A DNA stretch of 64,000 nucleotides from Methanolobus mangrovi. Lineage in GTDB: Archaea > Halobacteriota > Methanosarcinia > Methanosarcinales > Methanosarcinaceae. Positions 1 through 64,000 of this stretch are shown here, in pieces. The translations under genes were made by a program, and so were the position numbers. The stretch's first letter is position 1. Every line of letters starts with the position of its first letter. A model generated the notes under the pieces. It did not search any database and was not told where the DNA came from. It worked only from the letters and a program-made list of their open reading frames with translations. The stretch is taken from positions 2,523,934-2,587,933 of the forward strand of contig NZ_CP133594.1 of the NCBI RefSeq assembly GCF_031312535.1, read 5' to 3'.

Positions 1-70
1 TGCAGATGAATCAGAGACGCGCTTTTTCAAGTGTACTAAATGTGGATGTACCTGGCGTGAATATGACTGA
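1..70 (+). CDS. Transcription factor S (TFS), C-terminal fragment
   Basis: Only the last 22 codons lie in the window; the gene enters from the left edge. The visible end contains the C-terminal zinc-ribbon signature DESETRFFKCTKCG followed by CTWREYD and a TGA stop. TFS is the archaeal homologue of eukaryotic TFIIS and of the Rpb9 C-terminal ribbon; it stimulates transcript cleavage in backtracked RNA polymerase. The invariant DE pair that reaches into the polymerase active site and the CxxC of the zinc ribbon are both present. It lies directly upstream of pcn on the same strand, a neighbourhood expected in Methanosarcinales. Confidence 0.85.
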   Translation, partial: ADESETRFFKCTKCGCTWREYD

Positions 71-74
71 ACTC

Positions 75-97
75 TGATACTTATGGTATCATTGTTT
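75..97 (+). terminator. Weak hairpin terminator after TFS
   Basis: A 6-bp perfect inverted repeat (TGATAC at 75-80, GTATCA at 86-91, 5-nt loop) lies 4 bases after the TFS stop and is followed by a short T-rich stretch. The T-run is modest, so termination is an inference. Confidence 0.35.
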
Positions 98-180
98 GGT
101 TGCACATATATTTAAAAGAAAACTTATATTACTTATTAGATATAATCTCCTAAAAATTAAATTTATTGGTGGCGAATTAG

Positions 181-918
181 ATGTTCAAGGCAACTATTGA
201 TGCAGATATATTAAAAACTGCGATTGAAACTCTTTCGGTTCTTGTTGATGAAGCAAGGTTCAGGATATCTCCTGAGGGAATGTCTGTCCGGGCTGTGGAC
301 CCTGCAAACGTAGCCATGGTCAGTTTTGAACTTGGTTCAAGTGCTTTTGATGAGTTCAGTGCTGATGATTGTGAGATTGGCATGGACCTGTCAAAGATCA
401 ATGATATTTTCAGTGTTGCAGGCAAGGACGAGAAAGTTATCATGGAACTTGATGAGATGTCCCAGAAAATGTCACTGCATCTTGGCGGACTTTCTTACAC
501 TCTTGCATTGCTCGATCCTTCAACTATCAGGGCAGAACCAAGAATTCCTCAACTTGAGCTTCCAGCTGAGGTTGTACTTAATGGTAAGGAACTTCAGAGA
601 GCTGTCAAAGCTGCTGAGAAGATCAGCGACCACATGTTGCTTGGAATTGATGGCGATGTATTCTATATGGAAGCAGAAGGGGATACTGACCGCGTTCGCC
701 TTGACATGGCCCGTGATAAGCTTATTGACATGAAGGTTGGCGAAGCACGTTCCCTGTTCTCATTGGACTATCTCTCTGATATTGTGAAACCAGCATCTCG
801 TTCCAACGAGATTACAATTGAGATTGGAAAGGATTTTCCTGTAAAGATCTCTTTCTCCATTGCAAACGGCGCAGGAAAAGTAGGTTATCTTCTGGCTCCA
901 AGGATCGAATCTGACTGA
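181..918 (+). CDS. pcn: DNA polymerase sliding clamp (PCNA)
   Basis: 245 residues, the usual length of archaeal PCNA. It forms a homotrimeric ring that tethers DNA polymerases, FEN1, ligase and RFC clients. The N-terminal half reads as a PCNA lobe (FKATIDADILKTAIETLSVL, then SPEGMSVRAVDPANVAMV), and the C terminus ends in the conserved LLAPRIESD strand region that forms the client-binding pocket. The ATG is preceded by GGTGG at 8-13 bases, supporting this start. An AT-rich box (CATATATTTAAAAG, about 108-121) upstream is a plausible promoter with a leader of about 40 bases. priL follows after three bases, so the clamp and the primase large subunit are probably co-transcribed. Confidence 0.97.
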   Translation: MFKATIDADILKTAIETLSVLVDEARFRISPEGMSVRAVDPANVAMVSFELGSSAFDEFSADDCEIGMDLSKINDIFSVAGKDEKVIMELDEMSQKMSLHLGGLSYTLALLDPSTIRAEPRIPQLELPAEVVLNGKELQRAVKAAEKISDHMLLGIDGDVFYMEAEGDTDRVRLDMARDKLIDMKVGEARSLFSLDYLSDIVKPASRSNEITIEIGKDFPVKISFSIANGAGKVGYLLAPRIESD

Positions 919-921
919 TCT

Positions 922-1986
922 ATGGATGAAAAGGACTTTGCATTATATCCATACATTTCCGAGGCATCCTCACATGTAAGGGGCCTCGGAATAGCTCTTG
1001 ATCGCCTGGTTACGTCCAGGGCCATGGAATCAGCACGTGTTCGTGGCAAAGAGCGTGTTTTACAGGCGATATCAGGTGAACTTATAAAACCAAACCTTTC
1101 CATTTCGGATGAACAGAAGATCCTTTTGGAATTACTTTCCTATCCATTTTCAAGGATACTTGTTTCCTCTATCGATGATTCTTTCCTGACACGGAGATAT
1201 TGTCTTGCCGAAGCAGTTGCTTCCTATAGGCTTTTAAAGACACAAAACCTTGCTTTTCTCAGAGAATTTGCTTCAGATTTCGGCATTTTTCCGGATGAAA
1301 CTGAAAATGGTTTCAAAATCCACTTTACATCGTATATCCGTATGGCAAGCTCTCTAAAAGCAATAGAATGGAAACTCGTCAATCGAAAACTTGATCATGG
1401 GAATGTGAATGTTTCAAAGGAAGAGTTTGCCCGTCTTTTGCAGGAACTTATAAAAAACCGTGTTGAGCAAAATTTGCCTATGCCAGTTGATGATGAACTG
1501 GTCAAGGCGTGTGAGTCATATCTTGGTGAGATTCGGGAAGCTCTGGAAGAGCAGAAGAGTACTTTTGGTGAATCTGAATTTGAATCAGTTGAAACAGATA
1601 TTTTCCCTCCATGCATAACTCATGCTATCGCTAATACACAGGCTGGTGTGAATCTCGCACATTCTATGCGATTTGCGATGACTGCTTTTCTCCTTACAAT
1701 AGGCATGACGGTTGATGACATCATGAACCTCTTTACCGCATCTCCTGATTTTGATATTGAGAAAGCCAGGTATCAGGTAGAGCATATTGCCGGTTCATCT
1801 GGTACACATTACAAGCCTCCGTCATGCTCAACGATGCAGACCTATGGCAACTGTTATGCTCCGGATGAAATGTGCAAGAAGATAAGCCATCCGCTTAATT
1901 ATTACAGTCGCAAGCTATGGTTCCGTAGAAGGGATATGCAAAACGGTAAAGAAGAATCCGTATCTGAAAAACCAACAACAGAATGA
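922..1986 (+). CDS. priL: DNA primase large subunit PriL
   Basis: 354 residues, typical for archaeal PriL. It is the non-catalytic partner of PriS in the replicative primase and carries a C-terminal iron-sulfur domain needed for primer initiation. The C-terminal half shows the four expected cysteines spread over FPPC, PPSC, YGNC and DEMC (about residues 230-317), with the terminal HPLNYYSRKLW typical of the family. It starts three bases after the pcn stop, so translational coupling is likely. PriS is not in the window. Its stop faces the oppositely oriented MscS gene with 50 bases between them, in which no clear terminator is visible. Confidence 0.95.
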   Translation: MDEKDFALYPYISEASSHVRGLGIALDRLVTSRAMESARVRGKERVLQAISGELIKPNLSISDEQKILLELLSYPFSRILVSSIDDSFLTRRYCLAEAVASYRLLKTQNLAFLREFASDFGIFPDETENGFKIHFTSYIRMASSLKAIEWKLVNRKLDHGNVNVSKEEFARLLQELIKNRVEQNLPMPVDDELVKACESYLGEIREALEEQKSTFGESEFESVETDIFPPCITHAIANTQAGVNLAHSMRFAMTAFLLTIGMTVDDIMNLFTASPDFDIEKARYQVEHIAGSSGTHYKPPSCSTMQTYGNCYAPDEMCKKISHPLNYYSRKLWFRRRDMQNGKEESVSEKPTTE

Positions 1987-2036
1987 TTCATCTGAAAATT
2001 ATGGTGATAACTCTCTGTTTTATGGGAAAAGCAAAT

Positions 2037-2954
2037 TCATTGTCCATCGGTCGGCTTAAACTCATTTAGCATCATGGAAGTAATCTGGTGTCTGACCTGC
2101 TCACGACGTTCATAAGTTGATTTGTAGTAGACAGTTATCTTAACGCCGTCACTGTCAGAGCCCAGGAAGAAACTCACATTAACGTCAAGAGTGTTCCATA
2201 CCTTCTCCTTCAGTGCCTCTACTTTCGAAGGAAGATTGGCTGGAAGTTCCTCCATGTCAAAATACATGTTAAACTCATTTCTGAACTTACCCTTGCCGTA
2301 GTTTTTGATGGGTTTTTCAAGGAATATTTTGTTTGGTATTTTGAAATAATCCTCATAAGTATCAGGTGTCGGGTCAACGACCACATAGAACAGGCCTATA
2401 TGCTTTACCAGTCCTTCCATATCGTTATCTTCACCCACCTTGATGTAATCGCCTATCTTGAATGGTTTCTTGGTAAGCAGTATGAACCATATGAAATAGG
2501 AAAGGATGATATCTCTGATAGCAAAGGCAAAACCGGTTGTGATCAATCCTAAAAAGATAGCAATATTCTGTATAGTGATGCCAAGCTGCCAGAAGGCTAC
2601 CAGTGTGGCAAGCAGGTATACAAAAGCGAGGTACATCTTACCCATGAGTATGCGTTCCTCGATTTGTCCCATTCCCTCAAAATAATTGAGGATGCTATTT
2701 ACTGTGAGCTTCGTAAAAAGAGTCGCAAGGGCATATGATACAAAAATGATCAACAAGGAACTCAGCGCATTTGTGACAATAACCGGAACTTCTATTAGAT
2801 TCCTGTCAACAGCCACAATGAATACAAGTGCAACAATGGTCATGAATACAAAGAACAGGAAAACCTTGTTCAGCAACTTGTGCACCAGCTTTGATTTTAC
2901 ATTCATCAAGCTGCTACGCGAAGAATTTTTACTCATATGTTTTCTGCCCTGCAT
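2037..2954 (-). CDS. Small-conductance mechanosensitive channel (MscS family)
   Basis: Membrane protein of up to 305 residues. Hydrophobic segments at about residues 28-50, 60-80, 105-122 and 130-158 are followed by the pore-helix and beta-domain signature of MscS: GFAFAIRDIILSYFIWFILL, then KKPFKIGDYIKVG. Such channels open under membrane tension and release solutes after hypo-osmotic shock. Two starts are possible: this one, and an internal ATG six codons downstream (2936) that has a CAGGG tract about 10 bases before it. A short C-terminal cytoplasmic domain, shorter than in E. coli MscS-like paralogues, ends in EFKPTDGQ. Monocistronic as far as can be seen. Confidence 0.9.
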   Translation of the reverse strand: MQGRKHMSKNSSRSSLMNVKSKLVHKLLNKVFLFFVFMTIVALVFIVAVDRNLIEVPVIVTNALSSLLIIFVSYALATLFTKLTVNSILNYFEGMGQIEERILMGKMYLAFVYLLATLVAFWQLGITIQNIAIFLGLITTGFAFAIRDIILSYFIWFILLTKKPFKIGDYIKVGEDNDMEGLVKHIGLFYVVVDPTPDTYEDYFKIPNKIFLEKPIKNYGKGKFRNEFNMYFDMEELPANLPSKVEALKEKVWNTLDVNVSFFLGSDSDGVKITVYYKSTYERREQVRHQITSMMLNEFKPTDGQ

Positions 2955-3029
2955 TTGTATTATTGAGAAGTTCTAATTACTCCATATTCTATGTATATCA
3001 TCTTATCGATATAGCCTATTAAGACACAG

Positions 3030-4289
<1,260 letters not shown>

Positions 4290-4344
4290 TCATTCTAAAT
4301 TAGTTACATCCTTTATCCCGGTATATAGCCTACGCTATAAAAAA

Positions 4345-4381
4345 GCTATTAAAAAAGAAAAGATAAGCACCTATTGGTGCT
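4345..4381 (-). terminator. Hairpin terminator of rpo11
   Basis: AGCACC (4381-4376) and GGTGCT (4371-4366) on the minus strand form a perfect 6-bp stem with a 4-base loop, four bases beyond the rpo11 stop, followed by a T-rich run (TCTTTTCTTTTTTAAT) on the minus strand. Confidence 0.65.
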
Positions 4382-4384
4382 ACT

Positions 4385-4663
4385 TCAGACATCTACGGCA
4401 GTTTTAAAAACTGACATAAACTCGTCACAATGCGTCACAATGCTTTTTGCCGCATCCTTTACAGCTTCAATAGGGTCTACACCTTCAGTTTTCACAAAAA
4501 GTATAGGGTCACTTATTGACACGTGTTTCATGTCGTATGTTGCTATCTGAACTCTTGTGTCATCAAGCAGGGCTGACTTAAGCATGTTGAGAAGAGTGTG
4601 GTTCTCTCCTATGATCTCAAGATGCATCTCATCATCAGTTTTATCAATGATCTTTAATTCCAT
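4385..4663 (-). CDS. rpo11: DNA-directed RNA polymerase subunit L (Rpo11)
   Basis: 92 residues, the normal size of archaeal Rpo11, the homologue of eukaryotic Rpb11 and of the bacterial alpha N-terminal domain. It pairs with Rpo3 in the assembly platform of RNA polymerase. The family core is visible as IIGENHTLLNMLKSALL, with the D-R-V-x-x-A-x-Y-D region after it. A GGTGAG ribosome binding site precedes the ATG by 6 bases. Immediately upstream on the same strand is csl4 (30 bases away), so RNA polymerase and exosome subunits probably share a transcript. Confidence 0.96.
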   Translation of the reverse strand: MELKIIDKTDDEMHLEIIGENHTLLNMLKSALLDDTRVQIATYDMKHVSISDPILFVKTEGVDPIEAVKDAAKSIVTHCDEFMSVFKTAVDV

Positions 4664-4693
4664 CTTTATCTCACCTGAATTATATGATAATCT

Positions 4694-5419
4694 TTAGAAT
4701 ATTCCGGTTCCGTATTCAGAAGAGATCTTCCTTCTTTCTACGCGCCCGCATTCCGGACATTTCAATCTGTTGTTGTCTTTCACAAGATCCGATCTGCATC
4801 TTGAACAATATGCCTTCATTACGCCAAGGGTCTCGCCATCCGTGCTCAGACGCATGTTCTGGGTATTAATTACTTTTGCCTTTACTATATCTGAAAGGGC
4901 AAACTCCTGGCCAAGATTCTTGACATAGGAATCCTTTACGTTAGAAACGTGGATGGCTGCTGCACCATTTGTCTGGAATTCACGCTCTCCCTTGCCTTTG
5001 ATAGCTCCTATTTCAACAAGAGCGACTGAATCACGCATATTGACGACATTTCCCACAATGATGTCTCCTTCAGCAATCTCAGGGGGAGTGCTTGTCTGGG
5101 GAACAATGGAAATAGTCCTTGATTTCTTGTCTATCTTTACGTATCCGGTACTGAGTGAATGGATATCTGCCACGTTGACATAGGTTCCATTACCTGCCAC
5201 GAATTCTTCTGTAGTTCCTACAAAATCGCCGGGCATTACAAAAACACTTTCTTCTGTGCTAACGTCGTCTTCTGTGTCCATTTCATCATCTTCCGTAGAC
5301 CCTTTTGCGGGTTTCATATTCTTCTTTCCTGCTTCACTGCTTCGAATCTGTTCCTTTTCATCTTTTGCGGAACCCTTTGTGAGCTCTTTCGGTGCACCAG
5401 TAGCCTCCGGTCCTTTCAC
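4694..5419 (-). CDS. csl4: Exosome RNA-binding subunit Csl4
   Basis: Csl4 caps the archaeal exosome (Rrp41-Rrp42 ring) and, with DnaG, recruits RNA for 3'-5' degradation or tailing. The recognised core begins at VMPGDFVGTTEEFVAGNGTY (N-terminal domain), continues through an S1-type RNA-binding domain (IVGNVVNMRDSVALVEIG and HVSNVKDSYV) and ends in a zinc ribbon with CSRC and CPEC. The core is preceded by an unusual acidic and lysine-rich, low-complexity extension of some 60 residues. The start is uncertain: the GTG at 5419 is weak, the frame stays open to 5533 with a basic R/K-rich segment, and inner ATGs exist at about 5317, 5281 and 5236. Confidence 0.88.
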   Translation of the reverse strand: MKGPEATGAPKELTKGSAKDEKEQIRSSEAGKKNMKPAKGSTEDDEMDTEDDVSTEESVFVMPGDFVGTTEEFVAGNGTYVNVADIHSLSTGYVKIDKKSRTISIVPQTSTPPEIAEGDIIVGNVVNMRDSVALVEIGAIKGKGEREFQTNGAAAIHVSNVKDSYVKNLGQEFALSDIVKAKVINTQNMRLSTDGETLGVMKAYCSRCRSDLVKDNNRLKCPECGRVERRKISSEYGTGIF

Positions 5420-5596
5420 AGGAACCTTTTCTTCACTAACCTGCTGGTCTCCGGAATTAGATGATTTGATCTTCCTACGTGAAGTCTTTCGTCTATTTCT
5501 TATCCTAATTAGAATCCCTCTTGTAATCTGAAATTAATATAAAAATGTATAAAATTCATGAACCATTTTTCAGTAAGAACTACATTTGTTAAAGTA

Positions 5597-6190
5597 CTAT
5601 CGCACTATACGATAAATTTCTACCTTCACCATTTCTACTTCTTTCTTATGAAATTTAAATGTTCGTTTTATTGGAAATGCCGTTGTGTACCAATCTGTTA
5701 TCCTGGCATCACCTATGAACTTACTGATAAAATTATGGCTGCCGCAGTTATGAATGGAATATATCACATCACTGGTTTTCAACGCACTTAAAAGAAACGG
5801 TCGGTCATTCCCTTTGGCCTGCGCACCGAATGGCGGGTTCATAACAACCGTATCAGCATGCCCTTCAACCTCAAATACATCGTTGTGGACAAACTCAACA
5901 TCCACTCCAAGTTTTTCAGCATTCTTCCGGGCAATTTCCAGGGCTTTCCTGTCCAGATCAAAACCAACGACCTTTTCCGCCCCAAGCAACTTTGCTCCGA
6001 TTGCAAGTATTCCTGTTCCACATCCCAGATCGAAAACAGTTCCCTCAAGGTCACCCTGCATGTAAGCAAAATGTAACATCTCTGCAGCAAGCAGCGCCGG
6101 GGTGACATACTGCTCAAGTGAAACACTGGGATTATCAAAACCCTCTACCTGTTCAAGCAAGATCTCGAGTTTTCGCTGTTTCAATTTCAT
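5597..6190 (-). CDS. METTL5-like rRNA adenine methyltransferase
   Basis: 197 residues, class I SAM-dependent methylase. The SAM loop is [15 protein letters not shown] (residues 52-66) and the catalytic NPPF is at residues 118-121 ([10 protein letters not shown]), the pattern of N6-adenine and related amino-methylases. The N-terminal segment [19 protein letters not shown] is characteristic of the archaeal/eukaryotic METTL5 group, which in eukaryotes modifies an adenine in small-subunit rRNA. The target here is an inference. Its ATG overlaps the end of dph2 by 4 bases (ATGA), and the tail of dph2 supplies the GGTGA binding site, so the genes are translationally coupled. Confidence 0.88.
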
Positions 6191-7182
6191 TCACCTGTGA
6201 TCTCATCAAAAACAAGGTCTTCCCATTGCTTCTCACCAAGGACTATTTCAAATTCCATTGGAGTCAGCATTGGGGAGTGGAATCTCCCAACTTCATCAAT
6301 GGCAAGCCGGGGGCATGCAGTATTTACAAACGCATCTACCTTGAACTGCAATAACTGGTCAGGGGTCACAAGGTCCATTGTAAAAATATATGCATCTTTG
6401 CCGTGTTCCTTTGCCATACTTTTCAGTTCCTCAGCCAGAGCCATACGTTCCTGTCCAGGCTTTGTTGACACCACAATTCCAAATACTTCAGCATCAAGTG
6501 ACTTTGCTATAGCTGCACTCCTTTGCCTTAGAATCCTGGAATTATCTGCATCTCTAAGTTCATTGACAAATGGATCTGCGATCAGTACTCGTTTTTTAGT
6601 TGCCAGGGAAACGCCAAGGGGGTGGAACTGTCCGCTTCCAATGTAGAGATATTCATCACACTCTTCTTTCCTGGCAGCAGAGAAATTACATCCCAGTACC
6701 TGTCCAGGATATGCTATCTTGCTGTCACCTGCACATATGATGCACTCTTTTCCGTGTTCTTTCAGAATAGAAGCTGCATCTTCAAGCTTATGCACATGCT
6801 GAACCGTAGTTATCAGGCCTATTTTCTGTCCCGTAAGCTCATTGACAGCCAGTTTCACAACATCCTTAACATCTACGTCCGATCTTGTCTCAATAAAATA
6901 TACTTTTTGCGAAAGTTTGTTATCATCAAGGTGTGCATGACCAAAATGAAACATAATCTCTACTTTGTCCAGTAAAGCAACATCAAGGTCGCATGCTCCA
7001 AAGCAAGGGTTTCCTGATATGAATATTACAGAGCCAGTCTCTTTCTCTATCCTTGAGGCAATTCCCGGGGAACGCCTCTTGAAACCTTCAGGAAACTGCA
7101 ATCCTATGACTTTTGCACCTGTGTCCTTTATGACAGAGATTATACGGTCCAGCTGGAAATCGAATGCTTCTCCTTCACTCAT
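6187..7182 (-). CDS. dph2: Diphthamide synthase Dph2 (3-amino-3-carboxypropyl transferase)
   Basis: 331 residues. Archaeal Dph2 is a homodimeric, non-classical radical SAM enzyme that transfers the aminocarboxypropyl group of SAM to a histidine of elongation factor 2, the first step of diphthamide formation. The three cluster-binding cysteines of the family are present at C60 ([10 protein letters not shown]), C165 (VLGCNFSAA) and C290 ([11 protein letters not shown]), each in a different domain. It sits in a tight operon hpt-dph2-METTL5-like with overlaps of 8 and 4 bases; the last two are both linked to translation. Confidence 0.95.
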
Positions 7183-7738
7183 GGGTATCCTCTATGGTCA
7201 CACCGTTTTCAGTTACATCGATACGTATCAGAGTCTTTATATCAATCCCAATATCCTTTAATCTTGAAAGGCCATCACCACGTTCGATAACGACAATGGT
7301 ATCCGTGATTATAGCACCAATATCCTCAAGGGCTTTTATTAGTGAGACAAGGGTGCCACCTGTGCTTATCACATCATCGACGATGAGCACCTTGTCACCT
7401 TTCCTTACATCATTCACATAAAGCTCGCCCTTTGAGTAACCTGTTTCCTGTGAAAGTTTTATTTCACCATCAAGTCCATAAGGCCTCTTTCTGATAATTG
7501 AGAACGGAATTCCCGTTTTCATGGATATTGATGTGGCAAGGGGAATTCCCATAGCCTCTATGGCAAGTATCTTGTCAAAGTCCTTGCTGACTATTCCTAC
7601 TATGTGCTCTGTTATCTCTTCAAGCAGTTCCGGTTCAAGCTGCGGAACACCGTCTGATATTGGATGAATAAAATAATAATAATCGCCCCTGCGCACAATA
7701 GGAGCATTCAACAGGGATTCACGAAGTATCTTTAGCAT
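7175..7738 (-). CDS. hpt: Hypoxanthine/guanine phosphoribosyltransferase (archaeal type)
   Basis: 187 residues. It salvages hypoxanthine and guanine to IMP and GMP with PRPP. The PRPP-binding loop [13 protein letters not shown] spans residues 117-129; the N-terminal [19 protein letters not shown] is typical of the archaeal Hpt family, which is closer to adenine/orotate PRTases than to bacterial Hpt. First gene of a three-gene leftward operon with dph2. A TATA-like box (TTTTTATATATT on the minus strand, 7771-7760) lies about 25 bases before the start, so the mRNA should have almost no leader. Confidence 0.93.
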
Positions 7739-7759
7739 AGTTACCGCTTACTACCTGCC

Positions 7760-7771
7760 AATATATAAAAA
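7760..7771 (-). promoter_or_regulatory. Box A (TATA) promoter of hpt
   Basis: The minus strand reads TTTTTATATATT here, a near-ideal archaeal box A, with the hpt ATG about 22-25 bases downstream. The same T-run serves as the terminator tail of the upstream chlID operon (see the neighbouring entry). Confidence 0.6.
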
Positions 7772-7800
7772 CAGACCGTTGGGGGGAAACCCTCACGGTC
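7765..7800 (-). terminator. Terminator of the chlI-chlD operon
   Basis: Minus-strand stem GACCGT (7800-7795) with ACGGTC (7779-7774), strengthened by an inner G-run/C-run pairing, overlaps the stop codon of the VWA gene and is followed by GTTTTTATATATT. The stem and T-run are clear. Confidence 0.65.
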
Positions 7801-9385
7801 ATACTGCAACAAAAGCTGTCTTCTGATCTCTTTCCTGCTTTATAGCTGAATAAAGGGCTTCCTTGCTCAGTGATTTAGGATGATAATAACTTCCATTGCT
7901 TTGCATGGCAACTTCCTTGACAAGTCTGGAGCCAGTATCACTTATATCAACTACAAGAATGTTGATGTGGTTCTCAGCTATCTGTTTACAAACCTGTATG
8001 ATCTCCCTTCTGATATTACCTCCAAGGTGAAGGGGCGAGTTTGCAGTTCCGTCCGTGACAAGTATCATTATAGGTACGGCTGAAGGTTCTTTTTTCAGTT
8101 CCCTGAGTAGTGTGTCCAGTCCCCTGAGCAATCCGGAGGCCATTGGCGTCGTACCTCCGAAAGGTACCTTCTCAAGATAACGCTTTGCAGCTTCAACTGA
8201 TGAAGTGAATGGAAGGACCAGTTCACCGGAACGCCCGCTGTATGTTACAAGTGAGACCCTGTCCCTGCGTTGATATGCGTCTTTCAGGAGTGCAAGAACC
8301 ACGCTGGTCGTTATCTGAACTTTTTCCTGTTCATCCATGGAACCGGAAGTATCAAAAACGATATTTATCAGACTGGAAATACGTCTCCTTCTTACCTTTT
8401 CCCGGATATCGCTCTTTTTGATCTCGATCTTCCCGTCCTTCGCATGATGTGCTGCCGCGCGAACCGTAGGTGCAATGGCTATATCTGTGATCTTCTCGCC
8501 GGGCATTCTGTATCTCACATAACGCCCACGTTTGCTTTTAGTTAGCACTTCTGCTCGTCTTCCTGACTTCAACCTGCCTAAGGCGAGCCTTTTCTTCTGC
8601 GAGTTGTGAGCAAATTCATTAAGGATCTTGCCAACGGTCTTGTCTTCCTTAAGGTCTTCAAACAACTTCTCCGAGCCTGACTTTTTACTGGTGGCTTTGG
8701 ATTCAAACTTAAACTCCTCTTCCAGATCGTTATGGGAAAGGATGTGAACGTATTCCTTTGGAGTAAGTTCCACAAGAACTTCAGGTTCATGCAGGCAAAC
8801 AGGGGAGGATGACTCAAAGATACTTTCTTCGAATACTGGTGGACGAATGCTCTCAAAAGCAAACTCATCAGTTGATTCCTTTGTCTTGTTTGTATCGGGT
8901 TTCAGTATATCGGCAAAAGCTGATCTTTCAGGATCATATTTAGAAGCGTCTTTTTCTGCCAAGTCTACAAAAGCAGCTTCGGGTATCGGACCAGTAACCA
9001 ATGAGCTGTCCGTTTCCTCTCTTTCAGACGTTAACACCGGAGCGTCATCCAATGGCACATTATTCTGAGGATTTTTGAATACTGCTGCAACAGCTGTATC
9101 TGAAGTACCTATCAGTGGTGTGAAGAAAGCACCAGGCTCCATTGTCATGTGATCTGAATCTGCAACAATGTAGACATCCTCTATCTCATCAGGTCTTATC
9201 TGCTCCATATTCTTATAGAGGTTATCATACAGGATCTCGGTATCATCCTTTGAAAAATCAGAAACCGAGTTTTTGGGGATACGCAACCCAAGCAGAGGAA
9301 CACCTATGTACATTACTTTTATGCCATAATTGCGCGGAAGATTCCTGCGCAGACGTTGGACAAGTTCACTCTCGGTCATCCCCAA
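7799..9385 (-). CDS. VWA-domain chelatase subunit (ChlD/BchD-like)
   Basis: 528 residues. The C-terminal third (about 340-528) is a von Willebrand A domain with a MIDAS metal site: DTSGSMDEQEK, then GGTTPMASG and LVTDGTAN. The middle is a basic segment (KSKRGRYVRYRMPGE) typical of chelatase D subunits; the N-terminal 200 residues are acidic and poorly conserved in appearance, and no AAA+ ATPase domain is visible, unlike plant and bacterial ChlD. It lies 7 bases after chlI on the same strand. In archaea ChlI/ChlD pairs usually power CobN-type cobalt insertion; CobN is not in the window, so the substrate (Co versus another metal) is inferred. Confidence 0.82.
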   Translation of the reverse strand: MGMTESELVQRLRRNLPRNYGIKVMYIGVPLLGLRIPKNSVSDFSKDDTEILYDNLYKNMEQIRPDEIEDVYIVADSDHMTMEPGAFFTPLIGTSDTAVAAVFKNPQNNVPLDDAPVLTSEREETDSSLVTGPIPEAAFVDLAEKDASKYDPERSAFADILKPDTNKTKESTDEFAFESIRPPVFEESIFESSSPVCLHEPEVLVELTPKEYVHILSHNDLEEEFKFESKATSKKSGSEKLFEDLKEDKTVGKILNEFAHNSQKKRLALGRLKSGRRAEVLTKSKRGRYVRYRMPGEKITDIAIAPTVRAAAHHAKDGKIEIKKSDIREKVRRRRISSLINIVFDTSGSMDEQEKVQITTSVVLALLKDAYQRRDRVSLVTYSGRSGELVLPFTSSVEAAKRYLEKVPFGGTTPMASGLLRGLDTLLRELKKEPSAVPIMILVTDGTANSPLHLGGNIRREIIQVCKQIAENHINILVVDISDTGSRLVKEVAMQSNGSYYHPKSLSKEALYSAIKQERDQKTAFVAV

Positions 9386-9392
9386 ACCTCTC

Positions 9393-10514
9393 TTATATAT
9401 TTCCGTCTACAACAGCCCTTAGCTGGTCCACACTGAACTCTTCTTCTTCAAATGGCTTCTTACGCATTCTGTGGGGGAGGACCATCTCAGATGCCTCGAT
9501 GATGTCATCGTTGGTAATGCGTTCTCTGCCTTCGTAGGCTGCATTTGTACGGGCTGCCCGCTCTATCATAATATCTGCACGGTGTCCGTCCACATTGAAA
9601 GCGATACAAATTTCTGCAATTGTGCGCAGATTTTCTCTTGTACTGGACACTCTCGGAAGCAGTTGCATAGCCTTTACTATTTTTGAGCGCAGTTTTTCCT
9701 GCTCAGCTTCGTAATCACGTATGAATTGTTTTGGATCATCATTGAATCCGTTTCGTCGTTCTACAATCTCGATACGCTGTTCAACATCATAGATTCCGGT
9801 GACCTCTACCTGCAAAGCTATTCTGTCAAGCAGTTGTGGGCGAAGTTCTCCTTCCTCCGGGTTCATACTTCCTACAATAATGAAATTTGCAGGATGGCTG
9901 ACACTAACACCTTCACGCTCAACAGTGTTCACGTTCATAGCTGCAGCATCAAGAAGTGCGTCAACTACAAAGTCATCCAGCAGGTTTATCTCATCAACAT
10001 AAAGAATTCCACGGTTTGCCTGTGCAAGGATGCCAGGGTCAAATGCCTGCACACCCTGGCGCACAGCTTTTTCAATATCCAGACTACCGACAACCCTGTC
10101 TTCAGTAGCGCCCACAGGAAGATCTACTACCTTTGTCTGGCGTTTATTAACGTTAAGTGTTCCCTTTCTCTTCTTTTCTGTACATTCCCAACAGAACTTG
10201 TCAGGGTCTTTAGGGTCACAATTGAATTTGCATCCTTCTACAACTTCAATCTCTGGCAGTACCTCTGCTAAACCTCTTACCGCCGTGGATTTAGCAGTAC
10301 CTTTCTGTCCACGTATCAGTACTCCTCCAATCGAAGGATTGATTGTATTCAGTATGAGCGCTCTTAGCATTTTTTCCTGCCCTACTATGGCAGATATGGG
10401 GTAGAGCACTCTTTCTGTCCTTGTGGCCTTGCGGGCAATGTCTTCCAGATATTGTGAAGGAGCTTCCGCGGTTTTTGGAACTTCTTTTATTGTCCCGGTT
10501 ATACTTGAACTCAT
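9393..10514 (-). CDS. Magnesium/cobalt chelatase AAA+ ATPase subunit (ChlI/BchI-like)
   Basis: 373 residues, the usual ChlI length. Walker A is [15 protein letters not shown] (about 69-83), Walker B is [20 protein letters not shown], and the sensor and arginine-finger regions ([20 protein letters not shown]) are intact. The CxxxxxxxxxxxxCxxC insert ([15 protein letters not shown] region) resembles the cysteine-bearing insert of many archaeal and cyanobacterial ChlI proteins. It should form a hexamer that remodels the VWA subunit encoded just downstream. Most likely part of an aerobic-like cobaltochelatase for corrinoid synthesis, essential for methyl transfer in methanogens; the metal is an inference. 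Confidence 0.88.
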
Positions 10515-10566
10515 ATTATCGCCTTTCCAGCATGAAATCTTGCATATTGTTACTTGTCAGTTGAAT

Positions 10567-10974
10567 TTACAGATACCTTAGTATGATCGCAGAAATAAGA
10601 GCCAGGAATAAGAGTACCAGCCCACCGGCGAAAAAGGCAAACACTATTTTGATATGCACATTCTTTTCTGCGTTCTTTGCAAGTGCGTTAAGCTCATACA
10701 AGGAAAATGAAGAACTCAACAGGAAAAGAATAGACGATAACAGCAACAATGATCCTGCTACCAGGATATACTCTGCTGTCCATGTAAGGGCCTTTGCATT
10801 CAATAGGTCAAGAAAAAAGTCTTTCCCATGTCTTACATATGATGCCGTTATCCATAGCATAGTGTAAGCAATCTCTGCGGCGCCCATTATTACCGAGCAG
10901 ATCGCAGTTGTCATAAGCGTGACCATCATCCCTATATCAGGGATGTCAATATCGATTTTCCATTCATCACCCAC
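10567..10974 (-). CDS. Uncharacterised small membrane protein
   Basis: 135 residues beginning with GTG, with AAGGTGA 5-9 bases upstream. Three hydrophobic segments are evident at about residues 15-45, 68-92 and 108-134. No conserved catalytic motif is visible and I do not recognise the family. It lies upstream of chlI on the same strand with 52 bases between them, so it may be the first gene of the chelatase operon, but a separate promoter cannot be excluded. Confidence 0.7.
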   Translation of the reverse strand: MGDEWKIDIDIPDIGMMVTLMTTAICSVIMGAAEIAYTMLWITASYVRHGKDFFLDLLNAKALTWTAEYILVAGSLLLLSSILFLLSSSFSLYELNALAKNAEKNVHIKIVFAFFAGGLVLLFLALISAIILRYL

Positions 10975-11084
10975 AATTTCACCTTGAGAGCCTGTTTTGT
11001 ACGGTATACCCTCTAATTGAAGGTACAGAATATATGTGCTAAAATAATAAAAATATACCCATTAAAATATTTAGCGGTGTAAAT

Positions 11085-11125
11085 GGTAATAAAAAGAAAA
11101 GCCAGCAGAACTATCAGGTAGTTCT
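11085..11125 (-). terminator. Hairpin terminator of cofD
   Basis: A perfect 7-bp stem, AGAACTA (11125-11119) with TAGTTCT (11113-11107), 5-base loop, overlaps the cofD stop codon and is followed on the minus strand by GGCTTTTCTTTTTATT. Confidence 0.7.
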
Positions 11126-12044
11126 ACATTAATTCAAATTGTTCATGTATGAGTCGGGATAGATCTCGGCTTATGTCCACTGACTTCATCAATGTATCTG
11201 CCTTCGATACACTGCAACCAGTTACTTCAAACCTTTTCTCTTCGATCGGGTCACGCTCATCGAGTATGATGTGGTCGAGAAAATCAGAATAGTAGGAGGC
11301 AACGCCATAGGATGAAACTTCTATTCCTCTTGCAGCCATAAGTTTACCAGCCGGTCCGCTCACAGGTTCGTTTCCAATTATAGGACTTACTGCAATGACA
11401 TTTTTATCACAGAGTATGTCACGCATTCCCGGAAGTTCAATGATAGGGCCGATACTTGTTATGGGGTTACTTGGGCCGATAAGCACTTCATCCTCATTCT
11501 CAAGTGCAGCCAGAACAGCAGGAGATATAGATGCTTTTTCTATGCCTTCCTGACATACTCCAAGAACCTCCGGTTCGCCATGTTTTCCAACCCAGAAATC
11601 CTGGAAATGCATTTTTCCTTCTGGTGTGCTTATCATGGAGGATACCGGGTCATCGGACATGGGCAGAACATTTGCTTTCACTCCGAATGACTTGCAAAGT
11701 TGAGTGATGGCTTCTGTAAGTGTCATTCCACTACGGAGGAGGTCAGATCGCATGATATGGGTTGCGCGGTCAAGGTCTCCCAGCATCATAACCTCATTGT
11801 GTCCAAGAGCTTTCATGGCTTCATGGGTTCTGTAAGTGTCACCTTTGATCCCCCACCAGCGGGAGCTGTCTATCTTGCCCGAGAACAGGTATAGTACAGT
11901 GTCAATGTCGGGGGTGATCAGGTTTCCTGATATCCATACATCCTCTGCCGTATTGACCACGACAGTGATCTCTTCTTCCGGTATAACTTCACGAAGGCCG
12001 TTCAATAGTTTGGGAGTGCCTGTGCCACCTGAGAAAATTATCAT
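11124..12044 (-). CDS. cofD: 2-phospho-L-lactate transferase CofD
   Basis: 306 residues. CofD joins the lactyl/enolpyruvyl-diphosphoguanosine donor to the deazaflavin Fo, forming F420-0, the hydride carrier of methanogenesis. The N-terminal signature FSGGTGTPKLLNGL and the Fo/GDP-binding segments MMLGDLDRATHIMRSDLLR, MSDDPVSSMI and IGPSNPITSIGPI are all present. It is divergent from the HD-domain gene; the 60-base gap holds promoters for both genes and an inverted repeat around a TATA-like element. A strong hairpin terminator closes it. Confidence 0.95.
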   Translation of the reverse strand: MIIFSGGTGTPKLLNGLREVIPEEEITVVVNTAEDVWISGNLITPDIDTVLYLFSGKIDSSRWWGIKGDTYRTHEAMKALGHNEVMMLGDLDRATHIMRSDLLRSGMTLTEAITQLCKSFGVKANVLPMSDDPVSSMISTPEGKMHFQDFWVGKHGEPEVLGVCQEGIEKASISPAVLAALENEDEVLIGPSNPITSIGPIIELPGMRDILCDKNVIAVSPIIGNEPVSGPAGKLMAARGIEVSSYGVASYYSDFLDHIILDERDPIEEKRFEVTGCSVSKADTLMKSVDISRDLSRLIHEQFELM

Positions 12045-12072
12045 ATTATTGCTCTCTTCCTGTTTATCGGAA

Positions 12073-12090
12073 CGTCATTATAAGATGACG
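12073..12090. promoter_or_regulatory. Inverted repeat enclosing a TATA element, cofD/HD divergent promoter
   Basis: CGTCAT (12073-12078) and ATGACG (12085-12090) are a perfect 6-bp inverted repeat with TATAAG exactly in between. The element lies about 25 bases before the ATG of the HD gene, the expected place for its box A, and on the other side about 30 bases from the cofD ATG. A protein bound to the repeat would mask the TATA element. Operator function is inferred. Confidence 0.4.
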
Positions 12091-12104
12091 CATATTTAAA
12101 ATAT

Positions 12105-13307
12105 ATGAAAGTCATCCGTGATCCGATTCATGGTTATATTGAGCTTGACACTCTCACGTTATCACTTATAGATTCACCGCAGATACAACGGCTGAGACGA
12201 ATAAGCCAGCTTGGGCTGTCAAATCTCGTGTATCCCGGAGCAAACCATACTCGTTTTGAACATTCCCTTGGCGTGATGCATCTTGCCAGCATGCTGACAG
12301 AAAAGATCGATTCTGTGACAGATGAGGAAAAAGAGGAGCTTAGGGTTGCGGCTCTTCTTCACGATGTGGGACATGGTCCTTTTTCGCACGTTACTGAAAA
12401 TATTACCAAATACTATACGAGGCAACGGCATGAGGACGTCAGGGATATACTGAAAAAAGGTGAACTCGGGGAGATCTTAAAAGAACATGGTTTGAATCCT
12501 GCAACCATCGAGGACCACATTCAGGGAAAGACCGATCTCGGTAAGATACTCAACAGTGAGATAGATGTGGACAGGATGGACTATCTGGTGCGGGATTCGC
12601 ATTATACGGGTGTTGCCTTCGGTCTTGTGGACCATGTCAGACTCATCAATGAGATGAAGTTCTATGAAAACAAACTCGTTGTCACCGCAGGCGGTGTCAA
12701 GGCCGCGGAATCACTTCTTGTATCAAGGTTCCTGATGCATCCTTCAGTATATTACCATCACGTTTCAAGGATAGCTGAAACCATGTTCACAAGGGCAGTG
12801 GATGATCTAATCCAGAAGAAGTCATTAAATGCTTTTGACCTGCGAAAAATGGATGATTCCAGACTTTTTGAAATGATACGTAATGATGATGGTTATGCAG
12901 GGGAACTGGCAGAGAGGCTGGATAACAGAAAACTCTACAAGAGGGCATTGTATGTAGGCTTTGATGAAGTTGGTGAAGGCGTTTTGAAACATCGGAAAAA
13001 CATAGAACGGGTGGAAGCCGAGATTGCGGAAGATGTTGGCATTGAACCGGAAAGCGTTCTCATAGATATTCCAAAGGATCCGGAAATAGCTGAAATGAAG
13101 GCACTGGTGAAGGTAAATGGCAGAATGTTACGCCTGGATGAAGTTTCACATGTGGTTGCAACACTTGAGCAGGCTCACCGTGATAACTGGAAGATGGGAG
13201 TTTACACTCCGAAGGAGTACAGGGAAGAAGTATCCAAAGCTGCAAGGACCTTCTTTGATGTAAAAAGAACAACAAAACAATTCCGTCTGAGTGAAATAGA
13301 AGGGTAA
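12105..13307 (+). CDS. HD-domain phosphohydrolase (dNTPase-like)
   Basis: 400 residues of the YdhJ/SAMHD1-like HD family. The metal-binding residues are visible as TRFEHSLGVMHLA (H53), LLHDVGHGPFSH (H86, D87, H90) and a downstream SEIDVDRMDYLVRDSHYTG aspartate. The first 50 residues, IRDPIHGYIELD through RLRRISQLG, are typical of this group. Relatives cleave dNTPs to nucleosides and triphosphate, although the substrate in methanogens is not established. The start lies right after a TATA-like element, suggesting a nearly leaderless mRNA. It opens a rightward cluster with the LpdD-like and ubiX genes. Confidence 0.88.
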   Translation: MKVIRDPIHGYIELDTLTLSLIDSPQIQRLRRISQLGLSNLVYPGANHTRFEHSLGVMHLASMLTEKIDSVTDEEKEELRVAALLHDVGHGPFSHVTENITKYYTRQRHEDVRDILKKGELGEILKEHGLNPATIEDHIQGKTDLGKILNSEIDVDRMDYLVRDSHYTGVAFGLVDHVRLINEMKFYENKLVVTAGGVKAAESLLVSRFLMHPSVYYHHVSRIAETMFTRAVDDLIQKKSLNAFDLRKMDDSRLFEMIRNDDGYAGELAERLDNRKLYKRALYVGFDEVGEGVLKHRKNIERVEAEIAEDVGIEPESVLIDIPKDPEIAEMKALVKVNGRMLRLDEVSHVVATLEQAHRDNWKMGVYTPKEYREEVSKAARTFFDVKRTTKQFRLSEIEG

Positions 13308-13317
13308 TAGGGGTAGT

Positions 13318-13677
13318 ATGCAGGAGATAAGGAAGATAGCGGGCAGAATAAGTCTCATTCTGGATTGGAAAAAGGCAGGAAATGACTATGTCATTACTCT
13401 TACAGGCGGGGAAGCGCATGTGGGGGCGGTAGGTGTGGGATTCTATGATAAATCCTCGGGCAGGGCCTCCTCTTCGGTGATCACAAGTCCTGGGCACAGG
13501 GAAACGGATATCGCGTTACTTGGGGCAAAGGTCTTCAGTGAGGCCAGCAAGTCTGCAGCGGTTTTTATGGTAGGCATTCATCTGGATAATATTACAAAAA
13601 AAGAAATAGAAGAAATTGTATCTGTTTCAGAGGAAATGATCGATGAATTATCGGTCATTATTCAGGAGGGTTTTTAA
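13318..13677 (+). CDS. LpdD-like protein, putative prenyl-FMN chaperone
   Basis: 119 residues. The sequence (VITLTGGEAHVGAVGVGFYD, then ASSSVITSPGHRETDIALL) matches my recollection of the small LpdD-like family found beside UbiX/UbiD decarboxylase genes. LpdD-like proteins are proposed to carry or stabilise prenylated FMN. The stop overlaps the ubiX ATG by one base (TAATGG), so the two are translationally coupled, which supports the link. No UbiD decarboxylase is encoded in the window. The family call is from memory and motif; the coupling is directly visible. Confidence 0.6.
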   Translation: MQEIRKIAGRISLILDWKKAGNDYVITLTGGEAHVGAVGVGFYDKSSGRASSSVITSPGHRETDIALLGAKVFSEASKSAAVFMVGIHLDNITKKEIEEIVSVSEEMIDELSVIIQEGF

Positions 13678-14228
13678 TGGAAATAGTTATAGGCATCAGC
13701 GGGGCTTCAGGCTCTGCATACGGTATCAGGCTACTGGAAATACTTTCAGGGACCGACATTATGACCCACCTGGTCATAACAAAGGCTGCGAGGCAGATAA
13801 TAGGTATAGAAACTGACTATGAGATCAGTTATGTCGAAGGACTTGCAGACGCAGTATATGATGAAAGTGATTTTACAGCTCCAATTGCGAGTGGTTCTCA
13901 CAGGTTCGATGGAATGATCGTTGCACCGTGCAGTATGAAGACGCTTGGTGAGATCGCCGGTGGCATGTCTGATAACCTGCTTGGCAGGGTTGCAGATGTC
14001 TGCCTGAAAGAGAGGCGAAAACTCATTCTGATGCCACGTGAAACACCACTGAACCAGATACACCTTGAGAATATGCTCAGGCTTGAAAGGGCTGGTGGAA
14101 TAATTCTTCCCGCATCTCCTGGATTTTATTCAAGGCCGCAGACCATTGATGATCTGGTAAATTCAATGGCAGGGCGCGCACTTGACCTGATAGGCATTGA
14201 CAACGAAGTATACGAACGCTGGGGATGA
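13677..14228 (+). CDS. ubiX: Flavin prenyltransferase UbiX
   Basis: 183 residues. UbiX attaches a dimethylallyl group to FMN to make the prenyl-FMN cofactor of UbiD-type decarboxylases. The FMN-binding N terminus IGISGASGSAYGIRLLE, the central VAPCSMKTLGEIAGG and the RETPLNQIHLENMLRL segment are all diagnostic. GGAGGG before the ATG is a strong ribosome binding site. In methanogens the partner decarboxylases act in menaquinone-like/tetrahydromethanopterin-side or mevalonate-side reactions (anhydromevalonate phosphate decarboxylase is a UbiD homologue in archaea), so isoprenoid synthesis is a likely consumer. Confidence 0.95.
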   Translation: MEIVIGISGASGSAYGIRLLEILSGTDIMTHLVITKAARQIIGIETDYEISYVEGLADAVYDESDFTAPIASGSHRFDGMIVAPCSMKTLGEIAGGMSDNLLGRVADVCLKERRKLILMPRETPLNQIHLENMLRLERAGGIILPASPGFYSRPQTIDDLVNSMAGRALDLIGIDNEVYERWG

Positions 14229-14229
14229 T

Positions 14230-15003
14230 ATGGGCCTTTCCGGGATGAAACTCTGCCTGAACACTGTATTCACTCTGTGGCTTCGGGAGATGTTGCGTTA
14301 CAAGCGCTCACGCTCAAGGATAATAGGTTCCCTGGCTACTCCTCTTTTTTTCCTTGTTATCATGGGTTCTGCCCTGGGGAGCTCGATGACCCTGCGAAGC
14401 GGCAGGTATATCGATTATATGGCTCCCGGTATAATCGGCATGTCAATACTCTTTGCATCCCTCATGGGCGGTATCTCTATCATATGGGATCGGGAGTTCG
14501 GTTTTCTAAAAGAAATACTTGTAGCACCTGTCAGTCGTTTCTACACAGCCCTTGGAAAAGCTGCAGGTGGCGTGACAACTGCAATGGTGCAGGGAATATC
14601 CCTGATGGTCATCAGTGGGTTTATCGGAATAGAATACGTGTCTATCTGGAGGGAACTCCTTTGCATCCCGATAATGTTTATAATGGGACTCGGGTTCATA
14701 GGACTTGGCATAACACTTGCATCAAGAATAGAATCTCATGAAGGTTTTCAGATGATGATGACTTTCATCACATTTCCCACTATCATGACCAGCACAGCAT
14801 TTTATCCAATGGATAATCTTCCCGGATGGCTGAGCATACCGGTTCATCTCAATCCTTTGACCTACGGGGTGGAAGCCCTCAGGTGGATGTTGCTTGACGC
14901 TTCTGATGTGCCGATCGAGCTATCAATGGCTGTGATAACGGCGTTTGCACTATTTACAATGGGAATTGGAAGCTGGGCTTTTGACAGGTCAGGGGATCAA
15001 TGA
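14230..15003 (+). CDS. ABC-2 type transporter permease
   Basis: 257 residues from the ATG at 14230, which follows the ubiX stop by one base and has GGGG just upstream; a longer frame from 14197 would overlap ubiX. About six hydrophobic segments and the ABC-2 signature (GIIGMSILFASLMGGISI, FLKEILVAPVSR, LNPLTYGVEALRWMLL) identify a DrrB/NatB/NodJ-type permease. Such proteins export lipids, polysaccharides, sodium or drugs together with a separate ATPase. No ATPase gene is adjacent in this window, so the permease is an orphan or its partner is elsewhere. Confidence 0.85.
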   Translation: MGLSGMKLCLNTVFTLWLREMLRYKRSRSRIIGSLATPLFFLVIMGSALGSSMTLRSGRYIDYMAPGIIGMSILFASLMGGISIIWDREFGFLKEILVAPVSRFYTALGKAAGGVTTAMVQGISLMVISGFIGIEYVSIWRELLCIPIMFIMGLGFIGLGITLASRIESHEGFQMMMTFITFPTIMTSTAFYPMDNLPGWLSIPVHLNPLTYGVEALRWMLLDASDVPIELSMAVITAFALFTMGIGSWAFDRSGDQ

Positions 15004-15071
15004 GTAAAAAAGACCTTATTTTCATGATTTGTTCTGCATTTTTGTCCATGGTATCCTTATTCTCACGAAAC

Positions 15072-15081
15072 CTATTTATAC
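15072..15081 (+). promoter_or_regulatory. Box A promoter of tRNA-Pro
   Basis: CTATTTATAC lies about 45 bases before the mature tRNA 5' end. With the usual 24-26 base spacing the transcript would begin near 15100, giving a 5' leader of about 20 bases to be removed by RNase P. Confidence 0.5.
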
Positions 15082-15119
15082 AATATATGCCATGTAAGGG
15101 CTACCCTTCTAAGCTGATT

Positions 15120-15197
15120 GGGATAGTAGGGTAGCTTGGTCCATCCTCGAGCGTTTGGGACGCTTGGACTGCGGTTCAAATCCGCGCTATCCCACCA
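15120..15197 (+). tRNA. tRNA-Pro (anticodon UGG)
   Basis: Cloverleaf read by eye: acceptor GGGATAG (15120-15126) with CTATCCC (15187-15193), D stem GGGT/ATCC, anticodon stem GAGCG/CGCTT with loop TTTGGGA (anticodon TGG, followed by G37 as usual in tRNA-Pro), T arm TGCGG-TTCAAAT-CCGCG. The discriminator is A and CCA is encoded (15195-15197). No intron is seen. A T-run follows as terminator. The D-arm sequence AGGGTAGC is exactly complementary to GCTACCCT in the 5' leader. Confidence 0.95.
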
Positions 15198-15212
15198 GAA
15201 CTTTTTTTTAAT
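15198..15212 (+). terminator. Oligo-T terminator of tRNA-Pro
   Basis: A run of eight T follows the encoded CCA after four bases, without a hairpin, which is the usual archaeal tRNA terminator form. Confidence 0.6.
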
Positions 15213-15295
15213 TGTTTATCAACTGTTTATTTTTAATATTCTATGTATTTCACATGGATTAGTTTTATAACATATCCGTAGTGAATAATGTCCCC

Positions 15296-15577
15296 ATGGC
15301 AAACGTTAAGGTTAAACTTTTTGCAAACCTGAGGGAGATTGCGCAGGCATCCTCATTAACATTGGCAGGGGATACTGTAAAGGACGTTCTGCTTTCTCTG
15401 ACGGAACAATATCCTCCTTTGAACGAACTCATATTTGAAGCCGGAGAAGACGTGAAACTTTGCGGTTACATCAATGTGTTCCTGAACGGGAATAATATCA
15501 AACATATGGAAGGACTGGCTACAATTCTCAATAACGATGATGAACTGGGAGTATTCCCGCCCGTATCAGGCGGCTGA
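15296..15577 (+). CDS. MoaD/ThiS-family ubiquitin-like sulfur carrier
   Basis: 93 residues from the ATG at 15296 (a frame extension to 15281 exists). Beta-grasp fold pattern VKVKLFANLREIA, and the C terminus PVSGG ends in the diglycine that is adenylated and thiocarboxylated. A TATA-like box TTTTATAAC at 15263-15271 lies 25 bases before this ATG, arguing for a leaderless mRNA starting here. It is followed directly by moeA, which supports a role in molybdopterin synthase (small subunit), though SAMP-type protein modification or tRNA thiolation are alternatives in archaea. Confidence 0.85.
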   Translation: MANVKVKLFANLREIAQASSLTLAGDTVKDVLLSLTEQYPPLNELIFEAGEDVKLCGYINVFLNGNNIKHMEGLATILNNDDELGVFPPVSGG

Positions 15578-15597
15578 GTTATCCTGGAGGGATCGGA

Positions 15598-16782
15598 ATG
15601 ATATTCAGAGAACGCACAGATGTGGGAAAAGCAAAGGAAATGTTCCTTGCACAGATAAAAGGCATGGAGAAAACCGAGCTTCTTCCGGCAACATCGTCTA
15701 TTAGCAGGGTGCTTTCATCAAGTATACTCGCGCCCCGTAACGTACCACATTACCGCCGATCGGCTATGGATGGTTTTGCAGTCCGGTCTGTTGACCTGCT
15801 GGGTGCTTCACCCACGAATCCTGTGATGCTTCAAATATCCGATGATGTAATGGAAGGCACATGTGCTCCGGTAAATACGGGCGATTATGTTCCTGATGAA
15901 GCAGATGCTGTGCTAATGATGGAGGATACAATATCCATCGGAGATATGGTAGAGATCCGGGCACAGGTTCACCCTGGCAAGAATGTTGGTGAAATTGGCG
16001 AGGACGTAAGGAAAAATGAGATCATATTCAACAAGAGCCATCTTCTCAGGCCATGTGATATTGCTGTGCTTGCCTCTCTTGGGATAAATGATGTAAAGGT
16101 ATATGCAAAACCTGTTGTTGCTATTATTCCCACAGGCAATGATCTCCTGCCGCTTCCCGGGGAAGGTATTCCTGCACCAGGGAAAACACTGGACATCAAC
16201 AGCCTCATGATAGCTAAATATGTAGAGAAATGGGGTGGAATTGCACGATACTGTGATATTGTACCTGAGAATAAACAACTCATAGAAGATGCTATCTGCG
16301 CCAACCTCGACACTGACATGATAGTGGTATCCGGCGGAACCTCTGTCGGGGATAAGGATTATGTGCCGGAAGTTGTTGAAAAGCTGGGGAAGAAACTTGT
16401 TCATGGTGTAGGGCTTAGTCCCGGAAAACCTACGGCTCTTGGGGTTGCAGATGATGTGCCGATACTTTGTATGCCCGGGTATCCGGCAGCAGGTCTTGTG
16501 GCACTTTTTGCATTTGGAAAACCTGCACTTCGAAAAGCCGGCAATATTCCTGATGTACCTGAGACAAAAGTAAAAGCCCGTATGAGTGGGAAGATAATGT
16601 CAAGGGAAGGCTATCTCAGTTATGCAAGGGTAATACTTGAAGGGAATATCGCTCACCCACTCATGACTGCAGGTGCCGGGATATTGAGTTCCATTGCAAA
16701 GTCCGACGGATTTGTTATAATCCCAGAGAATGTTGAGGGATGCGAAGAAGGAAGCGAAGTGGAAGTTGTGTTGATTGAATGA
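15598..16782 (+). CDS. moeA: Molybdopterin molybdenumtransferase MoeA
   Basis: 394 residues, the full MoeA length. It inserts molybdate (or tungstate) into adenylated molybdopterin, the last step for the pterin cofactor of formylmethanofuran dehydrogenase. Signatures: HYRRSAMDGFAVRSVD, the GNDLL region with PTGNDLLPLPGEG, VVSGGTSVGDKDYVPEV (MPT-binding) and VGLSPGKPTALGV, then CMPGYPAAGLV. GGAGGGATCGGA precedes the ATG. It is in an apparent operon with the MoaD-like gene and runs 8 bases into the first fluC gene, so fluoride export is transcriptionally linked to it. Confidence 0.95.
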   Translation: MIFRERTDVGKAKEMFLAQIKGMEKTELLPATSSISRVLSSSILAPRNVPHYRRSAMDGFAVRSVDLLGASPTNPVMLQISDDVMEGTCAPVNTGDYVPDEADAVLMMEDTISIGDMVEIRAQVHPGKNVGEIGEDVRKNEIIFNKSHLLRPCDIAVLASLGINDVKVYAKPVVAIIPTGNDLLPLPGEGIPAPGKTLDINSLMIAKYVEKWGGIARYCDIVPENKQLIEDAICANLDTDMIVVSGGTSVGDKDYVPEVVEKLGKKLVHGVGLSPGKPTALGVADDVPILCMPGYPAAGLVALFAFGKPALRKAGNIPDVPETKVKARMSGKIMSREGYLSYARVILEGNIAHPLMTAGAGILSSIAKSDGFVIIPENVEGCEEGSEVEVVLIE

Positions 16783-17176
16783 TAATTCTTCCATAGAACG
16801 GGCTCTTGAACTCCTGACAATAGGTGCAGGAGGATTCTTTGGGGCAATTTCACGATTTCTGATAGCAGGTCAATTAGGGCCTGCGTCAGGCACTTTATTT
16901 GTCAATGTTCTTGGAAGCATACTGCTTGGTTTTCTGATGTATAATTCCGAGTATTTGGGTTATGTGTCTCCAAGAACCCGAATGTTCTTCGGCATTGGAT
17001 TTTTAGGTTCACTGACTACATTTTCCACATTTACGGTTCAGACATTCCAGATGCCCTTGATCGAAGCTGCATTCAATGTCATTGCAAATGTTCTCCTTAC
17101 ACTGGCGGGAGTATTCGCGGGAAGGGGATTTGTAGTGTACATTGTAAAAAGGAGGGAAGGGAGCAGTGGTCTCTGA
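16775..17176 (+). CDS. Fluoride channel subunit FluC/CrcB (first copy)
   Basis: 133 residues starting with TTG, overlapping moeA by 8 bases; no ATG occurs in this frame before the first membrane helix. Four hydrophobic segments and the FluC motifs GAGGFFGAISRFLIAG, GTLFVNVLGSILLGF (pore asparagine) and GFLGSLTTFSTFTVQ (the phenylalanine-lined fluoride track) are present. The channel releases cytoplasmic fluoride. A second fluC gene overlaps its 3' end by 11 bases, so the working channel may be a heterodimer of the two, as known for some tandem CrcB pairs. Confidence 0.92.
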   Translation: MNDNSSIERALELLTIGAGGFFGAISRFLIAGQLGPASGTLFVNVLGSILLGFLMYNSEYLGYVSPRTRMFFGIGFLGSLTTFSTFTVQTFQMPLIEAAFNVIANVLLTLAGVFAGRGFVVYIVKRREGSSGL

Positions 17177-17519
17177 AATTCTCCTTGTTGGTACAGGTGG
17201 ATTCATCGGTGCAATACTCAGGTATCTTGTATCCGGTGCAATTCCTCGGATAAATGAAATCCCGTCCGGAACTCTCACTGTGAATGCAATAGGCAGTTTT
17301 GTGCTGGCAGCAATGACCTTTTCATCTGTAGAAGGGTCTCTGCGATTCTTTGTCAGCATTGGAATGCTGGGTTCTTTTACAACCTTCTCCACTTTTGCAT
17401 ACGAAAGTTTCAGGTTGCTGGGGGAAGGGGAAAGTAAGTATTTCCTGTTGAATATAGTTCTTAACTTAACAGTATGCTTAGTTGCAACGTCTCTTACATA
17501 TCAAATAATTATTCAATAG
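17166..17519 (+). CDS. Fluoride channel subunit FluC/CrcB (second copy)
   Basis: 117 residues starting with GTG, with an AGGAGGGAAGGGAG tract just upstream. It shows the same motif order as its neighbour: GTGGFIGAILRYLVSG, GTLTVNAIGSFVLAA and GMLGSFTTFSTFAYES. The two copies are clearly homologous but differ at most positions, so they are old duplicates rather than a recent tandem copy. It is the last gene of the MoaD-moeA-fluC-fluC cluster and faces the ccdA-like gene. Confidence 0.92.
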   Translation: MVSEILLVGTGGFIGAILRYLVSGAIPRINEIPSGTLTVNAIGSFVLAAMTFSSVEGSLRFFVSIGMLGSFTTFSTFAYESFRLLGEGESKYFLLNIVLNLTVCLVATSLTYQIIIQ

Positions 17520-17553
17520 GCTTATTCGGTTATCTGCAACCTCACTCATTTGT

Positions 17554-18678
17554 TCAGATTATATTAAAGTTCAGCATCAATGCCAGCAGTATAAGGATAA
17601 TGCCTGTTACAAGGCGTATCTCGACACGTCTTTTTTCCCTGTACTCATTGACTTTTTCCGGATCAAGGCCAAAAGCCAGGAGAGCTCCAAGGATCAATAT
17701 TGGAAGGATAACGCCTAGATTATAAAGTGCCATATACAGCGTTCCTTCTAGAATATTGTTTCCTGATATAAGCATCTCAAGGATCATCAGGTAGACTGCG
17801 CCCACGCAGGGTGCTTTGACCAGTGAAAAAATGCTGCCGCCGATAAATGATATTGCCAGGATGTTCCTGCCTTCTGCCTTTCCCATGAGGTCTATAAAGG
17901 AACGGGGTGTTTTGAAAGATGATTTTGAGTGTTTTTTGATATAATATGCATCATAAAGGTGCCACAGGCCAAGAAAAGCTACCAGTAGGACCATCAGGGT
18001 TGTTATCGTTTCCCTGATTCCGGGGAAGTAACTGATGGTGTTCAGTATGCCAAACCCAACGATCATGTAAGTGACAAATATGCCGGAGCAAAAACCTGTA
18101 ACAAGAACAAGCATGTCTTTGCGTGAACCGCCTGATGAAACTATGACAGATGCCAGGAAAGCCATTACTGCAATGAGGCATGGATTGAATCCTGCAAGCA
18201 GTCCTGCGATAAATATAACGTAGGGTGTTTGTGTATCTGTGTTCCAGCTTTCAGGGGAGTTTGAAATGCCTATGTCTGATTCGGTTTTATCCGGAATAGG
18301 GGGTGCTGTTTCAATGGATTCGGAAAGCATTGTTTCAAGTAATTCAGTATCTCCTTTATAATCCTCATAATTTATGACTGTGCTCTTGTTAATGACGACT
18401 GCCGGAACTGTGTTTACTCCATATTGCTTTGCCAGACTGAAAGAAGCCGCGATTTCATATTCTGAGTAGTTTATATCAGGATTTTGGGTAACTATTTTTT
18501 CAATCACAGGCGAGGCCTGTGCGCACTTAAGGCATCCGCTCTCATAGAAGTATTCTACCGATACATTTCCAGCCTGAGCTATTCCTGTTGTAAGCACCAG
18601 CAACAATATCAAAATGCCAGCTGTTCTGCTCAAGGGCAGTTTAGTGGCAGGATGTTGATGCACAGGTCTTTTTCTCAT
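17554..18678 (-). CDS. Thioredoxin-like/CcdA (DsbD-type) membrane fusion protein
   Basis: 374 residues from the ATG at 18678 (GGAAAG about 6 bases upstream); a longer frame reaches 18741 but overlaps the upstream gene further. A signal-like hydrophobic stretch (AGILILLLVLTTGIAQA) leads into an extracytoplasmic thioredoxin-like domain with active site GCLKCAQ, a linker rich in P/S/T, and then a six-helix CcdA domain with the family cysteines in GFNPCLIAV and KAPCVGAVY. Such proteins move reducing equivalents across the membrane to extracytoplasmic thiols or cytochrome maturation. It overlaps the preceding small gene by 38 bases, so the two form an operon. Confidence 0.87.
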   Translation of the reverse strand: MRKRPVHQHPATKLPLSRTAGILILLLVLTTGIAQAGNVSVEYFYESGCLKCAQASPVIEKIVTQNPDINYSEYEIAASFSLAKQYGVNTVPAVVINKSTVINYEDYKGDTELLETMLSESIETAPPIPDKTESDIGISNSPESWNTDTQTPYVIFIAGLLAGFNPCLIAVMAFLASVIVSSGGSRKDMLVLVTGFCSGIFVTYMIVGFGILNTISYFPGIRETITTLMVLLVAFLGLWHLYDAYYIKKHSKSSFKTPRSFIDLMGKAEGRNILAISFIGGSIFSLVKAPCVGAVYLMILEMLISGNNILEGTLYMALYNLGVILPILILGALLAFGLDPEKVNEYREKRRVEIRLVTGIILILLALMLNFNII

Positions 18679-19069
18679 ATTGGCTTTCCAAGACGGATTT
18701 AGTGCTGACTTCCAGAAGCTCGCCGGTGCTGGATGATACATAGCCTTCTATTACATAGAGGTCCTTTATGCCTGAGCATGCGCAGCTACGTTCCATGATC
18801 TCAATCTTCCATATCTCTTCATCATCAGAAGCAGTACTATTCGGGGCACTCTCAACAAGTGATGTACTCGTGACCCTCCACTCTTCCACCTTGAAATGGG
18901 ATGAATAGTATGCTGCCACATCAGAGTTGTTCTGAACAATTTCTATGGCTTGTGACTCATTTATGGTCTGGCTGCCAACTTCAGGCCCAAGTAGCATGTA
19001 TGCACCCACAATACCTGCGCATGCTACAACAGCCAAGGCTATAATTACAATGGCTTTGCTTTTTTCCAT
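18641..19069 (-). CDS. Uncharacterised membrane-anchored protein, ccdA neighbour
   Basis: 142 residues from the ATG at 19069 (an alternative start is at 19087). A single N-terminal membrane anchor (AIVIIALAVVACAGIVGAYM) precedes an extracytoplasmic domain beginning ESQAIEIVQNNSDVAAYY, whose layout recalls PepSY-like domains. A CAC pair (ERSCACSGI) and a terminal CASTSCH give four cysteines, consistent with being a redox client of the overlapping Trx-CcdA gene. The family assignment is tentative; the anchor, the cysteines and the overlap are seen directly. Confidence 0.75.
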   Translation of the reverse strand: MEKSKAIVIIALAVVACAGIVGAYMLLGPEVGSQTINESQAIEIVQNNSDVAAYYSSHFKVEEWRVTSTSLVESAPNSTASDDEEIWKIEIMERSCACSGIKDLYVIEGYVSSSTGELLEVSTKSVLESQYEKKTCASTSCH

Positions 19070-19219
19070 ATGTAATATGGTAATCACATTTAAGCTATAA
19101 ATGTTACTAAATAGAAGGGGTGCTAAATACGTGATAATGGCTTTGCTATTTATGTTCAGGAAACAAAGACATTATTATTGAATTACAACTTATAATGCGG
19201 GTATCAGGGGAAAACAGTC

Positions 19220-19552
19220 ATGAGGACATTGCTTTTGAGGATATATCTTAGTGAGAATGATAAGTACAAAGGGAAAACTGCACACCATGCTGTTATAGAA
19301 TTCCTGAAGGAACAGGGGATAGCTGGTGCTACGGTTCATCATTGTATCGAAGGATATGGCATCCATCACAAAATACATACTGCAAGTGTGCTCAGGCTTG
19401 GAACGGATCTTCCGGTTATCGTGCAGGCAGTGGACAGGGAAGAAAAAATAAGAGACCTTATTCCGAAACTAAAGGAAATACTACCTACGGAACTTATGAT
19501 CGTCCAGGAGGCAGAGGTAGTTTCGGGAGAAGGCTTTAAAGAAAATATTTAA
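19220..19552 (+). CDS. DUF190 family protein
   Basis: 110 residues. The sequence LLRIYLSENDKYKGKTAHHA, then GIAGATVHHCIEGYG, matches DUF190, a small ferredoxin-like-fold, PII-like family. DUF190 genes frequently sit beside crcB/fluC in bacteria and archaea; here they are 1.7 kb apart with the ccdA operon in between on the other strand. A role as a regulator or sensor connected to fluoride tolerance is therefore suggested but unproven. AGGGGAAAAC lies before the ATG. Confidence 0.85.
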   Translation: MRTLLLRIYLSENDKYKGKTAHHAVIEFLKEQGIAGATVHHCIEGYGIHHKIHTASVLRLGTDLPVIVQAVDREEKIRDLIPKLKEILPTELMIVQEAEVVSGEGFKENI

Positions 19553-19561
19553 GCTTGCTGA

Positions 19562-19822
19562 TTACTTGTAGATCACTACTGTGCTTCCCCTTACATCTAT
19601 AAGGGTTGCTTTGGTTGCCTCTGCAAGTTTTTCTGCAGATTGTTTTATGTCTTCGCCTTCAGCGCTGGTCTTCAGCATCTTTATCTTAAGCAGACGGTTT
19701 GCTTTCAGCTGTTTTTTAATTTCTTCCAGGACAGATTCTGTTATTCCGTTCTTTCCGATGTTGATGATTGGCTTTATCTTTGTAGCCTCGGTCCTTAATT
19801 GATATATTTTATCTTTTTCCAT
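19562..19822 (-). CDS. YhbY/CRM-domain RNA-binding protein
   Basis: 86 residues forming one CRM domain. The IGKNGITESVLEEIKKQL segment (GxxG loop) and KLAEATKATLIDVRGSTVVIYK are diagnostic. Bacterial YhbY associates with pre-50S ribosomes, and archaeal members are thought to act in ribosome assembly. GGTG lies about 7 bases before the ATG. It converges with the DUF190 gene with 9 bases between stops. Confidence 0.9.
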   Translation of the reverse strand: MEKDKIYQLRTEATKIKPIINIGKNGITESVLEEIKKQLKANRLLKIKMLKTSAEGEDIKQSAEKLAEATKATLIDVRGSTVVIYK

Positions 19823-19956
19823 TATGATACACCTGATAAGTAGTTCAATATAAATGATTCAATCATAAGATAGTATAAAAAGAATGTCCATTCAAGAGAT
19901 AAAGTGGGTGATATACCGGAAATATCTTGAGAATTCGGGCATATTGGGGAAAATTT

Positions 19957-20655
19957 CTATGTTTTCCTGAGAGATACTTTCGTTCCTTCAATGCTGTACT
20001 CGAACCATGGAGTAGGCTTTGATGTCATACCCACTACTCTTATGGCGTAGGCATCTCCTACTGCTTTGATCTCGATCATGCCATCGAAAAGTTGCTTCAG
20101 GGTGGCTATGGTCTGCACATCGTGCATTTGGTCTTCTACAACATAAAGTCCAAAACCATTAGCTGCTTTTACACGCCCTGTAAATACATGAAGGAATCTG
20201 AAAACAGTCTGTATGTTCGAATACATAAGAATGGTAGACAGCGAATTGATACACAAATGTATTTTCTTCTTCTGTTTTTTGACTAGCATCTCTTCAAAGA
20301 ACTGGCTGATCTTGACTCCAATTCCTGTAAGGTCTACTGGACTAGATGCTCTTTTTATCTTTTCGGTATCTGCAGCACCGAGGCCAAGCGTTCTGGTTAC
20401 GCAGTCGACAATTCCGATGTCAGTATTTTGGATGTCCATCCCATTATCTTCAAACCAGGCAAGTATACGTTCTCCTGGCTCGCGTGTGGAAACAATTATA
20501 GCTGAATTCTCTGAATTCTGGCTGTTAAAAACAATTGCGTTCAAAAGCTCATCTTTTCGGCTCATAGGCGGACCTATCATCATCAGATTGGTTCCTTCCC
20601 GGATGTTGCCAAGCAATTCATCCAGTTCCTTGATACCTAAAGAGTAGCCGGACAT
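19957..20655 (-). CDS. RAD55/KaiC-like RecA-superfamily protein with altered P-loop
   Basis: 232 residues. The opening SLGIKELDELLG followed by GTNLMMIGPPMSRKDELL is the start of a KaiC/FlaH-type RecA core, but the P-loop reads GPPMSRKDEL (28-37) instead of GxxGxGKT/S. The glycine and the threonine/serine after lysine are lost. A Walker-B-like strand (IHLCINSLSTILMYSN) also has N in place of the acidic residue. It is therefore probably a non-hydrolysing nucleotide-binding or regulatory protein. GAGGGAAAC precedes the ATG. It appears monocistronic. Confidence 0.75.
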   Translation of the reverse strand: MSGYSLGIKELDELLGNIREGTNLMMIGPPMSRKDELLNAIVFNSQNSENSAIIVSTREPGERILAWFEDNGMDIQNTDIGIVDCVTRTLGLGAADTEKIKRASSPVDLTGIGVKISQFFEEMLVKKQKKKIHLCINSLSTILMYSNIQTVFRFLHVFTGRVKAANGFGLYVVEDQMHDVQTIATLKQLFDGMIEIKAVGDAYAIRVVGMTSKPTPWFEYSIEGTKVSLRKT

Positions 20656-20828
20656 GTTTCCCTCTTCATTGGGATTGTATATAGGATTTGCCCTTTAATG
20701 CACTTGCTGCTTTTTATTAAAGGTGCTGTGGTAATATGTGAGCTATATAATATATAAATTTTAACATATATAAGTGTGCCTTTTGCACATTCTAATAAAA
20801 TAATGCAGAATATATAAATCTTTTTTGG

Positions 20829-21368
20829 TTATTGATGTGCATGCTTTACAACGTGTCCTGTTTCAGGAAGGATTATTTCACTTAATGCAAGCTCAACTGC
20901 CGCCGGAGAGCCCGGAAGACAAAAGAGCACTTTGCTTTTTACTATTCCTGCAGCTGCTCGTGTAAGGATTACTGAGCTTCCTATCTGTTCTATACTTTTG
21001 TATCTGAAAAGTTCTCCAAAACCTGGCATTTCTTTTTCAAATAGGGGTACTAGAGATTCAATGGTAATGTCTTTTGAAGAAAGTCCAGTGCCACCACTTG
21101 TTATTATAATGTCTGCTTTTGAGTCAAGAGCGCGATTAACAGAATCTATGATCATGTCTGAATTATCGGAAATAAGCTCATATTTAGATACGTTATGACC
21201 TTTGGAAAGAACAAGATCAACCATCATTTTTCCTGAAAGGTCCTCTGCATCATCCGGGGATTGGACGTTGCCATATTTTTCGTACCTTGAAGTTGAGATG
21301 GTGATAAGGGAAAATGAGTATGATTTCTCAACATCTGTCTTATGTTCTCTTGTTGTTGGGCTGCTCAT
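20829..21368 (-). CDS. moaB: Molybdenum cofactor biosynthesis protein MoaB/Mog
   Basis: 179 residues. MoaB/Mog proteins bind molybdopterin and adenylylate it before metal insertion by MoeA. The MPT-binding motif TSGGTGLSSKDITIESLVP is present, with the C-terminal FCLPGSPAAVELAL loop. The start is close to a probable TATA-box region in the 47-base divergent promoter shared with the DUF1786 gene, so both mRNAs have very short leaders. With the MoaD-like, MoeA and MoaA genes, the window encodes several dispersed molybdopterin enzymes. Confidence 0.92.
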   Translation of the reverse strand: MSSPTTREHKTDVEKSYSFSLITISTSRYEKYGNVQSPDDAEDLSGKMMVDLVLSKGHNVSKYELISDNSDMIIDSVNRALDSKADIIITSGGTGLSSKDITIESLVPLFEKEMPGFGELFRYKSIEQIGSSVILTRAAAGIVKSKVLFCLPGSPAAVELALSEIILPETGHVVKHAHQ

Positions 21369-21415
21369 ACGAAGTATTTATACATTAATAGGTATAAGAA
21401 TCACGCGATATAAGC

Positions 21416-22480
21416 ATGAAAATACTTGCAATCGATGTTGGAACCGGTACTCAGGATATACTCCTTTACGATGCGGAAAGGGAGGTGGAGAACAGCCTTG
21501 TAATGGTGATGCCATCACCCACTGTAATTATTGCTGACAGGATCAAAAGGGCAACCAAAGAAGGACTTGATATACTTCTTAAAGGGGATGTCATGGGTGG
21601 CGGACCTTCTGTAAGGGCCATCAAAGCTCACATTGAAATGGGATATAAAGTATATGCTACTGAAAATGCCGCTCTCACAATAAAGGATGATCTTGAACGG
21701 GTACGATCAATGGGTATCAATATTGTAGAAGATGGCAAAGACATTCCATCTGGTCTGGAATATATTACTTTAAAGGACATTGACCTGGATGCAATTGAGG
21801 CTGCACTTCGAAGTTTTGGAGTAGGTATGCCGGATAAAATTGCTGTTGCTGTGCAGGACCATGGTAACTCTCCCGATATCAGCAATCGTATTTGCAGATT
21901 CCAAATATTTGAGAAATTAATTGATGAAGGCGGTGATTTCAGCAAATTTGCTTATGAGGGTAACGCACTTCCGGGGGAATTTACCCGCATGGCATCGGTG
22001 TCACGCACAACTGGGAAAATGGATACTATTATTATGGATACCGGACCTGCGGCGATATTCGGTGCACTTCTTGATCCTCGTGCCATTCAACCTGCTATTG
22101 TTGTGAATATAGGGAATGGACACACCCTTGCAGCAATAGTGGATAATGACAGGATTGTAGCTCTTTTTGAACATCACACTTCTGCTCTTGATGGAATAAA
22201 ACTACAGGGATATATCAATGAATTTGCATGTGGTAAACTTGGTTTTGATGATATTTTCAATGATGGTGGGCATGGTTGCTATATAAAAGAAAGCCATGGG
22301 CCTGATGCGATCATGTCTGTAATGATCACCGGTCCAAGACGTAACATTTTACAGAACCTGAAGCCCGAAGACAGGGATATCGCTATCTGGGAGAAACTTC
22401 ATTTTGCAGCACCTTTTGGAAATATGATGCTTTCCGGTTGTTACGGATTGCTGATGCCTCAGTTGAAGCAGTACGTGTGA
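21416..22480 (+). CDS. DUF1786 family ASKHA-like protein
   Basis: 354 residues. The N terminus MKILAIDVGTGTQDILLYD and an inner DTGPAAIFGALLD plus VVNIGNGHTLAAIV give the two phosphate-binding elements of the actin/hexokinase/Hsp70 ATPase fold. This matches DUF1786, found in archaea and some bacteria and often misannotated as a pyruvate-formate-lyase-activating enzyme; no CxxxCxxC cluster is present, so it is not a radical SAM protein. The substrate is unknown. Divergent from moaB; a TATA-like element (GGTATAAGAATC) about 25 bases before the ATG suggests a leaderless mRNA. Confidence 0.82.
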   Translation: MKILAIDVGTGTQDILLYDAEREVENSLVMVMPSPTVIIADRIKRATKEGLDILLKGDVMGGGPSVRAIKAHIEMGYKVYATENAALTIKDDLERVRSMGINIVEDGKDIPSGLEYITLKDIDLDAIEAALRSFGVGMPDKIAVAVQDHGNSPDISNRICRFQIFEKLIDEGGDFSKFAYEGNALPGEFTRMASVSRTTGKMDTIIMDTGPAAIFGALLDPRAIQPAIVVNIGNGHTLAAIVDNDRIVALFEHHTSALDGIKLQGYINEFACGKLGFDDIFNDGGHGCYIKESHGPDAIMSVMITGPRRNILQNLKPEDRDIAIWEKLHFAAPFGNMMLSGCYGLLMPQLKQYV

Positions 22481-22493
22481 ATCGGTGATAAGG

Positions 22494-22566
22494 CTTATAA
22501 ACCCCAAGGTAGTATGAGGACAGCCATCGAGATTAATCTATTTTGTTGATAGGCAACATCAACAAA
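22494..22566 (+). promoter_or_regulatory. TATA element and 9-bp inverted repeat upstream of L10e
   Basis: CTTATAAAC at 22494-22502 resembles a box A on the plus strand, and 40 bases on lies a perfect inverted repeat TTTGTTGAT (22542-22550) with ATCAACAAA (22558-22566) and a 7-base spacer. It may terminate the DUF1786 transcript, form the stem of a short leader RNA, or act as an operator of the ribosomal operon. The sequence alone does not decide. Confidence 0.35.
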
Positions 22567-22621
22567 TACAAATATATACATATCAATTAAGGTACAAATC
22601 CAGATGCGAAAACCAGTGGTA

Positions 22622-22633
22622 CTATTTATAGTA
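22622..22633 (+). promoter_or_regulatory. Probable box A of the L10e operon
   Basis: CTATTTATAGTA about 50 bases before the ATG resembles a TATA box; the leader would be about 20-25 bases and contain the AAGGAGATTTTA ribosome binding site just before the L10e ATG. Confidence 0.4.
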
Positions 22634-22675
22634 TCACGCTTTATTGCAATAATCAACTCAAGGAGATTTTAATTC

Positions 22676-23194
22676 ATGGTAAGAAAACCAGCAAGTATGT
22701 ACAGGAACGTAAGACAGCGTTCATTCACCAGAAGGAAGTATATGGGTGGTGTCCCGGGTAGTCAGGTCATTCACTACGACATGGGTAACAAGAGTGCCGA
22801 TTTTCCGGTAAAGGTCACACTCATAGCTAAAGAGAGATGCCAACTCACACACAAGTCACTTGAAGCTGCACGTATCACTTCAAACCGTGCAATGACAAAT
22901 GCTGCAGGACGTGCAGGGTTCCACATCAAACTGAGAGTTTACCCACACGAGGTCCTCAGGGAGAACAAGCAGGCTACCGGAGCAGGTGCAGACCGTGTGT
23001 CAAGTGGTATGCGTGGGGCATATGGAAAGAATGTTGGAACAGCAGCAAGAGTTTCAGCTGGTCAGAAGATATTTACTATCTCTGTAAACAAAGAGCACTT
23101 TGTAATGGCAAAGGATGCACTTAGGAAAGCAGGCCAGAAACTGCCAACCCCAGTCAGGATCGTAGTCGATCAAGGGCTGGAACTTGTTCAATAA
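22676..23194 (+). CDS. rpl10e: Large-subunit ribosomal protein L10e (uL16)
   Basis: 172 residues. Universal protein uL16 at the base of the central protuberance near the A site. The basic N terminus [20 protein letters not shown], the [20 protein letters not shown] core and the [20 protein letters not shown] loop are typical. AAGGAG lies 8 bases before the ATG. The aIF2beta gene follows after 28 bases, so the two are likely co-transcribed. Confidence 0.97.
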
Positions 23195-23222
23195 ATAACT
23201 AGAAAATAACGAGGGATCAAAG

Positions 23223-23831
23223 ATGGAAGATTACGAAGCGCTTCTGGATCGTGCAATAGCAAACTTACCCGACATGGAGACTACGGATGCTCGTTTCGTA
23301 ATCCCTGAACCTAAAATTATGGTAGAAGGTAAGACCACGATCCTTGATAATTTCAACAACATTGCAGATGTCCTGAACAGGGATCCTGACCACGTGATGA
23401 AATACCTTACACGTGAAATGGGTACTGCAGGTAAGATCGATGGTATGAGGGCGATATTCCAGGGTAGGTTCTCAAAGGACCAGATCAAAGCTAACATCGA
23501 AGCATATGTTGAAGAATTCGTCATGTGTTCAGAATGTGGAAGGCCTGATACCCAGCTTATGAAAATGGACCGTATCATGGTGTTGAAATGTGCCGCTTGT
23601 GGTGCACACAGACCTGTGAAGAAAAGACGTGCCAGTGCACCTGTCAAACAGGACGCCATTGAAGAAGGCAAAGAATACGATGTTCGTATCGATGCTGTTG
23701 GTTCCAAGGGTGACGGGATTGCTAAGATGGATAGGTTCACTATCTTCGTACCAGGTGCTGCAAAGGGTGAGACTCTCAAGATAAGAATCAAGAGAATCAG
23801 TGGAACCCTTGCGTTCGCCGAAAAAGTATGA
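23223..23831 (+). CDS. Translation initiation factor aIF2 beta with C-terminal TRAM domain
   Basis: 202 residues. The beta subunit of the heterotrimeric factor that brings initiator tRNA to the ribosome. Residues 1-140 are the usual aIF2beta: alpha-beta domain ([19 protein letters not shown]) and C4 zinc ribbon (CSECG, CAACG). The remaining 55 residues ([20 protein letters not shown], then [18 protein letters not shown]) form a TRAM domain, an OB-fold RNA-binding module. The fused form is longer than the roughly 140-residue aIF2beta of most archaea. GAGGGAT before the ATG supports the start. A T-run follows the stop. Confidence 0.95.
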
Positions 23832-23904
23832 TGCCTGCTTAAACGGGTATCAATCATCTTTTTTTCTGCAAGAAATACCTATATATTAATAGTGTCATAA
23901 ATAC

Positions 23905-23929
23905 GGTGAATTACTTGCAAGTAATTACC
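23905..23929 (+). promoter_or_regulatory. 18-bp perfect palindrome at the KaiC/radical SAM promoter
   Basis: AATTACTTGCAAGTAATT (23909-23926) is a perfect palindrome and is flanked by GGT(G) and ACC, extending the symmetry to about 25 bases. It lies about 25-30 bases downstream of a TATA element (CCTATATATTAATAG, 23876-23890), that is, at or just after the expected transcription start, and 10 bases before the GAGGGA ribosome binding site of the KaiC-like gene. This placement suits a repressor operator. Confidence 0.5.
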
Positions 23930-23940
23930 CGAGGGAACAT

Positions 23941-24729
23941 ATGGCACGAGTACCAACCGGAATATCAGGATTTGATGAACTTATAGAAGGTGGGTTCATT
24001 GAAAATGACGTGATTCTCCTGACAGGGGGACCTGGTGCAGGTAAGTCTACTTTTGGTTCACAATATCTGTATGCAGGAATCATGAATTACAATGAACCGG
24101 GAGTTTACGTCACGTTTGAAGAGACTCCGGCACGCATCATGAGAAATATGTGGAGACATGGATGGGATATGGAACGTCTCATAAAGGAAAATAAACTCCG
24201 CATAATAAGGGTCGATCCCATTGCATATGATCGTTACATAATGAGATCAATGGAAACCGGTCAGCAAGGAGATCACGAAAATGCAACACTGGAAACCGTG
24301 CTGAAGCAGATATATGCAAGCGTCACGGAAATTGACGCAAAACGTCTTTTTATCGATTCGCTGACATCACTGAAGATATCGCCTGATCCTGTGCATGTAA
24401 GACATATCGTCCTTGAGTTCATCAAGAACATTGAGAGTTTTGATTGTACCACCCTTATAACGAGCGAGATAAATAAGGATCCTGAGAATTTCAGTGTTGA
24501 GGAATACCTTGCCGAAGGAGTTATCTGCCTTAAGGTCTTCAGAATTGATGGAGAAAGAATCAGATCCCTTGAGATATTGAAAATGCGCGGTGTCAAGCAT
24601 GATGAAGTGCTTCGCCCGTATGTAATATCAGATAAAGGCATTATTGTTTATTCCGATCATTCCGTTATAGGCAAGGAAGCTGATGTATTCTCCCTTCAAA
24701 GATGTTCGATCTTAGGGGAAGAAGATTAA
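23941..24729 (+). CDS. KaiC-like RecA-superfamily ATPase
   Basis: 262 residues, a single-domain KaiC homologue. The RVPTGISGFDELIEGGF opening leads to an intact Walker A GGPGAGKSTFGS (29-40), the catalytic glutamate pair in VTFEETPARI and Walker B RLFIDSLTSL. Such proteins are ATP-dependent signalling or assembly factors in archaea; the clock function of cyanobacterial KaiC does not carry over. Its TAA stop abuts the ATG of a radical SAM gene, implying coupled translation and joint function. A strong palindrome sits in its promoter region. Confidence 0.88.
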   Translation: MARVPTGISGFDELIEGGFIENDVILLTGGPGAGKSTFGSQYLYAGIMNYNEPGVYVTFEETPARIMRNMWRHGWDMERLIKENKLRIIRVDPIAYDRYIMRSMETGQQGDHENATLETVLKQIYASVTEIDAKRLFIDSLTSLKISPDPVHVRHIVLEFIKNIESFDCTTLITSEINKDPENFSVEEYLAEGVICLKVFRIDGERIRSLEILKMRGVKHDEVLRPYVISDKGIIVYSDHSVIGKEADVFSLQRCSILGEED

Positions 24730-25932
24730 ATGAAAGCCGACTCAAAAAATTCAGATAACAAAGATATTGTATTGGTTTCAATACCCGGACTTTCAATCAA
24801 AATGGACAAAAAAGCTGATTTTGTCCAGCTTAAGGCATCTGGGCCTTTGCGCAAAGCGTGTGGCCCGTTTTTGAAAAAGATCAATGAAAGACTGAAAGTA
24901 GAAAAACCTGCTTTTGTTGATGACGATAAGGTAATAGCTTCCACATGGCTGCCACCAATCCCCAGTAAAGCTTTTAATCGGTTGTTGCTGGCTGAGACCC
25001 AGATAGCACTTGGAAGGTATATTCCCGAAACCGTTTCTTTTGAGATTACACGCAATTGCAAATGTAATTGTGAGCATTGCGTGGTCAGCGGTGGGGAAGG
25101 TGACCTGGATATCGAAACTATAAAAAGGGCTATAGATGATGTGCTTGACATGGGTGCAATGGTCATTGTATTCACCGAAGGGGACCCAATGCTGCGTGAG
25201 GATATCTACGAACTCATCGATTATGTGGACAAGGAACGTGCCATTGTAAATATGTATACGCCCGGTACTGAGATGACACCTGAGAATGCAAGGCGCCTCA
25301 AGGAAGCAGGGCTTCATAACATGCTGGTCAGCATATATTCCACGGAACCTTCAAAACATGATTCAGTACGCCGCCTTGAAGGTGCGTTTGAAATGGCCAC
25401 AAATGCTATGATGATGGGTCTTGATGCAGGATTACTTGTAACTATGGCAACACATGTCTCGCCAAAGAATATAGATGAACTTCCTGCAATGTATGAACTG
25501 GCAAGGGATATTGGAGTTCATGAATTCTCCCTGTGGGAATCTGTTCCTAAGAAAAAGGAAGATCCGATCATCAGCGATGCTGACAGAGAAAAAGTGCTTG
25601 AGATGTATCATCGTATCAATTCCACTAAAGGCGGGCCACGTATCTTTGCCAACTCGTATTTCGAGGGAGAAATGCTTGGCTGTATGGCAGGTCAGAGGTG
25701 GCTGCATGTCTGTGTTGACGGGTTGGTAAAGCCATGTCCTTACATTCCGTTCAGTTACGGTAACATACAGGACAGTTCAATTAAGGATGTCTGGAGTAAG
25801 ATACGCAAGGACAAACAATTCAGGGGGCAGCGTGGCACATGCCTGATGCAGGAAAAAGAGTGTCTGGAACTGGTGGACAAGATACCTGAAGGTGCATCGA
25901 AGCCTTATGATATTGATAAACTGAACTTATAA
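24730..25932 (+). CDS. Radical SAM protein with SPASM-like C terminus
   Basis: 400 residues. After a unique 95-residue N-terminal region lies the radical SAM cluster motif with C110, C114 and C117 (CKCNCEHC), then the GGxPL-like TEGDPMLRED. The C-terminal part has further cysteines in MLGCMAGQRWLHVCVDGLVK, PCPYIP, RGTCLMQ and KECLEL, which could hold auxiliary iron-sulfur clusters as in SPASM enzymes (peptide or heme maturases). The substrate is unknown. It starts immediately after the KaiC-like gene stop. No obvious precursor peptide gene is adjacent. Confidence 0.88.
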   Translation: MKADSKNSDNKDIVLVSIPGLSIKMDKKADFVQLKASGPLRKACGPFLKKINERLKVEKPAFVDDDKVIASTWLPPIPSKAFNRLLLAETQIALGRYIPETVSFEITRNCKCNCEHCVVSGGEGDLDIETIKRAIDDVLDMGAMVIVFTEGDPMLREDIYELIDYVDKERAIVNMYTPGTEMTPENARRLKEAGLHNMLVSIYSTEPSKHDSVRRLEGAFEMATNAMMMGLDAGLLVTMATHVSPKNIDELPAMYELARDIGVHEFSLWESVPKKKEDPIISDADREKVLEMYHRINSTKGGPRIFANSYFEGEMLGCMAGQRWLHVCVDGLVKPCPYIPFSYGNIQDSSIKDVWSKIRKDKQFRGQRGTCLMQEKECLELVDKIPEGASKPYDIDKLNL

Positions 25933-25946
25933 CTCAGTTCATCAAT

Positions 25947-26495
25947 CTATTTTTTTAAATTAATTTCTTTCATTGCAAGGAATTTCTTGAAATATCCGTG
26001 CATATGGTAGTAGGATACAAATAGATATGTCGCAGAAAAACTGAGTATGAACGACATACCGGGTTTAATAGGGGTATCCATTGTACGTATAAAATATAAT
26101 GCCAAAAATAGAGCTATTCCTATGTATAGTGAATATATCAATGCTGCCTTTTTAGCACCATATTTCAGAGCCAGTTTTCCCCACAGTTTATTACCAATGA
26201 ATAGTTCTTTTATTTTTAGCTCTTTTGAATAGTCATTTTTATTAAAGCTATCAAGTATTCTTTTTTGCTGATATTGTTTTATGGCAGGCCATTTATAGCC
26301 AGCAAGCAATACAGAAAGGAAGAAACATAGCACACCTAATGGGGGATAGAAATACATTACCAGTAGAGAAATAATCATTAATAAGGAAACAAATACTGGA
26401 ATATAGCTTTCCTTTTTCTTATGGGCCTTATATAGGTTATATAATCCAATTACTAAGAAGAAAATTGCAGCAGGCAATAGTAATATTTCATCCAT
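25947..26495 (-). CDS. Uncharacterised multi-pass membrane protein (AT-rich)
   Basis: 182 residues with about five hydrophobic segments, near residues 3-20, 33-65, 118-140 and 148-165, and lysine-rich loops. No motif I recognise. Codons are visibly AT-richer (many AAA, ATA, TTT) than in the flanking genes. Together with the divergent gene at 26595-27077 it forms a small block between the radical SAM gene and trpS that could be a later insertion. It converges with the radical SAM gene over a T-rich 14-base gap. Confidence 0.6.
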   Translation of the reverse strand: MDEILLLPAAIFFLVIGLYNLYKAHKKKESYIPVFVSLLMIISLLVMYFYPPLGVLCFFLSVLLAGYKWPAIKQYQQKRILDSFNKNDYSKELKIKELFIGNKLWGKLALKYGAKKAALIYSLYIGIALFLALYFIRTMDTPIKPGMSFILSFSATYLFVSYYHMHGYFKKFLAMKEINLKK

Positions 26496-26594
26496 TCAGA
26501 CACACGCCCATAATGTAAAACACTCACAAAATACAAATATTTTTTGTTGATGCAATATATTTTATATATGTTTCCTGATAAGTCAAGTATACAA

Positions 26595-27077
26595 ATGGAA
26601 GAAAAACTGCCCGAAAACAAAAAAACAGATCATCTGGGGAAATTGGATGAAATTATCAAAAATCCAAAGTATTCAATTGCTTTTATTTTGGGCATTCCAC
26701 TGATAATTGCACTTGGAATGGTATTATTTGACCGCAATTTCTTCCCTTTCTTTCTCTTTTGCCCTCCTTTAGTAGTTGCATGTTATGCATACTATACTGG
26801 AAATAAGTCCTCTTCCGCATTGACAGGCCTTTTATTTTTTCCACTTATATTCTTTTATTTAGACGTACTGGAAACAATTTCCCAGCCACAATTTGAAAGA
26901 CTTAGCAAATATCTTGACTGGTCATATCTATTTAGGGATTTTGAATATTTTTGGAAAATCTGGATTGCTTCTTCAATAGCCAGTTTTTTAGTTGCAAATA
27001 GGAAACCAATTTATCTAGTTATCGCAGTGATTACTTTCATATCAATGTTTTTGGAATTTATCAGATTCATTGACTGA
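26595..27077 (+). CDS. Uncharacterised membrane protein (AT-rich)
   Basis: 160 residues from the ATG at 26595. A box A (ATTTTATATATG, about 26559-26570) ends 25 bases before this ATG, favouring a leaderless mRNA starting here over the upstream in-frame TTG/ATG codons at 26544-26568. Four hydrophobic segments (IAFILGIPLIIALGMVLF, FFLFCPPLVVACYAYY and two more) follow a polar N terminus. I see no family signature. Base composition is AT-rich, like its divergent neighbour. Confidence 0.6.
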   Translation: MEEKLPENKKTDHLGKLDEIIKNPKYSIAFILGIPLIIALGMVLFDRNFFPFFLFCPPLVVACYAYYTGNKSSSALTGLLFFPLIFFYLDVLETISQPQFERLSKYLDWSYLFRDFEYFWKIWIASSIASFLVANRKPIYLVIAVITFISMFLEFIRFID

Positions 27078-27192
27078 GCTATTATTCTGATAAGAACCTT
27101 TACATATCACAAGGTATTTTTACTAACAATTTTAAGTGCCTGACACTAAGCGAAAAAGATATCCGAGAATCGGACAGACTAAGAGGACATAT

Positions 27193-28497
27193 ATGAACAT
27201 GAAGATCGACCCCTGGAGCGCATTGAACATTGATGATTATTCCAAGTTATTCGACGAATTTGGAATACTGCCATTTGATGAAATGGTCCGGGAGATAGAG
27301 AATCCTCACAAGTTCATGAACCGTAAGATCATTTTCGGACATCGCAGTTATGATCTGATAACTGACGCAATGAAGCACAATAAACCATTCTCTGTAATGA
27401 GCGGATTCATGCCTTCCGGAAAGATACACCTTGGTCACAAAATGGTGATGGAAGAAATTATCTGGCACCAGCAACAGGGCGGAGATGCTTTTGTCGGTAT
27501 CGCGGACCGCGAGGCACATTCAGTCAGGGGAATGTCCTGGGATAAATGTAAGGACATCGGCATAAACGAATATATTATCAGTCTTATTGCTCTTGGTTTT
27601 GAACCTGATGGGCATATATATTTCCAGTCGAAATCAGAACAGGTTAAAGACCTTGCATTCGAGCTAGGTTCAAAGGCAAATTTCTCGGAACTGAGTGCTA
27701 TCTATGGGTTCACAGGCGAGACGAACGTTGCACACATGCTAAGTGCTGTTACCCAGAGCGCGGACATACTTCATCCTCAACTTGAAGAATACGGCGGACC
27801 AAAACCAACTGTCATCCCCGTCGGTGCAGATCAGGACCCACACATTCGTCTGACAAGGGGCTTGGGGCACAAAATGAACATGTTCAAGATCGAAGGCCGT
27901 GAAGATAAGAATGGAAATAAATATTTCAGCATCCGTAGCAAGGCCGCTCCTGAAGAAGCTCTTAAAGAGCTGAATGAGCGTATTCCCGGAAAGACAAAAC
28001 TTTTCGAGGGGCATGTTGATATCTTTAATGCAGATGATTTCGAACTTCTTTTGAAGACTGTCAGGGAAGTAGAGCTTGAATTCGGAGGATATGCATTTGT
28101 ACCTCCATCCTCAACATATCATCGTTTTATGTCCGGATTGCAGGGAGGGAAGATGTCAAGCAGTGTTCCTGATAGTTACCTTTCACTCACAGAAGATCCA
28201 AAAGGTGCGGCAAAGAAGGTCAAGAGAGCAAAGACCGGTGGCCGGATGACCCTTGAGGAACAGAAGAAACTTGGCGGTGAGCCTGATAAGTGCTCAGTCT
28301 ACGAAATGTTCCTTTTCCACCTTGTAGATGACGATGAAGAACTTGCACAGATATACACGGAATGTCGCGAAGGAAGCCGTGTTTGTGGAAACTGCAAAGC
28401 ACTTGCGGCTGAAAGGACAGAAAAGTTCCTTAAAGAGCATCAGGAACTGCGTGAAGTTGCAAAAGACAGACTTGATGAATACGGATTATCAATTTAA
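27193..28497 (+). CDS. trpS: Tryptophanyl-tRNA synthetase
   Basis: 434 residues from the ATG at 27193, which has GAGG 8 bases upstream; the open frame reaches back to 27136 without a good start. Class I synthetase with the HIGH-type motif HLGHKM in [15 protein letters not shown] and the KMSKS-type motif [14 protein letters not shown]. The archaeal/eukaryotic TrpRS type is indicated by the long N terminus and by [16 protein letters not shown]. pheS follows after 11 bases, so the two synthetases are co-transcribed. A C-terminal CxxC ([16 protein letters not shown]) is present. Confidence 0.95.
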
Positions 28498-28508
28498 CAG
28501 GTGTAATT

Positions 28509-29987
28509 ATGAGTTCCCAGTACAACCTTACATCCAATGAGAAAAATGTATTGATCGCATTGGAATATCTAAAAGATGCAAGCCCCGATGAGCTGGCTGA
28601 AAAGGCAGAAATGAAAATGGAAACTGCAATGCAGGCTGCTTTTCTGCTTGAAGAGAAAGGGCTTGCCCAGGTAGAGGAAAGTGTTACCGAGATATTCGAA
28701 CTTACCGGGGAAGGAAAGAAATATGCTGAAGAAGGCCTTCCTGAAAGGCAGATAATCAACACTATATCCGAACCTGTATCCATGGATGATCTTAAAGAGA
28801 AGTTCAATCCTGCTATTGTTGGTATTGCAACCGGATGGCTGCGCCGCAAAGGCTGGGCAGGAATAGAAAATGGAATGATCGTTCCGACAGGTAATGCTCA
28901 GACAAGTGCTGATGAGCATGCTTTGGCTGCATTTGCCGGTGAAGAGAAGACCTTTGGTGAGTTGGGGGCAGACAAGAATGTCATCAACGATCTCATCAAG
29001 CGCAAGCTTGTGTCAAAGATCGAGAACAAACAAAGGACCATCAAGCTCACAGCTGAAGGAAAGAAATTAACTGATGCAGGAATTGTTGTTGAGGAAGAAC
29101 TTGCACAGATCACGTCCGAACTCCTGAAAAGCGGCGAGTGGATGAACAAGAAGTTCAGGCCATATAACATTCATACAGCTCCAAAGCCAATATACGGAGC
29201 GAAGATACACCCATACCAGCGCCTGATCGATCAGATGAGGCGTATTTTCCTTGACATGGGATTCACTGAGATAAAAGGTGAGGCAATACAGAGTTCTTTC
29301 TGGAACTTCGACTCACTTTTCCAGCCACAGGATCACCCAGCAAGAGAAATGCAGGATACATTCCATCTTTCCAGTACCTCAGAACTTCCTGAGGAGTACA
29401 AGGACAATGTATGTGCTATGCATGAACATGGTGGGGATACTGAATCAACTGGTTGGGGAAGCAAATGGAGCGAGGAAATCGCCTGCAAGAACGTTTTGAG
29501 GACTCATACGACAGCATTGACCATCAAGTACCTTGCAGACAACCCGGAACCACCCATTAAAGCATTCTCAATAGACAGGGCATATCGCAGGGAAACCATC
29601 GACCCGACACACACACCGGAATTCGAACAGCTTGAGGGTGTTGTAATGGACAAGGACATGTCATTCTCAAACTTACTGGGATGCCTTTCTGAGTTCTATC
29701 ACAGAATGGGATTTGAGGATGTAAGATTCAGACCTGGTTATTTCCCATACACTGAACCAAGTGTTGAACCTGAGGTGTATGTAGATGGCCTTGGATGGGT
29801 TGAACTCGGAGGTGCAGGTGTTTTCAGGAAAGAGGTCACTCATCCTCTGGGAATCAAATACCCTGTTCTTGCATGGGGACTTGGAGTAAGCCGTCTTGCA
29901 ATGCTTAAGCTAGGACTTAAGGACCTGCGTCAGTTATATCACTCCGATATCGACTGGCTCCGCAAGAGTGAGGTATGTCAGCTCTGA
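28509..29987 (+). CDS. pheS: Phenylalanyl-tRNA synthetase alpha subunit
   Basis: 492 residues, the archaeal/eukaryotic length. Residues 1-180 form winged-helix DNA-binding-like domains ([15 protein letters not shown] and repeats); the class II catalytic core follows, with [19 protein letters not shown] (motif 1), [20 protein letters not shown] (motif 2) and [16 protein letters not shown] (motif 3). GGTG precedes the ATG. The beta subunit gene is not in the window. A small stem (CAGCT/AGCTG) overlaps the stop codon. Confidence 0.96.
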
Positions 29988-30024
29988 GCTGGCATCCTGT
30001 ATTTATTTTGACTCCTAACCCTTT

Positions 30025-31146
30025 TTATCTTTTTGTGATTATCTTTGCCAGCAGGGATTTTTCAATATCCACGGCATTTACAGGACATAGTTCACGGCAA
30101 CAATAACACAATATGCATTTTTCCCTGTTTACCTCAAGATGGTCATCGACTTCTTCGATTGCATGAGCCGAACAGTTCATGGCACATGCACCACAAAGAA
30201 CACATCTGGAAGTATCGATTTTCGGTCTCATTTCAAAGTATCTGCCAAACATACGAGTGATGGCAGGTGGAAAACTGGATGTGATACCTCCAGATGAAGG
30301 TTTATACTTTATTTTCACTTCATCCAGTGAAGTGCCAATTATCACTGGGTCTTTTGAGCCAAACCCCCTTTCAATTGCAGCACTTGTAGTCGGAATTCGC
30401 ATTGGGTCAAAACCAATGAGTTCCGAAGCAACCACGTCAAGTGAAACACAATCGTATGATGCCAGTATCGCACCTGTCTTTACAGGTGTGCCATGTGAAG
30501 GCCCATTGCCTTCCATGCCCACCACAGCATCCATGACTGCAAGATGGGGCTTTGCAACCGAATATAGATCGATGACCGCTTCGCCAAATATTCTTCTGTC
30601 AGCCAGCAGGTGCATTTCCTTTCGGGTTCTGAGGGGCAATGCTCCAAACATGTTCTTGACAGCACCTGTGTAGTAGGTTAGTTCATGAGTTTTCATTTTC
30701 GGAAGCGATATGATAACATCTGCATCCATAACAGCTCTGGAAATGTGTAACTTAGGAAAATGCATCGCTTCCGGAACATCAATTACCACATAGCCTGCTG
30801 TCTGAAAATTAATGAGTTTAACATCATGGTTCTTCGCTACTTCTTCTATCCCGGATGCTTTGAATGCATCAGCAGTTGCTCCTGGATGGGTCATGCCTGA
30901 ACCATCACCTATGATTGGGATTCCGCCTGCATCTTTTACAAGTTCACACATTGCGGCAACAATAGATGGATGAGTTGTAACGGCATCTTCCGGTTTGCGG
31001 GCAGCGAGAACATTGGGTTTGAGGAGTACGTAATCTCCTTCTGAGATTATGGGTTCAAGGCCACCGATGAGTGAGGTGGCCTCGGTAAGATATTCTTTGC
31101 ATTTAGAATAATCATCACATTGTACAATTGAAACATTGTCTCCCAT
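30025..31146 (-). CDS. DUF362 protein with two [4Fe-4S] ferredoxin motifs
   Basis: 373 residues. Residues 1-290 are a DUF362 domain (DYVLLKPNVLAARKPEDAVT, then ISLPKMKTHELTYYTGAVKN); the C terminus carries two CxxCxxCxxxC motifs, CVLCGACAMNCSAHAI and CILCYCCRELCPVNAV, for two [4Fe-4S] clusters. Proteins of this type are abundant in methanogens and presumed to be iron-sulfur electron carriers or assembly factors; no substrate is established. Monocistronic, leftward. Confidence 0.88.
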   Translation of the reverse strand: MGDNVSIVQCDDYSKCKEYLTEATSLIGGLEPIISEGDYVLLKPNVLAARKPEDAVTTHPSIVAAMCELVKDAGGIPIIGDGSGMTHPGATADAFKASGIEEVAKNHDVKLINFQTAGYVVIDVPEAMHFPKLHISRAVMDADVIISLPKMKTHELTYYTGAVKNMFGALPLRTRKEMHLLADRRIFGEAVIDLYSVAKPHLAVMDAVVGMEGNGPSHGTPVKTGAILASYDCVSLDVVASELIGFDPMRIPTTSAAIERGFGSKDPVIIGTSLDEVKIKYKPSSGGITSSFPPAITRMFGRYFEMRPKIDTSRCVLCGACAMNCSAHAIEEVDDHLEVNREKCILCYCCRELCPVNAVDIEKSLLAKIITKR

Positions 31147-31363
31147 GCCTGTTATGTAAGGACTATAGGTTAAAATATGTATGGAATATTTTCTTTATGG
31201 GGATGTTAGTTTGATATGTATATAATTGAATGAGTGAATACTTCATAATGATAATAATAATGACCTGTAAAAGATGTTCGGAAAGTATATCTATAAAGAA
31301 AAAGATAAAACTAGATGTCTATTGAAATGACTTAAACATCTATAATAGAAGGTGGTAAACATA

Positions 31364-31873
31364 ATGAAAAGAGTATTAATTACAATGCTCATCGTGGTGG
31401 CACTGTTACCATTGATGACGATAGGGGCTGCTGATGGAGTAATACCTTGGGATGGAAATGGTGCACCAGATGGTGGTACTGTGCTCTGTGATAGCACTGC
31501 TTACCCAACTTCTGATGCAGTAGGGTTTGATATCGAAGCAGAAGGAATTATGCAATGGAATTTGGCAAACTCAGATGGCCTAACTGAAGAAAATGTAACG
31601 CTCATGGTCAATGGTGTTGAGTTTGATGCATTTTCGAAGACTGGATCTGTGATTAAATTCTTCACTCCTTATTACGAAGGACTCACGCCGACTCCAGACA
31701 TTAATGTGACTTACATAGGGCCTGCTCCCACCACAACTCCAGTGCTAACTATTTCCCACTACTGTGAGGATGGCGGCATTATTATTCTGGAAGTTCCAGA
31801 ATTCCCACTTATTGCAGTTCCAATAGCCGCAATAGTTGGTCTGGCATTCTTCTTCCAGCGCAGAAAGGAGTAA
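31364..31873 (+). CDS. Secreted protein with PEF-CTERM sorting signal
   Basis: 169 residues from the ATG at 31364 (GGTGGT upstream). A cleavable signal peptide (KRVLITMLIVVALLPLMTIG) is followed by an unrecognised, acidic, cysteine-poor domain. The C terminus is VPEFPLIAVPIAAIVGLAFF then FQRRKE: a PEF motif, a hydrophobic helix and a basic end, which is the PEF-CTERM sorting signal processed by an archaeosortase. The mature protein should be surface-anchored. No archaeosortase gene is in the window. A perfect 10-bp terminator stem overlaps the stop codon. Confidence 0.82.
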   Translation: MKRVLITMLIVVALLPLMTIGAADGVIPWDGNGAPDGGTVLCDSTAYPTSDAVGFDIEAEGIMQWNLANSDGLTEENVTLMVNGVEFDAFSKTGSVIKFFTPYYEGLTPTPDINVTYIGPAPTTTPVLTISHYCEDGGIIILEVPEFPLIAVPIAAIVGLAFFFQRRKE

Positions 31874-31900
31874 TCTTACTCCTTTAAATTTTATTTTTTA
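31864..31900 (+). terminator. Strong hairpin terminator of the PEF-CTERM gene
   Basis: AAAGGAGTAA (31864-31873) and TTACTCCTTT (31876-31885) form a perfect 10-bp inverted repeat with a 2-base centre, embedding the TAA stop codon, and are followed by AAATTTTATTTTTT. Confidence 0.75.
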
Positions 31901-31908
31901 AAACAACC

Positions 31909-32649
31909 TTATTCCATTGCTTCTTCTACGCTTTTTCTGATAATGTATCCTGCTTCATGCAGAATAGTGTCACCAATCTGTGCATCCTTTTCCATACTCG
32001 CCGTGCATGGATATGAGTGATGGGCGCTTGAAATTGTTTCTTTGTAGTCTTTGATGTCTGACCATTTCAGTTTCTTTGCGACAAACCATGTTGCACCACA
32101 TGGTGCATCCCTGAGGACCTCCACGTGAGTAAAAAGTCCGTTCACAGGGTCGGTCTCGATCTTTAGTAGTGGACGTCCAAATCCCATACCTACGAAATCA
32201 TCTATTAATGGCTTTCCTGTAATGTCGAGTGAACAGAATGGTTTGGGACATTCGCATTCCACTCCCTGTGATTCCAGTTTATTTTTCACTTGCTCGGTCA
32301 GGCCTGCTGGCACCAAGCGGGAATCGTCTACTGGTATTATGGCGGCCTTTGCACCGGTCATTGCTGCAATGTCAGGAACCGCTGTTAACAGGTCAGGATG
32401 TAGGTCAATGGCAATAATAAGGTCAGAAAGGGGCAGATTATCAGGTATATATTCCATGGGTTCTTCGACGAAATCCGGGAGGTCTGTGCGTAATTCAAAA
32501 AGACCAACTATCATGGGTGCAAAGCTCGCCCTTGGCTCTCGGCAGTGGTCGCACAGTTCACCACACGACACACAAAAACTATCCGAATTAACGAGGTTGC
32601 CAACAACTTTCTTCCCAAATTCTCCTGAATAAAAAATGCTCAGACGCAT
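31909..32649 (-). CDS. DUF166 family protein
   Basis: 246 residues. The N terminus MRLSIFYSGEFGKKVVGNLV followed by FCVSCGELCDHCR is typical of DUF166, an archaeal family sometimes loosely labelled thymidylate-synthase-related. Four cysteines early in the protein and others near CECPKPFCS and HSYPCTASM could bind metal. Function unknown. A TATA-like stretch (ATCATATATATACTC on the minus strand) about 25 bases before its ATG suggests its own leaderless promoter in addition to read-through from larE-GNAT-DUF531. Confidence 0.75.
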   Translation of the reverse strand: MRLSIFYSGEFGKKVVGNLVNSDSFCVSCGELCDHCREPRASFAPMIVGLFELRTDLPDFVEEPMEYIPDNLPLSDLIIAIDLHPDLLTAVPDIAAMTGAKAAIIPVDDSRLVPAGLTEQVKNKLESQGVECECPKPFCSLDITGKPLIDDFVGMGFGRPLLKIETDPVNGLFTHVEVLRDAPCGATWFVAKKLKWSDIKDYKETISSAHHSYPCTASMEKDAQIGDTILHEAGYIIRKSVEEAME

Positions 32650-32689
32650 GCAACAGAGTATATATATGATACTAAATAAAGTTCCCTAC

Positions 32690-33226
32690 TTATTTTCCTG
32701 AGCTTTTAGTATGAACTATGCCCATGATATGTGCAGGTATACAACCAATTGCGGTACATGTTTCAAGAGAAATTCCCTGGGAAGTGATGTCAAGGTGATG
32801 CTTTGCAAGGCCAAATAGGTCTTTGGGGAGCCCTTTGCGTCCAAGTCCCACAAGTATCAGGAAAGACTTGTTATGTATTATCTCATCTGCAATGGCTTCT
32901 GGTGTGATAGAGAATTTCTTTTCCGGTTTTGAAGTTGTCACAACTACCGAACCTAACTGTGACTGGAATCCTTTTTTCGGCAGGTCAAAAACGAATAAAT
33001 GTTTTTTTTCATGTAACATCTTCAGATATTTACCGGATTCTCCGATAGTTGTTTTATCCGCCACGTATTCTACCAGTTCATCTGCAGTCATCTTAAAAGG
33101 AAAATCAAAAAGAGCAAGTGAAAATCCAAATGCATAACATATAGGTGCAGCTCTTGCTATTGCCCTGTAATGAGCATCCAGAACTTTGATCTTATCATAC
33201 GTATTAACTATACCTAATGTCAGCAC
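32690..33226 (-). CDS. DUF531 family protein
   Basis: 178 residues from the GTG at 33226, chosen because the AAAAGGTGAT formed by the end of the GNAT gene sits 4-5 bases before it; a GTG at 33235 in the same frame is the alternative. The sequence (TLGIVNTYDKIKVLDAHYRA, then NKSFLILVGLGRKGLP) matches DUF531, an archaeal family of unknown function whose later part resembles SPOUT-like methylases in its glycine pattern. Overlap with the upstream GNAT gene's stop implies coupled translation. Confidence 0.75.
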   Translation of the reverse strand: MLTLGIVNTYDKIKVLDAHYRAIARAAPICYAFGFSLALFDFPFKMTADELVEYVADKTTIGESGKYLKMLHEKKHLFVFDLPKKGFQSQLGSVVVTTSKPEKKFSITPEAIADEIIHNKSFLILVGLGRKGLPKDLFGLAKHHLDITSQGISLETCTAIGCIPAHIMGIVHTKSSGK

Positions 33227-33231
33227 CGATA

Positions 33232-33663
33232 TCACCTTTTCTTAATTTCAAGACGCAACACAGATTGTTTACAGTTATTAAACCTGTTGCATCCAGCACA
33301 ATCCTCCCACAGTTCTTTCTTTTCAGAATCCTCAAGTTTGATAAAACCTAGCTTTTCAAAAAAAGAAGGTGAGGTGGTTCTTGTAAACAGGAATTCCTGT
33401 CCTTCTATATCTGTTATCAGATAATCAAGCAACATACGGCCAATTCCTTTTCCGCGATAATTCGGATGAACTGCTATGGAGTGAACCTCTGGTATTTTTT
33501 CTACCATCAGGCAAGCTGCTCCAATAACTTTGTCATCAATGGTCGCAATTACAAAATCCTCTACGGCAATGCCTTCGATGTCCAGGAAATAGGTGGACAT
33601 CAGCACTTCAATATGTACTTCGTCTTCGAGTTCTGCTCTTCGGATTGTGACTTCAGGATTCAT
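33232..33663 (-). CDS. GNAT-family N-acetyltransferase
   Basis: 143 residues. Acetyl-CoA-binding motif A is visible as VHSIAVHPNYRGKGIGRMLL, and the domain runs from about residue 4 to 120. A short cysteine-bearing tail (LWEDCAGCNRFNNCKQSVL) adds a possible metal site; similar tails occur in ArgA-like archaeal GNATs. The ATG overlaps the larE stop (ATGA). The acceptor substrate is unknown. Confidence 0.85.
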   Translation of the reverse strand: MNPEVTIRRAELEDEVHIEVLMSTYFLDIEGIAVEDFVIATIDDKVIGAACLMVEKIPEVHSIAVHPNYRGKGIGRMLLDYLITDIEGQEFLFTRTTSPSFFEKLGFIKLEDSEKKELWEDCAGCNRFNNCKQSVLRLEIKKR

Positions 33664-34460
33664 AATATTTCATCCATGCTTCCGCTTCTGAATCCTTCCA
33701 TATCCAGAGTAATGTAACTAAAACCGATTTTCTTCAGGTATGATGCAATATCTTCCCGTATTTGTAACAATGCATTCATGTCTTCAGGAAGAATTTCAAT
33801 GCGGGCAATTCCTCTGTGGTCTCGCACTCTTAGTTCCTGGAATCCTAGTTTGATAAGAAAATCCTCAGCCATTTCCGCTCTTTTGATGGCTTCCTCAGTC
33901 AGAGCGTCACCATATGGAATACGGGATGCCAGACATGGGGAAGGGGTTTTATCTGCAACAGAAAGTCCAAGTTCTCTTGCGATCTGCCTAATTTCATCCT
34001 TATTTACGTCAAATTCAATATAGGGCGAATATACACTATCTCCTGCTTCGTCGATTGCCTTTTTTCCCGGCCTGTAAGAGTTGAGGTCTGAAGCATTGCT
34101 TCCTTCTATAATGACATTAAAATCCAGTTCTTCCCTTACAGAATTTAAAACACCAATTATCTCTTTTTTACAGTGGTAACATCGATCAGGGCTGTTTTCA
34201 GCTATGAGGGGAAAATCAAGTTCATTTACGTAGAGGATCCTGTGCGCAATACCAATCTCTTCTGCAACTCTTTTTGTACATTCCAGTTCCCTTTTCGGAA
34301 ATGAATGGTTTTTGATTGTTACAGCAACTGCCTTTTTTCCAAGTACTTCGTGGGATATGGATGCAAGAACAGAACTGTCCACGCCACCTGAAAAGGCAAT
34401 TATGACACTTTCCTTCTCAGAGATATCTTTTTTTAATAATTCCAGTTTTTCATTAAGCAT
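33660..34460 (-). CDS. larE: ATP-dependent sacrificial sulfur transferase LarE
   Basis: 266 residues. LarE uses a PP-loop (AFSGGVDSSVLASI, residues 22-35) to adenylylate a pyridinium dinucleotide precursor and then transfers sulfur, in making the nickel-pincer nucleotide cofactor. The conserved cysteine of the sacrificial type is present at C176 in KTPSPCLASRIPYG; the extra C-terminal cysteines of the iron-sulfur type are not evident. LarB and LarC are not in the window. Its promoter is bracketed by a perfect 10-bp inverted repeat. First gene of the larE-GNAT-DUF531-DUF166 run. Confidence 0.9.
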   Translation of the reverse strand: MLNEKLELLKKDISEKESVIIAFSGGVDSSVLASISHEVLGKKAVAVTIKNHSFPKRELECTKRVAEEIGIAHRILYVNELDFPLIAENSPDRCYHCKKEIIGVLNSVREELDFNVIIEGSNASDLNSYRPGKKAIDEAGDSVYSPYIEFDVNKDEIRQIARELGLSVADKTPSPCLASRIPYGDALTEEAIKRAEMAEDFLIKLGFQELRVRDHRGIARIEILPEDMNALLQIREDIASYLKKIGFSYITLDMEGFRSGSMDEIL

Positions 34461-34464
34461 TTGC

Positions 34465-34502
34465 TGAGAATATGTGACATATAATATAATAGCATATTCT
34501 CA
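34465..34502. promoter_or_regulatory. Perfect 10-bp inverted repeat flanking the larE TATA box
   Basis: TGAGAATATG (34465-34474) and CATATTCTCA (34493-34502) are exact inverted copies separated by 18 bases that contain the TATA-like element of larE (TATTATATTATATG on the minus strand). The inner copy lies 5 bases before the larE ATG, the outer copy upstream of box A. A dimeric repressor, or two bound dimers, could occlude the promoter; a hairpin in a longer RNA is the alternative. Confidence 0.5.
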
Positions 34503-34563
34503 CAAAACGTAAAATAGGATTCAGACGTATAACTTATAATACTTTTAACAATGGTGATAATGG

Positions 34564-35904
34564 ATGGCATTTTTCGGAACTAATGGTGTAAGGGGAATAG
34601 CGAACGAATACATAACTCCTCAACTGGCGATTGATGTTGCAAGAAGTTTGGGAACCTATATGGGATCAAGCGGAGTTGTTGCTATAGGCAGGGACACAAG
34701 AGCTTCAGGTGAGATGCTCAAATCCGCTGCAATAGCAGGTGCACTCTCAGCAGGTCTTACAGTGATCGATGTAGGTATCTGTCCTACTCCATCTGTTCAA
34801 TATTATGTGAAAGAACATGCAGACGCAGGAATTGTTATAACTGCATCTCACAACCCCCGGGAATACAATGGAATAAAACTGATTGCAGGTGACGGGACTG
34901 AACTATCAAGGGAAGCAGAAAAAGAAATAGAAAAGTTATACTATTCAAAAGAGTTCAGCGCCGCACCCTGGCAAAAAACCGGGGACTTACGTCATGATGG
35001 CAATGCCAACGAGTATTACATGCGGGGTATTATCAATTCTGTAGACCACGAATTGATACGCGGGAAGAAGTTTAAGGTCGTAGTAGACACCGGATGCGGT
35101 GCCGGGTCAGTTACGCTCCCCTTCCTCCTTCAGAAACTTGGATGTGAGGTTCTGACCCTCAATGGCCAGGTAGATGGAACATTCCCATGGAGAAATCCGG
35201 AACCAACGCCTGATGTACTTACGGAGCTTGCGGACATCGTTAAGAGTTCAGGTGCAAGCATGGGAGTTGCACAGGATGGGGATGCGGACCGTGCAGTATT
35301 CTTTGATGAGAACGGCAATTTCATCGAGGAAGAGGTCTTGCTTGCAATGATGGCAAAATATGTGCTTGAAAGGAAAACGGGAACTATTGTAACTCCTGTC
35401 AGTTCCTCTTCACGCATGCTTGATGTTGCCAAGGAAGCAGGCGTTGAACTCATCTGGACTGCTGTTGGTTCTATCAACGTTGCACGTAAGATGATGGATA
35501 CAGGCGCTGTCTTTGGTGGTGAGGGTAATGGAGGACTTATTTTCCCTGAACATCAGTATTGCCGTGATGGTGCCATGGCATGTGCAAAGTTCCTGGAGAT
35601 CATCGCAAACGGGCAGAAGTTGTCTGAACTTGCTCAAAGTGTGCCCGCATACTTCAATTCAAAGACCAAGGTTAGGGCAGAAGACCTTCAAAGTACCATG
35701 GAACAGGTCAAAAAGGAAGTGCTCTCAAAGGACAATGAAGTTGACACAACAGACGGCGTAAAAATATGGTATGATGATGGGTGGGTACTCATCAGGCCGT
35801 CTGGAACTGAGCCGATAATCCGCATATTTGCAGAATCAAAGACAAAGGAAAGGGCAGATGCTTTGATGAATGAAGGTGTTGAACTGGTAAACAGTTCTAA
35901 ATGA
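34564..35904 (+). CDS. glmM: Phosphoglucosamine mutase / phosphohexomutase GlmM
   Basis: 446 residues of the alpha-D-phosphohexomutase family. It interconverts glucosamine-6-P and glucosamine-1-P (or related sugar phosphates) for UDP-GlcNAc and surface glycan synthesis. The phosphoserine loop is VITASHNPREYNG with S95; the metal loop is QDGDADRAVFFD, the sugar loop GGEGNGGLIFPEH, and the phosphate-binding loop is IRPSGTEPIIRIFAE. The archaeal GlmM assignment rather than a phosphomannomutase is likely but not certain from sequence. Its stop codon directly abuts the stop of the opposed DUF99 gene. Confidence 0.9.
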   Translation: MAFFGTNGVRGIANEYITPQLAIDVARSLGTYMGSSGVVAIGRDTRASGEMLKSAAIAGALSAGLTVIDVGICPTPSVQYYVKEHADAGIVITASHNPREYNGIKLIAGDGTELSREAEKEIEKLYYSKEFSAAPWQKTGDLRHDGNANEYYMRGIINSVDHELIRGKKFKVVVDTGCGAGSVTLPFLLQKLGCEVLTLNGQVDGTFPWRNPEPTPDVLTELADIVKSSGASMGVAQDGDADRAVFFDENGNFIEEEVLLAMMAKYVLERKTGTIVTPVSSSSRMLDVAKEAGVELIWTAVGSINVARKMMDTGAVFGGEGNGGLIFPEHQYCRDGAMACAKFLEIIANGQKLSELAQSVPAYFNSKTKVRAEDLQSTMEQVKKEVLSKDNEVDTTDGVKIWYDDGWVLIRPSGTEPIIRIFAESKTKERADALMNEGVELVNSSK

Positions 35905-36495
35905 TCAGGCCTTTCCTCTTGATTCACCAAGAACTATTCCTGTTGCAATAAGATGAGCCACTCTCAGTGGCTCAGGGATATTGCTCCTCGTTGATGAAAT
36001 ATTCACAATTCTGGCAGCTAATTCCTGCTTAATCCCGCAGCACTGGATAAATACGGGGTTGCATGCATCCTTTGTAATCACTTTGCTGATGTTGCCAGCT
36101 TTTTTGATAATTTTCATTCTCTTCTCTTTTTCAGGAAGATGGGAAAGGGCCGTTTCTATTTTTTCAAAATCCGGAAGGTTTCTCATCAGTACAATTACCG
36201 GTATATTCGTTTCTTCATTAAGCTGAATGATATCTACAGGATTAAAACCTCCGTAGGTAACGCCGTCAAGCATTATCACCCGGATTTGCAGAAAATGTTT
36301 ACTCTGACGCACCATTTCAATTATACGGGTTGTGGCATCCAAGCCATCACGGCTGATGTCTGAGCGAAGTACGCCGTCAAGCCACATACCGCCACGGAAA
36401 AAAGCTCCGACTATTGTAATAGTATCACTTATGAGTGCAGAATCGTCTATTCCTAATATGCGAATCTCGTCTTTTATATGAAAATATCCTTTCAC
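35905..36495 (-). CDS. DUF99 family protein (endonuclease V-like fold)
   Basis: 196 residues starting with GTG. The sequence EIRILGIDDSALISDTITIVGAFFRGG split over two strands, then VIMLDGVTYGGFNPVDI, matches DUF99, an archaeal family with an RNase H/endonuclease V-like fold. Acidic residues in IDDS and MLDG are in the right places for metal binding, but activity is not established. Zero-base convergent junction with glmM (TGATCA contains both stop codons). Confidence 0.82.
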   Translation of the reverse strand: MKGYFHIKDEIRILGIDDSALISDTITIVGAFFRGGMWLDGVLRSDISRDGLDATTRIIEMVRQSKHFLQIRVIMLDGVTYGGFNPVDIIQLNEETNIPVIVLMRNLPDFEKIETALSHLPEKEKRMKIIKKAGNISKVITKDACNPVFIQCCGIKQELAARIVNISSTRSNIPEPLRVAHLIATGIVLGESRGKA

Positions 36496-36545
36496 AAAAA
36501 AGTATTATGAAAAAAGGTAATGAAGTAACTTGCCAGCAGGAAAGC

Positions 36546-37835
36546 TTAAATGAACATTCCTTCCGGAAGAACTTCTGTTTTAGTTTCTTTCTTTGCCATT
36601 ACTTTCTGCACGGATTCAAGGAAATCATCCATACCGATAGTCTCTTTATTGAACCGGACGGCAAGCATACCTGCCTCCATGACAATAGCATTGAGATCTG
36701 CACCGCTTGCATTCTCGGTAAGTTTGGCCAGCTTCTTAAAGTCAATGGTGTCTGCAACTGACATGAAGCGGGTGTGTATCTTAAAGATATTCTCACGGGC
36801 TCCTTCATCCGGCATAGGTACATTTACAATCCTGTCAAACCTTCCTGGTCTGAGTATCGCAGGGTCAAGCACATCGATTCTGTTGGTGGCTGCTATTATC
36901 CTTACATCGCCTCTGTTGTCAAATCCATCCATTTCTGCAAGCAACTGCATGAGGGTTCTCTGCACTTCACGGTCTGCACCGTTTGTATCATTCAGACGCC
37001 TTGAAGCTATGGCATCCAGTTCATCTATAAAGATAATACTTGGGGATTTCTTCCTCGCCATTTCAAAAAGTTCCCTGACAAGTTTTGCACCATCGCCAAT
37101 ATACTTCTGTATCAGCTCGGAACCTACTACTCTTATGTATGTGGCTTCGGTTCTGTGTGCAACAGCTTTTGCCAGTAAGGTCTTTCCTGTTCCTGGTTCG
37201 CCGAAGAGAAGAACGCCCTTTGGTGGGGTGATGCCTATACGTGTGAAAGATTCCGGTTTTGTCAAAGGCAATTCGACGGATTCTATCAGTTCTTGTATCT
37301 GTGAGTCAAGTCCTCCGATATCTTCATAGTCGACATCCTGTGATTCCAGTACTTCCATTGCTGAAACTGCAGGATCTTCACTTGTGGGGATTACTTCCAC
37401 GATGGCAAGTGTTTGCTGATTCAGTGCAACCTTTACACCCGGTAAAAGTGAATCTTCATTCAGGTACTGTGATACGTTTACCATGAACTGCGGTCCGGTG
37501 GAACTCCTTACAAGGACCTTTTCCTCGCTTATAACATCCATTATGGTTGCAACTACAAGGGGTACGGTTTTCAGACGGTCTACTTCTGCCTGTAATCTGC
37601 GGACCTCGCGTTCGTATTTGAGTTTCTGGCTCTCAACAAAACGTTTTTCAGACTCTACCTGGTCGCATTGTTCTTTCAGGAGGTTATTCCTGGATTCTAG
37701 CTGTCTCATACGGTCAAGCAGATACTTGGAAAAATCTTCCTCATTATCTGAACCTACATAGTCATAGTCTGCCTTGTTCACTGAGGTAAAATCGTACCTT
37801 CTGTGCTCAAAGTCACTGTCAGTAGTCTCGCTCAT
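36546..37835 (-). CDS. pan: Proteasome-activating nucleotidase PAN
   Basis: 429 residues from the ATG at 37835, with CGGAGA 5-8 bases upstream; the frame extends 9 codons further without a better start. PAN is the hexameric AAA+ unfoldase that feeds the archaeal 20S proteasome. Layout: N-terminal coiled coil (35-89), OB domain, Walker [15 protein letters not shown] (about 211), Walker [14 protein letters not shown], sensor [20 protein letters not shown]. The C terminus ends in MFI, a hydrophobic-aromatic-any variant of the HbYX motif that opens the proteasome gate. Divergent from the aMBF1 gene. Confidence 0.97.
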
Positions 37836-37917
37836 GTGTCTCCGAATACTATTTAAGTGCAAAGGGTATATAGCCCTTTCGTAAAGAAGAGATTAGACCC
37901 TTTATGAGTTGAGATCT

Positions 37918-38406
37918 ATGCAGTGTGAAATATGTGGCGCTGAAATAAGAGGCGATTCTTTTAAAGTTAGTATTGATGGAAGTGAACTTACCGTATGTGG
38001 AAGGTGTTCACAATATGGGAAAGCAACCGGCAAGCGTGCCCCCGTGTCAAGGAAAGTTGCACCTGTTAGCCGTGCTCCTATGACCTCCGGAACTCGCAGA
38101 CCTCCTAAAAAAGCTCCTGAAATGGTAGTTGATGAACTTGTTGACGACTATGCTCAGGTTATCAGGGAAGCCAGGGAAGGCAAGAAATGGTCACATGACC
38201 AGTTGGCTTCAAAGATCAAGGAAAAAGCAATGTTGATCAAAAAGATCGAACGTGGTGAAATTGTTCCTGAAGATGACATTCGTCAGAAGATCGAAAAAGC
38301 CCTTGATATCAAGCTTACTGAAAGGAGTGGCGATAGTGACTGGAGTGGTGACCGTCTGAACCGTGGTACTACACTTGGCGATATTGTAACAATCAAACGA
38401 AAATAA
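37918..38406 (+). CDS. Multiprotein bridging factor aMBF1
   Basis: 162 residues from the ATG at 37918. An N-terminal zinc ribbon (CEICGAEIRGD with CGRC downstream) is joined by a basic linker (GKRAPVSRKVAPVSRAPM) to a Cro/C1-type helix-turn-helix (KWSHDQLASKIKEKAMLIKK, then IEKALDIKLTE). Archaeal MBF1 binds the small ribosomal subunit and, in eukaryotes, bridges TBP and activators. It faces away from pan over a 80-base divergent promoter and is followed by proC. Confidence 0.93.
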   Translation: MQCEICGAEIRGDSFKVSIDGSELTVCGRCSQYGKATGKRAPVSRKVAPVSRAPMTSGTRRPPKKAPEMVVDELVDDYAQVIREAREGKKWSHDQLASKIKEKAMLIKKIERGEIVPEDDIRQKIEKALDIKLTERSGDSDWSGDRLNRGTTLGDIVTIKRK

Positions 38407-38425
38407 GGATAATTTAAGTGATAAA

Positions 38426-39241
38426 ATGAGTCTGGAAGGCAAAAAACTAGGATTTATAGGGACCGGGAAAATGGGCAGCGCATTGATTAAGGGGATATGC
38501 GGTTCAGGACTATTTTCTCCTTCCAATGTATATGCAAGTGATCTTTATGAACCATCTCTGGATGAATTGAAGCAGAATGCAGGTATCAATGTGTCCACAG
38601 ATAATAAAGTCACAGTCATTAACTCCGATGTAGTTGTCCTTGCAGTCAAGCCACAGATCCTCCGAAAAGTGATAGAATCTATAAAGGAAGATGTCACTGA
38701 AGACAAGTTGGTCATTTCTATTGCTGCCGGTGTCAAACTGGAAGATATCGAAAAGGAATTCAACGACGGTACTCGTGTTGTAAGGGTTATGCCAAATATA
38801 GCTGCAACTGTTGCAGAGGCTGCTTCTGCTATCACGCAGGGTCAAAATGCATCAAAAGAAGATGCTGAGGATGCACTTGCAATATTCCGTTCCGTTGGAA
38901 GCGCAATTCAGGTATCTGAAAATCTGATGGATGCAGTGACCGGTCTATCTGGCAGTGGTCCTGCTTACATATTCCCTGTAATCGAGGCAATGGCGGATGG
39001 TGCTGTATACGAAGGACTGGACAGGAACAGTGCACTTATCCTTGCAGCCCAGACTGTAATTGGTGCTGCAAAAATGGTACTTGAGACTGGGATGCATCCC
39101 GGCGAGCTTAAGGATATGGTGACTTCACCAGCAGGAACCACAATTCGTGGTGTCCGTATTCTGGAAGAATATGGTGTAAGGGCAGCTTTCATGAATGCAG
39201 TGATCGAATCCTCAAACCGTTCAAAAGAATTGGCCAAATGA
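38426..39241 (+). CDS. proC: Pyrroline-5-carboxylate reductase
   Basis: 271 residues. The last enzyme of proline synthesis, reducing P5C with NAD(P)H. Rossmann motif GFIGTGKMGSALIKG at the N terminus and the diagnostic LSGSGPAYIFPVIEAMADGA with the C-terminal MVTSPAGTTIRGVRILEE are present. It starts 19 bases after the aMBF1 gene, so the two may be co-transcribed. No other proline genes are near. Confidence 0.95.
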   Translation: MSLEGKKLGFIGTGKMGSALIKGICGSGLFSPSNVYASDLYEPSLDELKQNAGINVSTDNKVTVINSDVVVLAVKPQILRKVIESIKEDVTEDKLVISIAAGVKLEDIEKEFNDGTRVVRVMPNIAATVAEAASAITQGQNASKEDAEDALAIFRSVGSAIQVSENLMDAVTGLSGSGPAYIFPVIEAMADGAVYEGLDRNSALILAAQTVIGAAKMVLETGMHPGELKDMVTSPAGTTIRGVRILEEYGVRAAFMNAVIESSNRSKELAK

Positions 39242-39409
39242 TCCTTGATTAAAAAAATCTTGTATATTTCTCTGAATAGAAAACTTTATTACATTAAGAA
39301 GTTTTAACTATAATTAAACTAGGAAATCCAAGCATATTGGGTGCGGGAACCTAAAAACGTAGTTCAAGAGATATACCTATGAAAAAATTATACAAGGGGA
39401 TTTTTTGGT

Positions 39410-39778
39410 ATGGGGATTGATGTTAAATCTTTTGCTGTCATCAGGGGCGATAATGCTGATAAAGTCAATGTTGCATTGCATGACCTTGAGCATTATGGTA
39501 GGATGAAGTTTTTATCAAAGCCAAAAAGGATTGAGCCACTTTATGCTGATAATCTGTTGGTTAGTGTTGCAGGTGTGCCCTTAAGGGCCAAATGCAATTC
39601 TGCAGCATTGGTGGAGCTTGATAATAATGCAGGAGCTGCCATCAGTAAGTTAAGGAAAATACATCCTCCTGCTCATGTGGTGATAGTAAGTCCCAGGCAT
39701 GAAGTCTATGAAGAACTCATGGATAAGTCTGAACTATATCCTGAATTCGAGCGCAATTTCGAACCTCAACACCACTGA
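39410..39778 (+). CDS. DUF356 family protein
   Basis: 122 residues. FAVIRGDNADKVNVALHDLE, then AHVVIVSPRHEVYEELMD are typical of DUF356, a small archaeal family of unknown function found in methanogens. AAGGGG lies about 13 bases before the ATG. The 168-base gap from proC holds an AT-rich stretch and a 13-codon open frame (39379-39420) that overlaps the start out of frame; I do not call it a gene. Confidence 0.75.
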   Translation: MGIDVKSFAVIRGDNADKVNVALHDLEHYGRMKFLSKPKRIEPLYADNLLVSVAGVPLRAKCNSAALVELDNNAGAAISKLRKIHPPAHVVIVSPRHEVYEELMDKSELYPEFERNFEPQHH

Positions 39779-39789
39779 AAATAATGGCT

Positions 39790-40260
39790 TTACCTGAAAG
39801 TATCATTTACATCTGTAGCTTTGGTTATATCTCTTAGTTTTCTAACGTAGCTTGGAAGGCTTTCAACATCTTTTATCTCTTTCTGGACCAGGGATACAAT
39901 AAGGTCACGTAGTCTTGTTTCAGGGTTTGACCCCAAAGACTGCAGGTTCTCTATAAGTTTTGAAGCCAGCAGATTTCCCCTGCGATCCCAATCAGTAAGA
40001 ATGACCGCCTTTTGATCACTCTTTGCTATGTCCTCACAGAAATTAATAAGGGAATGATGGGTGGCAAGACGGAAGTCTCCATTCAGTCCTAAAGACTTTA
40101 AGGCCATAATATCTCTTTTCCCCTCAACAACAATGATTGAACCCTGGTTGGCGAGTTCCTGTAATTGCGCCAACAATTCCTCGATCATCTCCAGTCTTTT
40201 TTCATAAACGATTAGGGGGGCCTTTAATGTCCTTTTAGAATGTGGTTGTCTTCTTTCCAT
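39790..40260 (-). CDS. Toprim domain protein
   Basis: 156 residues. The Toprim core is visible as IIVVEGKRDIMALKSLGL (catalytic glutamate) and KAVILTDWDRRGNLLASKLI (DxD motif). Stand-alone small Toprim proteins resemble RNase M5 and the Toprim part of DnaG; the archaeal ones are of unknown role. A box A (TTTTTATATATGG on the minus strand, about 40362-40350) lies upstream and would give a leader of about 65 bases. Basic extensions flank the domain. Confidence 0.8.
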   Translation of the reverse strand: MERRQPHSKRTLKAPLIVYEKRLEMIEELLAQLQELANQGSIIVVEGKRDIMALKSLGLNGDFRLATHHSLINFCEDIAKSDQKAVILTDWDRRGNLLASKLIENLQSLGSNPETRLRDLIVSLVQKEIKDVESLPSYVRKLRDITKATDVNDTFR

Positions 40261-40380
40261 AAAAATGTCCCCTAAATATTTTTTAAAACTCTGCTTGAAG
40301 GTTACGCTTCATCAGATTAAAGACTGTCCTTTGAATTTAGATCTGAACATCCATATATAAAAAGCGTAAATAAAATAGTT

Positions 40381-40467
40381 ATTTACAAGTAAATACCCTG
40401 CCGCAATGAAAAGCAAACTTTCGGGATCGGAGGGGGTTTACGGCAGGGAGATAACATTCACTTGTAA
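40381..40467 (-). other. Structured 3' region of the 26-residue gene (nested inverted repeats)
   Basis: CCCTGCCG (40396-40403) and CGGCAGGG (40441-40448) are a perfect 8-bp inverted repeat enclosing a G-rich loop. Around it lie TTACAAGT (40383-40390) and ACTTGTAA (40460-40467), a second exact 8-bp pair that starts inside the last codon and stop of the small gene. ATTTAC-AA-GTAAAT (40381-40394) is also symmetrical. On the minus strand this could be a terminator or a regulatory 3' structure; a plus-strand RNA is possible because an AT-rich box (CCATATATAAA) lies upstream on that strand. Confidence 0.45.
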
Positions 40468-40538
40468 TAACGAACGAATTCTTCAAATTGTTCATAGTAA
40501 CTGGCTCTTTCAACCATAGTTTCGAAATATTCATCCAT
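40458..40538 (-). CDS. 26-residue small protein
   Basis: An ATG preceded by GAGGTGAAATAC (an excellent ribosome binding site, 6-8 base spacing) opens a 26-codon frame encoding a peptide that begins MDEYFETMVERASYY and ends EEFVRYYK. It is rich in E, Y and F and predicted helical. A TATA-like box (TTAATATATTC on the minus strand, near 40570-40580) lies about 40 bases upstream. The binding site, promoter and structured 3' region argue for a real small gene. Its size recalls the 23-residue sP26 of Methanosarcina mazei, reported to act on glutamine synthetase; homology is not shown. Confidence 0.6.
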   Translation of the reverse strand: MDEYFETMVERASYYEQFEEFVRYYK

Positions 40539-40629
40539 GTATTTCACCTCAGATACTAGATTGTCATCTGAATATATTAAGCAAAGGCAAGCATGGTGAA
40601 AGTATTTGGTTTAATAGTAAAGAGGATAG

Positions 40630-40956
40630 TTAATCCGCATGCTCCGGCAATCTATCCTTGAGTATTCTAACGACTGTATCATATTCTACATTCTCTAAAA
40701 GAAGGGATTTTTTAGAATTATGCATGCCATTTACGATAGAAACGTCCGTGGATCTCAATTGAAATAGTTCTGCAAGGCTGGATATAAGTTGTTCATTGGC
40801 TTTTCCTTTCTGGGCACTCTGGGATAAACGCACTTCAACACGCTTCCTCCAGAGATTGTAGCCACTTGGAATGCAAAGTTTCTTCGATCCTGGGGTTACT
40901 TCGATATCAATGATGACTCCTGCATCAACCTTTTTCAAAGCATCCTCAAAAGACAT
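40630..40956 (-). CDS. DUF167 (YggU-like) family protein
   Basis: 108 residues. IDIEVTPGSKKLCIPSGYN, then VRLSQSAQKGKANEQLISSL is the DUF167/YggU signature (conserved KGKAN loop). The family is widespread in bacteria, archaea and eukaryotes; the function is unknown. A box A (TTAGATATATC on the minus strand, near 40975-40985) lies close to the start, implying a very short leader. Confidence 0.88.
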   Translation of the reverse strand: MSFEDALKKVDAGVIIDIEVTPGSKKLCIPSGYNLWRKRVEVRLSQSAQKGKANEQLISSLAELFQLRSTDVSIVNGMHNSKKSLLLENVEYDTVVRILKDRLPEHAD

Positions 40957-40998
40957 TCATAACACCATCAAATAAGATATATCTAAAACAGGTAATGA

Positions 40999-41190
40999 GG
41001 ATAGGATAATGCTGTCGTCTGACGCACTAACTCCGGGATATCATCCTATGGAATTTCCGCTGTCCACCCCAGTTTCCCTCGTGACAGGCTTTATCGCACT
41101 ATCCAGTGTAGCGTATTGAGGTTGTCTGTACAATCACTGATAGGCTCTGCCATGCTCTCATGCAAGGACCTAACAATACGCACTTTCAAT
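40999..41190 (-). ncRNA. Candidate structured non-coding RNA
   Basis: This gap between DUF167 and cfbB is clearly GC-richer than other intergenic DNA and has no convincing frame. A strong box A (CCTTTATATGTA on the minus strand, 41212-41201) predicts a start near 41188. Downstream are exact complementary segments: CAATACGC (41174-41181) with GCGTATTG (41111-41118); CTATCC (41099-41104) with GGATAG (40999-41004); ATCCTAT (41043-41049) with ATAGGAT (41001-41007); and CTGTC with GACAG near 41060-41087. Two folded domains are therefore possible. I do not recognise it as RNase P, SRP RNA or a known riboswitch; strand and ends are inferred. Confidence 0.42.
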
Positions 41191-41238
41191 ACAACATGTG
41201 ATACATATAAAGGTAGCGTCTTAAATATCCACAAACAC

Positions 41239-42555
41239 TTAGCAACGCTTATACTCTCTACATTTTTCCACAAAACTCTTCACAGGGAAAGAAGCAGGAT
41301 GTGCATGTGTATAACTTGCAAGTGCATTATGTTCAGTGAGGCCATCCTTGCCGTCAATTATTCCCTTTCCTCTCTTCATTTCGTATGCAAGCTTTGCATC
41401 ATTGTCGCAGTAAGTTACGGAATAATGGAACTCATGTCCTCGTATTGTTCCCTTGATAAAGTCTCCGTTTGCCTGTCCTTCTGTGTATCCCAATGCCTGG
41501 AGTTTCTTTGTCAGCACAGTCTGCGCAGGGAGGACATCCGCCATTTTGTAAACTGTTCCTTCTATATCGTATGAGGTGGAAAGGTATTGTAATCCTCCGC
41601 ATTCTCCATAGATGGGCATTCCTTCTGCAGAGAGGTCTTTCAGGGATTTTGTAGTCTTTGAACTTTCAAGTTCTGACATGTATAATTCCGGATAGCCTCC
41701 TCCAAAGTACAGGCCATCGACTTCAGGAAGCTCTCCTTTTATCGGGCTGAAGAAAACAGGTTCTGCACCAGCACTTCTGAAAGCATCGAACATGTCCTGA
41801 TAATAGAAACAGAATGCACTGTCATATGCAATACCAATTCTGATATCCGTTTCTCTTTCCTCTTCCACGGTGCTCTTCTCGGATTCAGGGGCCGTTTGTG
41901 CAATTGAGAGTATGGCATCAAGGTCGATATTCTCTTCGATGAAAGCGGCCAGATTCTCCGTATCAAAGTCCTGTTCATGTGCCATATAGAGTCCAAGATG
42001 GCGTGATGGGACTGTTATATCCTTATTACGTGGCAGGGTTCCTACAACAGGGATGTCCGGTATGGAGTCAATGATCATTTGGGCATGTCTTGGGCTTCCA
42101 ACCTTGTTCAGTATGACTCCAGCAATCTTCACGTCTTTGTCGAATTCTGAGAATCCCTTAACTATAGCTGCAGCACTTCTTGACATCCCGTGTACGTTTA
42201 CAATAAGTATGACTGGTATGTCCAGAGTCTTTGCAACATGCGCGGAACTTGCGATCTCAGTTGAGCCCATTCCGTCAAAAAGTCCCATTACTCCTTCAAC
42301 AACATTGATGTCTGCATTTTCAGAGTACCTGGAAAATGTATTTTTTACGCCGTCTACCTGCATCATGAATGTATCCAGGTTTCTTGAAGGCTTCCCGCAG
42401 ATGGCTGTATGGTATGTAGGATCGATGTAGTCAGGTCCAACCTTAAAGGGTTGTACTTCCATTTCTCTTCTCTTCAGGGCTGCCATAATGCCCATGGAAA
42501 CCGTTGTTTTTCCAACACCGCTGTTAGTACCTGCAAGTAACACCGCTTTTGTCAT
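41239..42555 (-). CDS. cfbB: Ni-sirohydrochlorin / cobyrinate a,c-diamide synthase (CfbB/CbiA)
   Basis: 438 residues. ATP- and glutamine-dependent amidation of the a and c acetate groups. In methanogens the CfbB form acts on Ni-sirohydrochlorin in coenzyme F430 synthesis; the homologous CbiA acts in cobamide synthesis, and sequence by eye cannot separate them with certainty. The P-loop AGTNSGVGKTTVSMG (8-22), the VEGVMGLFDGMGS loop and the C-terminal class I glutaminase-like domain with PIYGECGGLQYLS (cysteine near residue 317) and HEFHYS are present. It precedes the candidate RNA on the same strand. Confidence 0.9.
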   Translation of the reverse strand: MTKAVLLAGTNSGVGKTTVSMGIMAALKRREMEVQPFKVGPDYIDPTYHTAICGKPSRNLDTFMMQVDGVKNTFSRYSENADINVVEGVMGLFDGMGSTEIASSAHVAKTLDIPVILIVNVHGMSRSAAAIVKGFSEFDKDVKIAGVILNKVGSPRHAQMIIDSIPDIPVVGTLPRNKDITVPSRHLGLYMAHEQDFDTENLAAFIEENIDLDAILSIAQTAPESEKSTVEEERETDIRIGIAYDSAFCFYYQDMFDAFRSAGAEPVFFSPIKGELPEVDGLYFGGGYPELYMSELESSKTTKSLKDLSAEGMPIYGECGGLQYLSTSYDIEGTVYKMADVLPAQTVLTKKLQALGYTEGQANGDFIKGTIRGHEFHYSVTYCDNDAKLAYEMKRGKGIIDGKDGLTEHNALASYTHAHPASFPVKSFVEKCREYKRC

Positions 42556-42644
42556 GGAGTTAATTGTGTACAGTTTGTATATATGTGTTATTCCCTCGGG
42601 CGAGCATTCAAAATAGTTAAATAAATAACGTCTATCTAAGTACT

Positions 42645-43559
42645 ATGTCTTCCGCAGGAACAGGGGAAGTTCTCACAGACTCATACGGACGTACTGTCAG
42701 GAGTCTGAGAATGTCCATAACCGACCGTTGCAATCTGAATTGCATCTACTGTCACAACGAGGGCCATGTTGGCCATAGTCGTGAGATGCCAGTGGACACC
42801 ATCGTCAATATTGTTGAGGTGGCTTCACAGTTCGGGATAAACCGGTTGAAACTCTCCGGAGGGGAACCTCTTCTAAGGAAGGATCTTGAAGAAGCACTTA
42901 CCCGCCTGCCGGATATGAGGGATATATCTCTGACTACCAACGCCGTTTTGTTAAGGGACAGGGCATCCTCTCTTAAAGATGCAGGTCTTGACAGGGTGAA
43001 CATAAGCCTTGATACCCTCGATCCTGAAAAATATCGCACGATCGCCAAGTGTTCAACGGGCATGTTTGACCGGGTGCTTGATGGTATCCATGCGGCAGTT
43101 GATGCAGGTCTTACTCCTGTTAAACTGAATATGGTTCTTCTGAAGGATCTCAACGATGATGAGATCAAGGATATGCTGGACTTTACTCGTGGTTACGGTG
43201 GCGACGTGATGTTGCAACTGATCGAACTCATGGATTTCAGGGACCTTCCTCAATATAGGATCAATGCCAATGAGGTGGAAAAGTCTTTGTTGTCTGTTTC
43301 CTCGGATGTGCAGGTCCGTGAATTGCACAAGAGGAAAAAATATATCATCAATGGTGCAGAAGTCGAGTTTGTCAGGCCGGTGGATAACACTGAATTCTGT
43401 GCAAACTGTAACAGGCTAAGAGTTTCAGCAGACGGCAAGCTAAAACCATGTCTGCTGGTAAACAATAATCTGGTGGATGTCTTAAACGCCACCAAAGATG
43501 AACTGCCTGACCTTTTCAGGTTGGCAGTGAGCAAACGCGTTCCTTTTTGCAGGGACTGA
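42645..43559 (+). CDS. moaA: GTP 3',8-cyclase MoaA
   Basis: 304 residues. A radical SAM enzyme that converts GTP to the 3',8-cyclised intermediate of molybdopterin. N-terminal cluster cysteines are C29, C33 and C36 (DRCNLNCIYCHNEG); the second, substrate-binding cluster is in FCANCNRLRVSADGKLKPCL. The protein is shorter than bacterial MoaA (about 330) and lacks the terminal GG, as usual in archaea. Divergent from cfbB over an 89-base gap. A 49-codon gene follows after 14 bases. Confidence 0.93.
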   Translation: MSSAGTGEVLTDSYGRTVRSLRMSITDRCNLNCIYCHNEGHVGHSREMPVDTIVNIVEVASQFGINRLKLSGGEPLLRKDLEEALTRLPDMRDISLTTNAVLLRDRASSLKDAGLDRVNISLDTLDPEKYRTIAKCSTGMFDRVLDGIHAAVDAGLTPVKLNMVLLKDLNDDEIKDMLDFTRGYGGDVMLQLIELMDFRDLPQYRINANEVEKSLLSVSSDVQVRELHKRKKYIINGAEVEFVRPVDNTEFCANCNRLRVSADGKLKPCLLVNNNLVDVLNATKDELPDLFRLAVSKRVPFCRD

Positions 43560-43573
43560 CAGGAGTTTTAAAA

Positions 43574-43723
43574 ATGGAAGTTGAATTAACAGTAGACGGA
43601 AAAAACATTGAGATCAATCACTTTGTTCAGGCCATACTTGGCAGCACGGTAGTTGGTGCAGCCACAACCCTGCATGGTGTGGACAGGGATTGTAAAGAGA
43701 TTCTCATAAAAGTAAAGCAATAA
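43574..43723 (+). CDS. Small conserved-looking protein downstream of moaA
   Basis: 49 residues, starting at an ATG with AGGAG 9 bases upstream. It begins MEVELTVDGKNIEINHFVQA and ends KEILIKVKQ: an alternating beta strand, a helix containing LGSTVVGAATTLHGV, and a final strand. The layout resembles short archaeal proteins of the V-N-G-x-x-V-x-x-N-x-F-V type that I recall from other methanogens, but no name or function can be given. Likely co-transcribed with moaA. Confidence 0.72.
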   Translation: MEVELTVDGKNIEINHFVQAILGSTVVGAATTLHGVDRDCKEILIKVKQ

Positions 43724-43751
43724 TCTCAATTCTTCTTTTTATTTGTTTTGA

Positions 43752-43771
43752 CACCTGCTTTACAGCAGGTG
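43752..43771. repeat. Inverted repeat at the surE 3' end
   Basis: CACCTGC (43752-43758) and GCAGGTG (43765-43771) form a perfect 7-bp stem with a 6-base loop over the surE stop codon. On the plus strand a T-rich stretch precedes rather than follows it, and on the minus strand A-rich sequence follows, so it is not a textbook terminator for either gene. Confidence 0.45.
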
Positions 43772-44548
43772 CTCAATTTCTGAAAAGTCTATCGGGGCAG
43801 TCGCATCGAGTGAGATCGGTGTTACTGATACGTTTCCATTCTGCATTATGGCATGGACATCGGTCCCTTTTTCATCGTCCACAAGCAGCTCTCCTGCTAT
43901 CCAGTAATATGGTCTGCCTCTGGGGTCGCGTCTCTCTTCAACATCGGTCTTGAAGAATTTCCTTGCAAGTCGTGTTATTTCTATTTCAGGTTCATTTTCG
44001 ACGTGATGTGGTATATTAACATTGAGTAGGTCCACTTTCTCAGGAAGTCCATGCTCAAGGACTTTCTTTGCTATCCTGTTGACAACTTTTATAGCCACAT
44101 CGTAGTCATGCTTGAATTCCCTGTTGTCATCGAACTTATCGCCCTCTTCCATGACCTGAATGGATGCAGCAATTGCCGGTACGCCATAACTTGCACCTTC
44201 TAGGGCAGCACCTATGGTTCCTGAAGTGGTGATCGTATCTGTACTAATATTCTCTCCTATGTTGAATCCTGAAAGAATTAGATCCGGCATTTGTTTCATG
44301 ACCGTGAATATTCCAAGTATGACTGAATCGGTGGGTGTGCCGGCAACGGCATTGACATCAATTCCGTGAATCGTGGTCTGTGTTATCCGGAGTGGTTCAA
44401 AAATAGATATTGAGCGACCAACGCCACTCTGTTGCATCATGGGGGCAGAAACCGTTACATCTCCCAGGTCAGCAACACTTTTGTAGGCAGCATGTATGCC
44501 TGTAGAATAAACACCGTCATCATTTGTGACTAATATATTTTTCGACAT
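43760..44548 (-). CDS. surE: 5'/3'-nucleotidase SurE
   Basis: 262 residues. A metal-dependent phosphatase acting on nucleoside monophosphates. The N-terminal metal site ILVTNDDGVYSTGI, the second site LILSGFNIGENISTD and the AVAGTPTDSVILGI loop (SurE 'GTP-D' motif) are present. Length is normal for the family. It converges with the 49-residue gene. Housekeeping role in nucleotide balance or stationary-phase survival is known for relatives. Confidence 0.94.
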   Translation of the reverse strand: MSKNILVTNDDGVYSTGIHAAYKSVADLGDVTVSAPMMQQSGVGRSISIFEPLRITQTTIHGIDVNAVAGTPTDSVILGIFTVMKQMPDLILSGFNIGENISTDTITTSGTIGAALEGASYGVPAIAASIQVMEEGDKFDDNREFKHDYDVAIKVVNRIAKKVLEHGLPEKVDLLNVNIPHHVENEPEIEITRLARKFFKTDVEERRDPRGRPYYWIAGELLVDDEKGTDVHAIMQNGNVSVTPISLDATAPIDFSEIEHLL

Positions 44549-44624
44549 GCTTACATCATTGTAAGCTCATGCCTTAAAATTAATGGGTAAAAAAGTAAGG
44601 GATAACTATGGGATAAATGCGCAT

Positions 44625-45041
44625 TCAAACATTTGCATATATCCTGTCTTTCCTGTGCGTGGATGTTGAGAAACCTTCCTGCTCAGACATGTCAGCAAGT
44701 GTTTTTACTTCCTCAAGGACCTCTATGTTCGCACTCATTTCCTCGAGATCGGATATCATTTTTGTTATGTTGTCGTTCTGTTCAGTGCTCAGGCATGGGC
44801 TGTCCTTTACTATTTCAAGCAGTATGGATGCATCATCGATGACCTGTGCCAATATGGTTCTGTCCATGTATTCCTTTGCAAGTTCGGAATCGTTGCCTTT
44901 AAGGGTCTCGTTGAACTCATTTAGTTGTTCATCGAATAATCCAATGTCATAATGTGCACTTCTGAATATCTTTTTAATGTAGTCCTCTCTGTATACATGT
45001 TTTGAGTTTTTGAGTACCTTCAGAAGTTTTTTATAATCCAT
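44625..45041 (-). CDS. Uncharacterised acidic helical protein
   Basis: 138 residues from the ATG at 45041, with AGGGTGA 6 bases upstream (a GTG at 45050 lies inside that binding site). The sequence is mostly charged and predicted helical, with MISDLEEMSANIEVLEEVKT looking like a coiled coil. No cysteine cluster or catalytic motif. I do not recognise the family. It lies between surE and another unknown gene, all leftward, with 94 bases separating the two unknown genes. Confidence 0.65.
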   Translation of the reverse strand: MDYKKLLKVLKNSKHVYREDYIKKIFRSAHYDIGLFDEQLNEFNETLKGNDSELAKEYMDRTILAQVIDDASILLEIVKDSPCLSTEQNDNITKMISDLEEMSANIEVLEEVKTLADMSEQEGFSTSTHRKDRIYANV

Positions 45042-45144
45042 CGTTTTCACCCTATGAATGTAGGCAGGTGCCTGTTCCCTCGTTCCCGTTCTTATACTTT
45101 AACTACAGGCCCCACGATCCTAATCAATTGTAATTTTTTGCTGA

Positions 45145-45420
45145 TCAAAGAGTAGTTTCACTTTCAAGACAGTGTTTGAGAGTTTCGACCGGGGCTATCT
45201 TGTTCATGATATATGTCTGTGTAAACTGTCCGCCATTCACATCATAATCGGTTTGCATATCGATTCCATATTCCTCGTCCATCTCATCGATAATTGAATC
45301 GCAAAGGTATACTTGCAGGCTTCCGGCTCCATCCATAAAAACGGATGGTCTTACTCCTGCATTATTATATTCTTCCACAATCCCTCTGAATACTAATGAC
45401 ATATATCGCATTGATTCCAT
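45145..45420 (-). CDS. Uncharacterised 91-residue protein
   Basis: 91 residues with GGTGAT 6 bases before the ATG. Mixed alpha/beta composition, acidic (SIIDEMDEEYGIDMQTDYD), with two cysteines that form no motif. The real-gene case rests on the ribosome binding site and typical codon use. Function unknown; possibly in a pair with the gene at 44625-45041. Confidence 0.6.
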   Translation of the reverse strand: MESMRYMSLVFRGIVEEYNNAGVRPSVFMDGAGSLQVYLCDSIIDEMDEEYGIDMQTDYDVNGGQFTQTYIMNKIAPVETLKHCLESETTL

Positions 45421-45752
45421 CGGTCATCACCAATATACTCTGGTTATGACCATGCACTTAAAGGTGATGTTGGATTAATTCTCATGATGTGCATGAAATA
45501 TTTGTTTTGTGTCCACAAAAATAATAATTTGTCATTATTTTTTAGCTGAATACGCGGCAGTAGGCTTCATGCATGATGTATATATATATATAAGCACATA
45601 AATATTGTGACTAATAATTAAATATTACAATGTTACTGGTTTGATAAGAAACGTTTTTAATCATTGGGGCGATACTTGGGAGAATAAATTAGACTAGACT
45701 ATGTATTAACTTTGAATAAATTTACTAAAACAATCATTCAGTTGGAATAGTT
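45421..45752. other. 332-base intergenic region before alaS
   Basis: No gene seen. AT-rich throughout. It holds a (TA)7-like run (45579-45593), the related segments TGCATGAA (about 45490) and TTCATGCA (about 45566) that could pair, and TTTGAATAAATTTAC (about 45711), a possible promoter element of alaS. The last 30 bases show no strong ribosome binding site for alaS. Confidence 0.5.
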
Positions 45753-48527
45753 ATGCTTGAAGATGAGTATCAGCTTGATTTTTTTTCTGAGAACGGATTT
45801 GTTCGTAAACAGTGCTCTAAATGTGGAAGTCATTTCTGGACTCGTGATCTTGAAAGAGCGACATGTGGGGATGCTCCATGTGATCCGTACTCTTTTATTG
45901 GAAACCCTGTTTTTAAGAAAAAGTTCGACCTTGCAGAAATGAGAGAATATTATCTTAATTTCTTCGAGGAGAGGGGTCATACAAGACTCGAAAGGTATCC
46001 TGTAGTTGCAAGATGGAGAGATGACATTTATCTGACAATTGCTTCAATTGCTGATTTTCAGCCATTTGTGACTTCTGGGGAGGTTCCGCCACCTGCGAAT
46101 CCATTGACGATCTCCCAGCCATGTATACGCCTGTCTGACCTTGATGCTGTAGGCCGAAGCGGTCGCCATTTGACCACTTTTGAAATGATGGCCCATCATG
46201 CTTTCAATAATCCTGGTGATGAAATATACTGGAAGGACCGCACTATGGAATTGTGTGATGAATTCCTTAATTCACTTGGAGCAGACCCCATGGCTGTTAC
46301 TTACAAAGAGGAACCATGGGCTGGTGGCGGTAATGCCGGACCATGTGTTGAAGTTCTCATTGGCGGCCTTGAAGTTGGAACCCTTGTGTTCATGAACATG
46401 CAGCAATCAGAAGACGGCGACATTGTGATCAAAGGTGAAAACTATCGCAAGATGGACAACTACATTGTGGACACAGGTTATGGTCTTGAAAGATTGGTGT
46501 GGGCATCAAAAGGTTCGCCTACAATATATGATGCAGTTTTCCCTGGCATTGTAAATGAAATAATGGATCTTGCAGGTGTTAAACACGAACTTGACGATTC
46601 CGAATACGCCAACATCCTCTCTCAGAACGCCCGTCTGGCAGGTCTTATGGATGTGAGCGAAAAAGCCAATCTTTTTGAGCTAAGGAAACAGGTTGCTTCC
46701 AGCATTGGAACAACAGTCGAGAAACTGTCCTCTATTATGGAACCTGTTGAGGGTGTCTATGCGATAACCGATCACACCCGCTGCCTTACATTCATGCTTG
46801 CAGACGGTATCATTCCTTCCAACGTGAAGGCTGGTTATCTTGCAAGACTGGTGCTTCGCCGTACCCTGAGGATGATGAAGGATATGGGAATAACCATACC
46901 CTTATCCGAGATCGTAAAAATGCACATCATGAATCTTCCTGAGTATCCGGAATTCCAGGAAAAGTTCAATGTAATAGATGACATACTTGCTCATGAGGAA
47001 CAGAAGTTTGCTGATACGCTGGAACGTGGAAAGCGTATGATCCAGAAATCCGCTAAACATTACAAGGATGCAGGGGAAAAGATTCCTCTTGAAACTCTGG
47101 TAGAGATGTACGACAGCCACGGAATTCCTCCTGAGATATCAAAACAGGCAGCTTCTGAAGTCGGTGTGGATGTGGATCTTCCTGATAACTTCTATTCTCT
47201 TGTTGCTGAAGGGCATAGCAAAGCAGAACCAAAAGTAGTGAAAGTATTCCCTTACTCGGACAGGGTTGAAAAACTGCCAAAGACAAAGAAGTTGTTCTAT
47301 GATGAGCCTACGAGAATGAACTTTGAGGCTGTAGTACTGGATATCTTTGACAATCATATTGTGCTTGACAGTACTCTCTTCTACCCTGAGGGCGGCGGAC
47401 AGCCAGCAGACCACGGTACCATCGTCGTTGAGGATGTTGTCCTTAATGTTATAGATGTACAGGCTGTGAATGGCGTGGTCGTACATATCATAGAGGATAT
47501 GGAGGATGAACTCCATCTTCGAAAGGGTGACATGGTTCTGGGTAAAGTAAACGAAGAACGTCGTATGTCCCATGCATGCCATCACACCGCAACTCACATT
47601 GTAAACGATGCGGCACGTAAGGTCCTTGGCGACCATGTATGGCAGGCAGGTGCCCAGAAATTTGTGGACAAAGCCCGTCTCGATATATCTCACTACAAGC
47701 GCATCTCCCAGGAAGAACTGAATCGTATAGAACTCATTGCCAATCGTACTGTGATGGATAACCAGCGCGTGACTGCCGAATGGATGGAAAGGGTAGACGC
47801 CGAGAAGAAATATGGTTTTGGTCTTTATCAGGGAGGCGTACCTCCTGGAAATATTATCCGTGTGCTGAAAGTAGCAGATGATATAGAGGCATGTGGAGGT
47901 ACTCACTGTGTTAGTACTGGACTTGTCGGTCCTATCAAGATGCTGAAAACAGAACGCATTCAGGACGGTGTAGAACGTATTGAGTATTCCGCGGGTCTTG
48001 CAGCAGTCAGGGCAATGCAGGAAATGGAATCCTATCTCAGCCAGTCAGCAGATGCATTGCGTGTCAGGCCGGAACATCTTCCATCTACCATTGATCGTTT
48101 CTTCAATGAATGGAAAGAGTTCAAAAAAGAGAACCAGAGGCTGAAAGACGAGCTTGCGCACGTTCATGTCAGTCAGATGGCAAATGAAGCTGCCATCATA
48201 GGTGGCCTTCGCCTTGTTGCAAAGGTTATTCCAAATGCTGATATCGACGAACTTGTGAAAATCGCAGGTGAGCTGACCACTAATAAAGACACGGTAGTTC
48301 TTCTGGCAAGTGATTTTGAAGGTGTCAAGATCGTAGGCGCTGCAGGTGATGATGCATTGAAGGCCGGAGCGGATGCTGGCAAGATCGTCAGGGTAATGTC
48401 TGCAGTTGTTGGTGGCGGCGGCGGCGGTAAGCCTGGTATGGCCCGTGGCGGCGGTATTGATGTTAGCAAGATAGATGAGGCCCTTGAAAGCGGTCGCAAC
48501 CTGCTTGAAGAACAGATAAGCAACTAA
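45753..48527 (+). CDS. alaS: Alanyl-tRNA synthetase
   Basis: 924 residues, the archaeal AlaRS length. An archaea-type N-terminal extension with a zinc-like cysteine set (QCSKCGSHFWTRD, then CGDAPC) precedes the class II core (ERYPVVARWRDDIYLTIASI split over motifs 1-2; GYGLERLVWASKG motif 3). The editing domain has HACHHTATHIVND and CGGTHCVSTG, which bind zinc. The C-terminal dimerisation/C-Ala region is at 780-924, ending with a glycine-rich VGGGGGGKPGMARGGGID. A KaiC/GvpD-like gene follows after 26 bases, so read-through is plausible. Confidence 0.97.
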   Translation: MLEDEYQLDFFSENGFVRKQCSKCGSHFWTRDLERATCGDAPCDPYSFIGNPVFKKKFDLAEMREYYLNFFEERGHTRLERYPVVARWRDDIYLTIASIADFQPFVTSGEVPPPANPLTISQPCIRLSDLDAVGRSGRHLTTFEMMAHHAFNNPGDEIYWKDRTMELCDEFLNSLGADPMAVTYKEEPWAGGGNAGPCVEVLIGGLEVGTLVFMNMQQSEDGDIVIKGENYRKMDNYIVDTGYGLERLVWASKGSPTIYDAVFPGIVNEIMDLAGVKHELDDSEYANILSQNARLAGLMDVSEKANLFELRKQVASSIGTTVEKLSSIMEPVEGVYAITDHTRCLTFMLADGIIPSNVKAGYLARLVLRRTLRMMKDMGITIPLSEIVKMHIMNLPEYPEFQEKFNVIDDILAHEEQKFADTLERGKRMIQKSAKHYKDAGEKIPLETLVEMYDSHGIPPEISKQAASEVGVDVDLPDNFYSLVAEGHSKAEPKVVKVFPYSDRVEKLPKTKKLFYDEPTRMNFEAVVLDIFDNHIVLDSTLFYPEGGGQPADHGTIVVEDVVLNVIDVQAVNGVVVHIIEDMEDELHLRKGDMVLGKVNEERRMSHACHHTATHIVNDAARKVLGDHVWQAGAQKFVDKARLDISHYKRISQEELNRIELIANRTVMDNQRVTAEWMERVDAEKKYGFGLYQGGVPPGNIIRVLKVADDIEACGGTHCVSTGLVGPIKMLKTERIQDGVERIEYSAGLAAVRAMQEMESYLSQSADALRVRPEHLPSTIDRFFNEWKEFKKENQRLKDELAHVHVSQMANEAAIIGGLRLVAKVIPNADIDELVKIAGELTTNKDTVVLLASDFEGVKIVGAAGDDALKAGADAGKIVRVMSAVVGGGGGGKPGMARGGGIDVSKIDEALESGRNLLEEQISN

Positions 48528-48553
48528 TATAGCAATTAATACGAGGATTTGAA

Positions 48554-49894
48554 ATGATACCTGGTGAGGTCAAGGAGTTCTTCTCATCCCAGTTTGGCAA
48601 GTCTCTTCTTGTCAAAGGGAAACCGGGGACGGGAAAGACGACATTTGTCTTTGGTATACTCGATGAAGTGTGTTCAGAAGGCAATTGTGTCTATATCTCG
48701 CCACGTATCGATAAATCTTCAGAGTATGGGAAATATCCCTGGATAGAGGGCGATTTCAACAACAATGAGGATTTCCTCCGGATGCTTGCATCCCGAATAA
48801 AAGTGATATGGGAGTCCAGTGAATCCAAGCCAATAATCGTTGTGGATTCCATTGATTCACTTAGTATCGCTACAACGCGATCTGCAAACTGGGAAGATAA
48901 CAAGTTCGAGCTTGAGCGTTTGCTCTTTGATTTTTCCAGAAAGGTAAATGCAGATCTCATTATGATTACCGAGCAAACGGGTGTAACTTCTCTTGACTAT
49001 CTGGTAGATGGTGTTGTTTCCCTTGAGATCAGGGATATATCAGATAATGATATCAGAAAGGTTAATTTGCTCAAGATACGCGGAGTGGAGCTATCACAGT
49101 CAAGATATCCTTTTACTCTCGATGGTGGTAAGTTCAATAGCTTCAAACCATTCACAGTATCATACCCGGAACAAACCCAGGTTCCACAACCATTGCCTGA
49201 TCCTATTGAAAGTAAGATCTCAACAGGTATCCGTGATTTTGATGCGATACTTGGAGGCGGTTACCAGAAAGGAAGCTTTAATCTATTCGAGATCACAAGT
49301 GGTGTAGGTGATTCATTTTACAGTTTACTTTTACCGACATTCATTAATCACCTGAACATGGGCCGCGGCCTTCTCAGTATGCCTACTGAAGGTACAAGTG
49401 TTGAAACCGAAAAGCGTATGATATTTCCTTTTACAGGTGACAATCACTTCCATGGACAGTTCGTTGGATTTGAGATACGTGACCTGAAAGGTAGGATACC
49501 TACCTACATTGAACCATTTTCAGGAAATGTTTACAAAGATATGGATGTGTTCCACAAGGCCAAGAATGAGATGATGCGGCAATATGGCTCTCCGATCCTT
49601 GATTATATGGGTCTTGACAGTATGGAATACAATTATGGGTGGGAGAACATTGGTTCAATCATCGGGCAGATGGCATCTATTACAAAGACGACTGAGAATG
49701 TTGTTCTTGCCGTTACGAAACATGGGCAGAGAATAACAGAAACTGTTGCTCATATGGCTACAACCCACTGGAAATTTGAAAACGTTGACAAAACTCTTGT
49801 TATGTATGGTGTCGTACCTAAAACCGGTATTTTTGCAGTTCAGATGGAATTTGTTCATGGTTATCCGCAGGTTCGTCTTACTCCTATGAAATAA
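48554..49894 (+). CDS. Two-lobe KaiC/GvpD-like RecA-superfamily ATPase
   Basis: 446 residues made of two RecA-like lobes. The first has an intact Walker A, VKGKPGTGKTTFVFGIL (22-30), and Walker B PIIVVDSIDSL (D98). The second starts at STGIRDFDAILGGGYQKG but its P-loop position reads FEITSGVGDSFYSLLLP: the G-K-T is missing, so only the first lobe should hydrolyse ATP. This resembles the GvpD P-loop family and KaiC. GAGG precedes the ATG by 8 bases. It opens a three-gene rightward set with two receiver-domain genes, next to the archaellum operon. Confidence 0.8.
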   Translation: MIPGEVKEFFSSQFGKSLLVKGKPGTGKTTFVFGILDEVCSEGNCVYISPRIDKSSEYGKYPWIEGDFNNNEDFLRMLASRIKVIWESSESKPIIVVDSIDSLSIATTRSANWEDNKFELERLLFDFSRKVNADLIMITEQTGVTSLDYLVDGVVSLEIRDISDNDIRKVNLLKIRGVELSQSRYPFTLDGGKFNSFKPFTVSYPEQTQVPQPLPDPIESKISTGIRDFDAILGGGYQKGSFNLFEITSGVGDSFYSLLLPTFINHLNMGRGLLSMPTEGTSVETEKRMIFPFTGDNHFHGQFVGFEIRDLKGRIPTYIEPFSGNVYKDMDVFHKAKNEMMRQYGSPILDYMGLDSMEYNYGWENIGSIIGQMASITKTTENVVLAVTKHGQRITETVAHMATTHWKFENVDKTLVMYGVVPKTGIFAVQMEFVHGYPQVRLTPMK

Positions 49895-49988
49895 CTATTT
49901 TAGTGCAGCAAGTTCATTATCTTCCCAAACATTAATAAGAAAATAAAACTAATAATATTTACTAAACAAAATTAAAAGGTACTTGTCA

Positions 49989-51044
49989 ATGAATGTTCAA
50001 ACGCAGGAAATCCTTACAGCCATCAGGAAAGAACTGTCCAATAAGAACGCATTATTCTTTGCTCCGGTTGACAGTTTCATAGAGCGTCTGGTATACTTTT
50101 ATGTGTCTTATATACTAAAAGAAGATTCTGACCGGGCAGTAGTGTGGTTGTGTCTGAACGCTTCCAGGGATAAGATACTTACTCGTTTTGAAGATTTTGG
50201 GTTTGATATAGGGACTGAAGGCAAAATGTTCTTCATTGATATCGATGCACCCGGTAAACAGCATTATGAAGATACCTTGTATTGCAATTCAGTTGCCGAC
50301 TATACAAAGATGGCTTCGCATATATCTAACATCTTTCAAAGTAATCCGCATTCTCTGCTCATCATAGATAATATGAATGTGCTGGCAAGTGACACAATAC
50401 AGGTAGTCGAAAATTTCATCAAGTTCATTGAAAAGAAGGTAGCTGAGTCTGATGGGAGTATTCTGTCGATGCTTTCCAGGAACATCCTGCCTTCTGAAAT
50501 AGAAGTCCTTATAACTTCTTTCTTTGAAGTTGTTATAGAGATTACCAATGTAGGGGAGATACACACTGAGATTGGTCTGAAGGATTTTGATTTCCGTTAC
50601 TCTGTTGAGGATGGTTCGATCGAATTCGAACCGATACAGAAGAAGATTAAGCGGGATCGACTAAAAATCCTGATTGTTGATGATGAGCCGGATATTCCTG
50701 AATTGTTGAAGCTCTCTCTTATTAGCGAACCTTATGATTTCATTGTGGCACACAATGGCGAAGAAGCAATAGAACTTACCTTAAAAGAACTCCCTGACCT
50801 TATTCTTCTTGATATCATGATGCCTGATATGGATGGTTATGAGGTTGTAGAGCATCTTAAAAAGAGTAAGGCAGCAAGCGACATTCCTGTAATAATGATT
50901 TCTGCCAAGACTGCTATTGAGGACAAGGTAAAGGGAATGGAACTTGGTATTGATGATTATATTTCCAAACCATTTGACAAGCGAGAAGTCAAGGCGAGGA
51001 TTAAGATGGTGATGAGGCGTTTGGGTTGGGTCGAAGAGGAATAA
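49989..51044 (+). CDS. Pseudo-RecA domain fused to a response-regulator receiver
   Basis: 351 residues from the ATG at 49989. Residues 1-215 follow the KaiC/RAD55 fold order (ALFFAPVDSFIERLVYFYVS, then SLLIIDNMNVLAS at the Walker B position), but the P-loop is absent, so this lobe is probably a binding or sensing domain. Residues 224-351 are a full receiver: ILIVDDEPD, phosphoacceptor D275 in LLDIMMPDMDGYE, and K327 in YISKPFD. No DNA-binding output is present. The gene lies between the KaiC-like ATPase and a stand-alone receiver, which suggests one pathway. Confidence 0.8.
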   Translation: MNVQTQEILTAIRKELSNKNALFFAPVDSFIERLVYFYVSYILKEDSDRAVVWLCLNASRDKILTRFEDFGFDIGTEGKMFFIDIDAPGKQHYEDTLYCNSVADYTKMASHISNIFQSNPHSLLIIDNMNVLASDTIQVVENFIKFIEKKVAESDGSILSMLSRNILPSEIEVLITSFFEVVIEITNVGEIHTEIGLKDFDFRYSVEDGSIEFEPIQKKIKRDRLKILIVDDEPDIPELLKLSLISEPYDFIVAHNGEEAIELTLKELPDLILLDIMMPDMDGYEVVEHLKKSKAASDIPVIMISAKTAIEDKVKGMELGIDDYISKPFDKREVKARIKMVMRRLGWVEEE

Positions 51045-51110
51045 TTATATAGTTCTGTAATATATTCTCTACAGAATATTATTTTATATCTTTTTCAGGA
51101 GCTGTAAATT

Positions 51111-51485
51111 ATGTGTCCCAAAGTTATGGTTGTAGATGATGAGCCAGATACCATTGACCTCATAAAATTGATCTTGGAGGCTGAAGACATCGAAGTTGTC
51201 GGAGCAAAAAGTGGTTTAGAATGTCTTGAGTTCATTGCTACTGAAAGACCTGACGCCATTTTGCTTGACATCATGATGCCTGATATGAATGGATGGGAAA
51301 CTTTTCACAAAATAAAGGAAAAAGAGCCATGTTTGCCTGTGGCTATGCTTACTGTGAAAAGCCAGGAATTTGACAAGATGCTTGGTCTGCATGTTTTAAA
51401 AGCAGATGATTATATCACCAAACCTTTTAGCAGGAAAGAACTTATTAAAAGAACAAAGGAATTGCTTGAAATGCAATTTCAATGA
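51111..51485 (+). CDS. Stand-alone receiver protein (CheY-like)
   Basis: 124 residues, a single receiver domain: acidic pocket VVDDEP (D10, E11), phosphoacceptor D53 in LLDIMMPDMNGWE, T81, and K104 in YITKPFS. CAGGAGCT lies 9 bases before the ATG. In archaea such proteins can be chemotaxis CheY acting through CheF on the archaellum, or partners of other kinases; no CheA, CheF or histidine kinase gene is in the window. It overlaps the opposed methyltransferase by 7 bases tail to tail. Confidence 0.88.
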   Translation: MCPKVMVVDDEPDTIDLIKLILEAEDIEVVGAKSGLECLEFIATERPDAILLDIMMPDMNGWETFHKIKEKEPCLPVAMLTVKSQEFDKMLGLHVLKADDYITKPFSRKELIKRTKELLEMQFQ

Positions 51486-52510
51486 TACAGCACTTCGCAC
51501 AAAATTGCATCATTTCCTTTTAGGAAAAGATGTGCCTTCCTTTCACCATCAAGTTCTTTTTCCAGTTCATTGCGTGTTTCCCAGTATCTTTCAGGTTCTA
51601 TTGATGCCCTGATAATAACTGTTCCAAAAGAATTCTGTTTCAGGTATGAGTTTATCTCTGTGGTATCAAACTCCATGACCTGTAGGACCTTATAACTGTT
51701 CTTGAACAATTTGCATTCCAATGGCTGATAAGAGCTTACTAAGACTCTTTTTTCATCGATCTCAAATATGTTGATGTTATTTGCTGGCTCATTGAAGTGT
51801 AATGCCAGTTGCTCAAGAAGACCTGCTTTTGTGACACATTCCTCTGGCTCATATGCATATATTCCGGGTTTATCCGTTCTACTCGCATTTATTTTCTCGT
51901 CACTTTTTCTTATGATGGCGCTGCCTGGTAATGCAATCGCAGAAACATCAGCTTTTTTCAGCTTACCAAAATAGAGATTCAGGCGATTTAGTTTGCCTTC
52001 AAGGGACATATATTCCTTTTCACAATCAAAAGGTATCTTTTCCGGAGATATCTGAGGCGGGGCTTCGAATGCAAAGTTAGAACATTTTTCAGCATATGCT
52101 TGCATAACTTTAGGTATGGGTGGGCTCAGATTATCGATGTTTCTTTCTTTTTCAGTAGGGGCTCTTGCAGGGTCTGAGAATACCACATCAAGTTTTGGCA
52201 ATTGTGCTATTACCTCTGGTGAAAGCGCATCTCCGGTGATGAACTCTATGTTGCTGACACCCATTATCTGTGCATTCTTTTTAGCGTAGGCTATTTTCTT
52301 TGGGTCTATCTCTATTGCATAAACATGGTCACACCATTTTGCAAAATATATTGCCTGTCCGCCGATACCGCAACTGATGTCGGCTATCACCTTACATTGT
52401 AATCTCTTTGCCCTGTACTCTGCAACCGGTTCAGGAGTTGCAAATCGAATTCCGTCCTTATCGGATTTCATTTCAGTTTTGAATTGTTTCTTGCGTGCCA
52501 AATGGATCAA
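51479..52510 (-). CDS. Class I SAM-dependent methyltransferase with THUMP-like C terminus
   Basis: Up to 343 residues, starting with TTG; an ATG 14 codons downstream (52468) is an alternative. The SAM-binding motif is VIADISCGIGGQAIYFAKW, with acidic IEIDPKK and the VVFSDPARAP catalytic loop. Residues 230-343 resemble the THUMP-like extension found in archaeal and bacterial putative RNA methylases. Target not known, RNA likely. Divergent from the archaellum operon and convergent with the CheY-like gene. Confidence 0.82.
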   Translation of the reverse strand: MIHLARKKQFKTEMKSDKDGIRFATPEPVAEYRAKRLQCKVIADISCGIGGQAIYFAKWCDHVYAIEIDPKKIAYAKKNAQIMGVSNIEFITGDALSPEVIAQLPKLDVVFSDPARAPTEKERNIDNLSPPIPKVMQAYAEKCSNFAFEAPPQISPEKIPFDCEKEYMSLEGKLNRLNLYFGKLKKADVSAIALPGSAIIRKSDEKINASRTDKPGIYAYEPEECVTKAGLLEQLALHFNEPANNINIFEIDEKRVLVSSYQPLECKLFKNSYKVLQVMEFDTTEINSYLKQNSFGTVIIRASIEPERYWETRNELEKELDGERKAHLFLKGNDAILCEVLYH

Positions 52511-52528
52511 TTACGTAAAGTCGCATAA

Positions 52529-52584
52529 ATGATTTAAAATCATCTGAATGCATTATTATTTTCAATACTAATCAGATTCTGATT
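52529..52584. promoter_or_regulatory. Two inverted repeats upstream of the archaellum promoter
   Basis: ATGATTT-A-AAATCAT (52529-52543) and AATCAG-ATT-CTGATT (52570-52584) are short perfect inverted repeats that share an AATCA/TGATT half-site. The second ends just before the presumed box A of the archaellum operon, so both sit where an activator or repressor would bind. They also lie in the divergent promoter of the methyltransferase gene. Confidence 0.4.
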
Positions 52585-52592
52585 TTATTCAA

Positions 52593-52608
52593 AATTTATA
52601 TATATTAT
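52593..52608 (+). promoter_or_regulatory. Probable box A of the archaellum operon
   Basis: AATTTATATATATTAT is a strong TATA-box match about 70 bases before arlE, giving a leader of about 45 bases. No second strong box occurs until arlE; TATATACAC near 52629 is a weaker alternative. Confidence 0.5.
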
Positions 52609-52671
52609 TGGTGGTATATTGCCTCTTATATACACATCTTCCTCATTATATTAATTATCACCAGTGAAATC

Positions 52672-53961
52672 ATGGCCGGATTTAGCGATAAGATAAAAAA
52701 GATAACTTCTGTTCTTTCCAAGAAGGATAAAAAAAAAGGGGCTGATTCTCCATTCGATTCAGTTGCTCCTTCATTCCTACAGGGTATTCCTGATCTTGGT
52801 TCACTTCCTGATTTATCCGCTGGATTGCCTCCGGTACCGCCGGGTAGCCCTCCAGCTGGTCCGCCTGGTTTTCAAAATGCTCCGGGTGCTCCTTCATTTC
52901 CTCCGGGTATGGCTCCTCCAGGCGTCTCTCCGGGAGGTATATCTCAACAATCTTCTGCAAACAATGAGATGCTGGAAGAGAACCGGAAAAAGATAAAAGA
53001 TGTTGAAGGCAAAATTTCAAAGGCCGATGTAGCTCTCAACCTGGTTCAGAAGGAAAATGAAGAGATCAAAAAGACAGTCGATAAAATAGACCAGAGTGTT
53101 CTAGAATTATTATCCCTGTATGAGATCGTTTCCAATCAGGTTAACCCTTTCGTTGGTGATGATGTTGCTTCTCGTGCCACAATAGAGAGATTTGATAAAA
53201 CTGATAAGAGGATCACAGAATTGGGTGACATGCTGGTCCTCATGAAGAACGAATATGACAGCACAGTTCAGAAATTGAGCCTGCCACAGGGTATTTCATC
53301 AGAGGCAGAGTCAAGGATGCATAATATCGAGTCCAAAATGGATGCATTTGCAGATGCAATGATGATGATGCATGAAAGCATCGAACAATTGTCTTCCAAA
53401 ACAGAGCAATTGTTTTCCAGAACCAGTGCTCTTGACCAGAATGTCATTGACCTGGCCGAAACAACCACAAATATATCTTCACGTCTTGATATTTTTGAGA
53501 AACAATCAGCGGTCATCAATAGTGTAAATGCTGCTGAAAATACTGATGAAAATGAAGAGTCAAATGACAGTGAACTTGTTGTGCTGCCAAAAAAATCTTC
53601 CATTCCAATGGTGCGGCTGGAGTCCATAAAAGGTGATCCAACCAGTGTTGTTGTCCTGCTTAACTGGATCGAGTTTTTGATGGAGCGTGTGGGAAGGAAC
53701 AATCTTATGGATGCTCTTGATTATTATATGGACATCGGGTGGATAAGTGAGGATGTTATGTCTGAGATAATGGCTTATGCCCGGGGAATAGATTATTATG
53801 TGGAAAAGCCCACATGGCGTCTTCTTCCAGAGGATCACACTAAATCTCTGCTTTTTATAGAAAGGCTGTCAGGCCGCAAGATCGACAGGAATATGCTCAG
53901 TTCCATAGACAGGGAAATGGCAAAGGTGAAGCACGGTCTGGAGGAACTCTATGGGATTTGA
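52672..53961 (+). CDS. Archaellum accessory protein ArlC/D/E (FlaC/D/E family)
   Basis: 429 residues. A short N terminus is followed by a proline/glycine-rich linker (PPVPPGSPPAGPPG, about 55-95), a coiled coil (about 100-290) and the C-terminal FlaD/E domain beginning VRLESIKGDPTSVVVLLNWI and ending MAKVKHGLEELYGI. In euryarchaea the ArlC, D and E proteins form the cytoplasmic ring around the archaellum motor and connect to CheF/CheY. The single fused gene here replaces separate arlC, arlD and arlE. It overlaps arlF by 11 bases. Confidence 0.9.
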   Translation: MAGFSDKIKKITSVLSKKDKKKGADSPFDSVAPSFLQGIPDLGSLPDLSAGLPPVPPGSPPAGPPGFQNAPGAPSFPPGMAPPGVSPGGISQQSSANNEMLEENRKKIKDVEGKISKADVALNLVQKENEEIKKTVDKIDQSVLELLSLYEIVSNQVNPFVGDDVASRATIERFDKTDKRITELGDMLVLMKNEYDSTVQKLSLPQGISSEAESRMHNIESKMDAFADAMMMMHESIEQLSSKTEQLFSRTSALDQNVIDLAETTTNISSRLDIFEKQSAVINSVNAAENTDENEESNDSELVVLPKKSSIPMVRLESIKGDPTSVVVLLNWIEFLMERVGRNNLMDALDYYMDIGWISEDVMSEIMAYARGIDYYVEKPTWRLLPEDHTKSLLFIERLSGRKIDRNMLSSIDREMAKVKHGLEELYGI

Positions 53962-54382
53962 GTTATCAGTAGTCACAGTTATTTTCTTCATATCTGCAGT
54001 ACTTTTAGGAACCTTCTCGTACACAATGTTGAGTACTTCTAATGAGGTTGTAGTGGATGCTTCAGTAGAACAGCATAAGATGCAAAGTATTCGGCTTCAG
54101 ACAGACATAGAGGTGGATGACTCCATTCCACAGACTTCCGGATCCAATTACAATCTTACTCTAATTCTATCTAATACTGGTAGTGAGACAATTCGCTTTG
54201 ATGAATTGAATGTGCTGGTGGACGGAACTCTGAAATCATACTCTTATAGTGACGTTGCTGCTACGTGGACTCCTGCAGAGACAAGGAACCTGACAGTAAC
54301 AGGTCTTTACGGTCTTGGAATACATCGTGTTAAGGTCGTAACTTCAAATGGTGTCTCAGCTTATGATTCATATTTGGTTTGA
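53951..54382 (+). CDS. arlF: Archaellum stator protein ArlF
   Basis: 143 residues. A single N-terminal membrane helix (LSVVTVIFFISAVLLGTFSY) leads to an extracytoplasmic beta-rich domain. ArlF binds the S-layer and with ArlG anchors the motor. GAGGAA 8 bases before the ATG lies inside the overlapping end of the arlE gene. Similar length and layout to its downstream neighbour arlG. Confidence 0.85.
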   Translation: MGFELSVVTVIFFISAVLLGTFSYTMLSTSNEVVVDASVEQHKMQSIRLQTDIEVDDSIPQTSGSNYNLTLILSNTGSETIRFDELNVLVDGTLKSYSYSDVAATWTPAETRNLTVTGLYGLGIHRVKVVTSNGVSAYDSYLV

Positions 54383-54457
54383 CTGGAATGGTAGGTTAAT
54401 ATGCCAATAATTATATATTAATAGACAGTTATATTTCTATTCGGACTGGCAGAAAAA

Positions 54458-54964
54458 ATGAAGAGCATGCTAACTACAGACAGAAAGAACCTGCTGAAGG
54501 ACACAAGTGCTGACACCGCTATCACGCACATGATATTCTTCATAGCAGCGATAATACTAGCTATCAGCGTAGTTGCTCTTATATCGGCTGATGTCCAGTC
54601 TATGGTTGCTTCATCGGGTTCAAGTAGTAAATTACTTTCAGAGCAGATGAAAACTGATATCACAATAGTGAATGACCCTGAGATAATTCCTTACGATGGC
54701 GCCAGTAAAAAATACACATTTTATGCAAAGAACACCGGTAAAACAGAATTAGTGCCGGAATACGTGACCGTTCTTGTGGATGGTATCATGATAAGACCTG
54801 ATGACATTGATATTGATCTGATGGATGGTGATGTCATATGGAGGCCTGGCGATATCCTTTCCCTTAATGTCACTACCAATCCCTCACCTCTTGACTCCGG
54901 TGATCACAGGATACTTGTTGCAGCTGAAAATGGTAAATCAGGTGCTATGAGCTTTAAAACGTAA
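54458..54964 (+). CDS. arlG: Archaellum stator protein ArlG
   Basis: 168 residues. N-terminal hydrophobic helix (MIFFIAAIILAISVVALISA, about 25-45) followed by an extracytoplasmic domain with the repeating beta pattern (YTFYAKNTGKTELVPEYVTV). ArlG forms a filament capped by ArlF. The 75-base gap from arlF contains an AT-rich stretch (ATTATATATTAATAG) that may act as an internal promoter. Confidence 0.85.
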   Translation: MKSMLTTDRKNLLKDTSADTAITHMIFFIAAIILAISVVALISADVQSMVASSGSSSKLLSEQMKTDITIVNDPEIIPYDGASKKYTFYAKNTGKTELVPEYVTVLVDGIMIRPDDIDIDLMDGDVIWRPGDILSLNVTTNPSPLDSGDHRILVAAENGKSGAMSFKT

Positions 54965-54977
54965 TTCAGAGGTAAAA

Positions 54978-55673
54978 ATGGCAAAAATTAATGTATTTGA
55001 GATTCCAAGGGATGATCTTAACGCAAAATTAGGAGGTGGCTTTCCTGCCGGTTCACTGGTAGTGATCGAGGGTGGTAGCGGTGGTGGAAAGAGCTCCATC
55101 AGCCAGAGACTTTCTTTTGGTTTGAACGAGAATGACGTAAGTGTTACTTTAGTTTCCACTCAGATGACAACAAAAGGCTTTATCAACCAAATGTACTCTC
55201 TGGATTACCCGATAGCTCCTTTCCTTTTGAATGGTCTTCTATTGTACATTCCGGTAATTCCACTGGTGCAGGCTGCAAAATCACGTTCCGATTTCATTGA
55301 ACGATTAATGGCGGCAGAAGAGCTTTTCGAGAAGAATGTTATAATCATTGATACTCTTTCCTCCCTGATAAAATACAGTGTGAATATAGAGAAAAGTCTA
55401 GAACTGATTTCATTTTTCAAAAAGCTCAATGGTATGGGGAAAGTGATCATACTGACAATAGAGTCTAACCAGCTGAGTGAGGAGATTGCCTCTATGTTCC
55501 GTTCTTCCTGTGATGTTTACATTACTCTTAAATCAAAGCCACTGGGAAGTGAAGTCAAGAGAACTATTCTCGTAAACAAGTTTACGGGAGCCAAAGGCCC
55601 TGTAGGTCAAATGATAGGTTTCAGGATCGAACCAAGGGTTGGTCTTGTTGTCGAGATCGCTTCAGTATCATAA
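54978..55673 (+). CDS. arlH: Archaellum ATP-binding protein ArlH
   Basis: 231 residues, a RecA/KaiC-fold protein that binds ATP and regulates ArlI. The canonical Walker A is VVIEGGSGGGKSSISQRLSF (residues 28-47), and the Walker B strand is NVIIIDTLSSLIKYS. CAGAGGTA lies 5-8 bases before the ATG. It is the intact, expected KaiC-like member of the archaellum cluster, in contrast with the modified KaiC-like proteins further upstream. Confidence 0.95.
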   Translation: MAKINVFEIPRDDLNAKLGGGFPAGSLVVIEGGSGGGKSSISQRLSFGLNENDVSVTLVSTQMTTKGFINQMYSLDYPIAPFLLNGLLLYIPVIPLVQAAKSRSDFIERLMAAEELFEKNVIIIDTLSSLIKYSVNIEKSLELISFFKKLNGMGKVIILTIESNQLSEEIASMFRSSCDVYITLKSKPLGSEVKRTILVNKFTGAKGPVGQMIGFRIEPRVGLVVEIASVS

Positions 55674-55691
55674 GATCAAAAGAGTGGTTAG

Positions 55692-57350
55692 ATGGATCCG
55701 GAATTTCAAAAAGCTGTACAAAGAAACCCTCATCTTGGAATATATGTAAAGAAATTTATGCAGGAAACCGGAGCAGATGAACCCACTTTTATGGTGAGCC
55801 TTTCAAAAGATATTGACAAAGAAAATGTTAACATCATTCTTCCAGTGGGAGATCCTGTATTCGTTCATCTTTACGGGAGCTCCGAAATTGGTGAGGTCAA
55901 ATATTATGGAATAGAACCTTTACTCAACAACACTGAAAGAAAAAAATATGAAGCTGTTCTGGATATTATTCTTGAAAGATCATCCTATGAGCCTGTTCCT
56001 GAGTCTGAGGCTGATCTCAAGGAACTTATTACTAAGCTACTCAACGAAGCAATTGATATTGGTTCAGGTGGGAACGTCGAAGAAAAAGGAACCGGCAAGT
56101 TCAATATACTCCAAAAGCTGATGCCCATACAAAAAAAGGTTCCGATGACCCAGAGTGAGTACAACAAGATTCTCTATCACCTGGAAAGGGACATTATTGG
56201 TTCCGGGCCAATCGAACCCATTATCAGGGACCCTTATCTTGAAGATATCCACAGTATTGGCATTGATAATGTGTTCATCGTTCACAAAATATTCGATATG
56301 GTGAAGACTGACCTCACGTTCGGGGATGAGCAGGGACTGGATAACTGGCTGAGGAGCATGAGTGAGCGTATCGGTCGTCCTGTAAGTGATGCCCGCCCTA
56401 TCGCGGATGGTGCTCTTCCAGATGGTTCCCGTATCAATATTATTTACAGTCTGGATGTCAGTAAGCGTGGAAGCAGTTTTACCATGCGTAAGTTCAGTGA
56501 GGTGCCTGTGAGCATTATCCAGCTCATTACCTGGGGTGCACTGAGTGCGGAAATGGCAGCTTATATGTGGATGTGTCTTGAGAATGGTATGAGTATTTTC
56601 TTTAGTGGTGAGACTGCAAGCGGGAAAACAACGATGCTTAATGCATGTCTTGCTTTTGTAAATCCTAGATCTAAAGTATTCTCCGCCGAGGATACGGCTG
56701 AAGTCCAGCCACCGCAGCCTGTATGGCAGCAGCTGATAACTCGTGAGGAAGGTCCTATTGACTCAAGGGTAGATACTTTCGCCCTACTTAAGGCTGCACT
56801 TCGTTCAAGACCAAACTACATCATAGTTGGTGAAATTCGAGGAGCTGAAGGTAACGTAGCTTTCCAGGGTATGCAGACAGGACACCCTGTACTTGCAACA
56901 TTCCACGCATCTGCAGTTTCAAAGATGATACAGCGTCTCACAGCAGACCCTATCAACGTACCTGTCACGTTCATTGATAATCTGAACATTGCAATGATCC
57001 TGTCAGCTGTCTATCGTAAAGGTAAATTCCTGCGACGTGCCCTTGCAATTGAGGAGATTGAAGGTTATTACGAGGAGATTGGTGGTGTTGCCACAAGGGC
57101 TGTTTTCCAGTGGGAACCTGATACTGACAAGCATAAGTTCCGTGGTCTGAACAATAGTTACATCCTGGAAGACAAAATAGCTACAAAACTTGGTTATGAG
57201 GACAAGAGGATGATATATCAGGATCTTTTCCTCAGGGCAAGAATACTTGATGAAATGAAATCACGAGGTATCGAAGACTATTACGATGTTCTTGAGATCA
57301 TAGTCAACTTCTATAAACATGGTGTTGAAGGCCTTCCATTTACAATCTAG
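55692..57350 (+). CDS. arlI: Archaellum motor ATPase ArlI
   Basis: 552 residues. A type II/IV secretion-type hexameric ATPase that drives assembly and rotation. Walker A is FFSGETASGKTTMLNACLAF (about 303-322), Asp box SAEDTAEVQPP, Walker B VGEIRGAEGNVAFQGMQTGH with the His box HPVLATFHASAVSKM. The N-terminal 170 residues are the variable domain. Its stop is followed after two bases by a GTG, but the better arlJ start lies at 57360. Confidence 0.97.
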   Translation: MDPEFQKAVQRNPHLGIYVKKFMQETGADEPTFMVSLSKDIDKENVNIILPVGDPVFVHLYGSSEIGEVKYYGIEPLLNNTERKKYEAVLDIILERSSYEPVPESEADLKELITKLLNEAIDIGSGGNVEEKGTGKFNILQKLMPIQKKVPMTQSEYNKILYHLERDIIGSGPIEPIIRDPYLEDIHSIGIDNVFIVHKIFDMVKTDLTFGDEQGLDNWLRSMSERIGRPVSDARPIADGALPDGSRINIIYSLDVSKRGSSFTMRKFSEVPVSIIQLITWGALSAEMAAYMWMCLENGMSIFFSGETASGKTTMLNACLAFVNPRSKVFSAEDTAEVQPPQPVWQQLITREEGPIDSRVDTFALLKAALRSRPNYIIVGEIRGAEGNVAFQGMQTGHPVLATFHASAVSKMIQRLTADPINVPVTFIDNLNIAMILSAVYRKGKFLRRALAIEEIEGYYEEIGGVATRAVFQWEPDTDKHKFRGLNNSYILEDKIATKLGYEDKRMIYQDLFLRARILDEMKSRGIEDYYDVLEIIVNFYKHGVEGLPFTI

Positions 57351-57359
57351 GTGAGCTTC

Positions 57360-59015
57360 ATGAGTTATGAAAAGGCATTCAAGAATATTGGCATGGAACC
57401 TAAGGCTTATGCCAAGAAGTTTGCCTTACCTATAATATCATTCGGTTTTATTTTTTCAATAATTCTTATGGTAGCGTTTCCTGCACTTTTCACGGGTACT
57501 ACCAAGTATATACCAGCATTAATTCCGGTTATATGTATTATCTTTGCCTTATCATATCCTTTGACAATTCTTGCTGCCAAGGCATCACGTATAGACAATA
57601 ATATGCACTACTATATCACTCAGATGGGTTCAATTGCAACAGCGGAAACCCCAAGGATAGATATAGTACGTATCGTTTCAGAAAATGAGGATTACCAGGA
57701 ACTTGCCGAGGAAACAAAGAAGATCTACGATCTTGTAACCGTATGGCATCTTAGTCTTGCTGATGCATGTCGCTTTATTTCTAAAAGAACTCCTTCTATT
57801 ATATTCGAGGACTTCCTTGACAGATTCGCACATGCACTTCAGTCGGGAGAAGATGTTAAAACCTTCCTTTTTGCAGAGCAGAGTGTGGTAATGAATGAGT
57901 ATGAATCAATGTATTTCGGTGCCCTTTATGTTGTTGAGATCATTAAGGAACTATTCGTGTCCCTTGTGATGTCCCTGATATTCATGGCATCATTTGCTGT
58001 CATCATGCCGGTCATTACAGGTATGAATGCAGAACTTCTCATGAGTATAGTCGTGCTCGTCTTCCTTGTAACAGATCTTGTAATGGTAATGTTCACAAAA
58101 AGCAAAATACCAAAAGATCCTGCATGGAGTCGTTCTTCCAATATGACTGAGAACAAGTTAAAGTTATATCGTTCAGTACCAATTTCCATAGCTGGCTGCA
58201 TAATTGTGTTTATCGCAGTTTCACTTTATGGGAAGATAGAAACTTCAATTGCTGTGGCTATGGTTTTAACTCCTCTCGTTTATACAGGCCATGTATCAAG
58301 GTCAATAGAGAAGAGTATTCGTAGGAAAGATGAGAACTTCCCTGCATTCATCCGTTCTCTTGGAAGTTCTGCCGGTGCAAGGGGTGGTGTCATTGATGAT
58401 GCACTGAAAGCCCTGAGAGCGCATGACTTCGGTCCTCTGACAAAAGATGTGAACAACCTTTACAAGATGCTTGTCACCAGAATCGACAAATTTGGCTCAT
58501 GGGAATATTTCTCAGCTAACACCGGAAGTAATCTGATACAGCGTTTTTCTGTAATGTTTGTGCAGGCAACTAATCTGGGTGGCCAGCCAGAGATCATCGG
58601 GGATATAATAGCAACGAACTTCCACAAGATAGTAACTCTCAGGAAAAAGAGATCACAGTCTGCCGGAAGTCTTGTCGGTGTCCTGTATGGCCTTACAGGC
58701 GGTATTGGTTTTACCATGTATATCTCACTTGGTGTGGTGGGACTTATGCAGGATATGTTCTCGGCTGTGGAAATGCCTCCGGGGATGTCCATGGGAATGG
58801 TGCTGTATACGGATGTCGGCAGCATTGAGACACTTTCAAACATGGTTATGTTGATAATGGTTGGTCATTCCCTGATGTCCGCTCTTCTTATCAGGATAGT
58901 GGATGGAGGGCATATGTTGAGTGCCACCACTGACTTTGTGATAATGGTATGGATATCCGGGGTAAGTGCAGTCGTCACTATGTCAGGTGTATCTTCGTTA
59001 CTGAATCTAAGCTAA
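57360..59015 (+). CDS. arlJ: Archaellum membrane platform protein ArlJ
   Basis: 551 residues from the ATG at 57360, which has GGTGA 5 bases upstream; a GTG at 57351 is inside that site. Polytopic membrane protein of the T2SSF/TadC type: membrane helices near 20-40, 45-65, 215-240, 250-275, 285-310 and several at the C terminus, with two large cytoplasmic loops. It is the membrane anchor on which ArlI acts. Last gene of the archaellum operon; a bidirectional terminator follows. Confidence 0.95.
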   Translation: MSYEKAFKNIGMEPKAYAKKFALPIISFGFIFSIILMVAFPALFTGTTKYIPALIPVICIIFALSYPLTILAAKASRIDNNMHYYITQMGSIATAETPRIDIVRIVSENEDYQELAEETKKIYDLVTVWHLSLADACRFISKRTPSIIFEDFLDRFAHALQSGEDVKTFLFAEQSVVMNEYESMYFGALYVVEIIKELFVSLVMSLIFMASFAVIMPVITGMNAELLMSIVVLVFLVTDLVMVMFTKSKIPKDPAWSRSSNMTENKLKLYRSVPISIAGCIIVFIAVSLYGKIETSIAVAMVLTPLVYTGHVSRSIEKSIRRKDENFPAFIRSLGSSAGARGGVIDDALKALRAHDFGPLTKDVNNLYKMLVTRIDKFGSWEYFSANTGSNLIQRFSVMFVQATNLGGQPEIIGDIIATNFHKIVTLRKKRSQSAGSLVGVLYGLTGGIGFTMYISLGVVGLMQDMFSAVEMPPGMSMGMVLYTDVGSIETLSNMVMLIMVGHSLMSALLIRIVDGGHMLSATTDFVIMVWISGVSAVVTMSGVSSLLNLS

Positions 59016-59034
59016 AAAAATTTAAATATCAAAA

Positions 59035-59075
59035 GAATGGAAAGCAACTAGGACTTTTCATTCCATTTTTGTTCT
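59035..59075. terminator. Bidirectional terminator between arlJ and the LeuB-type gene
   Basis: GAATGGAAAG (59035-59044) and CTTTTCATTC (59054-59063) pair over 10 bases with one G-T wobble and a 9-base loop. Plus strand: followed by CATTTTTGTTCTT. Minus strand: followed by TTTTGATATTTAAATTTTTTT. The stem also carries the end of the LeuB-type gene, including its stop. Confidence 0.7.
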
Positions 59076-60056
59076 TATGTATTTTGCAATAGTGTTGCCA
59101 ACTTCTGATGTGGTATGTTTGCCACCAAGATCCGGCGTGCAAATACCCATATTAAGTGCGACATCTATGGCTTCTTCAACAATGGCTGCTTCTGCAAGAT
59201 CGCCATGCCATTCAAGGAGCATTTTCAGACTCAGTATTGCAGCGACAGGATTTGCCCTATTATTACCAGCAATGTCAGGAGCACTTCCATGCACCGGTTC
59301 GAAGAATGCATATTTCTCTCCGATATTGGCGCTGGGCAGAAGGCCAAGTCCACCAACCAGGGCACCTGACATATCACTCAGGATATCTCCAAAGAGATTG
59401 GTTGTAACTATGACATCATAATTCCATGGAGATGTAATGAGGTTGTAGGCAAATGAGTCTACAAGTTCATCCCGGTGCAGCACCCCTGTATCTATTGCAG
59501 ACTGCCGGGAAACATCAAGAAATAGCTTGTCTGACTTCATAACATTGGATTTATGGACTATCGTCAGTTTGTTCATTCTGCTCTTTGCAAGTTTGCAAGC
59601 GTAATCAGCAATTCTTTTTGATCCTTTTCTTGTGACCACTCGTTTGGTGGTGGAAATATCAGTCCCTATTTCCTCGATACCCGAATACAGCCCTTCTGTA
59701 TTTTCTCTCACAATGATGAAATTGAAATCATTACGCTCATGAATTCCCTTTACAGAGGGCAAAGGACGTATGGGGCGTATATTTGCGTACATGTCCAGTT
59801 CTTTGCGAATGGTCAGGAGCACGCTCTTATAATTAGGGTCAGGTGGCGTTGTTACTGCGCCGAAGAATACACAATCACATTCTTTCAATGTATCTATATC
59901 TTCGTCGGTTATTGCAGAACCTGTCCTCTCCCATTTTCCATAACCAAGTTCCACCGGTATTTTTTCAACATCAAGGCCCAGTGAGTCAAGGACCTCTATT
60001 GCCGCGGGAATAACTTCTTTACCGATTCCATCGCCTTCGACAACTGCCAATTTCAT
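59058..60056 (-). CDS. Isopropylmalate/homoisocitrate dehydrogenase (LeuB or AksF type)
   Basis: 332 residues of the beta-decarboxylating dehydrogenase family. The metal and NAD segments VVEGDGIGKEVIPAAI, TIRKELDMYANIRPIRPLPS, NLFGDILSDMSGALVGGLGL and FEPVHGSAPDIAGNNRANPV are intact. The substrate could be 3-isopropylmalate (leucine) or homoisocitrate and longer homologues (coenzyme B 7-carbon chain synthesis). The LeuD-like gene in the same operon carries a YLRT loop that points to the homoaconitase (Aks) type, so AksF is favoured weakly. Its start overlaps the preceding gene by 4 bases. Confidence 0.85.
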   Translation of the reverse strand: MKLAVVEGDGIGKEVIPAAIEVLDSLGLDVEKIPVELGYGKWERTGSAITDEDIDTLKECDCVFFGAVTTPPDPNYKSVLLTIRKELDMYANIRPIRPLPSVKGIHERNDFNFIIVRENTEGLYSGIEEIGTDISTTKRVVTRKGSKRIADYACKLAKSRMNKLTIVHKSNVMKSDKLFLDVSRQSAIDTGVLHRDELVDSFAYNLITSPWNYDVIVTTNLFGDILSDMSGALVGGLGLLPSANIGEKYAFFEPVHGSAPDIAGNNRANPVAAILSLKMLLEWHGDLAEAAIVEEAIDVALNMGICTPDLGGKHTTSEVGNTIAKYIRTKME

Positions 60057-60919
60057 GATTGTTCCTCTTTGTTTTTTCTTATGTCAGCAATAAGTTCCCA
60101 TACAGCTTTAGCCACTTCGAATTCAGATGCACCCCAGTGGACCATTGCTCCGCGAATACCATTAATGGTCACGATGCCGGATTTTTCGGAGCGACAACAC
60201 CTTGTTATGAAAGGCTTCGATGGTTTGAATACATCGGATTTAAAGGGACATATATTAATAAATGAATACTCAAGTCCCGGGAATCGTGATTCAAACAGGG
60301 TCCTTGATATCTCACATCCGACCAGCAGTGCACCATCTTCTTCAATTACATCGCAATCAAGGCATTTTCCTTCCAGGCCGGAAGAAGAACATGGGAATAC
60401 GGTATTTTCACCTTCAAATTTTCGAAGGTTTGTGAGATTTTCTGAGAACTTGATCGTAAGTTCTCCGAATATTCCGCTTTGTTCCAATCTTCGTACAACA
60501 CTTGCAAGCCAGGAAGGCTCAGGTGGCACTACATCCACGATTTCAATATCCATAATTGCTGAAAGGTCAGGTTTGTGCACAAAGGTCAGGTGCTTGTCGA
60601 TGCCTGTGAATATGACCGTGGTGATATTTCCCTTGCAGATATCTGATGCAATCTCTATTAGTAGTGCCCTGTCTTTGATATTCAGTTCTTTTCCATAACG
60701 AACTATCTCATCACCTGAAGCTAGCATATTCAGTGCAGTAACCTCTCTTAGCAGTTCACCACCCTGATGTGTCACTTCATAAAGGGAGTAACTACTCTCT
60801 GAATCGCAATTTTCTACAATAAGGTATTTCGTAAGGAAGTAGATGCGCCTGTCCTTGCCATCGGGAATCTCCCTGCTATGGCCGATATGTTTGTATTCAT
60901 CAGGAAATATCATTTTCAT
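60053..60919 (-). CDS. Uncharacterised protein in the leuD-leuB-type operon
   Basis: 288 residues, predicted soluble. Cysteines concentrate in the second half: VFPCSSSGLEGKCLDCDVIE, LLVGCEISR, INICPFK and TRCCRSE, a possible metal or cluster site. It may belong to an uncharacterised archaeal DUF family (I think DUF7714, unconfirmed). It sits exactly between the LeuD-like and LeuB-like genes with a 4-base gap and a 4-base overlap, so it is very likely tied to their pathway, but no function can be assigned from sequence. Confidence 0.8.
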   Translation of the reverse strand: MKMIFPDEYKHIGHSREIPDGKDRRIYFLTKYLIVENCDSESSYSLYEVTHQGGELLREVTALNMLASGDEIVRYGKELNIKDRALLIEIASDICKGNITTVIFTGIDKHLTFVHKPDLSAIMDIEIVDVVPPEPSWLASVVRRLEQSGIFGELTIKFSENLTNLRKFEGENTVFPCSSSGLEGKCLDCDVIEEDGALLVGCEISRTLFESRFPGLEYSFINICPFKSDVFKPSKPFITRCCRSEKSGIVTINGIRGAMVHWGASEFEVAKAVWELIADIRKNKEEQS

Positions 60920-60923
60920 ATGA

Positions 60924-61412
60924 TTACTGTGAGTTCTTCTTTGCTTTACGCTGGGCTACGAGTCCACCTTTAGTCAGCATTTCAAGAAGGAAATCAGGTA
61001 GCTTGTTTCCATGGAACACTTTACCGTTAACTTTTACAGTTCCCTGAAGCAAGTCAATTTCCACTTCATCGCCTTCACTGCACTGTACGTCTGCTTCCAT
61101 GAGTGGCAGTCCGACATTGATGGCATTCCTGAAGAATATCCTCCCAAATGATTTTGCTACTATGCATGCAACACCTGCATACTTTAGTGCCAATACTGCC
61201 TGTTCCCTGGAAGAGCCACATCCAAAGTTATCATCTGCAACGATGACATCTCCCTTTTTAACCTTTTTAGAGAACTCAGGGTCTATTCCTTCCATAGCAT
61301 GATCAGCAAGGGCCTGCATATCTGTTGTGCGCAGGTATTTTCCGGGAATTATTACATCGGTATCGATATCACTGCCGAATATCCATGCTTTTCCCTTGAT
61401 TATATTGTCCAA
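60924..61412 (-). CDS. Isopropylmalate/homoaconitate hydratase small subunit (LeuD/AksE type)
   Basis: 162 residues beginning with TTG (GGTGA 5 bases upstream). Swivel-domain small subunit of the aconitase family: [38 protein letters not shown], then [19 protein letters not shown]. The specificity loop reads YLRT, which in methanogens is reported for homoaconitase (HACN) small subunits, whereas isopropylmalate-specific subunits have a different loop. HACN makes the 2-oxoacids for coenzyme B. The large subunit is not in the window. Confidence 0.9.
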
Positions 61413-61454
61413 TATATCACCTTAGAGCTAGCTTCTGCATGATGTTATTTGTAA

Positions 61455-61482
61455 GTATCGGGAAAGTAAAAAAAGTAAAGAT
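61455..61482 (-). terminator. T-rich terminator region of aglB
   Basis: On the minus strand, about 20-40 bases after the aglB stop, the sequence reads CTTTACTTTTTTTACTTTCC. No strong hairpin precedes it; archaeal termination on T-runs alone is common, so the assignment is moderate. Confidence 0.4.
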
Positions 61483-61500
61483 AGAATGGGGATGAAGATT

Positions 61501-63954
61501 TTACACTTCAATTGTATTCCCATTCAATACATCCAGTTCACTCACACTGACCTGTTCAATGACATCTCCGTAGCTTATCACATAAGGTCCCGTTGGCATG
61601 GTGTCAAATTGTGTTTCGCCTTCAATTGGTCCTTCTGTCGAATAAGGCACGGTGAAAGAATATGTTCCATCAGATGTGGTGGATTGCGTATAAGTGAATG
61701 TCCTCATCTGATTTGTCCGTATAGTGTTGCTGATGGTCACAGTTTCATTTTCAGGTGCTGTTCCTGTGATGGAGGCACCTTCAACGTATTCAAATATCTT
61801 CACATATCCTGTGTTCTCTTCAGCCAGATTTCCGCTGTAAAGGACATTATATACATTCTTATATCCGGGTTCCTGTGTGCTTCCTATGGGTGACTCATGC
61901 ACCAGACGGTATTGTTTAAGTCCATTACCATCGAATATGTGAAGCCTTGCTTCCATTGAATTGTAGTATCGTGGACCTGGCACAGTCATGGTTCCTGAAT
62001 CTGTTTGCACCTGTATGTAATAGTCAGCTGTGTCCAGTGTCCAGGCGGTCATAGCATAGAATTTCCCAGTAGCCATTTCAACGTCTGAAACGATGTAACG
62101 TGCACCTGCCTTTTCAGGATCAGGGTGTATGGCCTCAAGCACTTCTGTTGCTGCTTCCTCAGAAGGAGTCGTGAAGAAAGTGGATGCACCAGGTAGGTTT
62201 TCTTCTTCGATACTATTCCTGCGACCTCCTACACCTTGCTGGAAGGGGTTGGCGTTTGGAATGCGATGTCCTATTACTTCTATCCAGTGTCCGTAATCCC
62301 ACCAGGACATGACACCGTATGCAGTTTCAGGGTACTGGTAGGTTTCACTTTCGGCAGGAATCTCATAGCTTTCATAATAATCAAGCCCCGGGTCAGGTGT
62401 GTTGTATCTGAGCCATTGGGTTGCTTCTATCCAGTAGCCGTTAGGTCCTCCGGTACCCTGTGATTGCTGCATCGCAAGGCTGTAGCTTGGGTATATGAGG
62501 ATAAGTACGATGAATGCGGCTGAAAGTATGTGCATTAGTTTTATGTTCTTAGCATTGAATGTCTTTGATTTAATGTTCTCAATCAGTTTTTCCCATCCTG
62601 CCATTTCAAGCACTTTAACACCTACCCATGCACTTAGGATAGCAGCATTTACAGAATAATAGTATGCAAAACGGTTCTGCTGAAGCATGGCCCAGATGAT
62701 CATGAGTGTCCAGACTATCAGGAATGTGTTCTCAGGTGCGTTCTTCTGGGTAAATGCCTTGTAGATGAGTATAGCCAGTGCGACGAATGAGATGTATCCC
62801 AAAGCCCCGAAATTGTACCAGAGGGGTTGCAGGGAGAATTGCCCACCAAGGGAGAGGAGGGGGGAGGCTTCAGCGATGGTAAGGCCACCACCGGTGCGCA
62901 TAAAGTAACTGGTCAAGCTGGCGATGAGTGCATAGGTAGATGGTGAGAATGTCTTTGAGAGGATAATCACTATGATTGACAATATTGCTATCAAAAGTGG
63001 GTAATAATATCCTTCAACTTTCCTTTTGTTAAGTTCTATGGATATTAGGGTAAGGATTGGGAAGGCTAAAATTCCACCGAAGAGACCCTTTATCAAGAGT
63101 CCTTTGGAAGAGAGGTTAGGTACCATTAGTACCATCAGCAATGCAATACCAAAAATTATCACGCCGCTGACTGCAAGATAATCAGTAGGGCGTTTGTGCA
63201 TATGATTGATTATATGTTGCACTGTGATGTAGATGCCAAGAATGAAACAGAAGAATACGGCACCATACCATGCGAGTGAGTAAGCTCCCAGTGCTAATCC
63301 TGCCATTATGATGTATGGCAAGGAAGATTTCAGGGAGTCAAAGTTCCTGTTCTTTAGGTCTTCGAAGGTAATCGGCTTTTTGTAGGCGATCTTCAGTGCC
63401 ATTATCATGAACATTGCCACAACAGTGGTTAGCAGAGTTTCAGCGATGTGGTGGTCATTGAATCCGATTATTGACCTTGAGAGGAACTGACCGGGTGCTA
63501 ATGCTATAAGGAGTGCTGCCAGTAATCCTATCCTACGATTGAATAACCATTTAGCAGCAAAGTATGTGGGGATGACTACGATTGCCCCCAGGAAAGCAGG
63601 ATAATATGCACAAACTTTGTAGATTAGGTCTTGACTGGGGTTCCCGAATCCTATAATCCAGATTATTGTCGAGAGTACCATATCAAATAATGGTGCAAAG
63701 ATTTGGGTTGTACCATTTGGATATTGTGTGTGAGCATCGAACCACAGAATATTAGGGTAATTATGTAAAATGGACTCAACATTGCGCAGGTGGTACCATG
63801 GATCGTTTCCACCAAAACGTACGAAGGTGTCTGATATAAACACGCCTGCTCTAGGTATAGTTCTAATATATAGTGCTATAAGGAATGATATAAGAATACC
63901 TACACAGTAAGGTAGGAACTTAATTATTTTTGTCTTTTCATTTTCACCGGTCAT
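61501..63954 (-). CDS. aglB: Archaeal oligosaccharyltransferase AglB (STT3)
   Basis: 817 residues from the ATG at 63954 (GTGA just upstream); a GTG three codons earlier is possible. AglB transfers a lipid-linked glycan to Asn in secreted proteins such as the S-layer and archaellins. The N terminus has the TM1 loop FGGNDPWYHLRNVESIL, thirteen or so membrane helices follow, and the conserved catalytic-site motif SWWDYGHWIEVIGHRIPNAN lies near residues 548-567. The extracytoplasmic C-terminal domain carries beta-rich sequence (VTISNTIRTNQMRTFTYTQS). Runs leftward and ends 46 bases inside the right edge. Confidence 0.95.
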   Translation of the reverse strand: MTGENEKTKIIKFLPYCVGILISFLIALYIRTIPRAGVFISDTFVRFGGNDPWYHLRNVESILHNYPNILWFDAHTQYPNGTTQIFAPLFDMVLSTIIWIIGFGNPSQDLIYKVCAYYPAFLGAIVVIPTYFAAKWLFNRRIGLLAALLIALAPGQFLSRSIIGFNDHHIAETLLTTVVAMFMIMALKIAYKKPITFEDLKNRNFDSLKSSLPYIIMAGLALGAYSLAWYGAVFFCFILGIYITVQHIINHMHKRPTDYLAVSGVIIFGIALLMVLMVPNLSSKGLLIKGLFGGILAFPILTLISIELNKRKVEGYYYPLLIAILSIIVIILSKTFSPSTYALIASLTSYFMRTGGGLTIAEASPLLSLGGQFSLQPLWYNFGALGYISFVALAILIYKAFTQKNAPENTFLIVWTLMIIWAMLQQNRFAYYYSVNAAILSAWVGVKVLEMAGWEKLIENIKSKTFNAKNIKLMHILSAAFIVLILIYPSYSLAMQQSQGTGGPNGYWIEATQWLRYNTPDPGLDYYESYEIPAESETYQYPETAYGVMSWWDYGHWIEVIGHRIPNANPFQQGVGGRRNSIEEENLPGASTFFTTPSEEAATEVLEAIHPDPEKAGARYIVSDVEMATGKFYAMTAWTLDTADYYIQVQTDSGTMTVPGPRYYNSMEARLHIFDGNGLKQYRLVHESPIGSTQEPGYKNVYNVLYSGNLAEENTGYVKIFEYVEGASITGTAPENETVTISNTIRTNQMRTFTYTQSTTSDGTYSFTVPYSTEGPIEGETQFDTMPTGPYVISYGDVIEQVSVSELDVLNGNTIEV

Positions 63955-64000
63955 ATGCTTCACTCACATTTTATGCATATTGAATTCTTACTATTTTGAG

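Follow-up and report, generated by a model that had tools for sequence, protein, structure and literature searches.

The DNA that we analysed (the window) is a stretch of 64,000 nucleotides of Methanolobus mangrovi (NZ_CP133594.1, positions 2,523,934 to 2,587,933; genome G000 of genus g1 in our sample). Downstream of alaS (45753..48527, plus strand; identified from its sequence) it holds three consecutive plus-strand genes: gene 1 (48554..49894), coding for a GvpD-family, two-lobe protein of the KaiC superfamily (446 aa), gene 2 (49983..51044), coding for a KaiC-fold domain without a P-loop fused to a receiver (353 aa), and gene 3 (51111..51485), coding for a stand-alone receiver (124 aa). The archaellum operon, arlCDE(fused)-F-G-H-I-J (52672..59015, plus strand), begins 1187 bp after gene 3; arlCDE to arlH were assigned by matches to the FlaC, Fla_DE, flagellin and KaiC families, and arlI and arlJ from sequence and gene order. 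The open reading frames, their Pfam matches and the length of this gap bear out the three genes, motifs, order and spacing described in an earlier reading of the DNA from its letters (the sequence-only reading). That reading was right about the spacing but overlooked a methyltransferase gene in the gap (51479..52510, minus strand; Methyltransf_15, 50 bits), which is convergent to gene 3, overlaps its stop codon and is conserved at the same place in most linked loci. Given this intervening convergent gene, the three-gene set is most likely transcribed separately from the archaellum operon, and co-transcription of the two is unlikely.

About 26 kb past the end of the window the same genome encodes a 903-aa protein in which a long repetitive N-terminal part precedes FlaC and Fla_DE domains (L118:12192-14903), and a second Fla_DE protein is present in most genomes with an archaellum of the window's type. 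Some ArlI reading frames are 1126-1172 aa long versus the usual length of about 550 aa (L062:15345-18863, L092:738-4235 and L116:5940-9320); the one tested gave a weak match to an intein splicing domain (PF14890, E 5.5e-6, below cut-off), and an intein is likely, judged by sequence, in these long archaellum ATPases.

The gene 1 product matches both GvpD models of Pfam, GvpD_P-loop (PF07088; 74.4 bits, cut-off 24) and GvpD_bR2 (PF20440; 38.6 bits, cut-off 27.9), as well as KaiC (PF06745). Lobe 1 carries an intact Walker A motif, GKPGTGKT (residues 22-29; 48617..48640, plus strand), of which G22 and P24-T29 are invariant in 12 orthologues and residue 23 varies. Lobe 2 has EITSGVGDSFYS at the Walker A place, with K replaced by D, and this degenerate motif (TSGVGDS, residues 248-254; 49295..49315, plus strand) is invariant in the same 12 orthologues. 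The KaiC/GvpD identity given to gene 1 by the sequence-only reading thus stands, and the degenerate, invariant second Walker A sets it apart from the KaiC clock protein, which has two ATP-binding lobes. An AF2 model of gene 1 built from 12 sequences was unusable (pLDDT 44.7), and comparison of lobe 1 with lobe 2 by hhalign with shallow alignments gave no signal. Orthologues occur in 33 of 112 family genomes, the window's own counted (the others are 67-95% identical), only in genera g1, g2 and g14, and all 33 genomes have an archaellum. The wider gene 1 family is broad (84 of 393 sampled phylum genomes), reaching distant archaea, with unrelated neighbours in the loci inspected; families f5, f9 and f19 are among its carriers. 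In family f5, gene 1 homologues come after a winged-helix-type gene in 4/4 loci (Pfam test of one), an order reminiscent of gvpD-gvpE. Neither gvpE nor a gas vesicle gene was seen next to gene 1 among the window's reading frames from 44000 on, or in the relatives' loci.

The gene 2 reading frame starts at a TTG codon, with an in-frame ATG at 49989. Its receiver (PF00072, 103.8 bits at residues 229-341) contains D233, D234, D277 and K329, all invariant in 29 orthologues; Asp277 (50811..50813, plus strand) is the predicted phospho-acceptor. Residues 1-220 gave no significant match to Pfam sequence models. An AF2 model of this N-terminal domain (pLDDT 85.4) nevertheless has a KaiC fold (Foldseek to PDB KaiC, E about 4e-11), and a P-loop was found in 0/29 orthologues. 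Fold, missing P-loop and invariant receiver residues together confirm the pseudo-RecA-receiver fusion seen in the sequence-only reading, which is of a type already described as iKaiC-REC. In hhalign profile comparisons with shallow alignments the pseudo-RecA domain gave no signal with ArlH or with the lobes of gene 1, and a PDB profile search with it returned nothing meaningful, so a common origin of these KaiC-type domains rests on the fold and on distant homologues. Gene 2 is present in 65 of the 112 family genomes, with one close orthologue in each. In the 393-genome phylum sample close orthologues are confined to Methanosarcinaceae, and 7 other genomes have distant matches to the N-terminal domain, the receiver being missing in those inspected.

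In three loci of distant archaea (L245, L246 and L247) a stand-alone pseudo-RecA gene begins within the last part of the gene upstream, which encodes a KaiC ATPase in L246 (Pfam) and a KaiC-like protein in L245 (by eye). In the window's genome a gene for a 550-aa receiver protein is directly followed by a KaiC-like ATPase gene (L126:8380-10845), so receiver-KaiC gene pairs recur.

The gene 3 product is a receiver (99.9 bits in Pfam) that has the acidic pair, the predicted phospho-acceptor Asp53, the Thr and the Lys. Its orthologues were found beside gene 2 in genera g1, g2, g12 and g14 only.

To place the genes in the family, gene order was compared among the 112 genomes, from which 40 gene 2 loci were fetched. 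On every contig long enough to show it, alaS lies upstream of gene 2, and gene 2 keeps this neighbour in every genus; in some genera gene 1 and/or kinase genes are inserted between the two. In g1 (Methanolobus), g2, g9, g11, g12 and g14, the distance from the start of gene 2 to the arl operon downstream is about 1.5-4.3 kb. Gene 2 of g3, g7 (Methanococcoides) and g10 (most likely Methanohalophilus) also stands next to alaS; the gene after it codes for an aminoacyl-tRNA synthetase (by eye, valS), and arl lies elsewhere, next to leuB. The linkage to the archaellum on which the sequence-only reading was built therefore holds in the former genera and fails in the latter, and the constant linkages are those of gene 2 with alaS and of arl with leuB. 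The trio is not a fixed operon, since g12 has no gene 1 and in g14 genes for a kinase and a binding protein stand between genes 1 and 2. Genes 1 and 3 are missing from most archaellated genera, and both were seen only in genera with the joined gene 2-arl arrangement.

Gene 2 is present in 58/60 genomes with the window-type archaellum, a largely clade-level pattern, for which reason the Fisher test of gene 2 against archaellum (p = 2.6e-21) is not counted as evidence. Seven genomes (G001, G022, G031, G034, G038, G106 and G108) keep gene 2 with no window-type archaellum found; completeness is 94% or more for five of them, and the syntenic archaellum site is empty in G106. G071, which has the order alaS-methyltransferase-arl, has kept the archaellum and lost genes 2 and 3. 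Both the retention of gene 2 without an archaellum and its loss from archaellated G071 indicate that gene 2 is not an obligate part of the archaellum. Judged by sequence divergence, gene 2 appears to be under purifying selection in genomes without a detected archaellum, its dN/dS being about 0.09-0.10 in pairs with archaellum-less G031 and G034, as in archaellated pairs. The dedicated archaellum branch proposed by the sequence-only reading is not supported, either for gene 2, which is unlinked from arl in three genera and persists without a detected archaellum, or for the whole trio, of which only gene 1 behaves as if linked to the archaellum.

Gene 1 and the archaellum are jointly present or absent in 36/36 genomes of g1, g2 and g14: both are present in 33, both are absent in 3 (G001, G106 and G108, which lack gene 1 and have no strong archaellum match), and 0 are discordant. 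The three negative genomes are incomplete (76, 94 and 60%) and stand for no more than two or three independent events. G106 has kept gene 2 and the methyltransferase gene but lost what lay around them, namely gene 1, gene 3, the kinase gene and the archaellum, while the local contig of G001 retains the kinase, the binding protein, gene 2 and gene 3; the loss was therefore not one contiguous deletion. This joint presence and absence is only suggestive of a link between gene 1 and the archaellum, a link that the gene 2 fusion does not share.

The gene order could also mean that gene 2 codes for a general response regulator whose fixed place is near alaS, the nearness of gene 2 to arl being an inherited order without functional meaning. 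Such hitchhiking would account for the linkage to alaS in every genus, even where the archaellum lies elsewhere beside leuB, for the retention of gene 2 in G022, G031, G034, G038 and G106, for the similar dN/dS with and without an archaellum, and for the loss of gene 2 from archaellated G071. It fits less well with the presence of gene 2 in nearly all genomes with the window-type archaellum, although that pattern is largely one of clades, and with the restriction of genes 1 and 3 to genera with the joined arrangement. We regard it as a serious possibility, though one we lean against.

As to the input of gene 2, a kinase gene is found next to it in several relatives, for example at L098:4155-5996. 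The kinase of g14 and g2, encoded divergently to gene 2, has sCache, HAMP, PAS, HisKA and HATPase domains; in g11, a kinase gene alone is divergently adjacent to it. A phosphonate-binding-type (PhnD-type) protein, PF12974, is encoded beside the kinase in g14 and, by eye, in g2. Identity to a g14 query is 76% for another g14 kinase, 54-55% in g2 and 38% over the C-terminal part in g11. The adjacent sCache-HAMP-PAS kinase in relatives points to ordinary two-component input of gene 2. Together with the 15 genomes that carry the window-type archaellum and gene 2 and in which no CheW-domain protein was found, this non-CheA kinase makes the CheA-independent input suggested by the sequence-only reading plausible. 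In the window's genome, which that reading had suggested searching for a kinase and CheF, we found CheA, but neither a clear orthologue of the gene 2-adjacent kinase nor a match to full-length CheF (PF04283) at E<=0.001.

Full-length CheF was likewise not found in most genomes with the window-type archaellum. In the family it occurs in g13 (Methanosarcina), g4, and in G017 and G033, two genomes with a second, divergent archaellum whose ArlH is 28-31% identical to the window's. Two archaellum types thus exist in the family (for example L110 and L111), and in G017 and G033 full-length CheF and a che cluster accompany the divergent one. The window's genome also holds a cluster, conserved in relatives, that encodes ParA, two KaiC ATPases, a distant pseudo-RecA homologue, a V4R protein and a 195-aa CheF-like protein (L283, G000:C1:996000-1015900, at about 2941-12533). 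The match of the 195-aa protein to CheF is weak and partial (E 2e-4 for its relative), so 'no CheF' does not equal 'no adaptor', and the cluster is a candidate adaptor module for CheF-less archaella.

The sequence-only reading envisaged a non-CheA branch feeding the archaellum, with the ATPase pairing with the pseudo-RecA lobe. Spelled out as a motor model, such a branch would act directly on ArlCDE or ArlH, and the pseudo-RecA lobe would join an ATPase ring and replace CheF as the switch input. The scarcity of full-length CheF alongside this archaellum type, the CheW-less genomes and the fact that ArlH is itself a KaiC-fold protein are consistent with it. The window's genome, however, encodes CheA, CheB and CheY in a che cluster located away from the three-gene set, and the short CheF-like protein elsewhere in that genome is a better candidate adaptor. 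Moreover, gene 2 persists where the archaellum has been lost, the archaellum of G071 does without gene 2, and the N-terminal domain of gene 2 has no special similarity to ArlH in the profile comparison with shallow alignments. This motor model is possible, but we do not favour it and consider it improbable. Although gene 3 is a stand-alone receiver near the archaellum operon, we rejected it as the archaellum CheY of a CheA pathway with genes 1 and 2 as its modulators, a very remote prospect, because the NCBIfam models that it matches best are OmpR-type receivers, CheY_Halo scoring well below them, it is missing from many archaellated genera, and it lies outside the che cluster, where a CheY-like receiver gene stands with cheB and cheA (L249:19325-19711). 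By eye, that cluster (L249:7127-19711) also includes four CheC-like genes and, flanked by CheC and CheR, a 706-aa FtsA/PilM-like gene.

Our preferred reading, held tentatively and at somewhat less than an even chance, is that the locus is a two-component output module made of KaiC-fold parts, in which gene 1 most likely adjusts archaellum production. A sensor histidine kinase, like the one encoded back-to-back with gene 2 in relatives, usually beside a PhnD-type binding protein, would phosphorylate the gene 2 receiver, and phosphorylation would alter what the dead KaiC-fold domain binds. Gene 3 might be a further receiver that serves as a sink or relay for phosphate or competes as a partner. 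The gene 1 ATPase may have been recruited to the locus in some genera, and would most likely tune archaellum production and not the switching of motor rotation, for example by setting how much of a transcription activator is present, in the manner of GvpD and GvpE. GvpD lowers GvpE and requires its P-loop to do so (PMC4390858), and CirA, a KaiC homologue of Haloferax, affects the expression of archaellum and che genes (PMC13286277). This output module builds on the domain identities, their conservation, the kinase gene found next to gene 2 in relatives and the fact that gene 1 and the archaellum are kept or missing together; from these we infer phosphotransfer, a contact between the iKaiC domain and the ATPase, and an effect on the archaellum. 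Counting against it are the small number of events behind the archaellum-negative cases in the gene 1 genera, all of them in incomplete genomes, the window's genome having no clear kinase orthologue, the trio not being a fixed operon, and the wider gene 1 family standing beside unrelated genes in distant archaea.

A stronger version, in which a CheF-less archaellum is under the control of a pathway from the kinase through the iKaiC-REC protein to the GvpD-like ATPase and the chemotaxis system plays no part, is unlikely in our judgement. If it were true, some methanogens would swim under ordinary two-component control and not that of CheA/CheY. iKaiC-REC proteins had been catalogued without a function; with the relatives' kinase gene an input can now be tested, and with the GvpD-like ATPase, which is kept or missing together with the archaellum, so can an output. 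Archaella without full-length CheF, some of them in CheW-less genomes, raise the question of how their motor is regulated. New here are the family-wide gene order in 112 genomes, the link to a kinase and a binding protein, and the finding that gene 2 is independent of the archaellum, which gene 1 accompanies.

Among known systems, the CheY-CheF-ArlCDE switch, in which CheF connects phosphorylated CheY to ArlCDE, is similar in having a receiver protein near archaellum genes (PMC9126983); unlike there, no full-length CheF was found here and the che cluster lies elsewhere. Gene 1 resembles GvpD, the haloarchaeal gas vesicle regulator, in passing both GvpD models and keeping the P-loop, but differs from it in adjoining a response regulator and an archaellum operon without an adjacent gas vesicle gene, and in the conserved degenerate Walker A of its second lobe. 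BcsE of enterobacteria likewise has a predicted RecA/KaiC-like N-terminal domain and a receiver-like domain and acts via protein contacts (PMC7439463). Its receiver is degenerate, whereas that of gene 2 is intact, and is followed by a degenerate GGDEF domain that binds c-di-GMP (PMC7439463). The likeness to gene 2 may be taken as an analogy only. The closest counterpart is the iKaiC-REC response regulator, listed by Galperin and colleagues from six Methanosarcinaceae genera in a paper whose text makes no mention of CheF (PMC5847659). As in gene 2, an inactivated KaiC-like domain is followed by a C-terminal receiver (for example UniProt Q12U26), the listed genera overlap with ours (Methanolobus, Methanococcoides and Methanohalophilus included; PMC5847659), and in the protein itself nothing distinguishes gene 2 from the catalogued iKaiC-REC family.
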